Of a stretch of 64,000 nt of DNA, positions 1 to 64,000 are shown piece after piece (position 1 is the first letter of the stretch; the number at the start of each line of letters is the position of its first letter). Origin of the DNA: Mucilaginibacter tundrae (GTDB lineage Bacteria; Bacteroidota; Bacteroidia; Sphingobacteriales; Sphingobacteriaceae); contig NZ_JACCBZ010000002.1 of assembly GCF_013408825.1 (NCBI RefSeq), positions 186,001-250,000 on the forward strand, given 5' to 3'. The notes beneath the pieces are model-generated. The model ran no database searches and had not been told where the DNA came from. It saw nothing but the letters and a program-made list of their open reading frames with translations. The translations under genes were made by a program, and so were the position numbers.

Positions 1-1439
1 AGCTCTCGCCTCAGCAAATACAATTTATTAAATTGTTGCAGGTGCCTACAGTTTCATTAGATACCCGTATTAAAGAAGAATTAGAGGAAAATCCCGCCCT
101 TGAAGATCTTAGTTTAACTAACTTAAACGAACCGGAAGAGCAATACCCTGACCGCGACCCTGATGAAGACACTTACAACGGCGACGAGGAAAAGGGAGAG
201 ATGGATGAGTTTAACATCGACGATTACTTACAGGAAGACACTGTAAGCGATTACGGTTCGCGTTACGATCAGAATGGTGATGATGAAGACGAACGCAAGG
301 AGATACCTATAGCGGTGCAAAGCTCATTTTTCGAGAGTTTGCAAATGCAACTTGATTTACTCCCATTATCAGATAAAGACTTCCAAATTGGCAAACAGAT
401 CATAGGCAGTTTGGATGATGATGGTTATTTGCGCAGGCCTATTATGTCTTTAACCGACGATCTTGCTTTTTCACAAAATGTAATGGCTGAGGATGAAGAA
501 GTAGAGGAAATGCTGGCAGTTATTCAAAGTTTTGACCCGCCGGGTGTGGGCGCCCGCAGCTTGCAGGAATGTTTACTGATACAATTACGCCGTAAAGACC
601 CGAACGACCCGATTATAAAAAAAGCCATGAATGTGGTTGAACATTATTTAGATGAATTTACCCGCAAGCATTATGACAAGCTGGAAAAATCGCTAAATAT
701 GTCATCAATGGAGTTGCGCGGTGTGGTAAATGAGATATTAAAGCTTAACCCAAAACCCGGTGATAGTAACGAGGTAAATACCAAGCAAATGCAGGTAATA
801 CCCGACTTTCATATCATTAATAGCGATGGTGTACTTATACTAACTCTCAATTCAAAAAATGCACCTGAACTTAGGGTGAGCCGCTCTTACCAGGAGATGT
901 TTCAGCATTATGATAAAGCTTCCCAAAAAGACAGGAAACTTAAAGAGGCGGTACAGTTTGTAAAGCAAAAGCTTGATTCGGCTAAATGGTTTATTGATGC
1001 CATTAAACAGCGCCAGCAAACATTGTTAAAAACAATGAACGCCATTATGCAATATCAATACGATTTCTTTTTAACAGGTGATGATAAAAATCTGAAACCG
1101 ATGATATTAAAAGATATCGCCGATAAAATCGCGATGGATATTTCTACGGTTTCGCGTGTGGCCAACTCTAAATATGTGCAAACTGAGCACGGCACCTACC
1201 TCTTAAAATCATTCTTCTCTGAAGCAATTCAGACTGAAAGCGGTGAAGAAGTATCAAACAAAGAGGTTAAAAAAATATTGGAAGAGCATATTGGCAAGGA
1301 AGACAAACGCCATCCATTAGCTGATGAAAAACTAACTGATATTTTAAAGGAAAGCGGTTACAATATAGCCCGCCGTACCGTAGCCAAATATCGTGAACAA
1401 ATGAATATCCCGGTTGCAAGACTGAGGAAGGAGTTATAG
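1..1439 (+). CDS. rpoN: RNA polymerase sigma-54 factor RpoN (5' end cut off by the window)
   Basis: The gene encodes the alternative sigma factor that directs RNA polymerase to -24/-12 promoters and depends on AAA+ activators. The reading frame is open from base 3, and the first residues read LSPQQIQFIKLLQ, the glutamine-rich activator-contact region I, so the true start lies upstream of the window and the TTG at 33 is not a start. An acidic linker follows (about residues 35-100 of the visible part), then the core-binding domain, then the helix-turn-helix. The RpoN box ARRTVAKYREQ is present near the C-terminus, and the protein ends about 12 residues later, as is usual. It converges with the porP-like gene. 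Identification is secure. Confidence 0.96.
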   Translation, partial: LSPQQIQFIKLLQVPTVSLDTRIKEELEENPALEDLSLTNLNEPEEQYPDRDPDEDTYNGDEEKGEMDEFNIDDYLQEDTVSDYGSRYDQNGDDEDERKEIPIAVQSSFFESLQMQLDLLPLSDKDFQIGKQIIGSLDDDGYLRRPIMSLTDDLAFSQNVMAEDEEVEEMLAVIQSFDPPGVGARSLQECLLIQLRRKDPNDPIIKKAMNVVEHYLDEFTRKHYDKLEKSLNMSSMELRGVVNEILKLNPKPGDSNEVNTKQMQVIPDFHIINSDGVLILTLNSKNAPELRVSRSYQEMFQHYDKASQKDRKLKEAVQFVKQKLDSAKWFIDAIKQRQQTLLKTMNAIMQYQYDFFLTGDDKNLKPMILKDIADKIAMDISTVSRVANSKYVQTEHGTYLLKSFFSEAIQTESGEEVSNKEVKKILEEHIGKEDKRHPLADEKLTDILKESGYNIARRTVAKYREQMNIPVARLRKEL

Positions 1440-1512
1440 ATAGAAATTAGCGGCTGGAGATCAGTGATTAGGCTTAATACTAGCCTTTAAGCTCATGTGT
1501 CTGATTACTAAC

Positions 1513-2529
1513 TTAAAACGTATGTTGCGGGCAGGTAACCTGATATTTGTTGTTTAGTAATATACCCAATACAATTTCGTGTGTGCCGTTACTTACGGTA
1601 TTAAGCGCTGAGGTAGTCATATCGTACGAGTAACCCACGTTTATAGTTGAGTTAATATTAAAACCGGCTAATATCCCAAACGAATCGTCCTTACGATATG
1701 ACCCTCCTAACCAAAACACATCTCTGAAAGAAATTTTGGCATTAATATCAAATGTAAAGGGAACAGGGTTGATCTCTTTTAGCATAATTGATGGCATTAC
1801 AGAAACATCATCAGATATAAAGAACTTGTAACCAGCCGTAAAAAAATATTGAGGTACTGTTTTATTTTGATAAACAGTATTCCGGGAATCAGCATAAAGC
1901 TTTTCGGGTAGCACTTGCTGTACAGAAGCTCCGAGGTAATAATTTGATGAGTATGCCCAAACACCCACACTTAAATCAGGGCTCCAAACACCTCCGCTGG
2001 CATCATCAATTGCAGGATCATCAGGTGTTGTGGTAGTCAATATGGATGTATTTAAACTTGTATGAGCAACACCCGCAGCTACTCCCAACGCCAAATTAAG
2101 CGTACTGGTTAAACCAATATGATAGGCATAAGTAGCATCAATGTTAGTAGCAGTTATGGGGCCAGCTACATCGTTCACTAAAGTAAACCCGATCCCATGG
2201 TGTGGCTCCGCGGCTTCATAGTTTTGCAAATAAGACCTGCTTCCAGGATACTCGCCCCCTGCTGTTGGTAGTTCACTGGCATCGCCATTAATAAAATTAC
2301 TACCTATCGGGGTATTTATGGTAAAGAAAGTTGTAACTGGCGCACCTTGTAAGCCTGTCCACTGGCTGCGGTAACCCAATTTAACGTCGGTATAGTTTTC
2401 GATACCGCTAAGCGCTGGGTTTAGTAAAAAATTATTAAAAACATACTGCGTGTATTGCGGCTTTTGCTGCGCCGATACCCTTGTCAAAACTGAAATTAAT
2501 AAAATTAATACGAGTAAAGTTCTTCTCAT
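1513..2529 (-). CDS. PorP/SprF family type IX secretion membrane protein
   Basis: This 338-residue protein has an N-terminal signal peptide (ends about residue 20, ISAQ-like site) and the family start QKPQYTQYVFNNFLLNPA with a nearby SGI/Y-R-QW motif. That pattern is characteristic of the PorP/SprF outer-membrane beta-barrel family of Bacteroidetes. Members act with the type IX secretion system, and SprF is needed to bring the type B cargo SprB to the surface. Here the gene lies downstream of two giant type B cargo genes on the same strand (246-bp gap), so it is probably their dedicated partner (inference). A residue 75-105 insertion between early barrel strands is Gly/Glu/Pro-rich and less conserved-looking. 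Confidence 0.9.
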   Translation of the reverse strand: MRRTLLVLILLISVLTRVSAQQKPQYTQYVFNNFLLNPALSGIENYTDVKLGYRSQWTGLQGAPVTTFFTINTPIGSNFINGDASELPTAGGEYPGSRSYLQNYEAAEPHHGIGFTLVNDVAGPITATNIDATYAYHIGLTSTLNLALGVAAGVAHTSLNTSILTTTTPDDPAIDDASGGVWSPDLSVGVWAYSSNYYLGASVQQVLPEKLYADSRNTVYQNKTVPQYFFTAGYKFFISDDVSVMPSIMLKEINPVPFTFDINAKISFRDVFWLGGSYRKDDSFGILAGFNINSTINVGYSYDMTTSALNTVSNGTHEIVLGILLNNKYQVTCPQHTF

Positions 2530-2775
2530 TTATACATAAAATAGCTACCCCTTTAAAACATAACTGTCATTTAAAAGGAATCAAATAACAAAACAAGCGT
2601 TCAGGAAGGTAGATAATTGATTAAAATCCTTGTAACAAAAAGAACAAGCAATTCAATAAACGAATATAGGCTTTCCCCGTGTTTATTGTATAGTTAAACT
2701 AATTAAAATGAAACTTTTAGCCTATTTTAACGAACTAAGTAATAATCATATCAATTTTGTACCTAACTGTTTACA

Positions 2776-5700
2776 TCACCGTATTACAGCAACCCATCCC
2801 GAACGTGGTTTACTTCCGTTCCTGGTATCGATAATATAATAATAAGTACCTGCCGGCACATTAACTCCTTTATATGTCCCATCCCAGGGCACACCATAGC
2901 CAATTGAGGTTAATATTTTTTCGCCATATCTGTTAAAAATATTCACAGTAGCATTGGGGTAATATTCAATATAATTAATGATCCATGTATCATTAATGCC
3001 ATCGCCATTTGGAGTAAATGTGTTAGGTATAACCAATTGGGCGTTAGTTGGTATTACGGTTAGTGTACCGGGCACATAAGTAATATCATAATTTGGCGCT
3101 TCGGCGCTACCAACAATTATGGGATATTTCCCTATTGGTGATGCCGTATTAGCAGTTGTATTGATTATTGGCTGTATAGACAATACTGATACATCTTCAT
3201 TATTTACAAAGCCTGAATATGAAATAGTTAATTCGGGGTCATCCGCTCCATAAGTTTTGGTTTGATTATTAGCTGTAATTATTAAAGGGGCTGGGTCGAT
3301 AATAATATCTCCGGGTATATACGTTACGTTATAATTATTTGCATTAAAGGAGCCACCAATTGGCACAGATGGCGTTACAGATGAACTATAGGTATTTACA
3401 ATAGCATTAGCCTGGCTACCTGCGCCATAATTCACAGTAACACTACCTATAGTTTCATTATTTTGTAAGCCTATTGAAGTAAATGCCGTTGATCCTGAAC
3501 TGACTGTTAACGTTGTCCCATATTTTTTATGTACCGTATTAGCCGTAATATTTAAAGTAGCGGGTGTAACCACACTATTAGGTATATTAATATTTACGTT
3601 ATTGGCATTTGATGAGCTAAGTACCACGTTACCCGAATAATTATTAACCGGGGTTGTAGCCGCCAATCGAATATATACAGTGGCAGAAGAAACTGCACCA
3701 GCAGAACCTACTGTTATTGTATTGCTAAAATTAACACCATCAATACTTACCTCAAAACCTACAGGTGGTGTAACTAATATACCCGCAGTTAAATTATTTC
3801 CTGATACAGTAAAAGTAGATGATGACGAAGGTATACCATAAACTGTGTTAAGCCCAGTAACAACACCAGAGGTTGTTATGGTAGCAGGGATTGCCGCACC
3901 TACTGTAATAGTAAAAGTTACAGGCATGCCTGTACAAGTCGTTGCCGAAGGTTGCGGTGTAACTGTAATAGTTGCCATAATAGGATTAAGGGTATTATTC
4001 ACAGCTTTAAATGCGCCGATATTACCTGTTCCACTTGCTGCAAGCCCAATCGCGGGTGTATTATTAATCCAGGTATAGCTGGCCCCTGTACCCATAAAGT
4101 TTACAGCAGTTGTTACCTGTCCGTTATTAACCGCTTGATTTGGAATTGCATTTACTGTTGGCAATGCATTTATAACACCATTTACGGCTACATATAGCGT
4201 GGTTGCACCTGTTGACGTAAGCTCAACATTCCCTGAAATATTTCCTGCTGCTGCTGTGGCTGATGATCGGACATATACTTCCTGGTTTGTTACAGTACCA
4301 CCATTATTTGTTGTAATAGCATGTATTAATACCTGATTAGAATAACCACTATTTGGTGATAAAGATACTTCGAAACCTGCCGGTGCTGTTGCAAAAATAT
4401 CAGCTGATAATGTGCTGCCCGATACCGTAAACTGTTGCGTATTTGTACTTGGCGTGCCCTGACAAGATGATATACCGCCAGTTGCTAATGTTGATGTTAT
4501 GGTAGCGAATATTGGCAAAACTGTAATAGTAAACTTTTGCGGAACACCACTGCAACCGGCTCCAGGAGAAACAAAACTTCCATATGAAATAGGATAATTA
4601 CCAACGGCAATCGTGTTTATAACAGTGTTATCTGTAGTGTTTATCACTGAAACCGTATTCGAATTTGAATCAGTTACATACAGAGATCCGCCATCGGGAC
4701 TTATCGAAACGCCTGAAGGGTATTGACCAACTGGAATGGAGGTTATTAATTGATAATTAGACGTGTTATACACCATAACGGAGTTATTACCAATATCCCC
4801 TATGTATACCTTACTGCCATCACGGCTAACACAAATTGCAGCAAAATTATTTGTACTACTAAAAGATCCAATGAACGTATTAGTTACGGTACTAATTACT
4901 GATCCCCCGCCCGAGTCATCCGCGGTATATATGCGGCTTCCATCAGGGCTTATAGCTATAGCTGACAGGAGTGCGCCTGGTATAGCTATGTTCGTAATTA
5001 AACTGTTTGTTGCGGTGCTTACAACCGAAACATTAGATGAGCCGCCATTTGCCACATATACCATGCTACCATCAGGACTTATACATATACCGTAAGGGAA
5101 AGTACCAACAGTTACGGTAGCTATAGTACTGCCTGTGATTGTGCTGATCACAGATATTGAATTTTGATCAGTATTTGACATATATAATGTTTTACCATCT
5201 GGGCTGATGCATATTCCGCCCGAAACATTATTACTTTGTATAGTTGACACAACTTTATTGGTTGCTGCATTTATAACCGAAATCGTATTTGACCCATAGT
5301 TTGCCACATAAACTGTCCTACTATCTTGACTGATTGCACTACCAAGAGGTTTTGTACCAACCGGTATCAATGCAACTACCTTGTTTGTTGTTGTATTGAT
5401 TACTGAAACAGTATTGTCGTTATTATTATTTATATAAGCAAAACCAGATGGCGATGGCGTAACAGTAATGGTTGCCGTTACCGCTACATTAGTATTATTT
5501 ACAGCAGTAAAGGAAGGTATATTACCGGATCCGCTAGCGGCTAACCCAATTCCAGGTGTATCATTAACCCAGCTATAAGTACCTGCAGTACCTGTAAAGT
5601 TAATGGCATTTGTAGCAGAGCCTTGCGTTACCGTTTGCGGTGATACAACATTTACGGTTGGCAATGCATTTACAACACCCGTTACCGCTACGTTTTGGTT

Positions 5701-7230
5701 TACAGCGCCTGGTGAAGACAATACAACGTTCCCCGATATATTGCCCACCGGTGCGGATGCCGCAGAACGAATGTAAACTGTTACCATTCCTGCAATTCCA
5801 TTTACACCAGGTGGGGAGTTAAAATTAACGGAATTACCATAGCCACTATCTTCAGTTAAAGACACCTCAAAACCAGCAGGTGCGGTAGCTACAACATTAG
5901 AAGTTAAGTTACTGCCCGAAACTGAGAATTGCTGCAGATTAGGATCGACAGATGGCGCACCCGCGCAGGATGTGATTGTGCCTGTTACTGATGTTGCGGT
6001 AATAGCCGGAGGGACTGCTGTTGGATTTACCGTGATAGTGAATGTGACTGGATGACAGCTTACATTGCCTGAAACAAAACTTCCAAATGAATAAGGATTT
6101 ACCCCTACACTAAGCGTGGTATCTAAAGTATTGCTTGAAGTATTTATAACAGAAACATTATTTGAGTTTGAATTTGTAACATAAATTTCACTGCCATTGG
6201 GCGTTATTGATATTCCGTAAGGATTGGTACCAACAGCGATTGTTGATATTAACGAATTTGTTATTGCATTAATAATTGATACATTGTTGGAACCGTTGTT
6301 TGCCGAATAAAGTATACTGCCATCCGGACTTAAACATATACTAAGAGGACCTGACAAATAACCGGTATTTATTGTTGCGCTGATAGTATTTGTTGCTGTA
6401 TTAATGACATTAATATTATTTGAAGATGAATTTGCTACATATAACAAGCTTCCATCCGGACTTATACATATACCCCATGGAACAATGCCAACAGATATAA
6501 TTTTCACCACTGTATTTGTTGATGTGTTAATTACAGATACGTTATCAGTACCTTCATTTGTTACATATAAGGATTTTCCGTCTGGGGTTAAGCATAAGCC
6601 ATAAGCATTTGAAACTATAGGTATTGTTGCAATTAATGCATGTGTTGATGTATTTATGATCGATATTTTGCTTTCACCAAGGTTCGACACATATAATCGG
6701 CTATCATCAGCGCTTATTGCTGCCCCGTAAGGATTATCAACATTTATTGTAGATGTTATTGTATTTGTTTTTGTGTTAATTACAGAAATGTTTCCTGAAG
6801 CGAAATTTGATATATACGCCTTACTGCCGTCGTGGCTTACAATAACCGCGCTCGGATTTTCATTAACCGGTATTGTTGAAACAACCGTGTTTATTGCTGT
6901 ATTTATTACTGAAACAGTATTAGAACTACGGTTTGTTATATAGGCATACCCATTAGCTAATGTAGACACTGGCGTAGCCGTGATAGTGGCCGTAATTGGC
7001 GTTTTCCCGATATTTATCGCTGTAAAAGAGGATATATTTCCTGCACCGCTTGAAGGCAAACCAATACCTGGTGTATCATTTACCCAATTGTAAGTACAAC
7101 CGGAGCCTGAAAAACTTACGGCGCCTGTAGCGCTACCATTAGTTACAGTTTGGTTGGATTGAGCATGAGAACTTATCGTAAATCCGAAGAAGAAAATCAC
7201 ATAAAAAATAATCAGTAAAAATCTCTTCAT
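2776..7230 (-). CDS. Giant secreted YVTN beta-propeller/MBG protein with type IX type B C-terminal domain
   Basis: The 1484-residue protein starts with a signal peptide (about 1-23). It carries two beta-propeller blocks made of roughly 42-residue units with the signature ISPDGS.(L/V)YV.N..SN.VSVI.T (about residues 90-390 and 590-890). Each propeller is followed by a Cys-containing beta-sandwich unit with the motif APAGFEVSL; a third related unit lies near 1110-1210. Two MBG-type domains (motif ITAN..KTYG) occupy about 1230-1390. The last 85 residues contain FTPNGDGIND, the sugar-like NIFNRYGE and WDG.YKG..VPAGTYYY motifs of the gliding-motility/CHU_C type B sorting domain. It is therefore a cell-surface or secreted adhesin-like protein; the ligand is unknown. 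It shares its C-terminal domain with the upstream gene. Confidence 0.88.
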   Translation of the reverse strand: MKRFLLIIFYVIFFFGFTISSHAQSNQTVTNGSATGAVSFSGSGCTYNWVNDTPGIGLPSSGAGNISSFTAINIGKTPITATITATPVSTLANGYAYITNRSSNTVSVINTAINTVVSTIPVNENPSAVIVSHDGSKAYISNFASGNISVINTKTNTITSTINVDNPYGAAISADDSRLYVSNLGESKISIINTSTHALIATIPIVSNAYGLCLTPDGKSLYVTNEGTDNVSVINTSTNTVVKIISVGIVPWGICISPDGSLLYVANSSSNNINVINTATNTISATINTGYLSGPLSICLSPDGSILYSANNGSNNVSIINAITNSLISTIAVGTNPYGISITPNGSEIYVTNSNSNNVSVINTSSNTLDTTLSVGVNPYSFGSFVSGNVSCHPVTFTITVNPTAVPPAITATSVTGTITSCAGAPSVDPNLQQFSVSGSNLTSNVVATAPAGFEVSLTEDSGYGNSVNFNSPPGVNGIAGMVTVYIRSAASAPVGNISGNVVLSSPGAVNQNVAVTGVVNALPTVNVVSPQTVTQGSATNAINFTGTAGTYSWVNDTPGIGLAASGSGNIPSFTAVNNTNVAVTATITVTPSPSGFAYINNNNDNTVSVINTTTNKVVALIPVGTKPLGSAISQDSRTVYVANYGSNTISVINAATNKVVSTIQSNNVSGGICISPDGKTLYMSNTDQNSISVISTITGSTIATVTVGTFPYGICISPDGSMVYVANGGSSNVSVVSTATNSLITNIAIPGALLSAIAISPDGSRIYTADDSGGGSVISTVTNTFIGSFSSTNNFAAICVSRDGSKVYIGDIGNNSVMVYNTSNYQLITSIPVGQYPSGVSISPDGGSLYVTDSNSNTVSVINTTDNTVINTIAVGNYPISYGSFVSPGAGCSGVPQKFTITVLPIFATITSTLATGGISSCQGTPSTNTQQFTVSGSTLSADIFATAPAGFEVSLSPNSGYSNQVLIHAITTNNGGTVTNQEVYVRSSATAAAGNISGNVELTSTGATTLYVAVNGVINALPTVNAIPNQAVNNGQVTTAVNFMGTGASYTWINNTPAIGLAASGTGNIGAFKAVNNTLNPIMATITVTPQPSATTCTGMPVTFTITVGAAIPATITTSGVVTGLNTVYGIPSSSSTFTVSGNNLTAGILVTPPVGFEVSIDGVNFSNTITVGSAGAVSSATVYIRLAATTPVNNYSGNVVLSSSNANNVNINIPNSVVTPATLNITANTVHKKYGTTLTVSSGSTAFTSIGLQNNETIGSVTVNYGAGSQANAIVNTYSSSVTPSVPIGGSFNANNYNVTYIPGDIIIDPAPLIITANNQTKTYGADDPELTISYSGFVNNEDVSVLSIQPIINTTANTASPIGKYPIIVGSAEAPNYDITYVPGTLTVIPTNAQLVIPNTFTPNGDGINDTWIINYIEYYPNATVNIFNRYGEKILTSIGYGVPWDGTYKGVNVPAGTYYYIIDTRNGSKPRSGWVAVIR

Positions 7231-7320
7231 GTGCGTTTAGGGTACGGTGACAAATTTCAAGGAAAGATAAATATACCAACCGAATATTTATCTTTTTTAA
7301 GAATTTATTTAGCTGATATC

Positions 7321-10300
7321 TTATCGTATAATGGCTACAAAACCAGATACGGGTTTACGACCATTCTTAGGATCAATGATGTAATAATAAGTACCTGATG
7401 GCAAGGTGCTGCCTTTATATTTACCATCCCACGGAGTAGGGTAGCCTACTGAATAATAAAGCTTCTCGCCATACCTGTTAAATATTTGTACAGTACAATT
7501 AGGGTAGCTATCCAAGTGCTGAATTTCCCAAAAATCGTTTATACCATCGCCGTTTGGCGTAAAAGCATTTGGCACCACTATATTGAGTAATACATTAACC
7601 GTTACATGTGCAACAGCCGAACAACTATCTGCCGCTGTAACGGTTAGCATATACTGTGTGTTATCAGACGGGCTGGCAACCGGATCTAATACGTTAGAAT
7701 TGCTTAAGCCCGTTGATGGTGACCATTTATAAGTAAACCCTTCACCGGGGGCGGTTGCATTAAGATTTACCTGCCCTCCTTGTAACATGGTAAAAACGGA
7801 ATCAACTGTAATTATCGGGGTTTCCTGAACATTGATTTGTTGTGACGTTGAATAGGTGCAACCATTAGTCGCGGTAAAAACATAGTTAATAGTATGGCTA
7901 CCCAAACCAGCAACACCCGGACTAAATAGACCAGTTGATGATACGCCCGGACCACTAAACACACCGGTACCCATATAAACGCCTGCATTAACCTGTATTT
8001 GTACCGGATCGGCATCTTGACATATATTACCTATGTTTGAAACAGCAACGGAAGGATTACCATTTACAGTTATTGTGGCATCTACCTGGTTGGAGCATGA
8101 TTGGCTTGACCCCGAATATACTACCATCCTTACATCATAACTTTGTGGGTTTACTGAATTAGATAGTGGGTATTGGTGATGGTATTTTTTATCCGCAGGC
8201 ATGGTAGCAAGGGTATAAACCGCTGTATCCGCAGGGTTATTATTATAATCAAAATACCATATTATTTGGGTGATATTACCAAAACCAACCGATGATTTAT
8301 CATCAAATATAACATCGTTACTACTGCACAAATCATTGTTGTTCTCAACCGAAAAGGCTGCTACCGGGTTTGATCCGTTAACTGTAAATTGTTGGGTTTT
8401 TGACACCGAACATCCATATTTTGAGGTAACCGTTAGCGTAACATTGTAATACGCAGCAGCGGTGTATGTATGCGTTGGATTTTGTAAGATAGATGTATTT
8501 GGATTTGAGGAATTGGCATTAGGATCCCCAAAATTCCAGAGATAAGTAAATCCTGAGGCTGTAGAATCAGCAATGGTACTTTGCTCAGTAAATGTAGCGG
8601 AACCCTGTGCCAGGCAAACATCCGGCATGGCAAAATTAACAATAGGTAACGGATGAATCGCTACTGGCTGCACGAAAACATTGCTTGAGCAACCATCACT
8701 ATTAGTTACAATCAGCTTTACAGTATCAGTTCCTGTAACTGCATAAGTGTGGCTAATTACAGCATTCTTCGCGGTTACAGTATCTTTTATCCCATCTCCA
8801 AAATCCCATACCCAGGTAGCTAAAGTGCCATCTGTTGTTGTTGATTTATCAGTGAACGTAATTGTTTGATTTAAGCAATCGGGTGTTGAAGTTGTAAATG
8901 AGGCAACAGGCTTTGCATCGATATGAAGGGCAGGTATATCATATAATGAGGTACAGCTATCCACATCCATCACGGTTAAGCTTACATTATAATTGCCCGG
9001 GTTTAAATATTTATGTACAGGGTTTTGCAGTGTTGATGTTTGGTTATCGCCAAAATTCCATAACCAGCTTTTCAGTATGCTAACGCCGGTACTCTCGTCA
9101 GTAAACTGAGTAGAATCGCCTAAGCAGGCCAAACTAACAGCAAACTTAGCCACAGGCGGATCAGTTATTGAAAAATCCAGCTCAATATCTTCAGTTGACC
9201 CGCATACATCTGCACTTGGGTCAAAAACCGTTGCAATTACAGAATAGCTTCCGCTGGTATATACAACCGGATTTTTAGGATATTTATAAATGTAAACCGT
9301 TTGGCCGTTTTGAACCACAGAGTCGGCAATTACTGGGTTGTTATCAGTATAGGGTGTGGCACCGTTTTCAAAATTCCACTGTATGTTAGTTGTTTTATAT
9401 GGCAATGTAAGTTGTAAATTATAATCAACCCCACTACAACCGTTGTTCTGCATGCTCCCTGTTTGTGGATTCTCCAAGGCGATAAACTCATTCAAGTTTT
9501 GCAGATTGGCCCCGGCTGCATATCCATAAGACTCATGTATACCAAACCCATAAGCTATCGCGTTAAACCCGTCACTTGCACTTATGGTATGCGGGCCATT
9601 AACAACCGGTATTTGTGTATATGCATATGTGCTATCATTTGGCACAGGTTTAAAGCTGGTATAAGCAGCCCCATCAAGCATAAAAGAAGATACAGCATTA
9701 GCTTTTATTAATACATTGATGTAACTATTCAATATCTTGTAATTACTGGCAGAGAATAAGGTTACATGATCTAAGGTTTGTTCGAGCGGTGTAATGAAGA
9801 TCATTTCCGGATCTCCAACATCATTAGGGAGATTACCGCAACTTGGTGTGTTACCCTGGGAAACGGCATACTGCGCTACTTGTATAGGCTGGTCTGACGT
9901 GATGATGTTAGGAACAGATGAATTGAATGTATAATAAAACCCATTAGTGAACTGACTTGGGCTAATAAGCTGTCCATTTATAGTTACATTAGTATTTGGT
10001 GTACTTAATATCACCCTGAACACATCGTAATCTCGATTACTAAGTGGTACCGTTATATAGTTTTTACCCCACGATGCCGTAGGATATACCTGTTGAAATA
10101 GGTTATCCGACGAATTGTCTTTTTCGTTACATCCTATTTGTATCCTGGTACTACCGGCAAAAACGGCTATCTTTTTACAGGTGTTTAAACCTGAACTTAC
10201 AGATTGGATACGGCTGCCCGTTAAATCATTATTTGCCAATCCTTGGTAAACATCACCTTTGTTTAGGGTAACCGAAAAAGCCGCATTGGCGGCCGAACCA

Positions 10301-10830
10301 TCAAGCAATGTTGCTGCCGGCGTAATTTCGACAGTGGTACTGTCTTCCGTTGCAATAACCATAAATGCAGAATAAGCTGTTTCATCTGCCATTTGCGTGT
10401 AGTTTATGGAGTAATAATCTTTTCCTAAAGTATTTACCGGCAATAATAGTGTTGCTCCCGAGGAACTATTAGCAAATATGTGGGCATAGATTGCCACCGG
10501 TTTTAATGAGGTAATGTGTATGCCATAATGAGATATACCTTGGTTTGCAATGTAAGTTGAGGTAGGCATAGTCAAAATAGTTACCTGATTGGCGGTAACT
10601 GTAAAATTGACGGACGGGCTTCCATTCTCAAATACAACTGTACCCGAGGTATTTACATCTGATGTAATATATAGGTCCATCACGCTTGGCGTACTGCCAG
10701 TTGGCGGATTAGAATTGGCCATGTAGGCCGTCCAAAACTCGGTGCCTTTACTTGTGCTTCCCTGTGCATTTACATACAGGCAAGCAAAAATAAAAATCAC
10801 AGTTACAGCTATTGAGCGTAAAATTCTCAC
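7321..10830 (-). CDS. Giant secreted PKD-domain protein with IgGFc-binding-like N-terminus and type IX type B C-terminal domain
   Basis: The 1169-residue protein has a signal peptide (about 1-22, ending VNAQ) followed by GTEFWTAYMANS, the opening of the IgGFc-binding-protein N-terminal-like region found in large Bacteroidetes surface proteins (to about residue 430). Several PKD-like immunoglobulin folds follow (about 560-830), seen as repeats of WLWNFGDNQTS.LQNPVHKY and similar W-x-FGD motifs. The C-terminal 85 residues carry FTPNGDGINDFWEI, FNRYGEKL and LPSGTYYY, a type B sorting signal closely matching that of the next gene. It is probably the first gene of an adhesin-adhesin-PorP operon. 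The role in adhesion is inference. Confidence 0.88.
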   Translation of the reverse strand: MRILRSIAVTVIFIFACLYVNAQGSTSKGTEFWTAYMANSNPPTGSTPSVMDLYITSDVNTSGTVVFENGSPSVNFTVTANQVTILTMPTSTYIANQGISHYGIHITSLKPVAIYAHIFANSSSGATLLLPVNTLGKDYYSINYTQMADETAYSAFMVIATEDSTTVEITPAATLLDGSAANAAFSVTLNKGDVYQGLANNDLTGSRIQSVSSGLNTCKKIAVFAGSTRIQIGCNEKDNSSDNLFQQVYPTASWGKNYITVPLSNRDYDVFRVILSTPNTNVTINGQLISPSQFTNGFYYTFNSSVPNIITSDQPIQVAQYAVSQGNTPSCGNLPNDVGDPEMIFITPLEQTLDHVTLFSASNYKILNSYINVLIKANAVSSFMLDGAAYTSFKPVPNDSTYAYTQIPVVNGPHTISASDGFNAIAYGFGIHESYGYAAGANLQNLNEFIALENPQTGSMQNNGCSGVDYNLQLTLPYKTTNIQWNFENGATPYTDNNPVIADSVVQNGQTVYIYKYPKNPVVYTSGSYSVIATVFDPSADVCGSTEDIELDFSITDPPVAKFAVSLACLGDSTQFTDESTGVSILKSWLWNFGDNQTSTLQNPVHKYLNPGNYNVSLTVMDVDSCTSLYDIPALHIDAKPVASFTTSTPDCLNQTITFTDKSTTTDGTLATWVWDFGDGIKDTVTAKNAVISHTYAVTGTDTVKLIVTNSDGCSSNVFVQPVAIHPLPIVNFAMPDVCLAQGSATFTEQSTIADSTASGFTYLWNFGDPNANSSNPNTSILQNPTHTYTAAAYYNVTLTVTSKYGCSVSKTQQFTVNGSNPVAAFSVENNNDLCSSNDVIFDDKSSVGFGNITQIIWYFDYNNNPADTAVYTLATMPADKKYHHQYPLSNSVNPQSYDVRMVVYSGSSQSCSNQVDATITVNGNPSVAVSNIGNICQDADPVQIQVNAGVYMGTGVFSGPGVSSTGLFSPGVAGLGSHTINYVFTATNGCTYSTSQQINVQETPIITVDSVFTMLQGGQVNLNATAPGEGFTYKWSPSTGLSNSNVLDPVASPSDNTQYMLTVTAADSCSAVAHVTVNVLLNIVVPNAFTPNGDGINDFWEIQHLDSYPNCTVQIFNRYGEKLYYSVGYPTPWDGKYKGSTLPSGTYYYIIDPKNGRKPVSGFVAIIR

Positions 10831-10969
10831 CTAATATAATGGGGGTATTAATTACTTAAAACTAGTCAGTATCAAGATTATTCAAAAGCCTATAAAGCTA
10901 TTAAAGAAAGTATTACAACACAATTAATTACAGAAATTAGCCATTAATAAATGTAACCAACCTATTACA

Positions 10970-11680
10970 TTACACATTGAAAAACTTATCGGGATTTGGC
11001 ACAAGGTTTAAGAAGGATTCAAATTTATCCTCATAATGTGATTGATCCAGCTTGTAATAAAAAGCACCTTTTTTTGAAGATTGTTTATCCTTTTCAGGTT
11101 GCTTTACCAACAAACCTGTTGACAATAATTTACGGCTGAAATTACGGTCGTCAAATTTATTTTGATAAACACCTTCGTACAGCGCTTGTAACTGAGGGAT
11201 AGTAAACTTATCGGGCAATAGCTGAAATAATATTGGGTGTAAAGCGGCCTTGTACATGAGTTGTTTTTTGGCGAGCCTAACCATCTCGTTATGGTCAAAT
11301 ATCAGGTCGGGCATTTCGTCTAACAAAAACCATTCGGCATGGTATTCATCACTTAACTGCTTTTCGTATTGGCTAATGTCAATCAGGGCGAAATAGGCTA
11401 TAGATAATACTCGATCAACCGGATCGCGATCTGGTTTGCCAAATACCTGAAATTGTTCCAGGTAAACATTGTTTAAACCTGTGCGTTGTTCCAACACCCG
11501 GTTAGCAGCATCATCAGGGCTTTCGGTTGGTTTAACAAAACCACCCATCAGGCTCCATCTATCTTTTTCGGGTTCAATGCTGCGCTGTACCAGTAATAAT
11601 TTCAGGTTCCAGCCATCAAAACCAAATACAATACAATCAGTAGCTACTAAAATTCCTTTTTCGCCGGAATATCTCAACAT
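10970..11680 (-). CDS. NrtR-like transcription factor with degenerate Nudix domain
   Basis: The 236-residue protein has an N-terminal Nudix fold and a C-terminal winged-helix region (about 150-220, including FTIPQLQALYEGVYQ and DRNFSRKLLSTGLL). The Nudix box at residues 47-69 keeps the framework residues G47, E53, R61, G68 and L69. However, the catalytic glutamates of the REUXEE core are replaced (V62, Q65, R66), so hydrolysis is unlikely. This is the pattern of NrtR/AraR-type regulators, which use the dead Nudix fold to sense ADP-ribose or sugar ligands. No sugar operon adjoins it, so its regulon cannot be told from this window. Confidence 0.85.
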   Translation of the reverse strand: MLRYSGEKGILVATDCIVFGFDGWNLKLLLVQRSIEPEKDRWSLMGGFVKPTESPDDAANRVLEQRTGLNNVYLEQFQVFGKPDRDPVDRVLSIAYFALIDISQYEKQLSDEYHAEWFLLDEMPDLIFDHNEMVRLAKKQLMYKAALHPILFQLLPDKFTIPQLQALYEGVYQNKFDDRNFSRKLLSTGLLVKQPEKDKQSSKKGAFYYKLDQSHYEDKFESFLNLVPNPDKFFNV

Positions 11681-11723
11681 ACGAGCTTAAGTTTTTACAA
11701 GTGTACTATATTTCCCTTAATTT

Positions 11724-13484
11724 TTAACTAACTCTTTTGCCCTGTAACAACATATTCATCGCGTCATCCAAAGACCCTGCCCGTGTTACTTCGCCTGAAT
11801 TTACGAAGAAAATCTCATCAGCATTACGAATGGTATTTAACCTGTGAGCTATAATAACACGCGTAGTAGTTTCGGGTAGTTTATTTAAAATGTCTTCCAA
11901 AAGTTTTTCGGTAATGGTATCAATATTGGCAGTAGCTTCATCCAAAATCAAAATATCCGGGTTTCGTAGTACGGCGCGCATAAAGGCTATTAACTGCTTT
12001 TGTCCTAAACTCACGCTATCGCCACTTGATACAACCTTTGTTTCCAGCCCTTGCTCAAAAAGTGCCAGCAGGCTTTCTAAATTAGCATCGGTTATAACCT
12101 TTTCTAATTGGTCATTGGTATAATCACGGTATAAAGCATTACCATAAAGTATGTTTTCCTTAACGGTACCTGTGAACAGGAATGGCTCCTGCAAAATAAA
12201 GCCGATTTTATTGGTTTTATCTACAGGATCATATGAGCGTAGATCCTTACCATTCAACAAAATTGTTCCCGCTGTTGGGTCGTACAAACGTGCTATTAAT
12301 GATGCGGTTGTAGTTTTACCACCGCCTGTTGGCCCAACCAGCGCATAAGTTTTCCCTTTTTCGAGTTTAACGCTAATGTTGTGCAATATCTCGTGCCCTT
12401 CAACATAACCGAAATGTACATTTCTGAATTCTAACAACGGTGCGGATGGTTCAATTACAGTACTATCAAGTTTAACCAGGTTGGTTTCTAATGATAATAT
12501 CTGCGAGATCCTGTCCCAACCAGCCATTGCCAATTGAAAGTTGGCCCATAACGTTGCCAGTTGCCTTAGTGGATTATAAAAAAGTGTGGCATAGGATAAA
12601 TAAGCGATTAACCCCCCGATGCCTAAATCACCAATACTTATCAGGTAAATACCAAAGGCCAGCACCATTAATTGCGCCATGCTGGAGAAAAAGCTATAAA
12701 CCGGCAGCAAAACGTTATTTGCCAGGCCTGCCCCTATTGCAGTACGATAATTATCCTGATTTGCCTCATCAAAACGTTTACGGAAGTAATCGCGGCGGTT
12801 GAAGGCGATGATCACCCTGAAATTGTTCAGACTTTCCTGGATCTCGGCGCTCATGCCACCAACACTTTTTAAGTTGACAGCATTTTTACGCTTTACCCAC
12901 GCCGATGTAATCAAAGTAAATATCACTATAAAAATACCGGGCGATAATGCAGCAGCACCTAATTTTATATTGATAACCAATAGAAACACTCCCGCGCCAA
13001 CCATAGTAGCGATGTTGCCTATAAATTGCATAAGCGATTGCGAAAAGAACTGGTTAAGTTTATCCGTATCGTTATTTACACGGGAAATTAGATCGCCGGC
13101 TTTATTTTGGTTGAAAAAATCAACCGGTAGCTGTTGTAATTTGTTGAAGATGGCATTACGCAAAGTATATAGCATACGTTGGCCAACGCTACCCATTAAT
13201 TTAGTTTGAAAGTAACTGGTTACTAACGCCACCAGGTACATGCAAAGTAAAATGCCACCATAAAACAGCACCCCGTTAAAATCCTTATGCGACACATATT
13301 TATCAATGGTGTAACCAATAATAAATGGCCCCAATAAGTTTAAGGTAGCATTGGTTAGGATAGCGCCTAATGCTATTAATAAATTCTTTCGCTCATGCTC
13401 AATTAGTTGCAGCAGTTTTTTCAGCCCGGCTAATGTTGATGTTTTTTGCTGTTTGCCCGAAAGACTGTTAAGATTATAGTTCAT
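11724..13484 (-). CDS. ABC exporter half-transporter, subunit with catalytic Walker B but degenerate signature
   Basis: This 586-residue type IV ABC half-exporter has a six-helix membrane domain (about 35-330) fused to a nucleotide-binding domain. Walker A is GPTGGGKTT (about 384), the Q-loop is ILQEP, Walker B is ILILDEA with the catalytic Glu (about 516), and the switch His lies in IIAHRLN (about 547). The signature is SVSLGQ rather than LSGGQ. It starts 23 bp after the stop of the other half-transporter, which has the complementary defects, so the two form a heterodimer with one consensus and one degenerate ATP site. The substrate (drug, lipid or peptide) cannot be deduced. Confidence 0.9.
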   Translation of the reverse strand: MNYNLNSLSGKQQKTSTLAGLKKLLQLIEHERKNLLIALGAILTNATLNLLGPFIIGYTIDKYVSHKDFNGVLFYGGILLCMYLVALVTSYFQTKLMGSVGQRMLYTLRNAIFNKLQQLPVDFFNQNKAGDLISRVNNDTDKLNQFFSQSLMQFIGNIATMVGAGVFLLVINIKLGAAALSPGIFIVIFTLITSAWVKRKNAVNLKSVGGMSAEIQESLNNFRVIIAFNRRDYFRKRFDEANQDNYRTAIGAGLANNVLLPVYSFFSSMAQLMVLAFGIYLISIGDLGIGGLIAYLSYATLFYNPLRQLATLWANFQLAMAGWDRISQILSLETNLVKLDSTVIEPSAPLLEFRNVHFGYVEGHEILHNISVKLEKGKTYALVGPTGGGKTTTASLIARLYDPTAGTILLNGKDLRSYDPVDKTNKIGFILQEPFLFTGTVKENILYGNALYRDYTNDQLEKVITDANLESLLALFEQGLETKVVSSGDSVSLGQKQLIAFMRAVLRNPDILILDEATANIDTITEKLLEDILNKLPETTTRVIIAHRLNTIRNADEIFFVNSGEVTRAGSLDDAMNMLLQGKRVS

Positions 13485-13507
13485 TTTTATTTTTTCCTTC
13501 GGGATAA

Positions 13508-15268
13508 TTATTTAGCTGTATTAATTTCGTAGGCATTTGTGCTTTGTTGCGAGTCGAATATCTGCACATACTCAGGGCTGTTATGCATCAATTCCTCATG
13601 TGTGCCCGAGGCGACAATTTCACCTTGTGTAAGTACGATTATCTGATCATAATGCTCCACAGCGCCTATTTTTTGGGTTACTGACACCAGTGTGAGGCCT
13701 GGATAGTTCTTTTGTACATTGGCGAGTATTTTTTTCTCGGTATTGTTATCCACACGAGCGGTAAAATCATCCAGCAATAAAACCTTTGGATTAACAGCCA
13801 GCGCCCTTGCCAGCATAATTCGTTGCTTTTGGCCACCTGAAAGACTTGATCCGCGTTCGGAAACTATTGTACTTAATCCTTCGGGCAGACCATCAATAAA
13901 ACCTCTTAATTCAGCAGTATCAATCGCCTTTTCCAATGATTCATCAGTCACCGTATCGCTGAAAGCAATATTCTCCCGGATACTCATATTGAAGATGATA
14001 CTATCCTGAAAAACAAAGCCAACCTGGCTGTGGAAGGATTCGTTATCATATTCGTCTATCGTTCTGCCATCATACTCAACCAGTCCGCTTGTGGCATTTA
14101 TTAAACCGGTTAATAAATACAGCAATTGAGATTTACCCGCAGCCGTGGGGCCGATGATGGCGATTTTTGATCCTGCTTTTATTGATAAGGATATATTTTT
14201 TAACGCGGGCTTTTGTCCGTACAAAACGGATATATCTTTTAGTTCGATATTGCCATGCAATGTTTCTTTAAGCGTTCCTTTACGTTGGGTATCTACGCTA
14301 TCCAAAACAATGCTTATACGATCAAATGAGGCGGTAGCCTGGGCAATAATGTTACTCATAAAACCAATAACCAATATCGGGAATATCAATAAGGACAAAT
14401 AGCTGTTGAACGCCGCGAAATTACCCAAACTCATACTGCCGGCAATTACATAATGGCCACCAAGTATCAATATACTTAAAGCCGCCATATTAGCCGTAAA
14501 CGTAATAACCGGTACCAAGCTGGCAAACAGGCGTAAAATGCTTAAACCGTATTCTTTTGCCTTAGTGTTTGCTTGTAAAAACTTATCGTACTCCAGTTGT
14601 TGTGAGTTAATGACGCGAATAAGCGCTGAACCTAATATACTCTCGTTAATAATTTTGTTTAACCAATCAATAACCGCACGACTCTCTTTAAATAATGCTC
14701 TTACTTTTTTCAGTATATAGAAAAACGTACCGCCGATAATGGGAATTATCGCGATAACGCATAATGCTAACCGCCAGTTGATTGTTAACAACAAAATACT
14801 CGCTCCTATAATGGTAAATAAAGATGACGCGATAGATACGATGGCCTGCGAAACAAACATCTTAATAGAATCCACATCGGCAGTAAGGTTGGTAAGTAAT
14901 TTTGATGGGTTTACCGCTTCGATGAAAGCATAACTCTGCTGTGATATTTTTTCGGAAAGTTTACTGCGCAAATCTCGGGCAACCCGTTCAGATGCATAAG
15001 TTTGTATAACACTTTGCATATAGGTAAAAATAAAAATACCTATAACCGCAATTGTAAACTCAATTATTATTGGTTTATATGCAAAATGTTTGTGGGTATA
15101 GGCATCAATACCGTTAGCTACTATTTTAGGGAGCAGCAAGGTAATACCATTACTAAAAAGCGCGAAAACTATCAGGAATATTACCAGGCCCATGTAAGGT
15201 TTAAGCAGGCTGAAAATCCCTGGCTTTTTGGGGGCTTGAGTTTTAGACTGACCGGGGTGTTTTTCCAT
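13508..15268 (-). CDS. ABC exporter half-transporter, subunit with degenerate Walker B and canonical signature
   Basis: This 586-residue half-exporter has six membrane helices (about 25-320) followed by an ATP-binding domain. Walker A is GPTAAGKSQ (about 373) and the signature is a perfect LSGGQ (about 476-480). Walker B reads VLLLDDF, with Asp in place of the catalytic Glu (501), and the H-loop reads SVTQKIG, with Gln in place of His (532). These changes mark the non-catalytic half of heterodimeric exporters such as TM287/288 or TmrAB. Its LSGGQ would complete the active site of the downstream partner. It is the first gene of the two-gene operon and is divergent from the GNAT gene. Confidence 0.9.
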   Translation of the reverse strand: MEKHPGQSKTQAPKKPGIFSLLKPYMGLVIFLIVFALFSNGITLLLPKIVANGIDAYTHKHFAYKPIIIEFTIAVIGIFIFTYMQSVIQTYASERVARDLRSKLSEKISQQSYAFIEAVNPSKLLTNLTADVDSIKMFVSQAIVSIASSLFTIIGASILLLTINWRLALCVIAIIPIIGGTFFYILKKVRALFKESRAVIDWLNKIINESILGSALIRVINSQQLEYDKFLQANTKAKEYGLSILRLFASLVPVITFTANMAALSILILGGHYVIAGSMSLGNFAAFNSYLSLLIFPILVIGFMSNIIAQATASFDRISIVLDSVDTQRKGTLKETLHGNIELKDISVLYGQKPALKNISLSIKAGSKIAIIGPTAAGKSQLLYLLTGLINATSGLVEYDGRTIDEYDNESFHSQVGFVFQDSIIFNMSIRENIAFSDTVTDESLEKAIDTAELRGFIDGLPEGLSTIVSERGSSLSGGQKQRIMLARALAVNPKVLLLDDFTARVDNNTEKKILANVQKNYPGLTLVSVTQKIGAVEHYDQIIVLTQGEIVASGTHEELMHNSPEYVQIFDSQQSTNAYEINTAK

Positions 15269-15480
15269 CCTTAGTTAAATAAGTGCAAGGCACATGTTCA
15301 TAATTTCCGGTAAAAATAGCAAAGCTTTATTACGACTGCGATAAATGTTTAATTTAATGAATGAAAGCATCGTTTTGTTCAAGTTATTTACACCCGTTTA
15401 ACCATACAGACGATTTGGGAATGAAAAGATTTTAAAATACTTTTACTAAATACATACCTTGTTAATTTATAACATCAATC

Positions 15481-16080
15481 ATGGCTACCACATTTGATCC
15501 GCATGCACAATACAGATTAGAAGATGAGCGCGTGCTTTTACGCCCGCTTAATGTTACTGATGATGAGCACTTATTACCATTTGCTTTGCATGAGCAGGAA
15601 ACCTGGCAATACTCGCATCAGGCTGCATTTGGTGCAGATGGATTGAGCGAATATATAAGTAGCGCACTGGCGGGAAGGGTTACAGGGAAAGAATATCCAT
15701 TTATCGTATACGATAAAAAGACAGGTAAATATGCGGGAAGCACTCGTTTTTATGATATTCAACCACAAAATTCATCATTGCAATTAGGATACACCTGGTA
15801 TGGTAAAGATTTCAGAGGTACAGGATTAAATAAGCACTGTAAATTCTTACTGCTACAATTTGCCTTTGAAGAACTGGGTATGGAACGTGTTGAATTTAGG
15901 GCTGATGCCAGGAATGAACGCAGCATAGCCGCTATGAAAAGCATTGGCTGTACGGTTGAAGGCATTATGCGAAGCAATGTACCTACCCGTGATGGTGGCA
16001 GGTGCGACTCTATTATATTAAGTATATTAAAAAGTGAGTGGGAAAACGGCGTTAAACAACGTTTAAAAGACCGCCTATAA
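15481..16080 (+). CDS. GNAT family N-acetyltransferase, RimJ/RimL type
   Basis: The 199-residue protein fits the RimJ/RimL branch of acetyl-CoA-dependent N-acetyltransferases. It opens with LEDERVLLRPL, has the central strand LQLGYTWYGKDFRGTGLNKH with the acetyl-CoA pyrophosphate-binding R-G-T-G turn, and then GMERVEFRADARNERSIAAM, the conserved motif B helix. Substrate candidates are ribosomal or other protein N-termini or small amines; nothing nearby specifies one. It is monocistronic-looking and converges with the LacI-type regulator, with only 8 bp between the stops. Confidence 0.9.
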   Translation: MATTFDPHAQYRLEDERVLLRPLNVTDDEHLLPFALHEQETWQYSHQAAFGADGLSEYISSALAGRVTGKEYPFIVYDKKTGKYAGSTRFYDIQPQNSSLQLGYTWYGKDFRGTGLNKHCKFLLLQFAFEELGMERVEFRADARNERSIAAMKSIGCTVEGIMRSNVPTRDGGRCDSIILSILKSEWENGVKQRLKDRL

Positions 16081-16088
16081 ACTCAAAT

Positions 16089-17132
16089 CTACTTTACTGC
16101 CGATAACTTAGCATTAACTTGTGACGAACCCCTGTATATCAAGTCATTTTGCAGGGTTACTTTTTTCTGATCGATATTAGAGGTTGATGAATCCAATTTA
16201 CTTAATAATATGTTTATGGTATTGGCGGCAATCTCTTCAACAGGTTGCGCGATAGCGGTGATTGATGGCGAGTACAATTCAAAAACATCATGATCATCAA
16301 AAGATATTATCGCGACATCATCAGGTATACGAATATCCAAATTCTGAATTACTTTTAAGCCACAAGTACCAATACGGTTCGTGCCGAATATTATAGCATC
16401 CAGGTCTTTATTATTTTTAAGGAAATCGGCAATTGGTTCCGACATATATTTAACGTCTTGATTGAACGCCACCTCTTTAATGTAAGGATTAAGGTTGTTT
16501 TGTTCTAAAGCTTTTTTATATCCATCCAATCGTGCCTGCATTTGGGTTTGGTGCGATTCTAAAGTAATAAAAGCTATTTTTTTATAGCCTTGCTCCACTA
16601 AATATTCTGTAGCGGTATAGGTGCTATCCAAATTATCCGTAACCACATAGCTGCAATCAATTCCCGGAAAATACCTGTCGAATAAAACAACCGGTAGGTC
16701 GTCCTTTAATAGTTCAGCAATATCTTCTTCTACCCCAACTGGCGGGGCTATAATGTAGCCATCAACATGCCTGTCGCGAAACATCGCGATCAAATCGCGT
16801 GTTTTATCAGCGTCATTATCGGTACTGCAATAAATTATCCTGTAGCCGTTTTTATAAGCCCGATCTTCAATATAGCGGGCAATGTTTGCAAAAAATGGAT
16901 CGGCAATATTTTCAACCATTAAACCGATGATATGCGATTTGCCGGTGCGCAAGCTCTTTGCCAAAGAGTTAGGCTTATAACCAACTTCTTTTACAAATTT
17001 CAATACCCGCTCAACCAACTCTTCGCTTATCCGTTTTTCCCTGGCTCGGCCATTCAAAATAAAGGATACCGTAGTTTTTGATATATTGAGCTTATTGGCA
17101 ATATCAACTATTGACAGCTTCTTCTTAATCAT
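16089..17132 (-). CDS. LacI/GalR family transcriptional regulator
   Basis: The 347-residue protein has the LacI helix-turn-helix at its N-terminus (IVDIANKLNISKTTVSFILNG, about residues 7-27) and the hinge motif VGYKPNSLAKSLRTGKS. The periplasmic-binding-like effector domain follows, opening with IIGLMVENIADPFFANIA and containing VDGYIIAPP and DDVAIISFDDHD. It should repress or activate carbohydrate genes in response to a sugar, but no transporter or glycosidase operon adjoins it. Its target is probably elsewhere, or the nearby GH28 gene (speculation). It is divergent from the CDGSH gene across a 259-bp spacer. Confidence 0.93.
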   Translation of the reverse strand: MIKKKLSIVDIANKLNISKTTVSFILNGRAREKRISEELVERVLKFVKEVGYKPNSLAKSLRTGKSHIIGLMVENIADPFFANIARYIEDRAYKNGYRIIYCSTDNDADKTRDLIAMFRDRHVDGYIIAPPVGVEEDIAELLKDDLPVVLFDRYFPGIDCSYVVTDNLDSTYTATEYLVEQGYKKIAFITLESHQTQMQARLDGYKKALEQNNLNPYIKEVAFNQDVKYMSEPIADFLKNNKDLDAIIFGTNRIGTCGLKVIQNLDIRIPDDVAIISFDDHDVFELYSPSITAIAQPVEEIAANTINILLSKLDSSTSNIDQKKVTLQNDLIYRGSSQVNAKLSAVK

Positions 17133-17340
17133 CAGGATGTGGTATATAATTTAAGGTTATAAAGAATAATAAGCTAATATAGAATCAATTTATCGATTTA
17201 CCAATAATTCAACAGCCTATTAGCACTTTATAATCCGTTAAATTAAAACTATTTATAGTGCGCGAAATCAATTTGCAATGGTTTGGTGATTCGGTGGTAT
17301 TTATAACCCATTTAGAATTAATCCGGATTGCAATTTAATA

Positions 17341-17370
17341 TTTGAGTATTATACAAGTTGATTACCTTCG
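17341..17370 (+). promoter_or_regulatory. Bacteroidetes-type promoter upstream of the CDGSH-truA pair
   Basis: A TTTG box at 17341-17344 and a TACCTTCG box at 17363-17370 are separated by 18 bp. This matches the Bacteroidetes primary sigma consensus TTTG-N17-23-TAnnTTTG with one substitution. The start codon lies 22 bp downstream of the -7 box. Confidence 0.55.
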
Positions 17371-17391
17371 GGCACAAATAAAAAACATACA

Positions 17392-17616
17392 ATGGCAACA
17401 ACAAAACTTACCATAAACAACAACGGATCAGTTAAAATAGACGGCGATTTTGAGATAGTAGATATGCAGGGCAACAATTATGGCTTACAAGGCAGAACTG
17501 TTGTAAGCATTTGCCGTTGTGGCTTATCTGCAAACAAACCATTTTGTGATGGCTCGCACAAAGGTCATTTTGAACACAATGCTATCGCATTTGATTTGCC
17601 TCCAAAGAAAGTATAA
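17392..17616 (+). CDS. CDGSH iron-sulfur domain protein
   Basis: This 74-residue protein contains CRCGLSANKPFCDGSHKGHF, the CDGSH [2Fe-2S] cluster motif with three Cys and one His ligand (C-x-C-x8-C-x3-H). Small bacterial CDGSH proteins are redox-active cluster carriers of mostly unknown partner. The length is normal for the single-motif bacterial type. It ends 12 bp before the truA start, so the two are probably co-transcribed from the promoter at 17341. Confidence 0.92.
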   Translation: MATTKLTINNNGSVKIDGDFEIVDMQGNNYGLQGRTVVSICRCGLSANKPFCDGSHKGHFEHNAIAFDLPPKKV

Positions 17617-17628
17617 CACATTAAGTAT

Positions 17629-18432
17629 TTGAGGTATTTTTTTCATATTGGTTACTACGGCACTAATTATTGCGGATGGCAAAAACATCCGGAAGCGCTA
17701 AGTGTGCAGCAGGTTTTAGAAACCAACCTAAGCAAACTGTTAAAAGTACCCATTTACATTTCCGGTTGCGGGCGAACTGACGCGCAGGTACATGCGAGTC
17801 AGTTTTTTTTTCATGCTGATATCGAGCCGGAATGGGATTTTGATCTCTTCTTCCGCCTGAATAAAATATTGCCGGATGATATTGCCGTTTTTGACATCAT
17901 CCCGATGGAGGGCCTGCCCCATGCCCGGTTTGACACCATACAACGCAGCTACGATTACTTTATCCATACTTATAAAGACCCTTTTTTGAGTAGGTTCAGC
18001 TCTTTTTATGCAAAACGAAATCTTGATCTGCATAAAATGAAAGATGCCGTGGCGTTGCTACCTCAATACAGCGACTACCGTGCCTTCTGCAAAATGCCCG
18101 ACCGCATTGATCATACCATTTGCCATGTAAGCACAGCAAACTTGTTTACAGATAAGAATGGCGACAGGATTCGTTTCTATATCTCGGCTAACCGCTTTTT
18201 AAGTAAGATGATCCGCATTATTGTGGGGCGTTTGCTGGAAATTGGCAAAGGCGAGATGAGTGTTGACGAATTTGAACATTATTTGGCTGAGAAGATCACG
18301 CCGCAAATTATAATCCCGGCTTATCCACAGGGCTTATATCTTTCAAAAGTTACTTATCCTTATTTGAATTTGCCGGTTAGAAGTACATTTTCAACGACGA
18401 TGACTGAGGGAACTGATTGGCTTAAGTTGTAA
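17629..18432 (+). CDS. truA: tRNA pseudouridine(38-40) synthase TruA
   Basis: The enzyme isomerises uridines 38-40 of the tRNA anticodon arm. The 267-residue product matches the family: RYFFHIGYYGTNYCGWQKHP at the N-terminus, the catalytic Asp in GCGRTDAQVHA (about residue 52), and the C-terminal motif RFLSKMIRIIVGRLLEIGKG. The usual G after the catalytic GRTDA is Q here. The start is a TTG at 17629: no ATG or GTG exists in frame between it and the upstream stop of the CDGSH gene at 17616. The protein aligns with homologues from this residue, so the TTG start is well supported. Confidence 0.94.
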   Translation: MRYFFHIGYYGTNYCGWQKHPEALSVQQVLETNLSKLLKVPIYISGCGRTDAQVHASQFFFHADIEPEWDFDLFFRLNKILPDDIAVFDIIPMEGLPHARFDTIQRSYDYFIHTYKDPFLSRFSSFYAKRNLDLHKMKDAVALLPQYSDYRAFCKMPDRIDHTICHVSTANLFTDKNGDRIRFYISANRFLSKMIRIIVGRLLEIGKGEMSVDEFEHYLAEKITPQIIIPAYPQGLYLSKVTYPYLNLPVRSTFSTTMTEGTDWLKL

Positions 18433-18444
18433 AGTTTCCTCTTA

Positions 18445-18532
18445 TCATTCTGAATGCAATAAAGAGTCTTCTTCGATTTCAAAACATACTATGCCTGTTG
18501 CAGAGGATTCTTCGCTCCGCTCAGAATGACAA
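18445..18532. repeat. Dispersed palindromic repeat (TCATTCTGA...TCAGAATGA family)
   Basis: An 88-bp element is bounded by TCATTCTGA and TCAGAATGA and has inner arms around GTCTTCTTCGAT and GGATTCTTCGC. The same family occurs at 51555-51640 and, as a half copy, at 36512-36540. It lies between truA and the DEAD-box gene and could act as a terminator-like hairpin. Confidence 0.75.
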
Positions 18533-18606
18533 GTAGAGTGTTTACCAGATGACAGGCAAGGGTTTAATTTAAAATAGGTAAATTCGCGGCTTAATATATT
18601 TTTTTG

Positions 18607-19914
18607 ATGGTGTGGTTAGATAAATTTAAGCTGAACAAGGGCTTAGCGCGTACAATAACAGAAGCAGGATATTTGAGTCCGAAAGAGATACAGCAAAAAA
18701 CTTTGTCGCGGATTATTGGCGGGCAGGATGTTATCGCTATCGCCCCCGAAGGCGCCGGTAAAACCAGCACCTACATCATTACTGTATTAAACCGCATCAG
18801 GCAAGGATTTGACGATGCGCCAAGAGTGTTGGTATTGGTACCCGATAAGGAAAAAGTATTCAGCGTAATTGAGCAGTTTGATGCGCTTAACAAAAATCCA
18901 TCAGTAAAAATTGTAGGCTTGTATGTTGCCCCCGGCATTGAAGCGCAAATGGATGCTTTGGCTGATGGCGCTGACATTGTAGTCGCTACACCTGACAGGG
19001 CACGTGCTATCTACCTAAAATTAGGGCTTAACCTAAATAAAATAGATTTATTTATTGTTGATGATGCCGAGCTGATTGTTAAACAAGGGCTGCAATTACC
19101 CGTTGCTGAATTAGCTAACAGCATTACTAAATGCCAGCACCTGGTATTTACCGAGGTACTACATGATAAGTTGCAGAAAATGATAGCCCCGTTTATGAAG
19201 CAACCGGCTATTGTGGAGGTAGAAGAATTGAGCGATACGCCTTTAGATACTTACCAGCAAATATTGTATAACCTGCCCAACTTTAGGTCTAAACTAAACT
19301 TACTGAGCCTGTTTATGCAGGATGATGAGTTATTTACAAAAGTTGTAGTGTTTGTAAATAACCGCATTACGGCTAATACCGTTTATAAAAACCTCAAGCC
19401 CCAGCTGCGTGATTCGGTAGTGATTTTAAACCCGATGTTTAGTGAGGACAAGGGTATATCGGATATTAATATTTTTAAGAGCGATGACAAGCTGCGGGTT
19501 TTAGTGATCGCAAATGAGAATACTGAAGAAGTTGATATTTCGACTATCCCATTCTTTATTCATCTTGATCTACCTGAAGAAAAAGAGTTGTTTATTAACC
19601 GTGTAATCAAAAAAACCGGGGAAGAAGATACACTGGCTATAACTTTTGCAACTGATATTGAATTGGTGCAGGTTAAAAAGATAGAGCAGATCATCGGCAG
19701 AAAAATGGCACTATCTGAATTGCCGGATAATTTAGTTATAGATAAAGAGCGTAAGGAAAAGGAAGAATCAACTGAAAAGAAACCTGCCAAGGTCGACAAA
19801 AACGCGCCTGTTGTTGGTGAAGCATTCCATGAAAAAAAAGCAGCAAACGCCAAAACTTACAATTACAGCTCGGGCACTAAAGCTAAAATGAATAACAAAC
19901 GGAAGCATTCGTAA
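18607..19914 (+). CDS. Degenerate DEAD-box RNA helicase-like protein
   Basis: The 435-residue protein has the DEAD-box layout: a Q-motif region (GYLSPKEIQQKTL), motif I APEGAGKT (about 45-52), Ib ATPDRA, a motif II written VDDAE instead of DEAD, motif IV KVVVFVNNR, and a lysine-rich C-terminal tail (about 385-435). Motif Ia (PTREL) is PDKEK. Motif III (SAT) is missing at FTEVL. The arginine-finger motif VI (HRIGRxxR) is not recognisable at INRVIKKTG. It probably binds nucleotide or RNA with altered or no unwinding activity (inference). The ATG at 18607 is preferred to the TTG just before it. Confidence 0.8.
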   Translation: MVWLDKFKLNKGLARTITEAGYLSPKEIQQKTLSRIIGGQDVIAIAPEGAGKTSTYIITVLNRIRQGFDDAPRVLVLVPDKEKVFSVIEQFDALNKNPSVKIVGLYVAPGIEAQMDALADGADIVVATPDRARAIYLKLGLNLNKIDLFIVDDAELIVKQGLQLPVAELANSITKCQHLVFTEVLHDKLQKMIAPFMKQPAIVEVEELSDTPLDTYQQILYNLPNFRSKLNLLSLFMQDDELFTKVVVFVNNRITANTVYKNLKPQLRDSVVILNPMFSEDKGISDINIFKSDDKLRVLVIANENTEEVDISTIPFFIHLDLPEEKELFINRVIKKTGEEDTLAITFATDIELVQVKKIEQIIGRKMALSELPDNLVIDKERKEKEESTEKKPAKVDKNAPVVGEAFHEKKAANAKTYNYSSGTKAKMNNKRKHS

Positions 19915-19916
19915 TA

Positions 19917-20141
19917 CTATATGCCTTTACCGGCAAAAGTTTCGATATATAAATCTTCTACCTTCTTACGAGCCCAGGGCGTTTTGCGCAGGAATTTGAG
20001 GCTTGATTTAATACTGGGATCGTCTAAAAAACAATTGATTCGGATGCGGTAACCTAACTCGGGCCAGCCGTGGCGGGCTACCAACTCGTTAAGTACCATC
20101 TCGAGGGTTTTGCCGTGTAATATATTGTTGGGTTGTTCCAT
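19917..20141 (-). CDS. VF530 family (DUF2132) small DNA-binding-like protein
   Basis: The 74-residue protein matches the VF530/DUF2132 family, seen in [40 protein letters not shown] and PWAR..VE.LY. Family members are small helical proteins with a proposed nucleic-acid-binding fold and no settled function. Its ATG overlaps the stop codon of the hydrolase gene upstream by one base (TAATG), which points to translational coupling. It converges with the DEAD-box gene with 2 bp between the stops. Confidence 0.88.
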
Positions 20142-20965
20142 TAGTTCCAGTTATGAAAGGGTTTAGTAAAAAACTCATCCACCTTTTTATTGAATTCGTC
20201 GGCATGAGCCTTCAAGGTATGATGTGGCGAATCAGGCAATATCCACAAATAAGCATGCGGAATATTTTGATAAATAAGCACCGTATGTTGCAAAACGATC
20301 AAATCATGATCTCCGCTTATAATTAATGACGGGCAATTAATTTGTTTTAACGCCGAAAGTGGCACATTGGGCTGCAACCAATCCAACATAAATATTTTCC
20401 AGTCGTTTTTTTCTTTGGCTGTGGTGAAGGTTTTATTTTTATTAGCATCATAATAATCGCGTTCACCTTTCCATTCAGATGGAATCAATGCTGTTGAATC
20501 CGGCCAAAGGTTGGCGCCTGTTGAGGCAAGTCTGACAACTTTTTCAGGGTGACGCATAGCCAATAATAATGCATTGATACCACCATCGCTCCAACCGATC
20601 ACATAGCTTGATTTGATATGCATCGCATCCAGCAAAGCGGCAAAATCATCTGCCATCATTTCAAAGCTTAAGGAATCTCTGCCGTCTACCGATTTGCCTT
20701 GCGCCCTGCTATCCGCTACGATAACCATATATTTTTTGGAGAAATAGGGAATATTTTTAGTAAAGGCTGATATATCGCCACCATTGCCATGTATCATTAA
20801 TAATGGTTTGCCCGTTCCGTAAACCTCGCAATACATTTTAAATCCACGTATATCGTAGTACCTGCCAACGGCAGGATTATTACCATAAGGAATAGGTTTT
20901 TCCTGACCTAAAGCCAGTAAAACGACTAATTGTAAGGCGAAAAGTATAATTAGATGTTTTTTCAA
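20141..20965 (-). CDS. Secreted alpha/beta hydrolase
   Basis: The 274-residue protein has a signal peptide (about 1-20) and an alpha/beta-hydrolase fold. The oxyanion strand is [10 protein letters not shown], the nucleophile elbow is VIGWSDGG (G-x-S-x-G with Ser about 126), the acid is probably Asp in ISGDHDLIV, and the His is in SPHHTL. It is likely a periplasmic esterase or peptidase of unknown substrate. The stop overlaps the start of the VF530 gene. It is divergent from the GH28 gene with 99 bp between them. Confidence 0.87.
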
Positions 20966-21064
20966 ATTGCTTAAAAAAAACTAAATTAAGCTTAAATTGG
21001 TAATGCATATGAATAAATGATTTATTTTTATGCCATCCAATTTTACTGCCTAAAATAAATACAG

Positions 21065-22462
21065 ATGATAAATATAACCCGACTTAGGTTACTTTCATTA
21101 CTATTACCAGCCTTATTGGTTGCCACCAATCTTAAAGCGCAGGACGATGGCTTTAACGCTTCAGTAAATGCTATTTTAAAAAATGTTCATCCACCACAAT
21201 TTAAGGATGCTGTATATAATATAACCAGTTATGGCGCTGTCGCGGATGGGCAAACTGATACCAAAGCCATTTTTGATAAAGTAATAGACCTATGCAGTGT
21301 GAGCGGCGGCGGCGAGGTATTGGTACCGAAAGGGACATTTTATATTGCAGGACCTGTAGTTTTAAAAAGCCATGTGAATCTACATTTTGAGGATGGTGCC
21401 GAACTTGTTTTCTCCGGCGACCCAAAGGATTATTTACCACCCGTATTAAGCTTGTGGGAAGGCACAGAAGTGTTTAATTATTGCCCACTGCTGTATGCTT
21501 ACCAATGCTCGGATATCGCGGTTACGGGGCATGGTATTGTTGATGGATCGGCAAGCAAGGCATTTGCCACCTGGCGGCCGCAAGGATCTGCAAATCAATT
21601 AAAATTAAGGCAGATGGGCGGGCATAATGTGCCGGTTTATGAGCGGGTATTTGGCGATGGTTATCAGTTGCCGCCGGATATGATCCAATTTTTTGGCTGT
21701 AAAAATATATTGATCGATGGTATTACTATCAAAGATTCGCCTTATTGGGTGATCCACCCGGTGTTGTGCGATAACGTTACGGTACAAAATGTAACTATCA
21801 ACAGCCACAATTTAAATAATGACGGCTGCGACCCGGAATCAACCACAAATGTATTAGTGCAAAATTGCAAGTTTGATACAGGTGACGACGGTATAGCTAT
21901 AAAAGCAGGCCGTGACCAGGATGCCTGGCGCATTGGGCAGCCTACGGAGAATGTAATTGTGCGTAATTCTGTATTTACCTCAAAAGCTAATGGTCTTTGT
22001 ATCGGCAGTGAAATGTCCGCAGGGGTTAGGAATATTTATATGTATAATGTTTACATCCACCATTGCCTAAGTGCCATTTATTTTAAATCAAATCTCGACC
22101 GTGGCGGGTTTATACAAAATGTGCATGTGCAAAATGTGCAATGTGATACAGCCTTCGCCGCATTTATTCGGTTCGAAAACAACTATTCAGGTTCACGGGG
22201 CGGGCACTACCCTACCGAATTCAGCAATTTTACAATTGAAAAAGTTAACTGCAATTTTGCCGGCGAAACCGGGATATATGCCGTTGGAGTTGATAGACAT
22301 CCGCTTAAAAATATCAGTTTAAATAAGGTTAGCATAGTTAAAACACCAAAGGATGAAGTGATCACTAACACTGAAAACCTGGTTTTTAAAAATGTATCGG
22401 TTAACGGGCATACACTGGATAAGCCAATAAATACTCCTGTAATACAATTGCACACGGATTAA
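21065..22462 (+). CDS. Glycoside hydrolase family 28 (polygalacturonase-like)
   Basis: The 465-residue secreted protein has a signal peptide (about 1-25) and a right-handed beta-helix GH28 domain. ITSYGAVADGQTDTKAI opens the fold. The catalytic Asp motifs are seen as HNLNNDGCDPEST (NxD) and DTGDDGIAIKAGRD (DD). The third motif reads CIGSEMSAG, where classical enzymes have G-H-G, and the RIK motif is replaced by AIYFKSN; both are common in bacterial GH28 exo- or rhamnogalacturonan-type enzymes. It should cleave galacturonan-type pectin in the periplasm or outside. No SusC/SusD pair is nearby. Confidence 0.92.
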   Translation: MINITRLRLLSLLLPALLVATNLKAQDDGFNASVNAILKNVHPPQFKDAVYNITSYGAVADGQTDTKAIFDKVIDLCSVSGGGEVLVPKGTFYIAGPVVLKSHVNLHFEDGAELVFSGDPKDYLPPVLSLWEGTEVFNYCPLLYAYQCSDIAVTGHGIVDGSASKAFATWRPQGSANQLKLRQMGGHNVPVYERVFGDGYQLPPDMIQFFGCKNILIDGITIKDSPYWVIHPVLCDNVTVQNVTINSHNLNNDGCDPESTTNVLVQNCKFDTGDDGIAIKAGRDQDAWRIGQPTENVIVRNSVFTSKANGLCIGSEMSAGVRNIYMYNVYIHHCLSAIYFKSNLDRGGFIQNVHVQNVQCDTAFAAFIRFENNYSGSRGGHYPTEFSNFTIEKVNCNFAGETGIYAVGVDRHPLKNISLNKVSIVKTPKDEVITNTENLVFKNVSVNGHTLDKPINTPVIQLHTD

Positions 22463-22507
22463 AAAACATTTACTATTATTGCCCCAACCCAAACTTTTAA
22501 ATCAGTA

Positions 22508-23404
22508 ATGAAAAAAACAATTCAGCTAACGCTATTTCTAACATTCTCCTTTTTATGCCTTAAAGCGCAAACCCGGCTTTTAAATGACCCGGACAGCGTA
22601 CACTTTATTACCAGCGATATTGATAATTTTTGGAAAGCATTCGATCACTTTAAACGCGATACCACTACAAATCCATTTGGCCCGGAATATATTGACATTG
22701 GTAGCAAGGGAGTTAAAGGATTTATTCACCGGAGGATACAAAGCGCCGATCACCTGCTTGCTGTTGTAAAAAAACACCGGGCCGATTATGAAAAAGTACG
22801 GAGCGGTACGCTGCTCATTAGTCAAAAGGGAAAACAATGCCGCAGCACATTTTATGCGCTTAAATATTTGTATCCGCAGGCAAAATTTCCGGATGTATAC
22901 TTTTTAATAGGTGCCTATAATACCGGCGGTACCGAGGGTGATGACGGGTTATACATCGGCTCGGAAATTTACCCTGATGTTAATAGTATCCCGGTTATTG
23001 TGGCGCACGAACTGATCCATTATCAACAAGTATTCCCTTTTGATAAACCTACCCTATTGCAGCAAAGTATACTGGAAGGCAGCGCTGATTTTTTAGGCGA
23101 AATGATATCAGGTGCACATATTAATAATGTAGCACATAAATATGGTCAAGAACATTTTGACGCGCTTTGCAGAGAATTTGTAGCGAGAATGAATAATACA
23201 GATTTTAACGACTGGCTATACGGAACTTCAAAAAAAGATGACCGACCTAATGATCTTGCCTATTGGATGGGATATGAAATAGTAGCCGATTATTATGCTA
23301 AAGCAAAGGACAAAAAACAGGCTATTGTTGATATTTTGCACATTAAGGATTATAATGCGTTTTTGAAACAAAGCGGCTACCTGGATAATTATTTAACCCG
23401 ATAA
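22508..23404 (+). CDS. Putative secreted Zn-dependent protease (DUF2268-like)
   Basis: The 298-residue protein begins with a signal peptide (about 1-20, ending LKAQ). Its central motif VIVAHELIHYQQ contains HExxH (about residue 168) with a following Glu in LEGSADFLGEM, the arrangement of gluzincin-like metallopeptidases in predicted Zn-dependent protease families such as DUF2268. The substrate is unknown. It lies 45 bp after the GH28 gene on the same strand and may be co-transcribed. A strong hairpin terminator follows. Confidence 0.72.
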   Translation: MKKTIQLTLFLTFSFLCLKAQTRLLNDPDSVHFITSDIDNFWKAFDHFKRDTTTNPFGPEYIDIGSKGVKGFIHRRIQSADHLLAVVKKHRADYEKVRSGTLLISQKGKQCRSTFYALKYLYPQAKFPDVYFLIGAYNTGGTEGDDGLYIGSEIYPDVNSIPVIVAHELIHYQQVFPFDKPTLLQQSILEGSADFLGEMISGAHINNVAHKYGQEHFDALCREFVARMNNTDFNDWLYGTSKKDDRPNDLAYWMGYEIVADYYAKAKDKKQAIVDILHIKDYNAFLKQSGYLDNYLTR

Positions 23405-23430
23405 TATTTGAGATATTATTTATTTTTAAT

Positions 23431-23467
23431 GCACAAAGCCCATTTGCTATGCAAACGGGCTTTGTGC
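23431..23467. terminator. Bidirectional rho-independent terminator
   Basis: GCACAAAGCCC at 23431 pairs perfectly with GGGCTTTGTGC at 23457-23467, and the inner arms ATTTGC/GCAAAC extend the stem to 17 bp with one wobble. It separates the convergent protease and PurF-like genes, with AT-rich flanks on both sides. Confidence 0.85.
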
Positions 23468-23486
23468 TAATTTGTGAGTTATTTAA

Positions 23487-25394
23487 TTACATATAACCAC
23501 GTTGATTCTTTCCTTCCATCCAGTTGGCAAAAGCGCGATTTACTACCTTGTTGCCGCCCGGGGTTGGGAAATCGCCGCTGAAATACCAATCGCCTGTATG
23601 ATCAGGGCAGGCAATGTGCAGGTTATCCAATGTTTGGTATAAAACCTTTATTTCCGCTTTTATTTCTTTTGGAGTGATGATCTTAGCTATACGGTCAGAT
23701 ATTTCCTGGTCGGTAAAAGGAGCATAGATAGCTTTTACATAGTTTACCACTTCTTCTTTAGGCAGCGATGCGCTGTCTTTACATTGCTGGTAAACTTTTA
23801 ATATCACATCATCCATACCGGCATCTTTCAGTAAGCTTATTGCTGCTTCAAAAGCGACAAATTCGCCCATGCGCGACATATCGATACCATAGCAATCAGG
23901 ATAACGAATTTGCGGTGCAGACGAAACCACTACTATCTTTTTGGGACCTAAACGATCCAGAATTTTTAAGATGCTTTGTTTAAGTGTTGTACCACGAACA
24001 ATTGAATCATCCAAAACCACTAAGGTATCGGTTCCGTTTTTAATCAAACCATAAGTAGTATCATAAACGTGGGCCACCATCTCACTACGATCTGCATCCT
24101 GGGTGATAAATGTGCGGAGCTTAACGTCTTTTATCGCTATTTTCTCCACACGTGGGGCCATGCTCAAAACCTCCGTCAATTCCTCGTCAGTTATTTTGTC
24201 GGTACGGTTAAGTAGTGTATCGCGTTGGTATTTCTTGATATATTTGTGCACGCCCTCAACCATACCATAAAATGCCACTTCGGCGGTGTTTGGTATGTAG
24301 GAAAATACAGTGTTTTTTACATCGTGGTTTATCTCATTTAATATTTGCGGACAAAGCAAACGGCCTAACTGTTTACGTTCACGGTAAATCGAGGCATCAC
24401 TTCCACGTGAAAAATAAATACGTTCAAATGAACAAGCTTTTTTCTCGCGAGGCTCGCTAATCATGTCCTCGGTTATTTTACCATTCTTTTTAACGATAAG
24501 TGCATGGCCGGGTTGTATCTCCTTAACATCACCAATGGGGATATTGAAGGCGGTTTGAATTGCAGGGCGCTCCGAAGCAGCAACTACGATCTCATCATTA
24601 TAATAATAATAAGCCGGGCGGATACCAGCCGGGTCGCGCATTACAAATGCATCACCGTGGCCTAATATACCCGCGATAGTGTAACCACCATCCCAGTTTT
24701 TGGCTGACTTACGCAGAATTTTGGCAACGTCCATATCATTGGCTATCAACTTGCTGATCTCCATGTTATCGTCGTGGCCTTCGCGTTTGTATTGGTCAAA
24801 TAACCCCTGGTTCTCCGTATCGATAAAGTGACCGATCTTTTCCAAAACAGTAACCGTATCGGCTTTTTCTTTTGGATGCTGGCCTAAATCGTAAAGTTGT
24901 TGCAACAGCTCATCAACGTTAGTCATGTTGAAGTTACCTGCAATAACCAGGTTACGGGTCATCCAATTGTTCTGCCTTAAAAAGGGGTGACAGTTTTCGA
25001 TGCTGTTTTTACCGTGGGTACCATAACGCAAATGGCCTAATAGCACTTCGCCGGTAAAGCTTATGTGTTCTTTGAGCCAATCGGCATCTTGCATACGTTC
25101 AGGAGTTTCCTTTTGTATGTCGGCAAATTTTTTCTGGATGTACTCAAAAATATCAGCAACGGCGTTTGAGGCCATTGAGCGGTGCCTGCTTATGTAACGT
25201 TTACCAGGCTCAATATCCAATTTAATGGTTGCAACACCGGCGCCATCCTGGCCGCGATTATGTTGTTTCTCCATTAAAAGATAAAGCTTGTTAAGGCCGT
25301 ACAGTGCAGTACCGTACTTTTTTTGATAGAAAGAAAGTGGCTTTAAAAGGCGGATAAATGCCACACCGCATTCATGTTTAATCTGATCGCTCAT
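23487..25394 (-). CDS. purF: Amidophosphoribosyltransferase (PurF type, long Bacteroidetes form)
   Basis: The enzyme transfers glutamine-derived ammonia to PRPP as the first committed step of purine synthesis. The N-terminal class II glutaminase domain opens HECGVAF, with the nucleophile Cys at residue 9 that would be exposed after removal of a short propeptide. GHLRYGTHG and GNFNMTNVDELL follow. The C-terminal phosphoribosyltransferase domain carries the PRPP loop VVLDDSIVRGTT (about residue 465). At 635 residues it is longer than the usual 470-510. Bacteroidetes have such a long form, and it could be a paralogue rather than the housekeeping PurF. Confidence 0.85.
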   Translation of the reverse strand: MSDQIKHECGVAFIRLLKPLSFYQKKYGTALYGLNKLYLLMEKQHNRGQDGAGVATIKLDIEPGKRYISRHRSMASNAVADIFEYIQKKFADIQKETPERMQDADWLKEHISFTGEVLLGHLRYGTHGKNSIENCHPFLRQNNWMTRNLVIAGNFNMTNVDELLQQLYDLGQHPKEKADTVTVLEKIGHFIDTENQGLFDQYKREGHDDNMEISKLIANDMDVAKILRKSAKNWDGGYTIAGILGHGDAFVMRDPAGIRPAYYYYNDEIVVAASERPAIQTAFNIPIGDVKEIQPGHALIVKKNGKITEDMISEPREKKACSFERIYFSRGSDASIYRERKQLGRLLCPQILNEINHDVKNTVFSYIPNTAEVAFYGMVEGVHKYIKKYQRDTLLNRTDKITDEELTEVLSMAPRVEKIAIKDVKLRTFITQDADRSEMVAHVYDTTYGLIKNGTDTLVVLDDSIVRGTTLKQSILKILDRLGPKKIVVVSSAPQIRYPDCYGIDMSRMGEFVAFEAAISLLKDAGMDDVILKVYQQCKDSASLPKEEVVNYVKAIYAPFTDQEISDRIAKIITPKEIKAEIKVLYQTLDNLHIACPDHTGDWYFSGDFPTPGGNKVVNRAFANWMEGKNQRGYM

Positions 25395-25411
25395 GATTGA
25401 GAATGAGGTGG

Positions 25412-25419
25412 CAAAGGTA
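25412..25419 (-). promoter_or_regulatory. Probable -7 promoter box of the PurF-type gene
   Basis: TACCTTTG on the minus strand matches the Bacteroidetes TAnnTTTG box and lies 17 bp upstream of the start codon. No convincing -33 TTTG is seen. Confidence 0.45.
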
Positions 25420-25510
25420 AAAGTTTATTTAGATTTTAGCTTATCCAATTTGTCATTAATTCGTATTAATATGAAGTAATTATGAACAATTTGTTAACTA
25501 TTTTATGGTA

Positions 25511-25549
25511 ATCTAAAAAGGCAATATGTAAAACATTGCCTTTTTAGAT
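25511..25549. terminator. Rho-independent terminator
   Basis: ATCTAAAAAGGCAAT (25511-25525) is perfectly complementary to ATTGCCTTTTTAGAT (25535-25549), a 15-bp stem with A- and T-runs. It sits just after the stop of the frameshifted lipoprotein gene (minus strand). Confidence 0.82.
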
Positions 25550-25569
25550 GGAGTTAACGTATTATTTTA

Positions 25570-26145
25570 TTAGTGTTCCCACTTTAAACCGGCTGTATTA
25601 AATTCCATGTCCTGCATACCTTCCTGGTAAAACTCAGCTTCAACAATCATCTTCTTTGCTATTTTAGCATGAGCGATGAATTTTGGCTCCGGATGAATAA
25701 ATAAGGGTGGTACTGCTATAATCAGATGGTTCGCTACCTTCAAATGAAATTGCCGGGTCGCTATCAAACCTAACCTTAATGGCGCAACCATCGCTAACAT
25801 CGCAAATGAACTGGCCTTTATCTATTGCTAAGATAATTTCATTCTTTTTTGCTTTGTTTCTGATCGTGATTGTTGCTGTTGAGCCGCCTTCGTACGGCGC
25901 GCCAAACTGCAATTTGTTGGTTGAATTGATTGCTGCAAAATAAGACAGTTTAGATGTCATCTTGTCTCTATCAGTTTGATAATTCCACGATGTCGGGTCG
26001 GCTTCTGTTTTCTTTTCGGTAGTTGTAGTGGATGTGGTTGTTTTGGTGGTATCCGTTTTCGATGAGTCGGTACTACCAGATGATTTTTGATTTGAATTAC
26101 AAGACACCATAGCGGTGGCCGCTAATAATAGTAAGATTTTTTCAT
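25570..26145 (-). pseudogene. Lipoprotein gene broken by two single-base frameshifts
   Basis: The longest intact frame (25664-26110) encodes 148 residues starting MVSCNSNQKSSG, but extra sequence on both sides clearly belongs to the gene. Upstream, an ATG at 26145 with AAA AAA reads into KILLLLAATAMVSC, a lipoprotein signal with a lipobox, if one A is added to the A6 run at 26137-26142. Downstream, removing one base near 25703-25707 (CCC or A) joins SDYSSTTL to FIHPEPKFIAHAKIAKKM and continues to a stop at 25570. A Ser/Thr/Lys-rich linker (about residues 15-50) precedes the folded part. Function is unknown. Both lesions are in or beside homopolymers, so sequencing error is possible. Confidence 0.75.
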
Positions 26146-26242
26146 TGTGATAATAAGATTTATTCCTCTGAGATAAGACAGTCTTTTAAAAAAGCAAAGA
26201 AAAAGTTCAAAATATTAGCAAAATCTATAATCTGAATAAAAT

Positions 26243-27550
26243 CTACAATCTTTCGCCGTGCTGGCTTATATCCAAACCAATACGTTCCTCCTCGTCAGAT
26301 ACTTGCAGGGGAGATATCATATCAGTGATCTTAAGCAATAACAATGATCCAAAAAATGAGAATATTGATACCACCACTAAGGCTATACATTGTACAAAAA
26401 ATAAGTGTGTATGGCCAAAGAATAAACCATCACCTGTAGTATTGTTTGGGTTGATATCTTGATTGGCAAAAACGCCGGTAAGCACCATACCTACCATACC
26501 GCCCACACCGTGACACGGGAATACATCAAGTGTATCGTCAATAGTGGTACGTGTACGCCACTCCACCACTAAATTACTTATTACCGCCGATATGATACCA
26601 ATAGCTAATGAATGCGGTATAGATACATATCCTGCAGCTGGCGTGATAGCGACTAAACCAACAACAGCGCCTATGCAGGTACCCATAGCCGATGGTTTAC
26701 GGCCACGCAGCATATCAAAAAATATCCAGGTTAAGCCACCAGCAGCTGATGCTGTAGTACTGGTTGCCAATGCAAGTACCGCCAGGTGATTTGCCCCAAA
26801 TGCCGAACCGGCGTTAAAACCGAACCAGCCAAACCACAACAGCCCCGTACCTATGATTACATAGGTTATACGAGCCGGGGTATGGTCAACTTCATTACGG
26901 CGTTTTAGATATAATGCTGAGGCCAGCGCCGCCCAACCCGCAGACATGTGTACAACGGTACCGCCCGCAAAATCAAGTACGCCAAGCTTATTTAATAAAC
27001 CATCGGGATGCCATGTGCAATGTGCTAATGGTGAGAATATAAATATGGTGAACAAGCATACAAATATGATATATGAATTAAAACGGATACGCCCAGCAAA
27101 AGCGCCGGTAATAAGTGCCGGTGTTATAATAGCGAATTTTAGCTGATACATGGCGAAAAGCAATAACGGGATAGTTGGCGCCAGTTTCCAAGTTGCGTTT
27201 CCAAGCATTCCTTTCATCATAAAATACGTACCGGGATTACCTATAACCCCATGAACATCATCACCAAATGCTAAACTAAAACCAAATATTCCCCACATTA
27301 TGGTTACGATCACCATACATATGATGCTTTGTAACATGGTTGATATTACATTCTTTTTGGTTACCATCCCCCCATAAAAAAACGCAAGTCCGGGTGTCAT
27401 GATCAACACCAGGGCTGTTGACATCAGCATCCAGGCGATATCACCTGTATTAAATTTGGGATCTGTAAGGGAATTTACTTCGACTGAGGGAAAAATAAAA
27501 GTTAAAACCAGTATAAAAACAATAATCGAAAATGGAAGATAGCGTTTCAT
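26243..27550 (-). CDS. amt: Ammonium transporter (Amt family)
   Basis: The 435-residue membrane protein has the Amt/Rh fold of about 11 helices, with an N-terminal hydrophobic signal-like segment. Family motifs seen are DIAWMLMSTALVLIMTPGLA, the GLAFFYGGM turn, the DFAGGTVVHMSAGWAAL segment containing the first pore His, and VDWR-type region FPCHGVGGMVGM with the second His. It conducts ammonium or ammonia across the inner membrane. No glnB/glnK PII gene adjoins it, which is unusual compared with many bacteria. Confidence 0.95.
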   Translation of the reverse strand: MKRYLPFSIIVFILVLTFIFPSVEVNSLTDPKFNTGDIAWMLMSTALVLIMTPGLAFFYGGMVTKKNVISTMLQSIICMVIVTIMWGIFGFSLAFGDDVHGVIGNPGTYFMMKGMLGNATWKLAPTIPLLLFAMYQLKFAIITPALITGAFAGRIRFNSYIIFVCLFTIFIFSPLAHCTWHPDGLLNKLGVLDFAGGTVVHMSAGWAALASALYLKRRNEVDHTPARITYVIIGTGLLWFGWFGFNAGSAFGANHLAVLALATSTTASAAGGLTWIFFDMLRGRKPSAMGTCIGAVVGLVAITPAAGYVSIPHSLAIGIISAVISNLVVEWRTRTTIDDTLDVFPCHGVGGMVGMVLTGVFANQDINPNNTTGDGLFFGHTHLFFVQCIALVVVSIFSFFGSLLLLKITDMISPLQVSDEEERIGLDISQHGERL

Positions 27551-27651
27551 TAGGAATTAATTGGTTAAAAAACGGCTGAAATTATGATTTATTCCTATCA
27601 AAAGAGTAAAAAAGTCGTGTTTTATTGGCATTTAAAACAGAAATACCTCTT

Positions 27652-29166
27652 TTATAGATGATTAATTATAAAATCAGGGAAAACCCCCAATAAAATTAAC
27701 AGGACTGATATAATCGCTGCCAAAATCAATAAATTATAAGATTTACTTACCGGTTCTTTAACAATTTCTAACCTTTTTATAAAAAGATTGAGGGGGATTT
27801 TAAGATAATAGAACAGCGACACTACGGTAGTTAAAGCACCTGTTACCATCAGCAGTAAAAGCCACAGATCATGATTTTGCTGGTATACACCATAAACCGC
27901 GGAGAATACAAACACTTTACCCGTAAACCCGGCAGTTATAGGCAAACCGGTTAACGATATGAGTATAATTACAAAACATACCGAAGCGGTAGTATAACGC
28001 AAGCCTAATCCCTTATAGCCTTCCATATCTTCGGCGCCGGTTACGTTGGCAAAGTAACTGGCTAGTACCAGCGCGCCAATATTGGCTATGCTATACACCA
28101 GTAAATACCAGGTAAGCGCTGTAATACCTTGCTGATTAAACGTTACTATCGCCATTAAAACAAATCCCGTATGCCCAATGCTTGAATAAGCCAACATGCG
28201 TTTCACGTTAGTTTGCAGTACCGCGGCAAAGTTACCTGCTATCATGGTGGCGATGCCGACAATAGACAGGAACAGCTTAAAATCAAAGGCCGACCATCTG
28301 ACAGAAAAGATAAACGGGGTAAGGAAATTAATCAATAAGGCAAATCCTGCTATTTTAGGCAAAGTTGACAAATAGGCTGTAACCGGGGTTGAGGCACCTT
28401 CATAAACATCGGGCACCCAAAAATGCATTGGGATAAATGATAATTTAAACCCTATTCCTAACAATACCAGTACTAGGGCAAAAGAAACCGCCATACCGTT
28501 TGCTTGCGTTAAGCCTTGCAGGAAGTTACCGTCGAACAGATCTAACGACCCTGTAAAGCCATATAATAACGAAATTCCATACAGCATAATAGCCGAAGCA
28601 GCCGCCCCAAACAATACGTACTTTAAACCTGCTTCGGTACTGAAAGCATTTTCTGAACGATAGGCAACTAATAGGTAAGATGCCAGGGAAACCATCTCGA
28701 TTGACAGGTAAATGGATAGCAGGTTGACCGCCATGGTCATTAAATGTAATCCGAATATGGAAGCAATGATGATGGTATACAGATCGGACAAGCCTTTTTT
28801 GTGGGCACGTAGCTTGTGATCCCAATCGGCATAAATAAGTAGCACAAATGCCAGCAGATCAATAATGAATTTAAAGTTGACGGCCGCGCGGGTGAGTAAT
28901 AAAGAGTTATTAAAAAGAAATAACGGGATGTTTTCCTCTACACTTTGTTTTACAAAATCCCGCTGTCCTAGGTCTAAAATACAAATCAACAATATCCCCA
29001 CGCAAGCAACAGTTTTGCAAAGTTTTTGGGAGTTTTTACCGAAAAGCAAGTCGGTTATCAGCACAATAATAAATAAGGCGCTAAGCCAAACTTCGGGCAT
29101 AAAAAATTGAATGCTACCCAATAAATTAGATAGTGAGCCGTGTATATATGGTAGCAGATCGTGCAT
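27652..29166 (-). CDS. nuoN: NADH-quinone oxidoreductase subunit N
   Basis: The 504-residue protein has about 14 membrane helices and is one of the three antiporter-like subunits of complex I that pump protons. The core signature SFIPMHFWVPDVYEGASTPVTAYLS and the preceding Glu/Lys helices (LSIEMVSLASYLLVAY; AEAGLKY-type segment) are present. It is the last gene of the nuo operon, 1 bp after nuoM. Confidence 0.96.
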   Translation of the reverse strand: MHDLLPYIHGSLSNLLGSIQFFMPEVWLSALFIIVLITDLLFGKNSQKLCKTVACVGILLICILDLGQRDFVKQSVEENIPLFLFNNSLLLTRAAVNFKFIIDLLAFVLLIYADWDHKLRAHKKGLSDLYTIIIASIFGLHLMTMAVNLLSIYLSIEMVSLASYLLVAYRSENAFSTEAGLKYVLFGAAASAIMLYGISLLYGFTGSLDLFDGNFLQGLTQANGMAVSFALVLVLLGIGFKLSFIPMHFWVPDVYEGASTPVTAYLSTLPKIAGFALLINFLTPFIFSVRWSAFDFKLFLSIVGIATMIAGNFAAVLQTNVKRMLAYSSIGHTGFVLMAIVTFNQQGITALTWYLLVYSIANIGALVLASYFANVTGAEDMEGYKGLGLRYTTASVCFVIILISLTGLPITAGFTGKVFVFSAVYGVYQQNHDLWLLLLMVTGALTTVVSLFYYLKIPLNLFIKRLEIVKEPVSKSYNLLILAAIISVLLILLGVFPDFIINHL

Positions 29167-29167
29167 T

Positions 29168-30760
29168 TTAGCGAATGAATGTTTTTGTAAAGCTTACCAA
29201 GGCTAATACCGAATCATTTATCTTATCAAATACCAGCGATGGCATTACGCCCAAAGCCAATGCTGTTAATGCCAGAGGTATCAAAGCGATGATCTCACGG
29301 GGTTTCAGGTCGACTAATGCTGCGCGCCAGGTATCGCCACCTTTTAGGGAAACGGATCCGAAGAACATGCGTTGTAGAGTCCACAGGAAGTAACAGGCGC
29401 TAAATAATATACCAACCGCACCGCAGATAGCCAACCAATTTGGTAATAGTGCCGATTTAAATGCGCCTGTTAGCGAGAACGCTTCGGCTATGAAAGTTGA
29501 GAACCCCGGCAAGCCTAATGACGCGAAGAAGGCGATCATGATGAACACCATGTATTTCGGCATCAATGTACCTAAACCGCGGAAGTTGTAAATATCTCTA
29601 TCATGCACACGATTGTATACCACCCCTACCAGGAAGAATAGCATGGCCGATAAAAAGCCGTGGCTCACCATTTGGAACACTGCTCCGCTAATCCCTTCTG
29701 TGGTTTGCGAGGCAATGCCTAACAACACGAAGCCCATTTGTGATACGGATGAATAAGCGATGATCCGTTTGAAATCGCGCTGAGCCAGGGCATTGAACGC
29801 ACCGTATAGAATGGATATGACACCTAATAAACCCAACCAGAAAGCGCCGGATGTGGCAACCTCCGGGAAAATGCCAATGCAAATACGGATAATACCATAA
29901 CCACCTATTTTTAGCAGGATACCTGCCAGTATAATAGATACAGGGGTTGGGGCTTCGACGTGCGCGTCGGGTAGCCAGGTATGCAATGGCACTACCGGAA
30001 CCTTGATGGCGAAAGCGACAAATAACACAACAAAGCCAACTGTACGTGCCGATATACCGAAGATAGTTTGATGGCTTAATATATTAAATATAGAACCGGG
30101 CGTATAGTTTGCCGGGTTCATCATCTGGATCATGTTGAAGGTGTGGTTGCCGGTGGCAGGATCTTTTACAGATAAGTAAAGGCCAATCATCACCAAAAGC
30201 ATAAACACCGAACCGAATAATGTATACAGGAAAAACTTGATAGCCGCATATTCGCGCCTTGCTCCACCCCACATCCCTATGAGGAAATATAGTGGCAGCA
30301 ACATCAACTCATAAAATATGTAGAACAAAAAGAAATCGAGCGAGCAGAATACGCCGATCAGTGCCATATCCAGCAATAAAAACAATGCGAAGAAGCCTTT
30401 TAGGTTGCTGGTGATCTCCCATGATGATAGTGCCGCGACTACCATTACTATGGAAGTCATGAGTAATAGGGTTACCGATATACCATCTATCCCCACAAAA
30501 TAATCAATCTGCATAGTACCGAGGCTGCCAAGGTTTAGATGGATCCACGGTAGTTTTTGAAGGAACTGGAACTGTGTTTCATGATCGATACCGCCGAAAG
30601 CTACTCCTGTTTTAAAGTTGAGGTAGATATATATGCTGATAGCCAACTGCAATAAGGTAGCCAGCAGGGTAATGTATTTAAAACTGGCGCGCATGCTTGA
30701 TGGCAGCACTACAATGATAAAGCCAAACAGGATGGGTAAAAATATGAGCAGGGTTAGCAT
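29168..30760 (-). CDS. nuoM: NADH-quinone oxidoreductase subunit M
   Basis: This antiporter-like proton-pumping subunit of complex I is about 530 residues long from the ATG at 30760 (MLTLLIFLPILFG). A longer reading from a GTG at 30817 would add 19 polar residues encoded by a dispersed repeat and is rejected. The signature KVPVVPLHTWLPDAHVEAPT and the lysine/glutamate helices (FFLFYIFYELMLLPLYFLIG) are intact. An 82-139-bp spacer carrying repeat sequences separates it from nuoL, unlike the other junctions of the operon. Confidence 0.95.
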   Translation of the reverse strand: MLTLLIFLPILFGFIIVVLPSSMRASFKYITLLATLLQLAISIYIYLNFKTGVAFGGIDHETQFQFLQKLPWIHLNLGSLGTMQIDYFVGIDGISVTLLLMTSIVMVVAALSSWEITSNLKGFFALFLLLDMALIGVFCSLDFFLFYIFYELMLLPLYFLIGMWGGARREYAAIKFFLYTLFGSVFMLLVMIGLYLSVKDPATGNHTFNMIQMMNPANYTPGSIFNILSHQTIFGISARTVGFVVLFVAFAIKVPVVPLHTWLPDAHVEAPTPVSIILAGILLKIGGYGIIRICIGIFPEVATSGAFWLGLLGVISILYGAFNALAQRDFKRIIAYSSVSQMGFVLLGIASQTTEGISGAVFQMVSHGFLSAMLFFLVGVVYNRVHDRDIYNFRGLGTLMPKYMVFIMIAFFASLGLPGFSTFIAEAFSLTGAFKSALLPNWLAICGAVGILFSACYFLWTLQRMFFGSVSLKGGDTWRAALVDLKPREIIALIPLALTALALGVMPSLVFDKINDSVLALVSFTKTFIR

Positions 30761-30763
30761 TGT

Positions 30764-30796
30764 GAGATCTGGGATTTGAGATTTGAGATTTGAGAT
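30764..30796. repeat. Short direct repeats of GATTTGAGATT type
   Basis: Three consecutive copies of ATTTGAGATT follow GATCTGGG. The same sequence style (GGGATTTTAGATTT) occurs at about 46128-46160. It belongs to the AT-rich dispersed repeats of this genome and lies in the nuoL-nuoM spacer. Confidence 0.5.
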
Positions 30797-30811
30797 TTTT
30801 TTATGGCGCAT

Positions 30812-30872
30812 AGACACACCCCTGCAGCCGCGCTGGCTTGCGCTCCCCCTCTCGAGAGGGGAATTTGTTTGG
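30812..30872. repeat. REP-like palindrome, CCCCTCTCGAGAGGGG family (intact copy)
   Basis: The element reads ACACACCCCTGCAGCCGC, then a spacer, then the perfect palindrome CCCCTCTCGAGAGGGG. A second copy, interrupted by the transposon, lies at 53940-53982 plus 57304-57315. This copy sits inside the nuo operon, between nuoL and nuoM. Confidence 0.75.
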
Positions 30873-30899
30873 CGTGTATGTATGCTCTAAATCTCATAA

Positions 30900-32963
30900 C
30901 TAAATCAACGTTTTTAAAATAAACAGCGCCAGTATTACAGCCAGCATGCTGAACAAATAGTACTGTATTTTACCGCTTTGAAAATTACGTGCAAAGTTGC
31001 CAATTAGCTGCACTATTGCCGTGAGTAAATGTAAAAAACCATCAATGATATATTTATCTATCCACGCGGTAATTTTTGAAATGGATAGGACTATATTTTT
31101 TAACAGGTTGATAAAACCATCAATGATGTTTTTATCAACCCAGGATGAGGCGTTGCTCAATGATAATATCGGTTTTACGATAGCGGAATTGTAAAATCTA
31201 TCGATATACCATTCGTTGTACGACAGGCGGAAGAAAAAGCCGGTTTGATCGAAGGTAAATGTATTGCGTTTTACGTAGATACTGTAAGCTAAATAGATCA
31301 CTAAAATGTTTACCAGGTTTGCTCCTGCCGGGATAATAGTGTGGTAGATATTAATCCGCTCTAAAAAGCCGGGGCCTGAAAAAGCGCTGAAAATCCAGGC
31401 ATGTTCGTATACCAGTGGGTTCCACGAGAACAGCGGGAATAAGCAGCAAATGGTTAAAAATAGTAGCGGCAGCTTGAATTGCCAGCCGCCATCGTTACAA
31501 TGGATGTGGATATGCGGATTGATCTTTTGCAGACGGAACTCTCCGAAAAATACTTTTACAATTAGTCGGCCTATATAAAACGCGGTTAATATGCTGGCTA
31601 TTATAGCGCCAACAGGTATCATGCGGTAATAACAGCTTTTACCATCCGACCACTCAAAGGCCTGGATCAGGATACCATCTTTGGAGAGATAGCCCGAAGT
31701 GAGTGGCAAACCAATTAATGCCAATGAAGCAACAATTGCGGTTATAAAAGTGAAGGGCAGTTTTTTACGCAAGCCACCCATGTACAGGATATTTTGCGGA
31801 TCTATGTCGAGGTTGTTTTCCTCTTTGATGTGCTGCATTTGATGAATTACGATACCAGCAACAAGGAACAACAGGCATTTAAAGAATGCATGAGTAACCA
31901 AATGGAACAATGATGAAGCGTAAGCGCCAATGCCCATCGCCATGATCATAAAACCTAATTGGGATATGGTGGAGTAGGCCAGTATACGTTTCAAATCGTT
32001 TTGGGTGAGGGCAATAGTTGCCGCCATAAATGCTGTAAAGCATCCGATGACAGCAAGTGCGTTTAACTCCGCGGTATTAAAGATCGGGTAAACTCTACCT
32101 AATAAAAAAACACCAGCAGCCACCATTGTAGCGGCATGGATAAGCGCTGAAACTGATGTCGGGCCTTCCATCGCATCTGGCAGCCACGTATGCAATGGAA
32201 ACTGCGCCGACTTAGCGGCTACCGCCAGCATGATACCAGCGCAGGCTATATATTGGTAAACAGCAGGCAGTTGTGATGCGGGTGCTATCCATATTCCATT
32301 TTTAATGAATGATTGAGCAACTAAACCGTTATCGCCAAAAAGTTGCACAATATCGGCAGTATGGAATTGGGTGAAGAGGATGATAATGGCGACTAATAGA
32401 CCAATATCGCCAATGCGGTTTATGATGAAAGCTTTTTTGTTGGCGTAAACTGCTTTGTCTTTCGTAAACCAAAAACCTATTAATAAGTATGATGAAAAGC
32501 CAACTAATTCCCAGAAAGCATAAAACAGGTACATGCTATCCACCACAACCAATGCCAGCATACTGAAACAAAAGAAGCTGAGGTAAGTAAAATAACGTTT
32601 GTAGCCGGCATCATGGCTCATGTAAGCGGTAGAATAGATGTGTACCGGCAAGGCTATCAAATTAACCAACAGCAGCAATATAACCGATAGATTATTTAAT
32701 AAAACACCCGCGTACAATTTACTTGCGCCAATGGTGAACCACAGTTGTTGTATATGCAAAGGCTGTTGTCCCCATATTTTGGCGAATACCAACGCCGACA
32801 ATACCGCACTTGTGAATATACCCAAGGTTGACATCCAACCACTCACCTTATTGGTTTTACCGGGCAGGCATACGTTTATTAAAAAAGCAATAAGCGGCAT
32901 AGCTACTGCCGCGAGTGCATAGTAAACGACGGATATGTCCTGATATGGTATGGATGTATTCAA
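30900..32963 (-). CDS. nuoL: NADH-quinone oxidoreductase subunit L
   Basis: The 687-residue protein is the largest antiporter-like subunit of complex I, with about 15 membrane helices plus the long C-terminal amphipathic segment. Motifs seen include SMYLFYAFWELVGFSSYLLIGFW, SAQFPLHTWLPDAMEGPTSVSALIHAATMVAAGVF split across its core, and DLKRILAYSTISQLGFM. The segment after residue 590 contains near-duplicate stretches (NIIDGFINLLKNIV, YIIDGFLHLLTAIV), an internal repeat of the lateral-helix region. It starts 1 bp after the small plug-like gene. Confidence 0.96.
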   Translation of the reverse strand: MNTSIPYQDISVVYYALAAVAMPLIAFLINVCLPGKTNKVSGWMSTLGIFTSAVLSALVFAKIWGQQPLHIQQLWFTIGASKLYAGVLLNNLSVILLLLVNLIALPVHIYSTAYMSHDAGYKRYFTYLSFFCFSMLALVVVDSMYLFYAFWELVGFSSYLLIGFWFTKDKAVYANKKAFIINRIGDIGLLVAIIILFTQFHTADIVQLFGDNGLVAQSFIKNGIWIAPASQLPAVYQYIACAGIMLAVAAKSAQFPLHTWLPDAMEGPTSVSALIHAATMVAAGVFLLGRVYPIFNTAELNALAVIGCFTAFMAATIALTQNDLKRILAYSTISQLGFMIMAMGIGAYASSLFHLVTHAFFKCLLFLVAGIVIHQMQHIKEENNLDIDPQNILYMGGLRKKLPFTFITAIVASLALIGLPLTSGYLSKDGILIQAFEWSDGKSCYYRMIPVGAIIASILTAFYIGRLIVKVFFGEFRLQKINPHIHIHCNDGGWQFKLPLLFLTICCLFPLFSWNPLVYEHAWIFSAFSGPGFLERINIYHTIIPAGANLVNILVIYLAYSIYVKRNTFTFDQTGFFFRLSYNEWYIDRFYNSAIVKPILSLSNASSWVDKNIIDGFINLLKNIVLSISKITAWIDKYIIDGFLHLLTAIVQLIGNFARNFQSGKIQYYLFSMLAVILALFILKTLI

Positions 32964-32964
32964 A

Positions 32965-33294
32965 TTATTTTTTAATGGCTTGTTTTAATGTATCTGTTTT
33001 GGCTTGTTTGGTTGTTATGATAATAACTCCATTGTCACCCGCAGAACCGTATTTGGCTGTAGTGGAATCGCCTTTTAACACACTGATGCTTAATATATCA
33101 TTTGGATTAAGTTTGTCAATGTTCCCTTTCACAATTTTACCGTCAATTATATACAATGGCGGTTTTTTAGTTGTATCAGGGGGAGCACATATGCATATGC
33201 TGTTGGTTGATCCTGATTTATTAACCGAATCTTTGGTTTGTGCTAAAGCACTAACGGACAAGAACAAGAAAAATATAAGTATCAATTTCTTCAT
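32965..33294 (-). CDS. Small secreted SusC-plug-like protein embedded in the nuo operon
   Basis: The 109-residue protein has a signal peptide (about 1-19, ending ALAQ). Its mature part reads PLYIIDGKIV, then LNPNDILSISVLKGD, then AKYGSAGDNGVIIITTK. This is the plug-domain signature of SusC-type TonB-dependent receptors (LYVVDG; DIESI.VLKD; IYGS.GANGVI.ITTK), here without any beta-barrel. A CICAPP stretch with two Cys lies at about 34-39. It overlaps the upstream small gene by 4 bp (ATGA) and ends 1 bp before nuoL, so it is co-translated with complex I genes. The role is unknown; a periplasmic or envelope location is expected. Confidence 0.82.
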   Translation of the reverse strand: MKKLILIFFLFLSVSALAQTKDSVNKSGSTNSICICAPPDTTKKPPLYIIDGKIVKGNIDKLNPNDILSISVLKGDSTTAKYGSAGDNGVIIITTKQAKTDTLKQAIKK

Positions 33295-33770
33295 TGGTCA
33301 TCGTTGTTAGTGGTAATTACTACGGTAGCGTCGGTTTTAAATTGGCGGACGGTCTTAAATTCCACTTTTTTAATATTGGCCGGATCTAGTTCAGATAACT
33401 CTTCAACGGTATGTTTCGTGCGTGCTATCAGCATTGTATTGTTGATGACGTAGGACAGGTTGTCGTCGTTTCCTTTCTTTTCTAAGTAGTTCTTGTATTT
33501 TTCAGAGAACGGGATCAGCTTTTTTTGATAGATAACAGCCTGGCCTTTCATAGTAGTTACTACCATGGCCCCGTTTGTAGCTTGTTTACCGTAAATGCCT
33601 ATCGCTGTTGAATCTGACAAAAGAACCGTTTCATAAATATCATGGGATTTAAGGTCCTTGATTGATGGGACTATTTTTCCATCAACAATGTACAATGGTT
33701 CGTTACCGGTAGTTTGCGCTAAGGCGTTTACCGATATAAACAAGCAAAATATGATGGTTAAAACTCTCAT
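33291..33770 (-). CDS. Small secreted protein with one clear and one degenerate plug-like unit, embedded in the nuo operon
   Basis: The 159-residue protein has a signal peptide (about 1-19, ending ALAQ). Residues 25-75 contain PLYIVDGKIV, IYETVLLSDSTAIGIYGK and TNGAMVVTT, matching the SusC plug signature. Residues 105-155 repeat the outline weakly (LSYVINNTML, LDPANIKKVEF, TDATVVITT), suggesting an internal duplication. Its ATG overlaps the nuoK stop by one base (TAATG), and its end overlaps the next plug-like gene by 4 bp. No barrel, TonB box or catalytic motif is present. Function is unknown. Confidence 0.8.
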   Translation of the reverse strand: MRVLTIIFCLFISVNALAQTTGNEPLYIVDGKIVPSIKDLKSHDIYETVLLSDSTAIGIYGKQATNGAMVVTTMKGQAVIYQKKLIPFSEKYKNYLEKKGNDDNLSYVINNTMLIARTKHTVEELSELDPANIKKVEFKTVRQFKTDATVVITTNNDDQ

Positions 33771-34078
33771 TATTCATCCCTCAGTTTGTCGACTTTATTA
33801 GGGTCGATGGTTTTATAGCGGCGGTAAACGTTTAGTATGATAGCTAATGCTACGGCTGTTGTAGCGGCGGCCAATACGATAGCGAATAAAGCGAATAGTT
33901 GTCCGCCGTTGTTTAGGCGATCGTATTTGCCGAAGGCTACCAGGTTTAGGATGGCTGCGTTCAGCATTAGTTCGACGCCAATCAATATCTGGATGGCATT
34001 GCTTTTGGATACCACCATAAACAATCCTATACAAAACAGCGCGGCACTTACTATCAGGAAATCAGTTAGTGGAATCAT
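33770..34078 (-). CDS. nuoK: NADH-quinone oxidoreductase subunit K
   Basis: This 102-residue, three-helix membrane subunit of complex I shows the family core IGVELMLNAAILNLVAFG with the conserved Glu, and a second Glu/charged helix containing ALFAIVLAAATTAVALAI. The length is typical. It overlaps nuoJ by 4 bp at its start and the small plug-like gene by 1 bp at its end. Confidence 0.95.
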   Translation of the reverse strand: MIPLTDFLIVSAALFCIGLFMVVSKSNAIQILIGVELMLNAAILNLVAFGKYDRLNNGGQLFALFAIVLAAATTAVALAIILNVYRRYKTIDPNKVDKLRDE

Positions 34079-34623
34079 AGCGTTTGCTCCTTTCGTGATA
34101 AGTGGGCAGCGCCTACCAGTGCCATCATTAATAGAATTGAAATCGCCTCGAAAGGCAGCAGGTAACGTGTCATTAAATTAATGCCGATGTTATCTGTGGT
34201 GACGTTGATTGGCGCGATGACATTTTTAGTTTGGATCGCGTTAGTTATCCATGGTAGATGATCAGCATCGACTTTAAGAACCATGTTTAGCAATACAATA
34301 AAAAATATCGCTGCCAAAAATAATGCGCCTGTTTTGTTGACGCTGATGAATTGTTTTTTTTGTTTTTGCAACGCCTCCAATGTTTCGCGACCGGAAAGCA
34401 TGAAGGCAAATAGTATCAGTACTAAAATGCCGCCGACGTATATTACAATTTGGGTTATCGCCACAAAATCAGCCAAAGCCAAAACATATAAGCCGGCCAA
34501 TGCAAACAGGGTGATGAAGAACATGAAGATAGACCTTACCAAGGTTTTACTAGCCGCAACAAATATGGCAGAAGCTAAAGTGATAAATGCCATTATGTAG
34601 AAGAGTATCTGCACTAAACTCAT
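34075..34623 (-). CDS. nuoJ: NADH-quinone oxidoreductase subunit J
   Basis: The 182-residue, five-helix subunit of the complex I membrane arm carries the conserved helix 3 segment AITQIVIYVGGILVLILFAFML, which takes part in coupling quinone reduction to proton translocation. It overlaps nuoI by 4 bp and nuoK by 4 bp, as is usual in tightly packed nuo operons. Confidence 0.94.
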   Translation of the reverse strand: MSLVQILFYIMAFITLASAIFVAASKTLVRSIFMFFITLFALAGLYVLALADFVAITQIVIYVGGILVLILFAFMLSGRETLEALQKQKKQFISVNKTGALFLAAIFFIVLLNMVLKVDADHLPWITNAIQTKNVIAPINVTTDNIGINLMTRYLLPFEAISILLMMALVGAAHLSRKEQTL

Positions 34624-35207
34624 ACGCCTCCCTCCTTTTGTTTCATGGCCGCTAATTTAGCGGCTTGTTTTTCGGCTAATTGTTTATCTAACAAGGCTTG
34701 CTTTTCGGCAGCTTCTTCGGCGGTCATATCCGAGAATTTGTAGGTAAGATCACTTAGCTCGAAAACGGTTCTATCGTATTGATTGGTCATTACGATGCAT
34801 TCGGTTGGGCAAACTATGGTGCAAAGTCCGCAATACATGCATTTGGCCATGTCGATATCGAACTTGGCTGCATAAAGCATTTTTTTGGAACCATCTGATG
34901 TTTGGCCAATTACTTCTGTGGCTTTGATTGATTCAATGTCAATGCAATTTACAGGGCATATTTTGGCGCAAAGGTCGCATACAATGCAATCGTCCATTTC
35001 CACATCTAACTGGTAACGGCCGACTTCGGGTATAGGTAATGATTGTTTGGGGTATTGTATGGTGTTGGTGCCTTCGAGCTGTTTAAAGTAATTATTATCG
35101 CTGGCGGGGACCACTTTTCTTTTAGCGTTTGAGGCAAAAAGATGCCTGATGGTAAGGCTAAGGCCTTTCCATGCAGTGGTAAATCCGTTGATTACTTTAT
35201 TATTCAT
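34620..35207 (-). CDS. nuoI: NADH-quinone oxidoreductase subunit I (two 4Fe-4S clusters)
   Basis: The 195-residue subunit links the peripheral arm to the quinone site through clusters N6a and N6b. Both binding motifs are visible: CIVCDLCAKICP (about 73-84) and CMYCGLCTIVCP (about 119-130). The C-terminal 30 residues are an Ala/Lys/Gln-rich helix (EEAAEKQALLDKQLAEKQAA) not needed for cluster binding. A 54-bp spacer with a REP-like box separates it from nuoH. Confidence 0.96.
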   Translation of the reverse strand: MNNKVINGFTTAWKGLSLTIRHLFASNAKRKVVPASDNNYFKQLEGTNTIQYPKQSLPIPEVGRYQLDVEMDDCIVCDLCAKICPVNCIDIESIKATEVIGQTSDGSKKMLYAAKFDIDMAKCMYCGLCTIVCPTECIVMTNQYDRTVFELSDLTYKFSDMTAEEAAEKQALLDKQLAEKQAAKLAAMKQKEGGV

Positions 35208-35241
35208 AGCCCCCTCTAAATCTCCCCCTGTAGGGGAGACT
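35208..35241. repeat. REP-like box AGCCCCCTCTAAATCTCCCC inside the nuo operon
   Basis: The box reads AGCCCCCTCTAAATCTCCCC followed by CTGTAGGGGAGAC, which folds into a short hairpin (CTCCCC/GGGGAG). Longer composite copies lie at 45601-45671 and 63774-63883. It fills most of the nuoH-nuoI spacer. Confidence 0.78.
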
Positions 35242-35261
35242 TCATTAGTTTCATTATTTAT

Positions 35262-36332
35262 CTACATTAAAAATATTCGCCAAACGCCTGATATTAACAT
35301 GCAGGCAAACGCGAGTGGTGTTAGTACTTTCCAACACAGGCTCATTAGCTGATCTACACGGAGGCGGGGTAGTGTCCACCGGATCCACATTTGGATGCCT
35401 ACCAGGGCTAAACTTTTTATTAGTATCCAGATGATACCCCAGCCGTTGCCTGTTGTCCAGTCGGCTAAGTGTAATGCGCCGATATTTGGCAGCGGGGTGT
35501 TCCATGCGCCTAAGAAAAGCACTACGCTGATCATCGACACTAAAAACATCATCGAATATTCTGAGAAAAACACGAATGCAAAACGCATCCCGGTATATTC
35601 GGTATGAAAACCTGCTACAAGTTCAGATTCTGCTTCGGGGATATCAAATGGGGCACGGTTACTTTCAGCCAATGAGGCGATAAAGTAAATCACAAAGGCT
35701 ATAAGCAAATGCGGTGCCCTGAAGATATTCCAGGCGAATATGCCGCCTATTTTTGATACATCCCAAAAGCCAAAAAACTTCACGCCTTCGGTTGACAGGA
35801 TGCCTTGCTGGGTTGCGATAGTTTGCATATTTAATGATTGTGCGATCATCACTACGGATATGATAGCAAAACCGGCTGGTATCTCGTAAGAGATGATCTG
35901 CGCTACGGAACGCATCGACCCTAAAATGGAGTATTTATTATTTGATCCCCAGCCTGCCATTAGTATACCTAAAGTTTCGATGGAGATGATGGCGAATATG
36001 TAGAACAAGCCTAAATTTAAACTGGTTGGTACTAATCCAGGCCCCCAGGGCATGGCGGCGAAACCCATGTATACGGCTATAAAAATAATAGCCGGCGCCA
36101 TGATGAATAATAATTTATCCGCAGCAGCAGGTACGATCAACTCTTTTTGGATGAGTTTTAAGCCGTCGGCCAGGGTTTGCAACATACCGAACTTACCGGT
36201 TTCGGTTGGGCCTAAACGATCCTGTATGAATGCGGACACCTTACGCTCGGCATATACACCAACAAGAGCAAATACGGCTGAAAACGCGAACAGCCCGATA
36301 CCAATTGCGAAATATGTAAGGTAAAAACTCAA
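35262..36332 (-). CDS. nuoH: NADH-quinone oxidoreductase subunit H
   Basis: The 356-residue subunit has about eight helices and forms much of the quinone-binding tunnel. Signature segments are YAERKVSAFIQDRLGPTETG near the N-terminus, RSVAQIISYEIPAGFAI, ESNRAPFDIPEAESELVAGF and a C-terminal RWTLPRLRVDQLM. It is the first nuo gene here: upstream is murI, so nuoA-G must be elsewhere in the genome. Confidence 0.96.
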   Translation of the reverse strand: MSFYLTYFAIGIGLFAFSAVFALVGVYAERKVSAFIQDRLGPTETGKFGMLQTLADGLKLIQKELIVPAAADKLLFIMAPAIIFIAVYMGFAAMPWGPGLVPTSLNLGLFYIFAIISIETLGILMAGWGSNNKYSILGSMRSVAQIISYEIPAGFAIISVVMIAQSLNMQTIATQQGILSTEGVKFFGFWDVSKIGGIFAWNIFRAPHLLIAFVIYFIASLAESNRAPFDIPEAESELVAGFHTEYTGMRFAFVFFSEYSMMFLVSMISVVLFLGAWNTPLPNIGALHLADWTTGNGWGIIWILIKSLALVGIQMWIRWTLPRLRVDQLMSLCWKVLTPLAFACMLISGVWRIFLM

Positions 36333-36351
36333 TGTATTTTTATGGTAGCTG

Positions 36352-36359
36352 CAAACTTA
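36352..36359 (-). promoter_or_regulatory. Probable -7 promoter box of the nuoH-N operon
   Basis: TAAGTTTG on the minus strand fits TAnnTTTG and lies 19 bp upstream of the nuoH start codon. A -33 TTTG is not evident, so this is tentative. Confidence 0.4.
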
Positions 36360-36511
36360 ATAAATTATGTTGAAGAGGTGTTTAAATCTATTGTGAAAGG
36401 GTAGACTTTTTTGAAATTTGGGTATGACCCAAATTTCGGCAATTATTGTGGCATTGATGGTGACAGTGTTTTGTCAGTAGGCTTAATTGACCGAATATCG
36501 TAAACTAATGT

Positions 36512-36540
36512 ACAGATTCTTCGCTTTGCAGAATGACAAA
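36512..36540. repeat. Half copy of the TCATTCTGA-type dispersed repeat
   Basis: The sequence AGATTCTTCGCTTTGCAGAA followed by TGACAAA matches the right half of the repeats at 18445 and 51555. It lies in the murI-nuoH spacer, which holds no gene. Confidence 0.6.
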
Positions 36541-36558
36541 CAAGAGCATAAAGATTAT

Positions 36559-37401
36559 TTACCCTTTGGTCATCACCGATTGTGATTTTACCGGCGCCCC
36601 GAAAAAACTGGTGGCGTGCAGATCAAAATCGGCAGTATCATCTGTTGTGGTGTAGAACTGCTGGGTGCCGTTTTTGGTAATGGATTGTTCCATTTCGGGA
36701 TGGCGCTGCAGGTAATTAATCAGGCTTTTGGCTACGATATCACCTTGTGCAACGGTTTGGATGTGTTTGGGCAGATAGGCTTGAATTTTATCCTGCATTA
36801 GCGGGTAATGGGTACAAGCCAGTAAAATGGTATCGATATCCGGCGATTGTGCTAATATTTGATCAAGGTATTCTTTTACAAAGTAGTCGGCGCCCGGTTT
36901 GTCGTGTTCACCGTTTTCAATAAGCGGCACCCATAACGGGCATGCTTGCTGGTAAACTTTAAGTTCAGGCGAAAATTTTTCGATCTCTAGGAGGTATGAG
37001 CCTGATTGTACAGTGCCTTTGGTACCCAGAACGCCTATTTCATTTGTTTTAGTATAATTACCTATCACTTCGGCGGTGGGGCGTATAACGCCTAATACAC
37101 GCTTTGAAGGGTCTTCATTTTTAAGATCCTGTTGCTGGATAGTGCGTAATGCTTTGGCAGATGCTGTATTACAGGCTAAAATAACCAATGGGCACCCCAT
37201 TTTGAATAATTGCTGTACGCATTCCCACGTATATTGATGTATGGCGCTGAATGAACGGTTACCGTATGGTGCGCGGGCGGTATCGCCTAAATACACGTAA
37301 TCATACTGGGGCAATTGATCAGCAATGGACCGGAATACGGTTAAGCCACCGTAGCCGGAATCAAAAATACCTATGGGTTTATTATTTAGCACTTGATACA
37401 A
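36559..37401 (-). CDS. murI: Glutamate racemase
   Basis: MurI makes D-glutamate for peptidoglycan. The 280-residue product shows KPIGIFDSGYGGLTVFR at the N-terminus and the two catalytic cysteines in LACNTASA (about 78) and LACTHYPLM (about 192). The start is uncertain: a TTG at 37401 gives YQVLNNKPIG and a GTG at 37392 gives VLNNKPIG; no ATG is available. Both lie within a few bases of the T-run of the ompH terminator, so expression depends on read-through or on a promoter overlapping that hairpin. Confidence 0.94.
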   Translation of the reverse strand: MYQVLNNKPIGIFDSGYGGLTVFRSIADQLPQYDYVYLGDTARAPYGNRSFSAIHQYTWECVQQLFKMGCPLVILACNTASAKALRTIQQQDLKNEDPSKRVLGVIRPTAEVIGNYTKTNEIGVLGTKGTVQSGSYLLEIEKFSPELKVYQQACPLWVPLIENGEHDKPGADYFVKEYLDQILAQSPDIDTILLACTHYPLMQDKIQAYLPKHIQTVAQGDIVAKSLINYLQRHPEMEQSITKNGTQQFYTTTDDTADFDLHATSFFGAPVKSQSVMTKG

Positions 37402-37440
37402 AAATAAAAAAAGCGTTCCGGATTATCGGAACGCTTTAAA
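37402..37440 (-). terminator. Rho-independent terminator after the uppS-bamA-ompH cluster
   Basis: On the minus strand AAAGCGTTCCG pairs with CGGAACGCTTT across a short loop and is followed by a seven-T run. It lies 22 bp after the stop of the second ompH gene and directly before the murI start codon. Confidence 0.88.
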
Positions 37441-37461
37441 TAAAATGATTTTATAATGTGA

Positions 37462-37974
37462 TTATTGTAAGCCTAATTTAGCTTTTACAGCAGGGCCTAA
37501 ATCATCACCTGCAGGAGATACGATCAATTCGATTTGTGAAGAATCTAATACATAAGCATAACCTTTTGTAGCTGCTACAGCCTGAATAGCTGCACGAAGT
37601 TTATCAGTAAGTGGCTTTAACAACTCATTGCTTTTTGCTTCGATTTGTTTTTGCGCGTTATCACGGAAAGTAGTGATACGTGTTTGCATATCTTGTAATT
37701 CAGACTCAGTTGCAGTACGTGAAGCATCAGTCATCGTGCTTCTTTTAGCTTCGTAATCCTGACCTTTGCTCTGCAGTTCAGTACTCATGGTTGCCAACTG
37801 ATCAGAGAAAGTTTTTTGGTATGCCTGCATTTGTGTTTGCAAAGTTTTCATTTCAGGAAGCTGTTCCATTATCTGATTAGTATTGATGTAACCGATTTTA
37901 GATTGTGCTTTGGCAAAGTTGCCCGCGACTACCATGCATACTGCAACTAAAGCAACTTTTAATAATTTTTTCAT
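37462..37974 (-). CDS. OmpH/Skp family periplasmic chaperone
   Basis: The 170-residue protein has a signal peptide (about 1-23, ending AKA/Q) and the Skp layout. IGYINTNQIMEQLPEMKTLQ starts the body, a long coiled-coil arm runs from about residue 40 to 125, and a C-terminal strand holds YVLDSS.. and a di-Leu end. Skp holds unfolded outer-membrane proteins in the periplasm for BamA. It is the second of two paralogous copies downstream of bamA, as is common in Bacteroidetes. Confidence 0.92.
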   Translation of the reverse strand: MKKLLKVALVAVCMVVAGNFAKAQSKIGYINTNQIMEQLPEMKTLQTQMQAYQKTFSDQLATMSTELQSKGQDYEAKRSTMTDASRTATESELQDMQTRITTFRDNAQKQIEAKSNELLKPLTDKLRAAIQAVAATKGYAYVLDSSQIELIVSPAGDDLGPAVKAKLGLQ

Positions 37975-38024
37975 TGTTTTTGTTCTGTGTTTAATTAATT
38001 AGTGCGATTATATATATAAATAAT

Positions 38025-38555
38025 TTATTTAGCAAGACCTCCGGGCTTTAAACCCAATTTTGTTATCACTTCGGCGCTTTTATCATATCGCGGGTTAGCA
38101 TACAGCATAATAACCTCGCTGTTTTTATCAAATATCATATCCAAGTCGTCGCCTTCGGCAACTTCCTGAACTGCTTTTGCTATACGATCCTGTATTGGTT
38201 TTATCAATGCATTACTTCGTTGTACCAGATCACCATCAGGACCAAACTTTTGGCGTTGAAAATCTTTAGCGGCTTTTTCCTTATCATCAATTTCCTGTTC
38301 ACGCTTCTTTTTCATATCAGGTGTCATTAAAACCTGGTCGGCCTGATAGGCTTTATACAAGCGGTCAACTTCCTGAAACTTATTATCAACATCGCGTTGC
38401 CATTGATCTGATAATGCATTTAATTGCTTTTGTACGGATATATAATCCGGCATATGTTTTAAAATGTAATCAGAATCAACAAAGGCAAGGCGTTGTGCAA
38501 ATGCCCCGGTGCATGCTGTTAACGTTAAAAACAATACAAAAATTATTCTCTTCAT
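38025..38555 (-). CDS. OmpH/Skp family periplasmic chaperone
   Basis: The 176-residue protein carries a signal peptide (about 1-20, TGAFAQ site), the start motif LAFVDSDYILKHMPDYISVQ, a coiled-coil body rich in K, Q and E (about 40-125) and the C-terminal motif LDMIFDKNSEVIMLYANPRYD. It lies 14 bp after bamA and 50 bp before the second ompH copy, so bamA and its chaperones are made together. Confidence 0.93.
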   Translation of the reverse strand: MKRIIFVLFLTLTACTGAFAQRLAFVDSDYILKHMPDYISVQKQLNALSDQWQRDVDNKFQEVDRLYKAYQADQVLMTPDMKKKREQEIDDKEKAAKDFQRQKFGPDGDLVQRSNALIKPIQDRIAKAVQEVAEGDDLDMIFDKNSEVIMLYANPRYDKSAEVITKLGLKPGGLAK

Positions 38556-38569
38556 AAATTTTCCCGGAT

Positions 38570-41122
38570 TTAGTTAAATCCGCCGCTTAGACTCTGTGAA
38601 ATTGAGAAGCTGAACTGCCCCTTGTTGGCATCAGGTATACCCGGTATCTTATCAAAACCGTAACCATAATCAAGCCCAAGTAAACCAAATATAGGTAAAA
38701 ATACTCTTGCACCAACACCAACTGAACGCCTAATGTTAAATGGATCGTAAGCGCTAAAGCTATCCCAAACGTTACCACCTTCGGCAAATGCAAGCATAAA
38801 TATAGTTGCAGACTCACTAGCGATGATCGGGTGGCGCAATTCAAGTGTGTATTTGGTATATATCGGGCTACCTACGTTGTTATCAACTGTGTAGTTATCA
38901 CCAACCGGTATAACAGAGAAGTTTTGGTAACCACGTAAGCCGATGATATCACTACCCTGTAAAAACTGGTAACTCTGCATACCATCACCACCTAATTTAA
39001 ATCGCTCAAACGGTGATTGCGGAACGTTAGAATTGTACTCACCAAGGAAGCCGAAACGTACTTGTGACATCAATACAAATTTACCTACAATCTTAGTAAA
39101 CCATTGTGCATCAAATTTAAGTTTGTAATACTCAACAAAATGGTAAATCTGTTCAGGAGTTGCGATGCTATAGTTAATATTATTAAATAATGAGTATGGC
39201 GGCGTACCCTGCGCGGTGAATTTGATATTTGAACCAGTTGTTGGGAAGATAGGTGAATCAGTAGAGTTACGGCTAAGTTCCTGCGTTAACTTAATGTTGT
39301 ATGATGTACCATTCTGAAACAAATAACCTGTATAGTTATCCAGGTTATAGTGGTCAACGTTTAATGAGTAGTTTAACTGGAAGTAGTTATCAGGCCAGTT
39401 TAAACGTTTACCCAAGGTAACACCCACACCGTTAATACGTAATTTGTTATAGTTAGGATCTGTTACGGCAACCTCGCCCTCAGTTGAACTTAACTGCGTA
39501 TAAGCTGACACCGCGAAGTAAATAGGTTTTTTACCACCCAACCACGGCTCAGAAAACGTTAGCGAGTAATTTTGGTATGTTGAACCGCTTGACTGACCTC
39601 TGATGCTCAACTTCTCACCATCGCCTTTTGGCAAAGGTTTATAATCCTTAAGGTGGAAGATATTTTTAATAGAGAAGTTATTGAACGTTAAACCTAAAGT
39701 ACCTACCAATTGGCCACCACCAAAACCACCTGAAAGCTCAATCTGGTCAGAAGGTTTTTCAACCACGTTGAAGATAATGTCAACTGTACCATCCTGAGGG
39801 TTAATATTTGTTGGCTTCGGTTCTGTTTTCTGCTCATCAAAGTTACCTAATTGCGAAATTTCACGCGTACTGCGGATCAGCAGATCCTTATTAAATTTTT
39901 GACCCGGTTTGGTACGGATCTCGCGCATAACCACTTTATCATTGGTTACATCGTTACCTTTTAATATAACACGGTTAATAGTGTATTGCGGGCCTTCAAA
40001 TACCCTCAAATCCAAATCAACAGTATCATTATAGATCCTTGTCTGAACAGGATCAGGGCTGAAGGTTAAGTAACCATCATTCAAATACAATGATGAAACG
40101 TCATCACTATTAGGTGTTGGACCAGAAAGGCGTTTGTTTAGTTCATCCTCGCTAAATACATCGCCTTTTTTAATGCGTAATATTTTGTTTAACAGATCGC
40201 TTGTGTATTTGGCATTGCCCGACCATTTAATATTACCAAAGTAATATTTAGGACCTTCGTGTACCTTGATGTGAATATCTACCGTTTGATAATCATGTTT
40301 ATAAACAGTATCACTCAAGATGGCAGCATCGCGGTAACCTTTATCCTGCATTTGCTCAACCAAATTATCCTTGTCGTCCTGATATTGATCTGATTTGAAT
40401 TTTTTAGAACCAAAAAGATTATACCATCTTCTTTGGCGTGTTTTACTAAGGTAGCTGCGTAGCTTTTTATCAGATATCGCTTTATTACCTTCAAAGGTGA
40501 CGCTGTTGATCATCACTTTGGTTTTTTTATCAATAACCACATCTAATATGATACTGTTAGCATCGCCCGGATCAACTCGTTGTGTTATGGCTACCGTGGT
40601 ATTTAAAAAGCCTTTTTCATTAAAATGTTTTTTAATGATAGCTGTACTGGTATTCAGTAAATTTTGATTAACAATTTTGCCTGTTTTATCACTTAGCTTT
40701 TTCTGTACATCTTCAATTTCGCCTTTACGAATCCCTGTAATATGGAATTTTGATAAACGAGGCAACTCGTGCACCGCTATCTCCAGATATACGGTATCGC
40801 CCACCATTCTGGTAATGTTTAACTGCACATCATCAAAAAGGCCTTGATTGTATAAGTTTTTTATAACGCTTGCATTGGCTTCGCCGGGCAAGTTAATACG
40901 ATCACCTTTGGTCAGTTTTGATATGGTTATCAATACATCCTTATCCAGGTTTTTTGTGCCGGTAACAGAAATGCCACCGATAATGTAATCCTTAGGGTTA
41001 AGGTAACTTAAACTATCAGCCGGTATTGACGATTTGAACAACGACTGCCTGGCTTGGGGGACCTGCGCCATGGCAGCAGTACTCACTACAGAGAAAAGAA
41101 TAGCAAAAAGGTATTTATTCAT
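38570..41122 (-). CDS. bamA: Outer membrane protein assembly factor BamA
   Basis: BamA inserts beta-barrel proteins into the outer membrane. The 850-residue protein has a signal peptide (about 1-19), five POTRA-like domains (about 45-430; for example IGGISVTGTKNLDKDVL and VTFEGNKAISDKKLRSYL) and a 16-strand barrel (about 460-850). The barrel contains the lid-loop motif GLRGYQNF, the Bacteroidetes version of VRGF. The last strand ends SISQSLSGGFN, so the final residue is Asn rather than the aromatic usually seen. It is followed by two ompH/skp genes and preceded by uppS. Confidence 0.95.
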   Translation of the reverse strand: MNKYLFAILFSVVSTAAMAQVPQARQSLFKSSIPADSLSYLNPKDYIIGGISVTGTKNLDKDVLITISKLTKGDRINLPGEANASVIKNLYNQGLFDDVQLNITRMVGDTVYLEIAVHELPRLSKFHITGIRKGEIEDVQKKLSDKTGKIVNQNLLNTSTAIIKKHFNEKGFLNTTVAITQRVDPGDANSIILDVVIDKKTKVMINSVTFEGNKAISDKKLRSYLSKTRQRRWYNLFGSKKFKSDQYQDDKDNLVEQMQDKGYRDAAILSDTVYKHDYQTVDIHIKVHEGPKYYFGNIKWSGNAKYTSDLLNKILRIKKGDVFSEDELNKRLSGPTPNSDDVSSLYLNDGYLTFSPDPVQTRIYNDTVDLDLRVFEGPQYTINRVILKGNDVTNDKVVMREIRTKPGQKFNKDLLIRSTREISQLGNFDEQKTEPKPTNINPQDGTVDIIFNVVEKPSDQIELSGGFGGGQLVGTLGLTFNNFSIKNIFHLKDYKPLPKGDGEKLSIRGQSSGSTYQNYSLTFSEPWLGGKKPIYFAVSAYTQLSSTEGEVAVTDPNYNKLRINGVGVTLGKRLNWPDNYFQLNYSLNVDHYNLDNYTGYLFQNGTSYNIKLTQELSRNSTDSPIFPTTGSNIKFTAQGTPPYSLFNNINYSIATPEQIYHFVEYYKLKFDAQWFTKIVGKFVLMSQVRFGFLGEYNSNVPQSPFERFKLGGDGMQSYQFLQGSDIIGLRGYQNFSVIPVGDNYTVDNNVGSPIYTKYTLELRHPIIASESATIFMLAFAEGGNVWDSFSAYDPFNIRRSVGVGARVFLPIFGLLGLDYGYGFDKIPGIPDANKGQFSFSISQSLSGGFN

Positions 41123-41184
41123 TCGAATATTTAAGTGGCTAAAAATAATTTATACAGTTGTTAAAAAGTGTTAAAAGCAAAAAT

Positions 41185-41925
41185 TTAATTAACCTGCTCA
41201 CTGATCAGGCCGAAACGGCGTTCCCGTTTCTGATAATCAAGAATGGCTTCGAACAAATCCTCCTTGCGGAAGTCGGGCCATAATTTTGTTGTAAAATACA
41301 ATTCGGCATAAGCTATTTGCCAAAGCAAGTAGTTACTTATGCGGTTTTCGCCACTGGTACGTATCAGTAACTCAGGGTCGGGCATGCCATTTGTATATAA
41401 GTTATTTTCAAATACATCTTCGTCAATATCATCAACACTTAATGTGCCTGCCTGCACTTTGCCTGCAATTTGTTTTACGGCATTAATAATTTCGCGCCTT
41501 GAACTGTAGCTTAACGCTAACGTAAGTACAAGGCCGGTATTGCCAGCGGTTTTATCAATAGCGTTTTTAAGTTCTTTAAAACATCTTTCGGGCAGCATGG
41601 TTAAATCGCCAATGGCATTAAGGCGTACATTTTTTTTCATAAAGTTATCAATCTCTTTATGAATGGTACTTACCATTAACTCCATAATGGCCATAACTTC
41701 CAGTTTGGGGCGGTTCCAGTTTTCGGATGAAAAGGTATATAATGTAAGATATTTTAAACCTACATCGCAGCTACCCTCTACCACGTCCCTTACCGACAAT
41801 ACGCCGTTATGATGGCCGAATATTCTTAATTTGCCCTTTTCTTTAGCCCAACGACCATTACCATCCATGATGATGGCGATGTGCTGCGGTAACTTTGACA
41901 AATCAATCTGATCCTTATATCCCAT
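41185..41925 (-). CDS. uppS: Isoprenyl (undecaprenyl diphosphate) transferase
   Basis: The 246-residue cis-prenyltransferase makes the C55 lipid carrier for cell wall synthesis. Visible motifs are HIAIIMDGNGRWAKEKG with the catalytic Asp, TLYTFSSENWNRP, and the C-terminal ELLIRTSGENRISNYLLWQ with the Arg-Ser pair that binds the substrate diphosphate. It is the first gene of the uppS-bamA-ompH-ompH transcription unit. Confidence 0.96.
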   Translation of the reverse strand: MGYKDQIDLSKLPQHIAIIMDGNGRWAKEKGKLRIFGHHNGVLSVRDVVEGSCDVGLKYLTLYTFSSENWNRPKLEVMAIMELMVSTIHKEIDNFMKKNVRLNAIGDLTMLPERCFKELKNAIDKTAGNTGLVLTLALSYSSRREIINAVKQIAGKVQAGTLSVDDIDEDVFENNLYTNGMPDPELLIRTSGENRISNYLLWQIAYAELYFTTKLWPDFRKEDLFEAILDYQKRERRFGLISEQVN

Positions 41926-42267
41926 TTTATGTCAATTATTAAAAGCCGCAGATCTGGTTACAAAAACATGCTTTTAGTAAAAACTTGCTCAAAAGTATGA
42001 TAATTAATAAATGCCGTTAGTTAATATATGTTAAAAATGATTTGCGCGGGCATATTTTATAACGACCATTGCCCATTTTTTCAGGGTACAAAGGTAAAAC
42101 TTAATTGCGCTTTTTTTAGTATGAGGGGGAAAAGATTTTGTTACAGTGGATATTGAGTGATTGAGTGAGTGGCGATTGAGTGATTTTTGAAAAATTTAAA
42201 CAATGGTTTAAAATGATAGAATCATCGTTATTGCTGTAAGGAACGACGATAGTTATGAATGTGTCAC
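41926..42267. other. Intergenic region upstream of uppS with a probable promoter
   Basis: No gene is seen in these 342 bp. On the minus strand TACCTTTG at 42089-42096 fits the TAnnTTTG -7 box, giving uppS a leader of roughly 160 nt. Further on, TTGAGTGATTGAGTGAGTGG and GATTGAGTGATTT form short imperfect direct repeats (about 42151-42187). Confidence 0.5.
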
Positions 42268-43059
42268 TTACTGCTCGAAATAACACTTTTCGGTAACGAA
42301 AGTATAGGATATGGTGAACTGGGCGAACATATAAGTATCGTGTGAACGCATGTCGCCACGTTGCGTGCCAGGGGTGCCTATATAAGATCCTGTTTTCTCA
42401 CCGGATGGGTCAGATAATGCGCGCGCGATGGCACTGTTAAGTTTAGCCGGATTAGGATAAGTGCCGCTCACATCATCCAGATAATCGGTATTTGGCTGGC
42501 GATAACCAATATCAGCGATTAGGTTCCAACTCCCAGTAATGTTGTATTTTATGCCCACACCATACGGAATAGATATAGCGCTGTTTGGATAAGGCTTTGA
42601 TTCACCTTCGGTTTGCAGGGGACGTAAATCATATTTTGTACCCTGGTAAATAGCTGTTGGGTTGTAGTTCACCGTAGCCACGCCTAAATAAACAAACGGG
42701 GTGTATCGGTTATGACTTACGCCGGCAATGTAATTCATAAAATTAAATTCGCCAATAAGGCTTATTTCATTCAAATGATCGGTAAAACTGAGGTTACGCT
42801 GGCGGGTTAGCGGATCACTTGATGTACTATCGGCCGCGCTGATGGAACCATAGGTATAAGTTAAACGAGCAGACAGGTATGGGTTAAAATTGCGTTTTAC
42901 AAATATACTCCCTGCCCCACCACTAAATTTAAGGGGGTTAGTTTGGTTAAGATCGCCCATATATGCCGCACCTCCGCCACCCAGGCCTACTTCCCAGGTT
43001 TGCGCCTGTAAATTAAACGAGATGAAGGTTAAAAGTATAGCTGTGACAAATTTGAGCAT
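42268..43059 (-). CDS. PorG-like outer membrane beta-barrel protein (DUF6089)
   Basis: The 263-residue protein has a signal peptide (about 1-19, FNLQAQ) and then WEVGLGGGGAAYMGDLNQ, the family opening, followed by amphipathic beta strands (LSARLTYTYGSIS; FVYLGVATVNYNP) of a small outer-membrane barrel. DUF6089 proteins resemble PorG, an outer-membrane component linked to the type IX secretion ring. Its place between nadK and uppS-bamA matches the gene order known in many Bacteroidetes. The PorG assignment is by similarity of layout and not proven. Confidence 0.8.
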   Translation of the reverse strand: MLKFVTAILLTFISFNLQAQTWEVGLGGGGAAYMGDLNQTNPLKFSGGAGSIFVKRNFNPYLSARLTYTYGSISAADSTSSDPLTRQRNLSFTDHLNEISLIGEFNFMNYIAGVSHNRYTPFVYLGVATVNYNPTAIYQGTKYDLRPLQTEGESKPYPNSAISIPYGVGIKYNITGSWNLIADIGYRQPNTDYLDDVSGTYPNPAKLNSAIARALSDPSGEKTGSYIGTPGTQRGDMRSHDTYMFAQFTISYTFVTEKCYFEQ

Positions 43060-43068
43060 TAAACAAAT

Positions 43069-43947
43069 TTAATAATTGCGGGCATCAAGCCCCCACAATA
43101 ATTTGTTTCTTAACGTTGATAAGTAGCTTTCATTATTCAGCCTGACCAAATTTAACACAAACCCAGCCTTGTGAACTTTAAAACGAACCACTTTATCAAC
43201 TGTTTCGGTGCGCGAATCGCAGGTAACCAGGTAATTGTTGCTACGCGATTCGACCTCAAATGAGAGCATGCAGCTGTCGGGCAATACAATCGGCCTCACA
43301 TTAAGGTTATGTGGCGATACGGGGGTTAATACGATACTGTTTGATTGCGGAAAGATGATTGGGCCACCACAACTAAGTGAATAAGCCGTAGAGCCTGTTG
43401 CTGTTGATATAATGATACCATCGCCCCAGTAGGAGTTTAAAAATTCACCGTCCAGATATACGCGGGTAATGATCATTGCAGCGTCATCGCGTTTGTGAAT
43501 GGTAATATCATTCAAAGCAAAGTTATCATCGCCAAAAATTTCCTGATCGGAATCAATACTGATGAGTTCGCGGCTATCCAGTGTAAATTCGTTATTTACC
43601 ACCGCGTGTATGGCGGCAGCGATGTCGCTTTTATTGATGCTGGCCAAAAAGCCAAGCCTGCCAAAGTTTATACCAATGACAGGCACACCTGTATCACGGA
43701 TAACATTCACCATATCCAGCAGGGTACCATCCCCGCCGAGGGTTAAAAAAATATCAATGAAGCCTTTTATGGTATCACCATTTTTTAGAACATGGTATGG
43801 CGGCGTATTTATTTTGTCGGTGATGTAATCGTTAAGCTGGTGATGAACGTAGATCTCGACCTGGTGCTGGGCAAGGTTATCAAACACCTCCTGCACCAAA
43901 GGTAAAGCCTCGTTACTAAATTGCCTGCCGTATATTGCTATATTCAT
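43069..43947 (-). CDS. nadK: NAD kinase
   Basis: The enzyme phosphorylates NAD to NADP. The 292-residue protein shows the GGDGTLLD motif (about 73-80), NFGRLGFLAS, a FALNDITIHK segment for the NE/D motif, and DGIIISTATGSTAYSLSCGGPI. The length is typical. It ends 9 bp before the PorG-like gene, so the two are probably co-transcribed. Confidence 0.96.
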   Translation of the reverse strand: MNIAIYGRQFSNEALPLVQEVFDNLAQHQVEIYVHHQLNDYITDKINTPPYHVLKNGDTIKGFIDIFLTLGGDGTLLDMVNVIRDTGVPVIGINFGRLGFLASINKSDIAAAIHAVVNNEFTLDSRELISIDSDQEIFGDDNFALNDITIHKRDDAAMIITRVYLDGEFLNSYWGDGIIISTATGSTAYSLSCGGPIIFPQSNSIVLTPVSPHNLNVRPIVLPDSCMLSFEVESRSNNYLVTCDSRTETVDKVVRFKVHKAGFVLNLVRLNNESYLSTLRNKLLWGLDARNY

Positions 43948-43957
43948 TTTTGGGTAG

Positions 43958-44040
43958 TAGTTGATAGTTCATGATTCATAGTTTGCGTTGTAATAGTTTT
44001 TTGTATTTCTATGACCAATGAACCATTACCTATGAACCAA
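43958..44040. repeat. AT-rich inverted repeat of GTTCATGATTCATAG type
   Basis: TGATAGTTCATGATTCATAG at the left and the imperfect complement ACCATTACCTATGAACCAAT at the right frame the spacer between nadK and the CBS gene. A related, longer hairpin occurs at 48492-48572. Confidence 0.5.
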
Positions 44041-44048
44041 TAATCACA

Positions 44049-44711
44049 CTATAAGTTTAAGTAATTCATCAAAGAATCGTAACGATCCCTTGAGTTATCA
44101 TTATCGCCGGTATGGTTAAAGGTTGCTTTAATATCATATTCATAGCGTAAAAAGGTAGCGATTATGGCGGAGATATCCTGCTTGTTAACTTTTAAGGTAA
44201 CTTCCATCCTGGTTGAATCAGGATGCTGATAAACGTATGAACTTAAGATCTGCGCATTGTCAGATTCTACTATCTGGGCCATATGGGCCAGGGAGTTGTT
44301 TTTATTATTGATCTCCAACACAATGATGCCGCCCGGTTGTGACACCGATGTAAGGCGCGCAAAGTACTCATTCATGGAATTGATAGAGATCACGCCTAAA
44401 TAATTCTTCTTGATATCAAGTACAGGTACAACAGTTAGCTGGCGCTCGTAAAACAACCGGATCACATCATAAATATGCTGATCCTCCAATACGTATGGGT
44501 TCACCAGCGATAATGCCAGCGCACCGATCTCTGTTTGATAGTCGTTGATACCGATCAGGTCATCCTCGCTTACTAAGCCTAAAAACTGTTCTTCGTTTAC
44601 AATTGGCATGTGCCTGATGCGAAATTCCACCATACGGTCATACACCTTCTGAACAGTATCAGAGGTGTGAACCGGGGGAAGCGCATCGGCAATTAACTCA
44701 ATTGCAATCAT
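44049..44711 (-). CDS. CBS domain-pair protein
   Basis: The 220-residue soluble protein has two CBS motifs in tandem (about 15-65, VYDRMVEFRIRHMPIVNEE; about 75-125, IRLFYERQLTVVPVLDIKKNYLGVISI) and a C-terminal ACT-like tail (GGIIVLEINNKNNSLAHMAQ). CBS pairs bind adenosyl ligands such as AMP or ATP and act as regulators. It ends 2 bp before the next hydrolase gene is reached upstream, so the two appear coupled. The regulated partner is unknown. Confidence 0.88.
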   Translation of the reverse strand: MIAIELIADALPPVHTSDTVQKVYDRMVEFRIRHMPIVNEEQFLGLVSEDDLIGINDYQTEIGALALSLVNPYVLEDQHIYDVIRLFYERQLTVVPVLDIKKNYLGVISINSMNEYFARLTSVSQPGGIIVLEINNKNNSLAHMAQIVESDNAQILSSYVYQHPDSTRMEVTLKVNKQDISAIIATFLRYEYDIKATFNHTGDNDNSRDRYDSLMNYLNL

Positions 44712-44713
44712 AA

Positions 44714-45475
44714 TTATATTCCTGTTCTTTCTAAAAAGCCTTTTAAAGCTTTATTAAACGCTTCGGGTTGCTCCATCATTGGGGCGTGCCCGCATTCATC
44801 TATCCAAATCAACTCGGATTTAGGCAGATACTGATGAAACTCTTCTGCCACCTCCGGAGGTGTTACTTTATCGTTCTTTCCCCATATTAAACCAACAGGG
44901 ATATGAATTTTGTGCAAATCCTTTTGCATGTTGTGGCGTATAGCCGAACGTGCCATGGCTAATATCCTAACTACGGAATGGCGGTCATTAACGATTCGAA
45001 AAACATCATCAACCAACTCTTTTGTAGCCGTTTTAGGATCGTAGAATGTGAACTCTACTTTCTCCTTTATAAAATCATAACTCTCGCGGCGCGGAAATGT
45101 TCCACCAAATGCATTTTCATATAAGCCTGAACTGCCGGTTAACACCAATGCCCTTGCAAAAGTGGGATGCGCTAACACGTATATTAACCCTGCATGCCCG
45201 CCCAGCGAGTTACCTATAATGGTAAAATCTTTTAACTTTTTATATTTAACAAACTTATGAATGTACTTAGAGATGGTTTTTACCCCGGTGGTTAACAAAG
45301 GCAGGTCATATATAGGCAGCATAGGGATGATTACGCGGTATTGAGATTTAAACTCATGTACCACCTCTTCCCAATTGCTTAATGCACCCATTAAGCCATG
45401 CAACAACAACAACACCTCACCTTCACCCTCATCAATAAAACTAAACCCGTTTTGCTCTTTAAGTACCAAACTCAT
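44714..45475 (-). CDS. Alpha/beta hydrolase
   Basis: The 253-residue cytoplasmic protein has the fold motifs LLLLHGLMGALSNW (oxyanion), FTIIGNSLGGHAGL (G-x-S-x-G nucleophile Ser, about 93), GLIWGKNDKVTPP (acid) and IDECGHAPMMEQP (His). It resembles MhpC/BioH-type esterases, but its substrate cannot be told. It precedes the CBS gene by 2 bp on the same strand. Confidence 0.9.
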   Translation of the reverse strand: MSLVLKEQNGFSFIDEGEGEVLLLLHGLMGALSNWEEVVHEFKSQYRVIIPMLPIYDLPLLTTGVKTISKYIHKFVKYKKLKDFTIIGNSLGGHAGLIYVLAHPTFARALVLTGSSGLYENAFGGTFPRRESYDFIKEKVEFTFYDPKTATKELVDDVFRIVNDRHSVVRILAMARSAIRHNMQKDLHKIHIPVGLIWGKNDKVTPPEVAEEFHQYLPKSELIWIDECGHAPMMEQPEAFNKALKGFLERTGI

Positions 45476-45600
45476 ATAAATGTATACGTTAAAATAAACT
45501 AAGCATCGGCTAAAAAAATAAAATTAAGTAGCAGCCCATTTATTATGCTATAAAAATAGCTTATTGAAGTTGAGTTGCAAGGATTTTATGAATAAATAAA

Positions 45601-45671
45601 AGCCCCCTCTAAATCTCCCCCTGTAGGGGAGACTTTTTAGCCCTCCCTTCCGGGGAAGTTTTGGGTGGGGC
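45601..45671. repeat. Composite REP-like element (two boxes)
   Basis: Box 1, AGCCCCCTCTAAATCTCCCC plus CTGTAGGGGAGAC, is followed by box 2, CCCTCCCTTCCGGGGAAG plus TTTTGGGTGGGGCT. The same two boxes occur in opposite orientation at 63774-63883. Box 2 touches the stop codon of the YqeY gene. Confidence 0.8.
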
Positions 45672-46121
45672 TTACCCCAACAATTGCTTTACAAGCTCCG
45701 ATATGGTACGGCCATCGGCTTTGCCTGCAAGCTCTTTGTTTGCAGCGCCCATTACTTTGCCCATATCTTTTACTGATGTTGCGTCAACACGTGCTATCAG
45801 GCCCTTTAAATATGTTTCCACTTCTTCATGGCTCATTTGTTTTGGCAGGTAGGCTTCAATAACTTCCAGCTCTTCCACTTCGATCTGATATAGGTCATCG
45901 CGGTTTTGCGTTTTGTAGATCTCGGCTGATTCCTTGCGCTGTTTTACCAGTTTTTGCAAAACTTTGATTTCTGTTTCGGGGGTAACTTCTTCGGCAGCTC
46001 CTTTTTCTGTTTGAGCCAGTAATAATGCTGATTTTATAGCGCGCAAGCCACGTAATTTGTCAGCGTCCTTCGCTAACATGGCTTGCTTTATATCCTGATT
46101 TATTTGTGTGATTAGGGACAT
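45672..46121 (-). CDS. GatB/YqeY domain protein
   Basis: The 149-residue protein matches the YqeY family, related to the tail domain of GatB: MSLITQINQDIKQAMLAKD, LRAIKSALLLAQTEKG, VLQKLVKQRKESAEIY, YLPKQMSHEEVE and KDMGKVMGAANKELAGKADG. It may interact with tRNA in or near the amidotransferase pathway; the precise role is unsettled. The stop codon is immediately followed by a REP-like box. Confidence 0.92.
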   Translation of the reverse strand: MSLITQINQDIKQAMLAKDADKLRGLRAIKSALLLAQTEKGAAEEVTPETEIKVLQKLVKQRKESAEIYKTQNRDDLYQIEVEELEVIEAYLPKQMSHEEVETYLKGLIARVDATSVKDMGKVMGAANKELAGKADGRTISELVKQLLG

Positions 46122-46187
46122 TTGATTTGGGATTTTAGATTTACGATTTTGGATCTATTAAAAATGGTAAATCTTATATTTAATGTT

Positions 46188-46946
46188 TTACTTTCTAAAA
46201 ATAGTACCGGCGTTGGCCTGGGCGGTTGGCATTACTACCAGCTCATTTATATTTACGTGCGCCGGGCGCGATACCGCGAACCAAATAGTTTCAGCAATAT
46301 CTTCAGCGGCTAAGGCATCAAAACCTTCGTATACCTTTTTCGCGCGTTTTTCATCACCTTTAAAGCGCACTACCGAAAATTCGGTTTCCACAGCGCCTGG
46401 GTGTACCGCGGTAACTTTTATCCCGTGAGGTAAAAGATCAATCCGCATAGCTTTATTTAGCGCGTCAACGGCATGTTTTGAGGCACAGTATACGTTGCCG
46501 TTGGCATAAACCTCTTTACCGGCTATAGACCCTAAATTAACAATATGGCCGTGACCATTTGTGATCATCCAATTGGAGACGACCTTTGTTACGTATAGTA
46601 AGCCTTTAACGTTAGTATCGATCATGCGATCCCAATCATCCATATCGCCTTTGTCAATCGGATCGAGGCCCTGACTAAGACCGGCATTGTTTATCAGCAC
46701 GTTAACCCTTTTCCATTTGGCGGGTAAGCCTTCCAGGTTTTCCAAAACCTCTTCGCGGTTACGCACATCGAATGATGATACAGCAACTTCCACGTTATAT
46801 TTTTTGTTGAGATGCCCAGCAAGTTTATCAAGCCTGTCGGTACGGCGGCCTGTTAATATCAAATTATATCCTTCGCGGGCAAACAGCTCCGCTGTTGCTT
46901 CGCCTATCCCGGCGGTCGCGCCGGTTATTAATGCAATTTTAGCCAT
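46188..46946 (-). CDS. Short-chain dehydrogenase/reductase
   Basis: The 252-residue NAD(P)-dependent oxidoreductase has TGATAGIGEATA (cofactor glycine motif, about 8-19), NNAG, the catalytic Ser in NLGSIAGK and the YCASKHA Tyr-Lys pair. The sequence is closest in style to YdfG-type serine/3-hydroxy-acid dehydrogenases (MIDTNVKGLLYVT; HPGAVETEFS). Substrate specificity is not certain. Confidence 0.92.
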   Translation of the reverse strand: MAKIALITGATAGIGEATAELFAREGYNLILTGRRTDRLDKLAGHLNKKYNVEVAVSSFDVRNREEVLENLEGLPAKWKRVNVLINNAGLSQGLDPIDKGDMDDWDRMIDTNVKGLLYVTKVVSNWMITNGHGHIVNLGSIAGKEVYANGNVYCASKHAVDALNKAMRIDLLPHGIKVTAVHPGAVETEFSVVRFKGDEKRAKKVYEGFDALAAEDIAETIWFAVSRPAHVNINELVVMPTAQANAGTIFRK

Positions 46947-46991
46947 AGGTAATACTAACTATTGGGCACGAAATTAGTTTTTTTTAACTAA

Positions 46992-47732
46992 CTATTCGAA
47001 GTAAAGGTTGATCATCAGCGAATGAAGGAATAATTTACTGATGGGTGACGAATAGGGTTGTGCCTCCGGAAGCAACACATTGCCAAAGGAATTTGATATT
47101 TTTATTTCGGGCGATAGCTTGAAATATTCAAAATAAATGTCGCAACCAATGCCCGCTTCGTAGGATTCATAGCTGCCTACGTTCTTCACTGTTCGATCAA
47201 CTAATGCGGCAGTGTTATCGCTATTGGCTTTGGCACCAATTGAGTAAGAATATTTTAAACCAGCAATAAAGTAGCCACGAAAATCGCCATGCCTGTCGGA
47301 TTTTATTTTTATAGCTAAAGGGAGATCGATAGTGGTTGATTGGACGATTTTTTTGACGTTATCTGTGGTGTCGGCATAGGTATAACTCAGACTACGATCT
47401 GCAAAAATAAGCGAGGGGGTTAAGCGAACTTCAAAATGTTCGGTAAAATCATACCGGGTAAGAAAGCCAACCGCGAAACCGGGTGTATTTGGCGAACTGA
47501 TGCTGGTGCCCGCGCTTGTTACAGGTTGATTACCGTTTTGAGGATCGAGAAATGGGGTTTGCCAGTTTGGCTTTTTTAGTATTTTGTAATAGTTATCTAC
47601 GTATGAAAAAGAGAAACCAAAGCTAAGATCGCGCTGATCGGCACCACCTGCCCAGGCGGGTGGGTTATCCTGTGCAAGTAAAATGTTACTGCAAAATAAT
47701 AAGGCAATAATAGCTAAGTAGCATTTTATCAT
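46992..47732 (-). CDS. porT: Type IX secretion/gliding protein PorT
   Basis: The 246-residue outer-membrane barrel protein has a signal peptide (about 1-20, LLAQ) and the PorT family pattern: LSFGFSFSYVDNYYKIL, VGFLTRYDFTEHFEVRLTP, AGLKYSYSIGAKA and a C-terminal strand ending FE. PorT is needed for type IX secretion in Porphyromonas and relatives. Its 4-bp overlap with ubiE/menG reproduces the gene order common in Bacteroidetes. It supplies part of the export machinery for the two giant cargo proteins at 2776-10830. Confidence 0.87.
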   Translation of the reverse strand: MIKCYLAIIALLFCSNILLAQDNPPAWAGGADQRDLSFGFSFSYVDNYYKILKKPNWQTPFLDPQNGNQPVTSAGTSISSPNTPGFAVGFLTRYDFTEHFEVRLTPSLIFADRSLSYTYADTTDNVKKIVQSTTIDLPLAIKIKSDRHGDFRGYFIAGLKYSYSIGAKANSDNTAALVDRTVKNVGSYESYEAGIGCDIYFEYFKLSPEIKISNSFGNVLLPEAQPYSSPISKLFLHSLMINLYFE

Positions 47733-48460
47733 TTAACGCCCGTATAAATTGAACAGATACCAAACGTTAACGGCCTGTGTTTGGTATTTTTAAAGCCTGC
47801 TTTCTGCAGTAAACCTATAAATTTTTCGCCATCGGGAAAAGCGGCAACTGACTCCGGCAAATAGCTGTACGCCCTTGCATCCTTGGAGAACAGCTTGCCA
47901 ATGCCCGGCGTTACGTAGCTGAAATAGAAATTATATAACTGTTTTACAGGGAATGCCTTGGGTTTAGAGAACTCCAAAATCACAGCCTTGCCGCCTGATT
48001 TTAACACACGGTGAATATCAGCTAAACCAACTTCCAGGTTCTCGAAATTACGAACACCGTAGGCAATAGTTACCGCATCAAATTCATTAGCTTCGAAAGG
48101 TAATTTTTCGGAGTCGCCTAATTTGATCTCGAATTTATCACTTAGGTGGCGTTTGGTTATTTTTTGCTGCGCGATGTCGAGCATACCTTGCGAAATATCA
48201 ACACCAACAATTTTCTTTGGGTTGAGGATCTTCAAGGCTTCGAAAGCGAAATCGCCGGTGCCGGTGGCAACATCCAATATTTGCTGGGGATTATCCTTTT
48301 TCAACTCGTTAATGGCTTTTTTACGCCAGATGATATCGATGCCCAGTGATAAAAAATGGTTCAGGAAATCGTAGGTTTTGGATATATTGTTGAACATATC
48401 GGCTACCTGTGTTTTTTTAGCAACCTCGTTATCCTGATAGGGTGTTATTATTTCGCTCAT
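47729..48460 (-). CDS. ubiE: Demethylmenaquinone methyltransferase (UbiE/MenG)
   Basis: The 243-residue SAM-dependent enzyme carries out the last methylation of menaquinone synthesis, the quinone used by complex I here. Family motifs are YDFLNHFLSLGIDIIWRKKA, ILDVATGTGDFAFEAL (SAM binding), VGVDISQGMLDIA, VTIAYGVRNFENLEVGL and ILEFSKPKAFPVKQLYNFYF. The length is typical. Confidence 0.95.
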   Translation of the reverse strand: MSEIITPYQDNEVAKKTQVADMFNNISKTYDFLNHFLSLGIDIIWRKKAINELKKDNPQQILDVATGTGDFAFEALKILNPKKIVGVDISQGMLDIAQQKITKRHLSDKFEIKLGDSEKLPFEANEFDAVTIAYGVRNFENLEVGLADIHRVLKSGGKAVILEFSKPKAFPVKQLYNFYFSYVTPGIGKLFSKDARAYSYLPESVAAFPDGEKFIGLLQKAGFKNTKHRPLTFGICSIYTGVK

Positions 48461-48491
48461 ATTTTTAGATGGGCAAAGATAGGTATTTATG

Positions 48492-48572
48492 GTATATAGT
48501 TAATGGTTAATGGTTCATGGTCTTAGCGCTTTTATGAAAGAGAGCTATGAACTATGAACCATTAACTATATA
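48492..48572. repeat. AT-rich hairpin repeat (GTATATAGTTAATGGTT arms)
   Basis: GTATATAGTTAATGGTT at the left pairs with AACCATTAACTATATAC at the right (perfect 17-bp arms) around a loop of about 45 bp. The right arm abuts the reconstructed stop of the frameshifted glyoxalase. It is related to the repeat at 43958. Confidence 0.7.
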
Positions 48573-49060
48573 CTATTTAGCCAATTCAAGCAAGCCTTTT
48601 GCATCCAGCGCACGGGTATACATAGTTAATTTACCCTCGGCGTCTAATGGCCAATCTTCTTTGGGGCGATCCCAATATAGTTCTACGCCATTTTTATCGG
48701 GATCATTAAATAGATGGCTTCGGATACGCCGTGGTCGGATGCGCCGGTGATTGGGTATTTGGCATCAATTAAGCGTTGGAGAATTACCGCCAGATCTTTT
48801 CTTTCGGGGTAAAGGATGGCGGTATGGTATAGGCCGGGTGCATATTCAGGCGCGGGTGACGCGCCTTTGCTATGCCAAGTATTTAGGCCGATATGATGAT
48901 GATATCCTCCTGCCGAAATGAAAGCAGCCTGATCGCCGTACATAGTCATCACTTCGAAGCCTAATAGTCCGCAGTAAAAGTCGAGTGACTTTTGGATGTC
49001 GCTTACCTTTAGGTGTACGTGGCCGATGCGGGTTTGAGCTGGTATGGTGTAGTTTTCCAT
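48573..49060 (-). pseudogene. VOC/glyoxalase-fold protein gene with a single-base frameshift
   Basis: The open frame from 49060 gives GHVHLKVSDIQKSLDFYCGLLGF, the vicinal-oxygen-chelate fold with a metal-ligand His, but stops at 48683 after 125 residues. Adding one base to the AA/TTTAATG stretch near 48705 continues the protein as YLNDPDKNGVELYWDRPKED and on to a stop at 48573, exactly the usual second metal-site strand and C-terminus of the family. It therefore lacks a metal-ligand strand as written. It is a probable dioxygenase or glyoxalase of unknown substrate. Sequencing error is as likely as true inactivation. Confidence 0.8.
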
Positions 49061-49170
49061 TTTCTTATACTTTTTGGTTCGACTAAAGCTGGTCTTTATT
49101 AATTTATTTCGCCCTTTTAAAATGGGTGGCTATGAATTAGCAATTATAATGTACCATAATAAATCCATAC

Positions 49171-49202
49171 ACAAATATACATGTTTAAACACGTATATTT
49201 GT
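49171..49202. promoter_or_regulatory. 32-bp near-perfect palindrome with outward -7 boxes (VOC/engB divergent region)
   Basis: ACAAATATACATGTTTAAAC plus ACGTATATTTGT reads almost the same on both strands (one mismatched symmetric pair). It contains TATATTTG on the plus strand (49194-49201) and the same box on the minus strand (49179-49172). It looks like an operator overlapping two divergent promoters, one towards the VOC gene and one towards engB. Confidence 0.5.
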
Positions 49203-49286
49203 AATTGTTTAGTAAGGATACTAAGATGAATTAAACAAGCGAAACCCAACTAATCTCTAACCTCTAATTAACTAATCTCTAATTGC

Positions 49287-49294
49287 TATCTTTG
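49287..49294 (+). promoter_or_regulatory. -7 promoter box almost touching the engB start
   Basis: TATCTTTG fits TAnnTTTG and ends only 4 bp before the ATG at 49299. If used, the transcript would start at or next to the start codon (leaderless). Confidence 0.4.
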
Positions 49295-49298
49295 CCCA

Positions 49299-49925
49299 AT
49301 GATCGTTAAAACCGCCGAGTTTATTTGCAGCAACACTCAAATTTCCAAACTGCCGCCGCCGGTTAAAGCTGAATATGCCTTTATCGGGCGGTCGAACGTT
49401 GGAAAATCCAGCCTTATTAATATGCTTGTGCAGAAAAAAGGATTGGCTAAGACTTCGCAAACGCCGGGAAAAACTCAGCTGATCAACCATTTTTTGGTTA
49501 ATGATAGCTGGTATATTGTCGATTTGCCGGGCTATGGTTATGCCCGTGCCTCTAAAAGTAAGAAAGCGGATTGGGATAAGTTTATCCACTCCTACCTTGA
49601 TAAACGTGAAAGTTTGCAATGTGTAATGGTTTTGATCGACAGCCGATTGGAGCCGCAAAAGATAGATCTGGAGTTTTGCAATTGGCTGGGCGAAAAGGGC
49701 TTGTCGTTTGTTTTGGTGTTTACCAAGGCTGATAAACAGTCGAGTATTAAAACTGACCAAAATGTGGCGAGGTTTAAGAAGGCTTTATTAGAAACTTTTG
49801 AGGAAGCGCCGGGATATTATATTACATCGGCGGAAACGATGATGGGGAGGGATGAGATTTTGGGGTTTATTGGTGGGATTAATAGTGGGTTTGTGGTACC
49901 GAAAGTTTGGGGATCAGAGGAGTAA
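49299..49925 (+). CDS. engB: Ribosome biogenesis GTPase EngB (YsxC/YihA)
   Basis: The 208-residue GTPase is needed for large ribosomal subunit assembly. G1 is GRSNVGKSSLINML, followed by TSQTPGKTQLINHF (G2), VDLPGYGYA (G3), TKADK (G4) and an SAE (G5) motif. Length and order are typical. An antisense frame on the other strand is a shadow. Confidence 0.96.
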   Translation: MIVKTAEFICSNTQISKLPPPVKAEYAFIGRSNVGKSSLINMLVQKKGLAKTSQTPGKTQLINHFLVNDSWYIVDLPGYGYARASKSKKADWDKFIHSYLDKRESLQCVMVLIDSRLEPQKIDLEFCNWLGEKGLSFVLVFTKADKQSSIKTDQNVARFKKALLETFEEAPGYYITSAETMMGRDEILGFIGGINSGFVVPKVWGSEE

Positions 49926-49940
49926 AACTTTAAACTATAT

Positions 49941-50325
49941 CATTTCGCCCTCCGGTCGAAATCTTCTGCGGTTGGCAAAGTGGAAATGCAAGCCGGGATT
50001 GGCTTGGCGAAGAAGATTTCTCCCGATGGCTGAAATGATAGGGTGGAGAGAATCAAATAATAAGTATTGTCATTTCGACTGGAAGGAAAAATCTTCTGCG
50101 ATTGGCAAAGTGGAATGCAGGGCGGAATTGCAAGGTGAAGAAGATTTCTCCCGATGGTCGAAATGACAGGGTGGAGAGAATCAAATAATATGTATTGTCA
50201 TTTCGACTGGAAGGAGGAATCTTCTACGATTGGCAAGATGGAAATGCAAGCCGGGATTACCTTGGCGAAGAAGATTTCTCTCTGCGGTCGAAATGACAGG
50301 ATGGAGAAGTCGCAATGACAATAAA
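49941..50325. repeat. Three tandem copies of a ~130-bp hairpin unit
   Basis: Units start at 49941, 50071 and 50199 (130, 128 and about 125 bp). Each begins with CATTTCG(A/C)C followed by an AATCTTCT arm, contains GATTGGCAAAGTGGAA(A)TG, and returns through GAAGAAGATTTCTC to GTCGAAATGA, so each unit is itself a long imperfect hairpin. The first two units end with the same AATCAAATAATA linker. No credible gene lies in this 415-bp spacer between engB and ubiA. Confidence 0.85.
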
Positions 50326-50340
50326 AAGAATAATACAGAA

Positions 50341-51195
50341 ATGAAAAAATATCTATCATTAGTAACATTTACGCATACCATTTTTGCTATGCCTTTTGCT
50401 TTTATTGGCTTTTTTTTGGCGGTGACCACTACGGAATATCGCTTTGACTGGCTGAAATTGGTGATGATGGTTTTTTGTATGGTTTTCGCACGAAACTCGG
50501 CGATGGCATTTAACCGTTATTTGGACAGGGACATCGATGCTAAAAACCCGCGGACTAAACAGCGGGATATCCCTTCGGGCAGGATCAGCGCGAGATCGGC
50601 TTTGACATTTACTATTGTGAATTGTTTGTTGTTTATTGCTACGACTTACTTTATTAATACGCTTTGCTTTTTCCTATCGCCGGTAGCGTTGTTTGTGGTG
50701 CTGGGGTATAGCGCTACAAAGCGTTTTACAGCGCTTTGTCATTTGGTTTTAGGGTTGGGGTTGGCTTTGGCCCCTATCGGCGCTTATTTGGTGGTTACGG
50801 GGCATTTCGCGGCTACTCCGGTGTTCTTCTCATTATCAGTTTTGTGCTGGGTTAGCGGGTTTGATATTATTTATGCTTTGCAGGATATTGATTTTGACGT
50901 GCATGAGCATTTGCACTCTATCCCTGCTTATTTGGGCAAGGTGAATGCGTTGCGCTTATCGACCTTTTTGCATGTACTGTCAGCTTTATTTGTGATTATG
51001 CCGGTATTCTATACACCCGTTGGCATCCCCTATTTTATCGGGATCGCTTTCTTCTGCTCAATGCTGATATACCAGCATTTGCTAGTTAAACCTAACGACC
51101 TGAGCCGTGTTAACTTTGCTTTTATGACCACCAATGGTATTGCCAGTGTTGTTTTCGCTGTGTTTTTTATGCTGGATAGACTTTGGATCCGGTAG
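50341..51195 (+). CDS. UbiA family prenyltransferase
   Basis: The 284-residue membrane protein has about eight to nine helices. The first Asp-rich prenyl-diphosphate motif lies in NSAMAFNRYLDRDIDAKNPRT (about 44-64), and the second in YALQDIDFDVHE (about 180). It attaches a prenyl chain to an aromatic acid in quinone synthesis. The substrate could be 4-hydroxybenzoate or, in a menaquinone organism, the futalosine-route analogue (MqnP-like), and the sequence alone does not decide. The ATG at 50341 (MKKYLSLVTF) is chosen because upstream codons come from the tandem repeat. Confidence 0.88.
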   Translation: MKKYLSLVTFTHTIFAMPFAFIGFFLAVTTTEYRFDWLKLVMMVFCMVFARNSAMAFNRYLDRDIDAKNPRTKQRDIPSGRISARSALTFTIVNCLLFIATTYFINTLCFFLSPVALFVVLGYSATKRFTALCHLVLGLGLALAPIGAYLVVTGHFAATPVFFSLSVLCWVSGFDIIYALQDIDFDVHEHLHSIPAYLGKVNALRLSTFLHVLSALFVIMPVFYTPVGIPYFIGIAFFCSMLIYQHLLVKPNDLSRVNFAFMTTNGIASVVFAVFFMLDRLWIR

Positions 51196-51263
51196 TCATT
51201 GGGTCATTCGCTGCACTGTTATTGGGCTTTGTAGTTTGACAGTTACAAACCCTCATGATCCGC

Positions 51264-51286
51264 GGTTTCAGTTTAAAACTGAAACC
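51264..51286. repeat. 23-bp perfect palindrome between convergent genes
   Basis: GGTTTCAGTTT and AAACTGAAACC flank a single A, an 11-bp perfect stem. It lies between ubiA (plus) and the small membrane gene (minus). There is no clear T-run, so it is a hairpin of uncertain role. Confidence 0.65.
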
Positions 51287-51328
51287 AGTTAAGGGAAAGT
51301 CAAAAGTCAAAAAACCTCCAATCCTCTC

Positions 51329-51523
51329 TTACATTAATTCCTGGTCTTTTTTCTCGTGGTAAGTTTTATAGCAGAGGTATAAAAACAGAATGATAGGGCC
51401 GACATCCAGGGCCCATCTGCCTGTTGTCATTTTGGCGGCGGTGATGGTTACGAGATCAAAAATGAAGACGCCAATGGCGATCATTCCGCCGATAAAATAT
51501 AGATAAACGTATTGTTTGCTCAT
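51329..51523 (-). CDS. Small two-helix membrane protein
   Basis: From the ATG at 51523 the protein is 64 residues: MSKQYVYLYFIGGMIAIGVF, a helix, then a short polar turn, then VGPIILFLYLCYKTYHEK, a second helix with a charged end. The longer reading frame upstream runs into the dispersed repeat at 51555 and is rejected. No family is recognised. It lies downstream of the repeat and of glgB on the same strand. Confidence 0.6.
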   Translation of the reverse strand: MSKQYVYLYFIGGMIAIGVFIFDLVTITAAKMTTGRWALDVGPIILFLYLCYKTYHEKKDQELM

Positions 51524-51554
51524 GGTTGTGTTGCTGTCATTGGTTATTGCCTTT

Positions 51555-51640
51555 GTCATTTTGAGGGACGAAGAATCTTCTTCGATTTGCAAAGCAGAAA
51601 TGCATGTTGCAGAAGATTCTTCGCTGCGCTCAGAATGACA
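51555..51640. repeat. Dispersed palindromic repeat (TCATTTTGA...TCAGAATGA)
   Basis: GTCATTTTGAGGGACGAAGAATC opens the element in two 20-bp-scale arms, and GAAGATTCTTCGCTGCGC followed by TCAGAATGAC closes it. It is the same family as 18445-18532. It lies just downstream of the glgB stop. Confidence 0.75.
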
Positions 51641-51648
51641 ATTGGGGA

Positions 51649-53751
51649 TTATTTTAACTCATACTTTTTAGGCGAATCTTTTACTTTTTTTCTTTTAAAT
51701 ACCGATGCGCCAAGCGGCGGTATGGTGATATTTATTGAATTTTCACGACCATGCCAGCTGATGGCTTCGCTATTTATAGCGTTGTAATTTATGATGCCAC
51801 TGCCCCATAGGTTTTCGGCATCGGAGTTGAAGATTTCTTTCCACTCTCCTGCCTGCGTTACACCTACGCGGAAATCATGGCGGATAACCGGGGTCATGTT
51901 TAGTACTACCACCAGGTCATCATCGGGGTTGTAGCCTTTGCGGGCATATACCAGGATGGAATCATTGGCATTACCGCCGTCGATCCATTCAAAACCAGTA
52001 TAATCGAATCCTTTTTCGTAAAGCGCAGGTTCCGATCTGTACAGTCTATTCAGGGCTTTAACAGTTTCTTTTATACCATTGTGGTTAGGGTATTGCAGTA
52101 CATACCACTCTAATGATCTTTCAAAATTCCACTCTGTCCCCTGGCCGAACTCGGCACCCATGAATAGCAGTTTTGTACCCGGGTGGGTAAACATAAAGCT
52201 ATACAACAAGCGCAGGTTGGCAAATTGCTGCCACTCATCGCCGGGCATTTTGCGCAGCATGGAGCCTTTGCCGTAAACCACTTCATCATGCGAGAACGGC
52301 AGCATAAAGTTTTCGGTAAAGGCATAGATCAAACTGAAGGTGATCACGTTGTGGTGATATTTTCGGTTGATCGGATCTTCCTCAAAATAATTGATGGAAT
52401 CGTGCATCCAGCCCATCATCCATTTCATACCGAAACCTAAACCGCCTGTATAAACCGGGCGACTAACGCCTGTGAATGAAGTTGATTCCTCAGCAATTGT
52501 TTGTGTGTCGGGGAAGTGACTGTAAACCGCTTCGTTAAATTCTTTGAGGAATGATATAGCTTCTAAATTCTCGTTTCCGCCGTAAATATTGGCTTCCCAT
52601 TCACCGTGCTTACGGGAATAATCAAGGTACAGCATGGATGCTACCGCATCAACACGCAAACCATCAACATGATAACGATCAAGCCAAAACAACGCGTTAC
52701 TAATTAAAAACGCACGCACCTCGTTACGGCCGTAGTTGAATATGTATGATTTCCAATCGGGGTGAAACCCTTTACGCATATCGGCATGCTCGTAAAGATG
52801 CGTGCCGTCGAAATTATACAGCGCGTGCGCGTCGCCGGGGAAATGTGAGGGAACCCAGTCCAAAATTACGCCGATGCCAGCTTTGTGGAGTTCTTCTACC
52901 AAAAACATCAGATCCTGCGGAGAACCATAGCGGCAAGATGCCGCGTAGAAACCACTGATCTGATAGCCCCAGCTTGGATAATATGGGTGCTCCATTATCG
53001 GCATGAACTCTACATGGGTAAAGCCCATCTCGGTGATATATGGCACTAACTTTTCCGCTAATTCGCGATAGGTCAAAAATTCATCGGGGCTCTCTGGGTT
53101 GCGTGCCCATGAGCCTACGTGCATTTCGTAAACAGAATATGGTTTATCTAAAGCATTGTGCTGGTAACGGGTAGCCATCCAGTCCTGATCTTTCCATTCG
53201 TAAAAGGTATCCACAACTATAGATGCGGTGCTCGGCGGTAGTTCCCAACGCAGGGCGAATGGATCGCTTTTCTCCAGTTCCTCACCGCTTGAAGACTTTA
53301 TAAAGTATTTGTAAACTTCGCCAACACCAATATGCGGGATAAAGCCTTCCCAAATACCTGAAGAATCCCAGCGTGGGTTTAGTTTGTGTGTGCCCCTATC
53401 CCAATAATTAAAGTTACCGGTAACCGCCACATATTGTGCATTCGGCGCCCAAACAGCGAAATAAGTGCCAACCACGCCTTTATACTCAACTACATGTGAG
53501 CCGAATTTTTCATAAAGCTTGTAGTGCTTACCCGATTGAAACAGGCTAACATCAAATTCAGTAAAACGGCTATATGGCTCAACCCGCTCTAAAGTTGTAG
53601 TTTCAACAGTTGCTGGTCCGGTTACTTTTTTTGCAGATGCCTTTTTTACAGGCTTTTCGGTTGTGGTTTGGGCTTTAGCTATAACAGGCTTTTTAGGAAC
53701 TGCTTTTTTTACTGCTTCTTCGCTTGATGGTTCAACTTTCTTTTTGGCCAT
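51649..53751 (-). CDS. glgB: 1,4-alpha-glucan branching enzyme (GH13) with Lys/Ala-rich N-terminal extension
   Basis: The 700-residue enzyme makes alpha-1,6 branches in glycogen. The N-terminal CBM48 domain (about 90-185, YFAVWAPNAQYVAVTGNFN) precedes the GH13 barrel. Catalytic residues are visible as Asp in GLRVDAVASMLYLDYSR, Glu in TIAEESTSF, and Asp in MLPFSHDEVVYGKGS. Residues 1-50 are an added low-complexity tail rich in K, A, P, T and E (for example AKKKVEPSSEEAVKKAVPKK), resembling a histone-like tail. The gene belongs with the GH31 and pgmB/GH65 genes of alpha-glucan metabolism. Confidence 0.95.
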   Translation of the reverse strand: MAKKKVEPSSEEAVKKAVPKKPVIAKAQTTTEKPVKKASAKKVTGPATVETTTLERVEPYSRFTEFDVSLFQSGKHYKLYEKFGSHVVEYKGVVGTYFAVWAPNAQYVAVTGNFNYWDRGTHKLNPRWDSSGIWEGFIPHIGVGEVYKYFIKSSSGEELEKSDPFALRWELPPSTASIVVDTFYEWKDQDWMATRYQHNALDKPYSVYEMHVGSWARNPESPDEFLTYRELAEKLVPYITEMGFTHVEFMPIMEHPYYPSWGYQISGFYAASCRYGSPQDLMFLVEELHKAGIGVILDWVPSHFPGDAHALYNFDGTHLYEHADMRKGFHPDWKSYIFNYGRNEVRAFLISNALFWLDRYHVDGLRVDAVASMLYLDYSRKHGEWEANIYGGNENLEAISFLKEFNEAVYSHFPDTQTIAEESTSFTGVSRPVYTGGLGFGMKWMMGWMHDSINYFEEDPINRKYHHNVITFSLIYAFTENFMLPFSHDEVVYGKGSMLRKMPGDEWQQFANLRLLYSFMFTHPGTKLLFMGAEFGQGTEWNFERSLEWYVLQYPNHNGIKETVKALNRLYRSEPALYEKGFDYTGFEWIDGGNANDSILVYARKGYNPDDDLVVVLNMTPVIRHDFRVGVTQAGEWKEIFNSDAENLWGSGIINYNAINSEAISWHGRENSINITIPPLGASVFKRKKVKDSPKKYELK

Positions 53752-53850
53752 ATTGGTATTGCCTTGCGGCTTAGTTTAAGTAGATATTTACATATTGCGT
53801 TTGCAGGCAATTGTAATGCAATGTATGATTTAATTGGTAATAACAACAAA

Positions 53851-53893
53851 AACAGAAGGGTGTGTTATTTATTTCAAAAACACACCCTTTTAA
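53851..53893. terminator. Terminator-like hairpin upstream of glgB
   Basis: AAGGGTGTGT (53856-53865) pairs with ACACACCCTT (53880-53889), and on the minus strand the stem is followed by TCTGTTTTTG. Before the transposon inserted, it would have lain shortly after the GH31 gene, in the right orientation to terminate it. Confidence 0.6.
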
Positions 53894-53939
53894 GCTGAAT
53901 AATCTTTTAGGTCGATTAACTTCGCTTGTTTGGCGAAGA

Positions 53940-53982
53940 AACACACCCCTGCTGCCGCACTTTCCGGCGCGCCCCCTCTCAA
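53940..53982. repeat. Left half of a CCCCTCTC...GAGGGG REP-like element split by the transposon
   Basis: AACACACCCCTGCTGCCGC and then GCCCCCTCTCAA match the intact copy at 30812. The right half, GAGGGGAACTGG, is found at 57310 after the inserted element. Joined, they give CCCCTCTCAAGAGGGG. Confidence 0.75.
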
Positions 53983-54015
53983 GGGTAACTATATACAAGT
54001 TGGGACAGGACAAAG
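53983..54015 (+). repeat. Left terminal inverted repeat of the IS1595-type element
   Basis: The end begins GGGTAACTATATA, then CA, then AGTTGGGACA, and after GGAC continues AAAGTTAA. It is the partner of 57275-57303. Confidence 0.85.
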
Positions 54016-54037
54016 TTAAAAATATTTAAGATACAGC

Positions 54038-54637
54038 CTATGACCCCATACTATCGGACTTTGGTTCGTAGTGTGGGGGGCGTAGGACTACAACACGAGA
54101 TTGCGTCATCCTTATTATGACCGTACTGCATTTTTTAATTGTCATTAGAATTGAATTAATTTTTTCCTCATCATACCATTCAATCCGAGAGTTGGCACTA
54201 AACTTTTGTAATCCAATATGGGTTGTTGCTCGGTCTATAGCGTCTTGATTTGTGCAAACTAAGTTGTGGGCGAAGCTATTCCTTTCATACATTACAGTAT
54301 TCATATCTTTTTTAAAACTACGATGTACTTTTTTGCCAAATTCTGGTCGCTGAATTTTTATTAGTACATCAAATAGTTTTCTTTTACCGTCCAAGCTAAT
54401 CCTATTAGCGCCCAAAATAATATTTGAGAATTCTTTGACTTTATCTAAACTATCACAAAAGTAAGTCGCTATATAAATATCTAAAAGCCTATCCAAAGAA
54501 GAAACAGCATCAATAATTTTTCCGCGATATACAATAGACGTTGCTTTAATATTTTCTATTGTCGGGGCTTGTCGTTCGTGTCGTGCAATTTCGTTTTGTA
54601 AATACTCCAATTGCTTTTCTAATTCATCCTTTGTCAT
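54038..54637 (-). CDS. HEPN-like protein, transposon passenger
   Basis: The 199-residue, mostly helical protein starts with a short coiled coil (about 1-22). A helix reading RGKIIDAVSSLDRLLDIYIA (about 38-57) follows, and later the motif R119-NSFA-H124, an R-x4-H sequence of the kind that marks HEPN domains. HEPN proteins are often RNA-cutting toxins or defence effectors, but catalytically silent members exist. No partner antitoxin (MNT-type) is seen beside it. It lies 55 bp inside the left end and diverges from the transposase gene. The fold assignment is from motif and helix pattern only. Confidence 0.55.
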   Translation of the reverse strand: MTKDELEKQLEYLQNEIARHERQAPTIENIKATSIVYRGKIIDAVSSLDRLLDIYIATYFCDSLDKVKEFSNIILGANRISLDGKRKLFDVLIKIQRPEFGKKVHRSFKKDMNTVMYERNSFAHNLVCTNQDAIDRATTHIGLQKFSANSRIEWYDEEKINSILMTIKKCSTVIIRMTQSRVVVLRPPHYEPKSDSMGS

Positions 54638-54709
54638 TGTGATTTTAGTTTAGTCCCGCAATCTAATTAATTATTTTAAAATAAATTAGTAAGCTATTGG
54701 GACAAGTCT

Positions 54710-54717
54710 TATATTTG
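54710..54717 (+). promoter_or_regulatory. -7 box of the transposase gene
   Basis: TATATTTG matches TAnnTTTG exactly and lies 20 bp before the ATG at 54738. A TTGGGA stretch just upstream is too close to be a clear -33 box. Confidence 0.45.
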
Positions 54718-54737
54718 TATAACAAAACGGTAAGACG

Positions 54738-55661
54738 ATGACAACTCAATTTAAAAGCCTATTACAAGTGTTAGATTATTTCAGAGATGAAAAGACTTGC
54801 ACTACATACTTAGCTAACTCACGCTGGTGTAATACACCGTCTTGTCCTCATTGTGGTAACGTTGGTGCTTATGTAACTAACAGAGGCTTTAAATGTAAAG
54901 CAAAAGAGTGCCATAAAAAATTTACCGTTACAACTGGTACTGTATTTGAAAACACTAAAATTGAATTGCGTTACTGGTTTGCCGCTATCTACTTAGCAAC
55001 TGCACACAAAAAAGGTATTAGCAGCCTGCAATTAAGCCGTGATCTAAACATAACCCAAAAAACTGCATGGTTTTTATTACACCGCATACGTGAAATGCTG
55101 ACTAACAACGCTCCGCAAATGTTAGAGGGTACAGTTGAGGTTGACGAGACTTATATCGGTGGCAAACACCGTAACAAGCATTCTAAGGCACGTAAATTAT
55201 TGAATGAAAAAGGTACAGGCGCAATAAACAAAACGCCCGTAGTGGCAATGTTACAGAGAGATGGAAACATCGTAACAATTGTAACGCCATTGGCTAACGG
55301 CGAAAGTATCAAACCTTTCATCTACGCTAATGTAAAACCTGGAACTACGGTAATAACTGACGGGTTCGGTGCTTATAAAGGCTTAAATAAAGATTACACA
55401 CACGAAGTTGTTATGCACTCTGAAAACGAGTATGTAAGACCGGGAAACATTCACACCAATTCAATCGAGGGCTTTTGGTCACAATTGAAAAGAGGTATCA
55501 TTGGCACATTTCACCAAGTTAGCCCGAAACACTTACACCGCTATTGCCACGAATTCGGCTACAAATACAATACACGTAAAGTATTAGATACTGTACGTTT
55601 TGAGGATGCTATTAAAAATGTTAACGGTAAACGTTTGACTTATGCTAAACTAATTGCTTAA
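54738..55661 (+). CDS. IS1595 family (ISXO2-like) transposase
   Basis: The 307-residue protein has an N-terminal zinc-ribbon (CPHCGNVGAY, then CKAKEC; four Cys at about 31-57) and a helix-turn-helix (SSLQLSRDLNITQKTAWFLL). The ISXO2-like catalytic core carries the acidic residues in VDETYIGG (about 138) and TDGFGAY (about 213), followed by NSIEGFWSQLKRG, which supplies the Asn/Lys of the DDNK pattern. No frameshift or stop is present, so the enzyme looks intact. It mobilises the element bounded at 53983 and 57303. Confidence 0.92.
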   Translation: MTTQFKSLLQVLDYFRDEKTCTTYLANSRWCNTPSCPHCGNVGAYVTNRGFKCKAKECHKKFTVTTGTVFENTKIELRYWFAAIYLATAHKKGISSLQLSRDLNITQKTAWFLLHRIREMLTNNAPQMLEGTVEVDETYIGGKHRNKHSKARKLLNEKGTGAINKTPVVAMLQRDGNIVTIVTPLANGESIKPFIYANVKPGTTVITDGFGAYKGLNKDYTHEVVMHSENEYVRPGNIHTNSIEGFWSQLKRGIIGTFHQVSPKHLHRYCHEFGYKYNTRKVLDTVRFEDAIKNVNGKRLTYAKLIA

Positions 55662-55669
55662 TTTTGAAT

Positions 55670-55816
55670 ATGGCAAAGAAAAAAACAGAACCAAAGCCAC
55701 GTGCTGAAAAGTATGAAACTAAATTGGCTATTAATGGAACGTTAGAAGATGTGTTAAAGGTTTCTTTTTTGGGAAAACCAAATCAAATTAAAAGCAACGA
55801 CTCTAAAAAAAGTTAA
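55670..55816 (+). CDS. 48-residue ORF directly after the transposase
   Basis: An ATG 8 bp after the transposase stop opens a 48-residue frame: MAKKKTEPKPRAEKYETKLA, then INGTLEDVLKVSFLGKP, then a Lys/Ser tail. The basic start and the KYE-K-x-NGT-x-x-DVLKVS block look like a genuine small protein, not random sequence. The close spacing suggests it is made with the transposase. No function is known to me; it could be an accessory transposition factor (speculation). Confidence 0.55.
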   Translation: MAKKKTEPKPRAEKYETKLAINGTLEDVLKVSFLGKPNQIKSNDSKKS

Positions 55817-55876
55817 TTCAGTAAGCAATGTTAACAAACTTAATTTAATCTGATTTTTTTAATAGCTAAACTTTTA

Positions 55877-55884
55877 TATCTTTG
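55877..55884 (+). promoter_or_regulatory. -7 box inside the transposon upstream of the 59-aa ORF
   Basis: TATCTTTG fits TAnnTTTG in an AT-rich stretch about 105 bp before the ATG at 55989. No matching -33 box is clear. Confidence 0.35.
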
Positions 55885-55988
55885 CGACCCGCAAAATTTT
55901 ACAAAAATATTTGTATTTTTAATTTTACAATTTGTATGTTTGTTGCGTTGAAACTATAAATATTGTATACAAAGATATTTTTGCTCAT

Positions 55989-56168
55989 ATGAAAAATTAC
56001 ACTCACATTGCGAAAATATACGGGTTCAAATGTTATTTTAACGAAAACACTGGAGAAATTGAAGGTGTAAATTGGATTGAAAATAAACTTATTGAATTGT
56101 TTGTATGGATTGATGTAACCTTCACATCAAATGATGCGTTTAAAATTGAAATACTTGAAAAACTTTAA
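55989..56168 (+). CDS. 59-residue hypothetical protein, transposon passenger
   Basis: From the ATG at 55989 the frame reads MKNYTHIAKIYGFKCYFNEN, then TGEIEGVNWIENKLIELF, an ordered alternation of hydrophobic and polar residues. An upstream start at 55932 would add a less convincing Cys-rich leader. A putative -7 box lies upstream. No family is recognised and no function is proposed. Confidence 0.45.
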   Translation: MKNYTHIAKIYGFKCYFNENTGEIEGVNWIENKLIELFVWIDVTFTSNDAFKIEILEKL

Positions 56169-56248
56169 TTTTATTGGATTGTAGTTGTAAAAGGAGGGTT
56201 GGAGAGACTAAATCCCCAACCGACCTTATAGTGATTAAAAAAACTCAG

Positions 56249-56502
56249 CCCGACCGCTTATTTTTTAATTACTATCTTAAAGGGTTTGCCGTTTGCCCTT
56301 CTTATGACTTTACCGTTTTTCAACGTAATAGTCATTCGGAAAATGACAGTTCTTTCGTCTTTTTTGCTTATGTCTGACATATAGAAACTTTTACATGCAT
56401 CCTTTGGTACATGTTTTCAGATTTCACGCTCCCAATCTGATTAGTAGGGATTACTTAACACTTTTAGTCTAAATTTTTGTCCCGACCAGTTAAGCGGTCG
56501 GG
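56249..56502. repeat. 12-bp inverted repeats flanking a 40-aa ORF
   Basis: CCCGACCGCTTA at 56249-56260 is the exact complement of TAAGCGGTCGGG at 56491-56502. The right copy is also part of a local hairpin, GTCCCGACC...GGTCGGGAC (56479-56504). The left copy contains the stop codon of the 40-aa ORF. Confidence 0.65.
56258..56380 (-). CDS. 40-residue basic ORF inside the transposon
   Basis: On the minus strand an ATG at 56380 reads MSDISKKDERTVIFRMTITL, then KNGKVIRRANGKPFKIVIKK and a stop. The K-D-E-R-T-V-I-F-R..ITLKNGK block resembles, from memory, small Bacteroidetes proteins found near mobile DNA. An eight-T run follows 10-20 bp after the stop. It is too short for certainty, and the function is unknown. 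Confidence 0.45.
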   Translation of the reverse strand: MSDISKKDERTVIFRMTITLKNGKVIRRANGKPFKIVIKK

Positions 56503-56840
56503 ACAATGGCTTTACATTCACAATTTTTCATTGAAACAAAATAGGTGTCAACAAAAAGGACGTTCATATTAGCCGACATAAGCGTTGTAAATATATAAAA
56601 TCTCTTTTAAAATCAAAAATATTTTTTTCTTGTATCCCATACTACCTAACTATTATCATTCGTCACAGGGCTTAAAAATGGGTATTAATGGGGTGTAGAT
56701 ATTTTTCCACACTATTATGACTTTTATTCTTATATTAACTCATTGGCGAAAAAAGCTACATTTTCAACCGAAAATTACGGCTTGCTTTAATTCTATACAT
56801 TAAATCGTAAATTCCTTACATTCGCTTAAACCTTTTCAAG
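56381..56840. other. Transposon internal stretch without a convincing gene
   Basis: These 460 bp are AT-rich. Apart from the hairpin at 56479-56504 I see no supported gene, promoter or repeat. Confidence 0.4.
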
Positions 56841-57263
56841 ATGAAAAAACTACTGCTTGCCTTATTGCTATTGCCTATATTATGCCATGCTCAAAAGTTT
56901 ATCGGCATGGATAAAGCTACTTTGATGAATTACCAAACTAATGATGGTGCTTATTTTGACGGTGTAAAATATACAACTGATGGGATAGCATTTTTAGAAT
57001 ATAGTTACTCATTAAAAAAAATGGAAACTAATGACATATCTCTTGAGGCATTCTATTTAAATGACCAAAATATTTGTACATCCTATAAGATAGCATTTAG
57101 AAGTCAAAACTCTTTAGAATACGTAGTAAACCATTACAAGACAGATACAAACTTTGTTAAAATACCTGAAAAGTTTGGATGGTACAATGTTAAGATAGAT
57201 TGTACGGTTCAAATAGAACTTAAAGATAGTGGGGGCTATATTTTATCGTGCGCTAAACGCTAA
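56841..57263 (+). CDS. Secreted 140-residue hypothetical protein, transposon passenger
   Basis: The protein has a clean signal peptide (MKKLLLALLLLPILCHAQ, cleavage after HA or HAQ) and a mature domain of about 122 residues with alternating strands (DGIAFLEYSYSLKKM; ICTSYKIAFRS; YNVKIDCTVQIELK). Four cysteines (one in the signal, the others at about 76, 119 and 137) are spaced without a known pattern. It ends 12 bp before the matching part of the right inverted repeat, so it travels with the element. Family and function are not recognised. Confidence 0.7.
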   Translation: MKKLLLALLLLPILCHAQKFIGMDKATLMNYQTNDGAYFDGVKYTTDGIAFLEYSYSLKKMETNDISLEAFYLNDQNICTSYKIAFRSQNSLEYVVNHYKTDTNFVKIPEKFGWYNVKIDCTVQIELKDSGGYILSCAKR

Positions 57264-57274
57264 TTTTTAAATTA

Positions 57275-57303
57275 ACTTTGTCCCAACTCCTATATAGTTA
57301 CCC
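57275..57303 (-). repeat. Right terminal inverted repeat of the IS1595-type element
   Basis: The sequence AACTTTGTCCCAACT, then CC, then TATATAGTTACCC is the inverted partner of the left end at 53983. The CCC at 57301-57303 overlaps the target duplication. Confidence 0.85.
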
Positions 57304-57327
57304 TCTCAAGAGGGGAACTGGCTTCGT

Positions 57328-59787
57328 TTATCCTTTTAGAATTTCGATATGTTTAAAATTTTTGCTGAAGTTAAACTCGAGGTTTTTGTTTTTGTCGATG
57401 GAGTATTCGGTTATCTCTTTGCCGTCGGCTACAATTTTATAGGGTTTGAACGGCAGGCCCGCGATATTGAAGTGATAACCGTCGTAACGTGGGGTATATA
57501 AACCTTCCATACTTTGTTCAATGGTCATTTTCTTCTCATCGCCGCTTACAACAAACTTTTTCTCCAAGTAGATATCCTGTTCGTAAGCGAAGGTTTCGCC
57601 GTAATCTTCAAACAGGAAGGAATTCACCTCGTAGTCGCTGTAATAAATATTCAGTTTCACCTCGGTTATTTCTTTTTCGCCAACGTATTGCATTACGGGG
57701 TATTCGGGGATAACGGAACCAGCTTTTACAAAAATAGGGATAGTTTCCAGCGGTGTTAGCACGTTTACTTCTTTTCCGCCTTCGGCACTTTCGTTTGTCC
57801 AGAAGTTGTACCATTTACCTTTTGGCAAGTATACATTACGGTTGGTTTGTCCGGGCTCTAATACCGGGCAAACTAATATTTTATCGCCATAGGTAAACTC
57901 ATCCTGGCGGAAATGATTCAGCAACACATCCTGCTCCTGCATTACTATCGGCCTTAATATAGGGAAGCCATAACGGTGATGCTCCCAGAATGTGGAGTAT
58001 AGGTATGGGATGAGCCTATAACGCAGCTCGATAAACTTGCGGTTGATGGCGGTGAATGGCTCGCCGAAGCTCCATGGCTCGCGTTCCTTGGTATCACCGG
58101 CAGAGTGCGCGCGCATAAATGGGGAAAACGTTCCCATCTGAATCCAGCGGGTAAACAGCTCGCCATCAGGCTCGCCGCTAAAGCCACCGATATCTGTTCC
58201 GCAGAAAGAGATACCTGAAATGGATAAGCGCTGGCATTGGATGTTACCTAATTTTAGGTGTTCCCAGCTGGCTACGTTGTCACCCGTCCACACGGACGAA
58301 AAGCGTTGCACACCCGAGTAACCCGCCCGGGTAATGGTGAAAGGGCGTTTATTTTTCATGATAGCGCGCAAGCCCTCGTAGGTAGCGCGCACCATTTGCA
58401 TTCCATAAATATTGTGAGCCTTACGGTGCGATCCGCGATGCCCGTCATACTGGTGGCGAACATCGTCAGGGAAAGTGCCTGCACCAAAAACGGCCGGCTC
58501 GTTCATATCGTTCCAAACACCGGCAACGCCTATTTTCACCAATTCATCAAACAAACCACCCCACCAGGTACGAACCTCCGGGTTAGTAAAATCAGGAAAC
58601 TGACAACGGCCCGGCCACACATGGCCTTCCATAAAATAATCATCGCTACGGCGGCAGAAATAATGGTTCTTTTTACCCTCTTTAAATACTTCGTAGTTAT
58701 CGTCCACACGGATACCGGGGTCAATAATTACGACGGTTTTAAAACCATCAGCCGCTAATTCGGCTATCATTTTTTTAGGGTTAGGGAAATATTTGTTATT
58801 CCAGGTAAAACAGCGATAACCATCCATGTAATCAATATCTAAATAGATACCATCGCATGGGATTTTATTTTCGCGGAAGCCATTGGTGATCTTTTTAACC
58901 TTTGCCTCGGGGTAATAGCTCCAGCGGCATTGGTGATAGCCCAGTGCCCAAAGTGGTGGCATTGGGTGAGTACCGGTTAACAAATGATAGCTTTTTACCA
59001 CATCCATCATATGCGGACCGTGGATATAATAGTATTGCAACTCTCCGCCATCTGCCCAAAAACTGGTTTTGGTTTTATCCTCGGCACCGAAATCAAACTG
59101 AGCCTTGAAGGTATTGTCAAAGAAAATACCGTGTGCTATATCCTCATTCAAACTGATATAGAACGGGATGCTGCGGTACAGCGGATCCTGGTTCCAGGCA
59201 AATGAATAGGCGTCGGTGTTCCAGTTTTTTAAGCGTTTACCCCGAAGGTTAAATTCGGTTGGTTTATCACCCAAGCCGAAAAAGCTTTCTTCCGCCTGGC
59301 AAGTTTTTGTGCAGAACACGTAATACCCACCAAACTTTACGTTTTCTTCCCAATGCATCGGCACTGCATCGGCACTGGTGACATGGTTATTTTTATCAGA
59401 GAATGAAATAAAGAAATCTTTTTTGCGGATGTGGCAGTTTACTACCCTTGTTGCCACTAAAAATTCAGATTCTGTTTCTAACAGTTCAAATTCAGGTGCC
59501 CTGTGCTCTAATTTAGGAACGGCATAGGAAAACTCCTCTAAGAAAACGCCATGTGGCGCCAGGCGAACCCGGATGATCTCATCGGTAACAACGGTTACTT
59601 CAACTTTTGCATCGCCATCACTAAAGTAGATTTTATTCCCCGTTTTTTCGGCATTATTGGGTATGCCGAGGTATTTTTTTATAACAGGCTTTATATCGGC
59701 AGCAGGATTATTTACGTGATGAAATGGTTCATCCTCTTCAACTAACCTGTTGATTAACAAATCTGTATTAAGTATATTTTCTTCCAT
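57328..59787 (-). CDS. Glycoside hydrolase family 31 alpha-glucosidase
   Basis: The 819-residue cytoplasmic enzyme shows GH31 motifs: ESFFGLGDKPTEFNLRGKRL (N-terminal beta-sandwich/galactose-mutarotase-like part), DGIYLDIDYMDGYRCFTW, the catalytic nucleophile Asp in GVWNDMNEPAVFG (about 427) and the acid/base segment RPFTITRAGYSGVQRF with WTGDN. No signal peptide is seen. It should release glucose from maltose/isomaltose-type alpha-glucans, in keeping with glgB, pgmB and GH65 nearby. The transposon inserted 24 bp beyond its stop. Confidence 0.94.
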   Translation of the reverse strand: MEENILNTDLLINRLVEEDEPFHHVNNPAADIKPVIKKYLGIPNNAEKTGNKIYFSDGDAKVEVTVVTDEIIRVRLAPHGVFLEEFSYAVPKLEHRAPEFELLETESEFLVATRVVNCHIRKKDFFISFSDKNNHVTSADAVPMHWEENVKFGGYYVFCTKTCQAEESFFGLGDKPTEFNLRGKRLKNWNTDAYSFAWNQDPLYRSIPFYISLNEDIAHGIFFDNTFKAQFDFGAEDKTKTSFWADGGELQYYYIHGPHMMDVVKSYHLLTGTHPMPPLWALGYHQCRWSYYPEAKVKKITNGFRENKIPCDGIYLDIDYMDGYRCFTWNNKYFPNPKKMIAELAADGFKTVVIIDPGIRVDDNYEVFKEGKKNHYFCRRSDDYFMEGHVWPGRCQFPDFTNPEVRTWWGGLFDELVKIGVAGVWNDMNEPAVFGAGTFPDDVRHQYDGHRGSHRKAHNIYGMQMVRATYEGLRAIMKNKRPFTITRAGYSGVQRFSSVWTGDNVASWEHLKLGNIQCQRLSISGISFCGTDIGGFSGEPDGELFTRWIQMGTFSPFMRAHSAGDTKEREPWSFGEPFTAINRKFIELRYRLIPYLYSTFWEHHRYGFPILRPIVMQEQDVLLNHFRQDEFTYGDKILVCPVLEPGQTNRNVYLPKGKWYNFWTNESAEGGKEVNVLTPLETIPIFVKAGSVIPEYPVMQYVGEKEITEVKLNIYYSDYEVNSFLFEDYGETFAYEQDIYLEKKFVVSGDEKKMTIEQSMEGLYTPRYDGYHFNIAGLPFKPYKIVADGKEITEYSIDKNKNLEFNFSKNFKHIEILKG

Positions 59788-59899
59788 TTAAATCAATTAG
59801 CTACAATAAACACGTTTTAGCATATAAGTTATACGCAATATACGAATTATCTGTTTTAAATGGTAGGGCTATAATTGTGCCAAGGGGTGGTGAGTGCGT

Positions 59900-60125
59900 G
59901 GATTTAGATTTGCCTATTGTATAACTTGTCTATGGGTATCGCTAACGCTATGTTTTTCTTTCTTTTGGCCGTCAAAAGAAAGAAACAAAGAAAACTCTCG
60001 GCTACGTTCTGATCCTACTTTGGGTTGTGCTTGTACTTTGACTTGTGGTTGCCGGATCAGCCCTGATGCCGATTGGGAACGGTGAACTTCAGGTTGTGCT
60101 TTATCTTTTTGGAACGTCATTGCTG
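59900..60125. repeat. ~225-bp dispersed repeat, copy A
   Basis: The block shared with 62724-62955 includes TTCTTTCTTTTGGCCGTC followed by AAAAGAAAG, GTTCTGATCCTACTTTGG, GGTTGCCGGATCAGCCCT and GAACGGTGAAC. Short open frames inside it are not supported. The remaining spacer to 60317 holds only the usp terminator and a GC-rich stretch (60180-60245) without a gene. Confidence 0.8.
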
Positions 60126-60249
60126 TAAGGACGGTAAAGTTTTAGATGAAAGAGAGTTGCTTTTGCGCGCTTCGTTGACTCACCCGACTTTCTCCGTTGG
60201 CCAACGGATGGTCGACCCTCTCTCCGCCTGCGGCGCATAGGGGGTGAGC

Positions 60250-60290
60250 TGCATTAAATAAATAAAGCCGCTTTTGGCGGCTTTAAGGTT
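60250..60290 (-). terminator. Rho-independent terminator after the usp gene
   Basis: AAAGCCGC (60264-60271) pairs with GCGGCTTT (60277-60284), and on the minus strand the stem runs into TTTATTTATTT. It lies about 30 bp after the usp stop. Confidence 0.78.
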
Positions 60291-60317
60291 GTGAAATTGT
60301 ATAAAACTTAGGTTGGG

Positions 60318-61139
60318 TTATTCGTGCAGTACAAGGATAGCCTTTACTGTTTTGTTCATGATCTGGTTTACGGTGCTGCGGTTAAACAGGCGATAAACAA
60401 TGTTGTGGTGGTGTTTTACCAGGCACAAAATATCGGTATTATTATCCTCCACAAACTTCATAATACCATTTAATGGGCGGCTATCAGTTATATAATTAAA
60501 ATCCAGTTTAGCATTTTTAATTAAGTCCCGTAGCTTACTTTCGCCGGCTTCAATGTATTTTGAGTCCTTTCTTTCGGCAACATACAATACTTTCATGTTT
60601 TTCGATCCGAAAGCTTCAACCATCTCATTCAAAGCATTTACATCATCGGCAGAAAGCCTGGTTTCATAATCGGTTGCCAGTGTAATTACCGGCACTCCTG
60701 AAAACTTACTTTCCAGCGGGATGATAAGTGTCGGTATTTTTACTGCCGAAACAATGGTGCTTACGTTACTGCCTACAATGCCCGCAATGCCGGTTGACCC
60801 CGTAAGACCTAAAGTTAGTACCTCCACGTGGTGCTGGTCAATATACTTGTTTATCACATTCTTCAGGAATCCTACGCCGCAAACGGTGGTTACTTCAATA
60901 TCTTTAAACTCATCGTGGTCGGTAAATTTTGCTACCCAATCTTTTAGCGCCTGGCGTTTATTGTTGTAGTAGTCATCGATAAAGATCGCGTTGTAGGTGT
61001 TATTGTTGATTCCTTCGGTGGGCCCGATGGCATGTATGGCGCATACTTCCATGTTTAATACTTTAGCCAAGTGCATAGCATATTCCATGGCATTGGCCGC
61101 GCTGTTTGAAAAATCTGTAGCAACAAGTATTTGTTTCAT
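60318..61139 (-). CDS. Universal stress protein, two tandem domains
   Basis: The 273-residue protein has two USP folds. The first (about 1-140) opens KQILVATDFSNSAANAMEYA and contains the ATP-binding pattern GLTGSTGIAGIVGSNVSTIV. The second (about 150-273) is degenerate (ITLATDYETRLSADDVNAL; DILCLVKHHHNIVYRLF). Such proteins bind ATP and help under stress by unclear means. It lies 36 bp after the phosphate transporter gene and is probably co-transcribed with it. Confidence 0.92.
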   Translation of the reverse strand: MKQILVATDFSNSAANAMEYAMHLAKVLNMEVCAIHAIGPTEGINNNTYNAIFIDDYYNNKRQALKDWVAKFTDHDEFKDIEVTTVCGVGFLKNVINKYIDQHHVEVLTLGLTGSTGIAGIVGSNVSTIVSAVKIPTLIIPLESKFSGVPVITLATDYETRLSADDVNALNEMVEAFGSKNMKVLYVAERKDSKYIEAGESKLRDLIKNAKLDFNYITDSRPLNGIMKFVEDNNTDILCLVKHHHNIVYRLFNRSTVNQIMNKTVKAILVLHE

Positions 61140-61175
61140 TTTTTCAATATTTTTAAGTGAATTTGCTTTAAAGCA

Positions 61176-62594
61176 TTAAATAAATAAGTGGAAGAACAGG
61201 AATAATAAAAATGCTAAAATTATAGCAACCGGCAAAGTTAATACCCATGCTAAAGCTATATTTTTTAACGTTTTACTATTTAGATTGCCCGCTCCACCTG
61301 ATGCCAGCATAGAGCCGGCAATACCGCTTGATAGTACGTGTGTGGTACTTACCGGTAAACCAAAGCTACTGCTTAAGCCGATGGTTGCCGCGGCCACCAG
61401 TTCAGAACTTGCGCCCTGAGCATAGTTCAAATGCTGGTTACCTATTTTTTCGCCGATGGTTACTACGATACGTTTCCAGCCTACCATGGTACCAATACCT
61501 AGTGAGATAGAGATGGTAGCGATAACCCAGATTGGCGCGAAATCGGTAAGGCCGATAATATCTTTTGATGCGGAAGTTACCGTGGCCCTGTCTTTATTAA
61601 CCCATTTGATGTCTTTTGCGGCTAACAGCGCGGTTATGCCGCTGCTTACGGTCTTGATTTGCTTGCGGAACTTGTAGGTTTTATTCGTATCCGTTTTGCT
61701 GGCTAATTGTATTTTGGTTTTTTCGATAGCGCTATCGGTTTTAAGCAATAAGGCTTTGCTTGCCGCGCCGGTAGCGTTGGTATGCATAAATACCTGCTCG
61801 GTTTTATTTAATGAAGCAAGTATTTTATCATTATGGATCGCATGGTTCACTGCGAATTTAGCGGGAAGGAACGCGATCAGGATCAGCATTAACAGGCCAA
61901 CACCTTTTTGTCCGTCGTTACTGCCGTGGAAGAAGCTTACCAGCGTACAGGTGGTGATCAGTAATAAACGGATGAGTATTGGCGGGGTATCTTCGTCACC
62001 TTGCGGAATGTGGAACAGGGCCTTCCATTTAATCACGTGGATCAGCAAATACATTAATCCCGCTGCAGCGCCGAAACCAATCAGTGGTGAAAGGATCAGC
62101 GATAAACCAATTTCTTTTGCTTTATCCCAGTTTACACCGGCACCGCCGTAGTACCAGGTAAAGGCTATACTGGCACCGATCATGGCGCCAATTAAGGTAT
62201 GTGAACTTGAACACGGGATACCTAAGTACCATGTACCTAAATTCCATACTATAGAGGCAAGCAATACTGACAATACCATGCAGGCACCGACACTCACGGG
62301 CAACTTCATTAATTCATCTAAGGGTAATAGCTTTAAGATACCCATGGCTACTGCTACGCCACCTAAAAATACGCCGAGGAAATTCCAGGTACCCGACCAC
62401 GGAATTGCATAAATCGGTTTTAATGCTTTGGTGTAAATAACCGTAGCCACAGCGTTTGCAGTATCGTGAAAACCATTAACAAACTCAAAGCCGACAACCG
62501 CCAGTAAACAAATTGCAAAAACAATTAGCAGCGATGTGCTTAGGTTAACCTCGCCAAGTAATGGTAGGGTAATAGCACTTAATACATGGAGCAT
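61176..62594 (-). CDS. PiT family inorganic phosphate transporter
   Basis: The 472-residue membrane protein has the two family signatures: FEFVNGFHDTANAVATVIY near the N-terminus and FHGSNDGQKGVGLLMLIL in the middle, with about ten helices split by a cytoplasmic loop (about 260-350) rich in K, T and S. It imports phosphate with protons or cations. The usp gene follows. A TTGATTA...TAATCAA inverted repeat (62624-62643) lies 30 bp upstream of the start and could be an operator. Confidence 0.93.
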   Translation of the reverse strand: MLHVLSAITLPLLGEVNLSTSLLIVFAICLLAVVGFEFVNGFHDTANAVATVIYTKALKPIYAIPWSGTWNFLGVFLGGVAVAMGILKLLPLDELMKLPVSVGACMVLSVLLASIVWNLGTWYLGIPCSSSHTLIGAMIGASIAFTWYYGGAGVNWDKAKEIGLSLILSPLIGFGAAAGLMYLLIHVIKWKALFHIPQGDEDTPPILIRLLLITTCTLVSFFHGSNDGQKGVGLLMLILIAFLPAKFAVNHAIHNDKILASLNKTEQVFMHTNATGAASKALLLKTDSAIEKTKIQLASKTDTNKTYKFRKQIKTVSSGITALLAAKDIKWVNKDRATVTSASKDIIGLTDFAPIWVIATISISLGIGTMVGWKRIVVTIGEKIGNQHLNYAQGASSELVAAATIGLSSSFGLPVSTTHVLSSGIAGSMLASGGAGNLNSKTLKNIALAWVLTLPVAIILAFLLFLFFHLFI

Positions 62595-62623
62595 AATTTG
62601 ATTTTTTGGGTGAGCAATAGTGA

Positions 62624-62643
62624 TTGATTAGTTTATTAATCAA
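62624..62643. promoter_or_regulatory. Possible operator upstream of the phosphate transporter
   Basis: TTGATTA, GTTTAT, TAATCAA form a 7-bp inverted repeat 30-50 bp upstream of the start codon. No known consensus is matched, so this is only a candidate. Confidence 0.3.
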
Positions 62644-62723
62644 AGAAATCGATATCAGGCTTATTTCACGAAAAAATCAGATTATCAAATTGTTACGTTA
62701 TTCTGTAGTGTATGTTAATGGTG

Positions 62724-62955
62724 GGTTTGGATTTGCTTGTTGTATACTTGTCTCGGGTATCGCTGCGCTAAGCGTTACTTTCTTTTGACCGTCAAAAGAA
62801 AGTAACCAAAGAAAACTCCCGGCTGCGTTCTGATCCTACTTTGGCTTGTGCTTTTAATTGGGCCTGTGGTTGCCGGATCAGCCCTAATGCCGATTTGGAA
62901 CGGTGAACGGTTGGTTTGTGCTTTACTTGGTTGCTTTTCTTTTTGTCATTGCAAT
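62724..62955. repeat. ~225-bp dispersed repeat, copy B
   Basis: It is in the same orientation as copy A (59900-60125) and shares its order of blocks. In this copy GTTACTTTCTTTTGAC and GTCAAAAGAAAGTAAC (62774-62806) form a perfect 16-bp stem with a one-base loop. The rest of the 520-bp PiT-pgmB spacer shows no supported gene. Confidence 0.8.
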
Positions 62956-63116
62956 GCGGTAGGTGGTGACTGGTGCATACCTCGCTCCGGCACCCGCCAC
63001 CCCGCTCCTACTTATAAACTAACCGTTGAACAATCCCACCGAATCAATATTTGTAAATTAACTTAGACGGGGTTATGAAAAAACGTTACCTTAGTGTCAA
63101 TTGTACATATAGATAA

Positions 63117-63788
63117 ATGACGACTATAAAAGCTTGCATATTTGATTTGGATGGTGTTATTGTTGACACCGCTGTTTACCATTATAAGGCCTGGAAACGC
63201 CTGGCCAACCAACTTGGCTTTGATTTTACCGAGGAACAAAACGAGAAACTGAAGGGTGTTAGCCGCACACGCAGTTTAGAACTGATATTGCAATGGGGCG
63301 GCATCAGTAAATCGCCTGCCGAGCAGGAGGAACTGGCTACGCTTAAAAATACCTGGTATGTGGAGATGATAAGCCACATGACGCCAAGCGAAATATTGCC
63401 GGGCGCGAAGGAGTTTTTGGTAGCTTGTCGTGCCGCTGGATTGAAGACGGCATTGGGTTCGGCGAGTAAAAACTCGATGATGATATTGGAGAAGGTGGAT
63501 ATTGTAAACCTGTTTGATGCCGTTATTGATGGCAACAAGGTTACCAAAGCCAAACCCGACCCGGAAGTGTTTTTGAAAGGCGCTGAGGCTGTTGGTGTTT
63601 CGCCGGCGGAATGCGTGGTTTTTGAAGATGCCATCGCGGGTGTTGAGGCTGCTATTACAGGCGGGATGAAGGCTGTGGGAATTGGTTCGCCGGAGGTTTT
63701 GGGCGAGGCTGATTTGGTGGTGAGCGGGTTGAATGAGATGAGTTTGGAGAAGTTGAACGCATTAGCCCCACCCAACCCTCCCCGGTAG
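63117..63788 (+). CDS. pgmB: Beta-phosphoglucomutase
   Basis: The 223-residue HAD enzyme interconverts beta-glucose 1- and 6-phosphate. The nucleophile motif is FDLDGVIVDTAVYHYKAWK (Asp 9 and the acid/base Asp 11). GVSRTRSLELIL follows, then GSASKNS (motif II), KAKPDPEVFL (Lys) and FEDAIAGVEAA (motif IV). The last residues APPNPPR and the stop codon are encoded by a REP-like box. It is followed by a GH65 phosphorylase gene, the usual partner that produces beta-glucose 1-phosphate. Confidence 0.94.
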   Translation: MTTIKACIFDLDGVIVDTAVYHYKAWKRLANQLGFDFTEEQNEKLKGVSRTRSLELILQWGGISKSPAEQEELATLKNTWYVEMISHMTPSEILPGAKEFLVACRAAGLKTALGSASKNSMMILEKVDIVNLFDAVIDGNKVTKAKPDPEVFLKGAEAVGVSPAECVVFEDAIAGVEAAITGGMKAVGIGSPEVLGEADLVVSGLNEMSLEKLNALAPPNPPR

Positions 63789-63883
63789 GGAGGGCTTTAT
63801 GCCATGGCTTATATAACAGAGTATAAATAGATTAACATGCCAAATCAAAAGTCTCCCCTACCGGGGGAGATTTAGAGGGGGCT
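63774..63883. repeat. Composite REP-like element at the 3' end of pgmB
   Basis: Box 2 (AGCCCCACCCAACCCTCCCC, then GGTAGGGAGGGCT) overlaps the pgmB stop. Box 1 (GTCTCCCCTACCGGGGGAGA, then TTTAGAGGGGGCT) lies at 63851-63883. The same pair occurs inverted at 45601-45671, and box 1 alone at 35208. Confidence 0.82.
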
Positions 63884-63892
63884 TATAGGGTT

Positions 63893-64000
63893 ATGAAAGA
63901 TTACATTAAAATAGACGAGTGGAAAATTATTGAAGAGGGTTTTGATCCTAATCATAATAAGGTATCCGAAAGTATATTTAGTCTGGGCAATGGCCGGATG
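63893..64000 (+). CDS. Glycoside hydrolase family 65 (maltose phosphorylase-like), 5' end only
   Basis: An ATG at 63893 opens a frame that runs off the window: MKDYIKIDEWKIIEEGFDPN, followed by SESIFSLGNGRM. The E-S-x-F-S-L-GNG pattern is the N-terminal signature of GH65 disaccharide phosphorylases. With pgmB immediately upstream it would split maltose (or a related disaccharide) into glucose and beta-glucose 1-phosphate. The exact substrate cannot be read from this fragment. Confidence 0.82.
   Translation, partial: MKDYIKIDEWKIIEEGFDPNHNKVSESIFSLGNGRM

Follow-up and report, generated by a model that had tools for sequence, protein, structure and literature searches.

The locus described here raises the question of whether an IS1595-type transposase gene and its neighbours form a single mobile unit, and what the neighbours contribute to it. 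Small transposons with one transposase gene are usually thought to be free of cargo, and passenger-bearing members of the IS1595 family were reportedly noted by Siguier et al. in 2009. In the window, the whole 64,000-nucleotide stretch of Mucilaginibacter tundrae DNA that we analysed, the element spans 53984–57302 (3,319 bp), begins with GGTAACTATATA and finishes with TATATAGTTACC. Its terminal inverted repeats, GGTAACTATATACAAGTTGGGACA on the left (53984–54007, plus strand) and the inverse of GGTAACTATATAGGAGTTGGGACA on the right (57279–57302, minus strand), match at 22 of 24 positions, with a small insertion in the left arm past those 24, and are flanked by an exact 8-bp target duplication, CTCTCAAG, at 53976–53983 and 57303–57310. 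The first-pass annotation had rightly seen inverted ends and a repeated flank, but its register was off by one base, and the duplication that it gave, CCTCTCAA, has to be replaced by CTCTCAAG; the former combines seven bases of the latter with a C, which on the right is the element's last base. In 12 mononucleotide shuffles of 53500–57800 the best inverted repeat reached 18–20 of 24 positions, and no inverted repeat of at least 16/24 was accompanied by an exact 8-bp duplication, against 22 positions plus a duplication in the real region. Between the ends lie at least four genes besides that of the transposase, a single transposase gene being usual in IS1595 and not required.

The transposase (307 aa, 54738–55661, plus strand) is encoded by an uninterrupted frame and belongs to the ISXO2-like IS1595 family, as had been proposed: DDE_Tnp_IS1595 (E 2.4e-43), NF033547 (E 2.5e-63) and, for the N-terminal zinc finger, Zn_ribbon_IS1595 (PF12760, E 3.8e-08) all match above cutoff. 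D136, D208 and E244, which we take to be the catalytic acidic residues, are invariant in 15/15 aligned transposases. The IS1595 transposases present in plasmid records are more distant, every one below 60% identity. Upstream lies a divergent promoter region (54638–54737) in which TTGGGACAAG at 54697–54706 is a further copy of the inner segment of the ends. GGGAC/GTCCC is found at most 75 bp upstream of the transposase gene in 15 of 17 elements, compared with 438 of 9,797 control windows. The transposase would bind the GTTGGGACA part of either end and mobilise the DNA between, and the same GTTGGGACA motif before its own gene suggests that it may repress the shared divergent promoter. Taken as a whole, this IS1595 element is almost certainly a transposon.

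The insertion lies in an interspersed repeat (53939–53983) that ends in the near-palindrome CCCCTCTCAAGAGGGG, the target, which is completed at 57311–57315. The orthologous site is unoccupied in the congener G064, which supplies the empty-site genome that had been sought, and only one full-length copy of the element was detected in its own genome. Because the duplication is exact, the core genes are open and the G064 site is empty, an intact, fairly recent insertion with passengers is supported, as the first-pass annotation had supposed of a young cargo-carrying element. Copies with the same boundaries and no passengers were looked for among 18 elements and none was found. Internal genes outside such ends do occur among relatives, namely a pair of small cargo genes (59 and 40 aa) and the HEPN-like gene, though not among close copies; the cargo and the HEPN-like gene therefore also exist apart, and the reading as an element stands.

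Comparison of the 18 related elements, 14 of which have exact 8-bp duplications, gives a consistent picture of what is kept and what is exchanged. A micro-gene, MIC (48 aa; 55670–55816, plus strand, in the window), lies directly downstream of the transposase gene in all 18, and a divergent HEPN-like gene lies upstream in 13; of the other five, three have an “ITD” gene in its place and two have neither. DNA homology is largely restricted to this core, and the cargo outside it is nearly all unrelated between elements and consists mostly of singletons. As judged from these alignments, a fixed core with a variable slot is highly likely. The fixed block comprises about 70 bp of divergent promoter, the transposase gene and MIC, usually with the divergent HEPN-like gene ahead, and the right-hand slot is the part whose gene content differs in almost every element.

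The right-hand genes of the present copy are a 59-aa gene (55989–56168, plus strand), a 40-aa gene facing it (56258–56380, minus strand) and a gene for a 140-aa protein (56841–57263, plus strand) with a signal-peptide-like N-terminal stretch, read by eye; together they are its variable cargo. The 59-aa/40-aa pair recurs in five other genomes, in four of them with no detected ends of this type. The 59-aa protein and P0002, used as queries against viral contigs, gave nothing informative. Of three microproteins annotated at first, the two on the plus strand (48 and 59 aa) are conserved, while the third had been placed on the wrong strand: the plus-strand frame 56174–56377 is unsupported as a gene, and the conserved frame is that of the 40-aa protein. 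That the extra frames are functionless debris, chance DNA trapped in an ordinary IS1595 insertion sequence, could be argued from the 140-aa protein, for which the search gave no relative, and from the HEPN-like protein, which has few close ones (six, itself counted). This is nevertheless very unlikely, given that synonymous differences far outnumber non-synonymous ones in the 59-aa, 40-aa and MIC genes alike, that the HEPN-like gene and MIC recur in place, and that all 74 duplication-bounded relatives passing our filters hold an extra ORF of at least 60 aa. The last count also rules out a clade of mostly transposase-only elements, so that the earlier premise that most such IS1595 elements measure about 1 kb fails here.

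The HEPN-like gene (199 aa, 54038–54637, minus strand) is divergent from the transposase gene and encodes an R119..H124 motif of the RN..AH type, in which R119, A123 and H124 are constant in 17/17 aligned proteins; the R and H of the HEPN R-x(4-6)-H motif are kept in all 46 rows of the alignment. Curated HEPN profiles gave no match above cutoff, with sub-threshold matches confined to other members of the alignment, where six of eight such PADLOC matches are named HEPN, Cas13 or Cas13-ApeA. The predicted structure is all-helical plus a hairpin (pLDDT 89.2); a PDB sequence search with the protein returned nothing at E ≤ 1, and Foldseek nothing at E ≤ 0.001. A HEPN domain in this protein is likely. 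The genus has 45 genes of this HEPN family (at 47 listed places, since two of the genes are split in two), and 29 of them have no IS1595 or IS1-like transposase gene in the stretch examined; 23 of these 29 also have no end with at least 20/22 matching positions. Between closely related lone copies the alignment hardly extends past the gene itself, and these genes may be spreading as a cassette, but at such distance neutral flanks would be hard to align as well. Of 18 lone-HEPN stretches, one, L200, has a tRNA gene beside it, and plasmid and phage records searched with the protein yielded nothing informative. The protein is probably an RNase effector in the element's module with many relatives that stand alone; for a toxin or defence role the odds are about even.

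Alternatively, the HEPN-like gene might be a transposition accessory that has the divergent promoter in common with the transposase gene and tunes transposition, with MIC as a second accessory. In 13 of 18 elements the gene keeps the same place and direction, which fits this idea, as does a promoter block that is conserved while the HEPN sequence differs. We consider it doubtful, however, in view of the five elements without the gene, of the 29 genus copies without a transposase gene in the stretch examined, and of a HEPN gene that adjoins an unrelated, IS1-like transposase gene. Moreover, HEPN identity does not track transposase identity (Spearman 0.007 over 78 non-independent pairs). The HEPN gene next to the IS1-like transposase gene shares 67% identity with a HEPN gene that neighbours an IS1595 transposase gene. 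Ascribing every HEPN difference to module swapping is weakened, because synonymous sites are near saturation.

In another alternative, the HEPN-like protein would be a toxin and MIC, encoded on the far side of the transposase gene, its antitoxin, loss of the element poisoning the cell. MIC accompanies the core in all 18 elements, and the two genes stand back to back in L059 and L205, with no transposase hit, and adjacent and divergent beside a transposase gene in L089. Against this, MIC occurs without the HEPN-like gene in five of the 18 elements and in L057, and lone HEPN genes are mostly without MIC, so the two are not a strict pair and this arrangement is unlikely.

The same genome holds three such elements, and some sister elements carry toxin-antitoxin or anti-phage genes. 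The sister element L004 encodes homologues of PD-T4-9_A and PD-T4-9_C together with a SecB-like protein, the middle 88-aa gene of the set having no PADLOC match; we take PD-T4-9 to be the same as CmdTAC, a system of toxin, antitoxin and SecB-like chaperone. In the other, L191, RnlA and RnlB domains match above the Pfam cutoffs. A general enrichment of defence genes in the cargo is weakened by a count of 72 PADLOC families in 139 cargo ORFs versus 67 in 139 length-matched flanking ORFs (25 families of each inspected). The pools behind this sample comprised 226 ORFs in the cargo and 654 in the flanks, none longer than 600 aa; 140 were drawn from each, and the IS1-like transposase of L220, earlier tallied as cargo, was dropped with its length match. 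By our own grouping, many of the 23 Pfam families in the cargo are HTH, SocA/Panacea, RnlA, Fic, PIN, AIPR or restriction families, and the best 25 of the 65 families in the flanks are mostly household, with TIR_2 and HSDR_N_2 also among them.

Our preferred reading, to which we assign a probability of roughly 0.72, is that a Mucilaginibacter-type genome harbours an autonomous IS1595-family transposon with passengers, a fixed core, a variable slot and a HEPN effector. The HEPN protein would act as an RNase-type effector, similar to toxins or abortive-infection proteins, and so help the element to persist or pay for its keep. Sister elements may draw the same benefit from their toxin-antitoxin and anti-phage genes. 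A wider version is tentative and well short of even odds: in these modular transposons the RNase-type HEPN effector would be an integral, exchangeable part in a fixed slot on the promoter shared with the transposase, would move between IS1595 and IS1-like backbones and enforce maintenance or exclude phages or rival elements, while the right-hand slot would carry anti-phage and toxin-antitoxin systems back and forth between bacteria that are related. The clade resembles a delivery system with a constant engine, often an adjoining effector gene, and a slot with changing contents, and the ends and MIC offer two handles for locating unnamed cargo.

In the titles and abstract openings that made up our literature search, subscription papers being mostly outside its scope, there was no account of an IS1595 architecture with HEPN and MIC. 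In the IS1595 family one transposase gene per element is the usual content, and every group except IS1016 has an N-terminal zinc finger (PMC8101967); the transposase domain, the zinc ribbon and the 8-bp target duplication are found here too. The difference lies in the HEPN/MIC core and the further cargo, and in a passenger content that varies between close relatives. The likeness to PD-T4-9 (the A and C components and the SecB-like protein matched in L004) and to RnlA/RnlB belongs to the sister elements and not to the window element. Tn3-family transposons carry toxin-antitoxin pairs, one of them a HEPN/MNT pair, and share with our elements effector-type genes at a fixed place in the transposition module; different elements have swapped these genes, and the remaining passengers vary (PMC7157771). 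The transposase here is unrelated, however, no resolvase was seen, no antitoxin of a known kind, MNT for instance, was identified as a partner, and the HEPN family differs from that of the Tn3 pair, as far as tested. Should the HEPN protein turn out to guard either the element or its host cell, we would have a compact example of a transposon that brings along a maintenance or immunity gene of its own, in parallel to the Tn3 transposons with their toxin-antitoxin pairs.

The transposon at 53984-57302 of the window (3,319 bp) is a genuine, fairly recent, cargo-carrying IS1595 element and belongs to a modular group of transposons. Read base by base, it begins with GGTAACTATATACAAGTTGGGACA and closes with the inverse of GGTAACTATATAGGAGTTGGGACA, and its target duplication, CTCTCAAG, is present in both flanks. 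The transposase has an uninterrupted frame, with matches to the IS1595 domain, the zinc ribbon and the NCBIfam model. With these inverted ends, the duplication and the open frame, the intact, young, passenger-carrying element claimed in the first-pass annotation is real. In 12 shuffles of the region, the best inverted repeat reached at most 20/24, and no exact duplication flanked any inverted repeat of at least 16/24. The G+C content is 0.334 within the element vs. 0.432 in the nearby flanks (45001-53983 and 57303-64000).

The genome carrying the window holds a single full-length match to the element. The first-pass annotation had proposed looking for an empty site, and we found one in G064, a genome of the genus set in which the joined flanks align in one continuous stretch through the site (74%); the orthologous place in G071 and G098 also lacks the element, with alignments interrupted there by extra repeat DNA. 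Insertion took place at a near-palindrome, CCCCTCTC[A/G]AGAGGGG, which is found with 0-1 mismatch at 11 places in the window's genome, including the right junction of the element (14 search rows, three self-complementary places being counted twice). It terminates a longer interspersed repeat (53939-53983 and 57303-57315 in the window), which has five more copies in this genome, is common across the genus and serves as target of several elements. A CTCTC-like site adjoins 11 of 29 element ends and AT-rich sites adjoin most of the remainder, in a list picked and ordered by hand that is not a random sample. The elements L046, L047 and L061, from different genomes, have similar AT-rich left flanks ending in ...TTTACAAAtGTCA, followed by AGTATTTT or AATATATT; these flanks are a second target type.

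By DNA search, 56 of the 149 genomes of the genus gave matches. A search for other copies with the same ends had likewise been suggested; the end pattern (at most two mismatches) is present in 52/149 genomes, and no row had a control match. Our comparison set comprises 18 elements, each with two ends found. Exact 8-bp duplications surround 14 of them; in L072 seven of eight positions agree, L050 runs to the contig end, and no exact 8-bp duplication was found for L069 and L081. Profile searches placed the micro-gene MIC downstream of the transposase in 18/18 and a divergent HEPN-like gene (HEPN) upstream of it in 13/18, that of L060 being split into two frames; an "ITD" gene replaces HEPN in three elements, and two have neither gene. 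The DNA shared among elements mostly extends from at most 100 bp before the transposase through the end of MIC, and homology beyond this core is confined to the ITD gene of L045/L046/L072, the HEPN gene of L069/L070 and a small number of shorter overlaps. At E 1e-3, hardly any non-core protein of the 18 elements clusters with another; the exceptions are the ITD trio, a SocA/Panacea pair and two small groups of frames that overlap the core. Outside the genus, locus L255 has the order HEPN, transposase, MIC and an exact duplication. The Dyadobacter loci L082 and L083, also outside the genus, combine transposase and MIC with exact duplications. Within the genus, a 4,182-bp element lies on contig C13 of G124. 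Two short elements, L225:2501-2923 (423 bp) and L227:4717-5770 (1,054 bp), have same-type ends and exact duplications, and neither gave a transposase match.

A de novo search of the clade for inverted ends with exact duplications, filtered for an end match of at least 18/24, G or C as first base and a length below 5 kb, retained 74 elements (1,887-4,911 bp, median 3,074.5), with L057 and the duplicate L223 left out and L191 and L220 set by hand. All 74, some of whose end pairs may be wrong, contain one or more mechanically called ORFs of at least 60 aa beyond the core genes. Since the loci were drawn from the best transposase matches and HEPN places, this figure describes the clade and not the whole IS1595 family.

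In the window element, the cargo consists of two facing genes of 59 aa (+) and 40 aa (-) and a 140-aa protein, which matched only itself, with no relative found. Both facing genes also occur in five other genus genomes; in five pairs of the 59-aa gene and two of the 40-aa gene, non-synonymous differences are far fewer than synonymous ones. One of these copies lies within the candidate IS1595 element L064 (weak ends, 15/22; duplication GTTATAAT). At L062:6537-6912 the gene pair adjoins replication-type genes in a setting that by eye is prophage-like, and IS1595 ends were not found there. Two further elements reside in the window's genome. The IS1595 element L004:3008-7212 (contig C8, 4,205 bp, duplication TTTCAAGA) carries homologues of PD-T4-9_A and PD-T4-9_C together with a SecB-like chaperone, a PD-T4-9-like (CmdTAC-type) set, and L191:3372-6573 (contig C3, 3,202 bp, same-type ends, duplication TCATTTAA) carries RnlA and RnlB and gave no transposase match. 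Among 51 proteins of the genus set, including three ITD and three window proteins, Pfam detected two SocA/Panacea members, one Fic member and one Beta protein, besides weaker unrelated matches, and PADLOC detected PDC-M59A, PDC-M59B, PD-Lambda-2_C and others, each in one member. Because PADLOC did not tell cargo and flanking ORFs apart, we present these defence genes as examples and not as an enrichment.

How similar two HEPN proteins are is unrelated to how similar their transposases are (Spearman 0.007, 78 non-independent pairs); the window element and L060, for example, share 28% in HEPN vs. 91% in the transposase. Even between these two transposases, synonymous sites are near saturation (pS 0.76), so that fast divergence may explain much of the mismatch. 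An exchange of HEPN genes is better supported by two other pairs: L069 and L070, in the same genome, share 81% in HEPN and 67% in the transposase, and the HEPN genes of L049 and L220 are 67% identical, one adjoining an IS1595 transposase and the other a 305-aa protein that gave no IS1595 match and is presumably an IS1-type transposase. In L220:4625-7161 (2,537 bp, ends 21/24, duplication CAATTAGT), HEPN is divergent from this IS1-like transposase. The 45 HEPN genes of the genus include 13 in the main elements, two in other duplication-bounded IS1595 elements (L193, L196) and one in L220; the other 29 have no transposase within the stretch examined. An end of at least 20/22 lies near six of these (L054, L059, L192, L205, L206, L214), and none was found near the remaining 23, a few of which are on short contigs; these 23 loci may be decayed elements or reflect an independent mode of spread. 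HEPN genes at L199, L200, L055, L194, L054 and L214, without nearby transposase, are 78-89% identical in pairs, and detectable DNA similarity hardly extends past the gene.

In 15 of 17 elements, which are related and hence not independent, GGGAC or GTCCC, a motif also contained in the end repeat, is located 22-54 bp upstream of the transposase start, compared with 438 of 9,797 control windows; both orientations are present. In the simplest reading of this arrangement, the transposase would repress its own promoter via the upstream motif. Our literature searches found no description of a modular HEPN/MIC transposon group. A cargo-carrying IS1595 transposon is of a known kind; the HEPN/MIC core with its variable slot is the new part.
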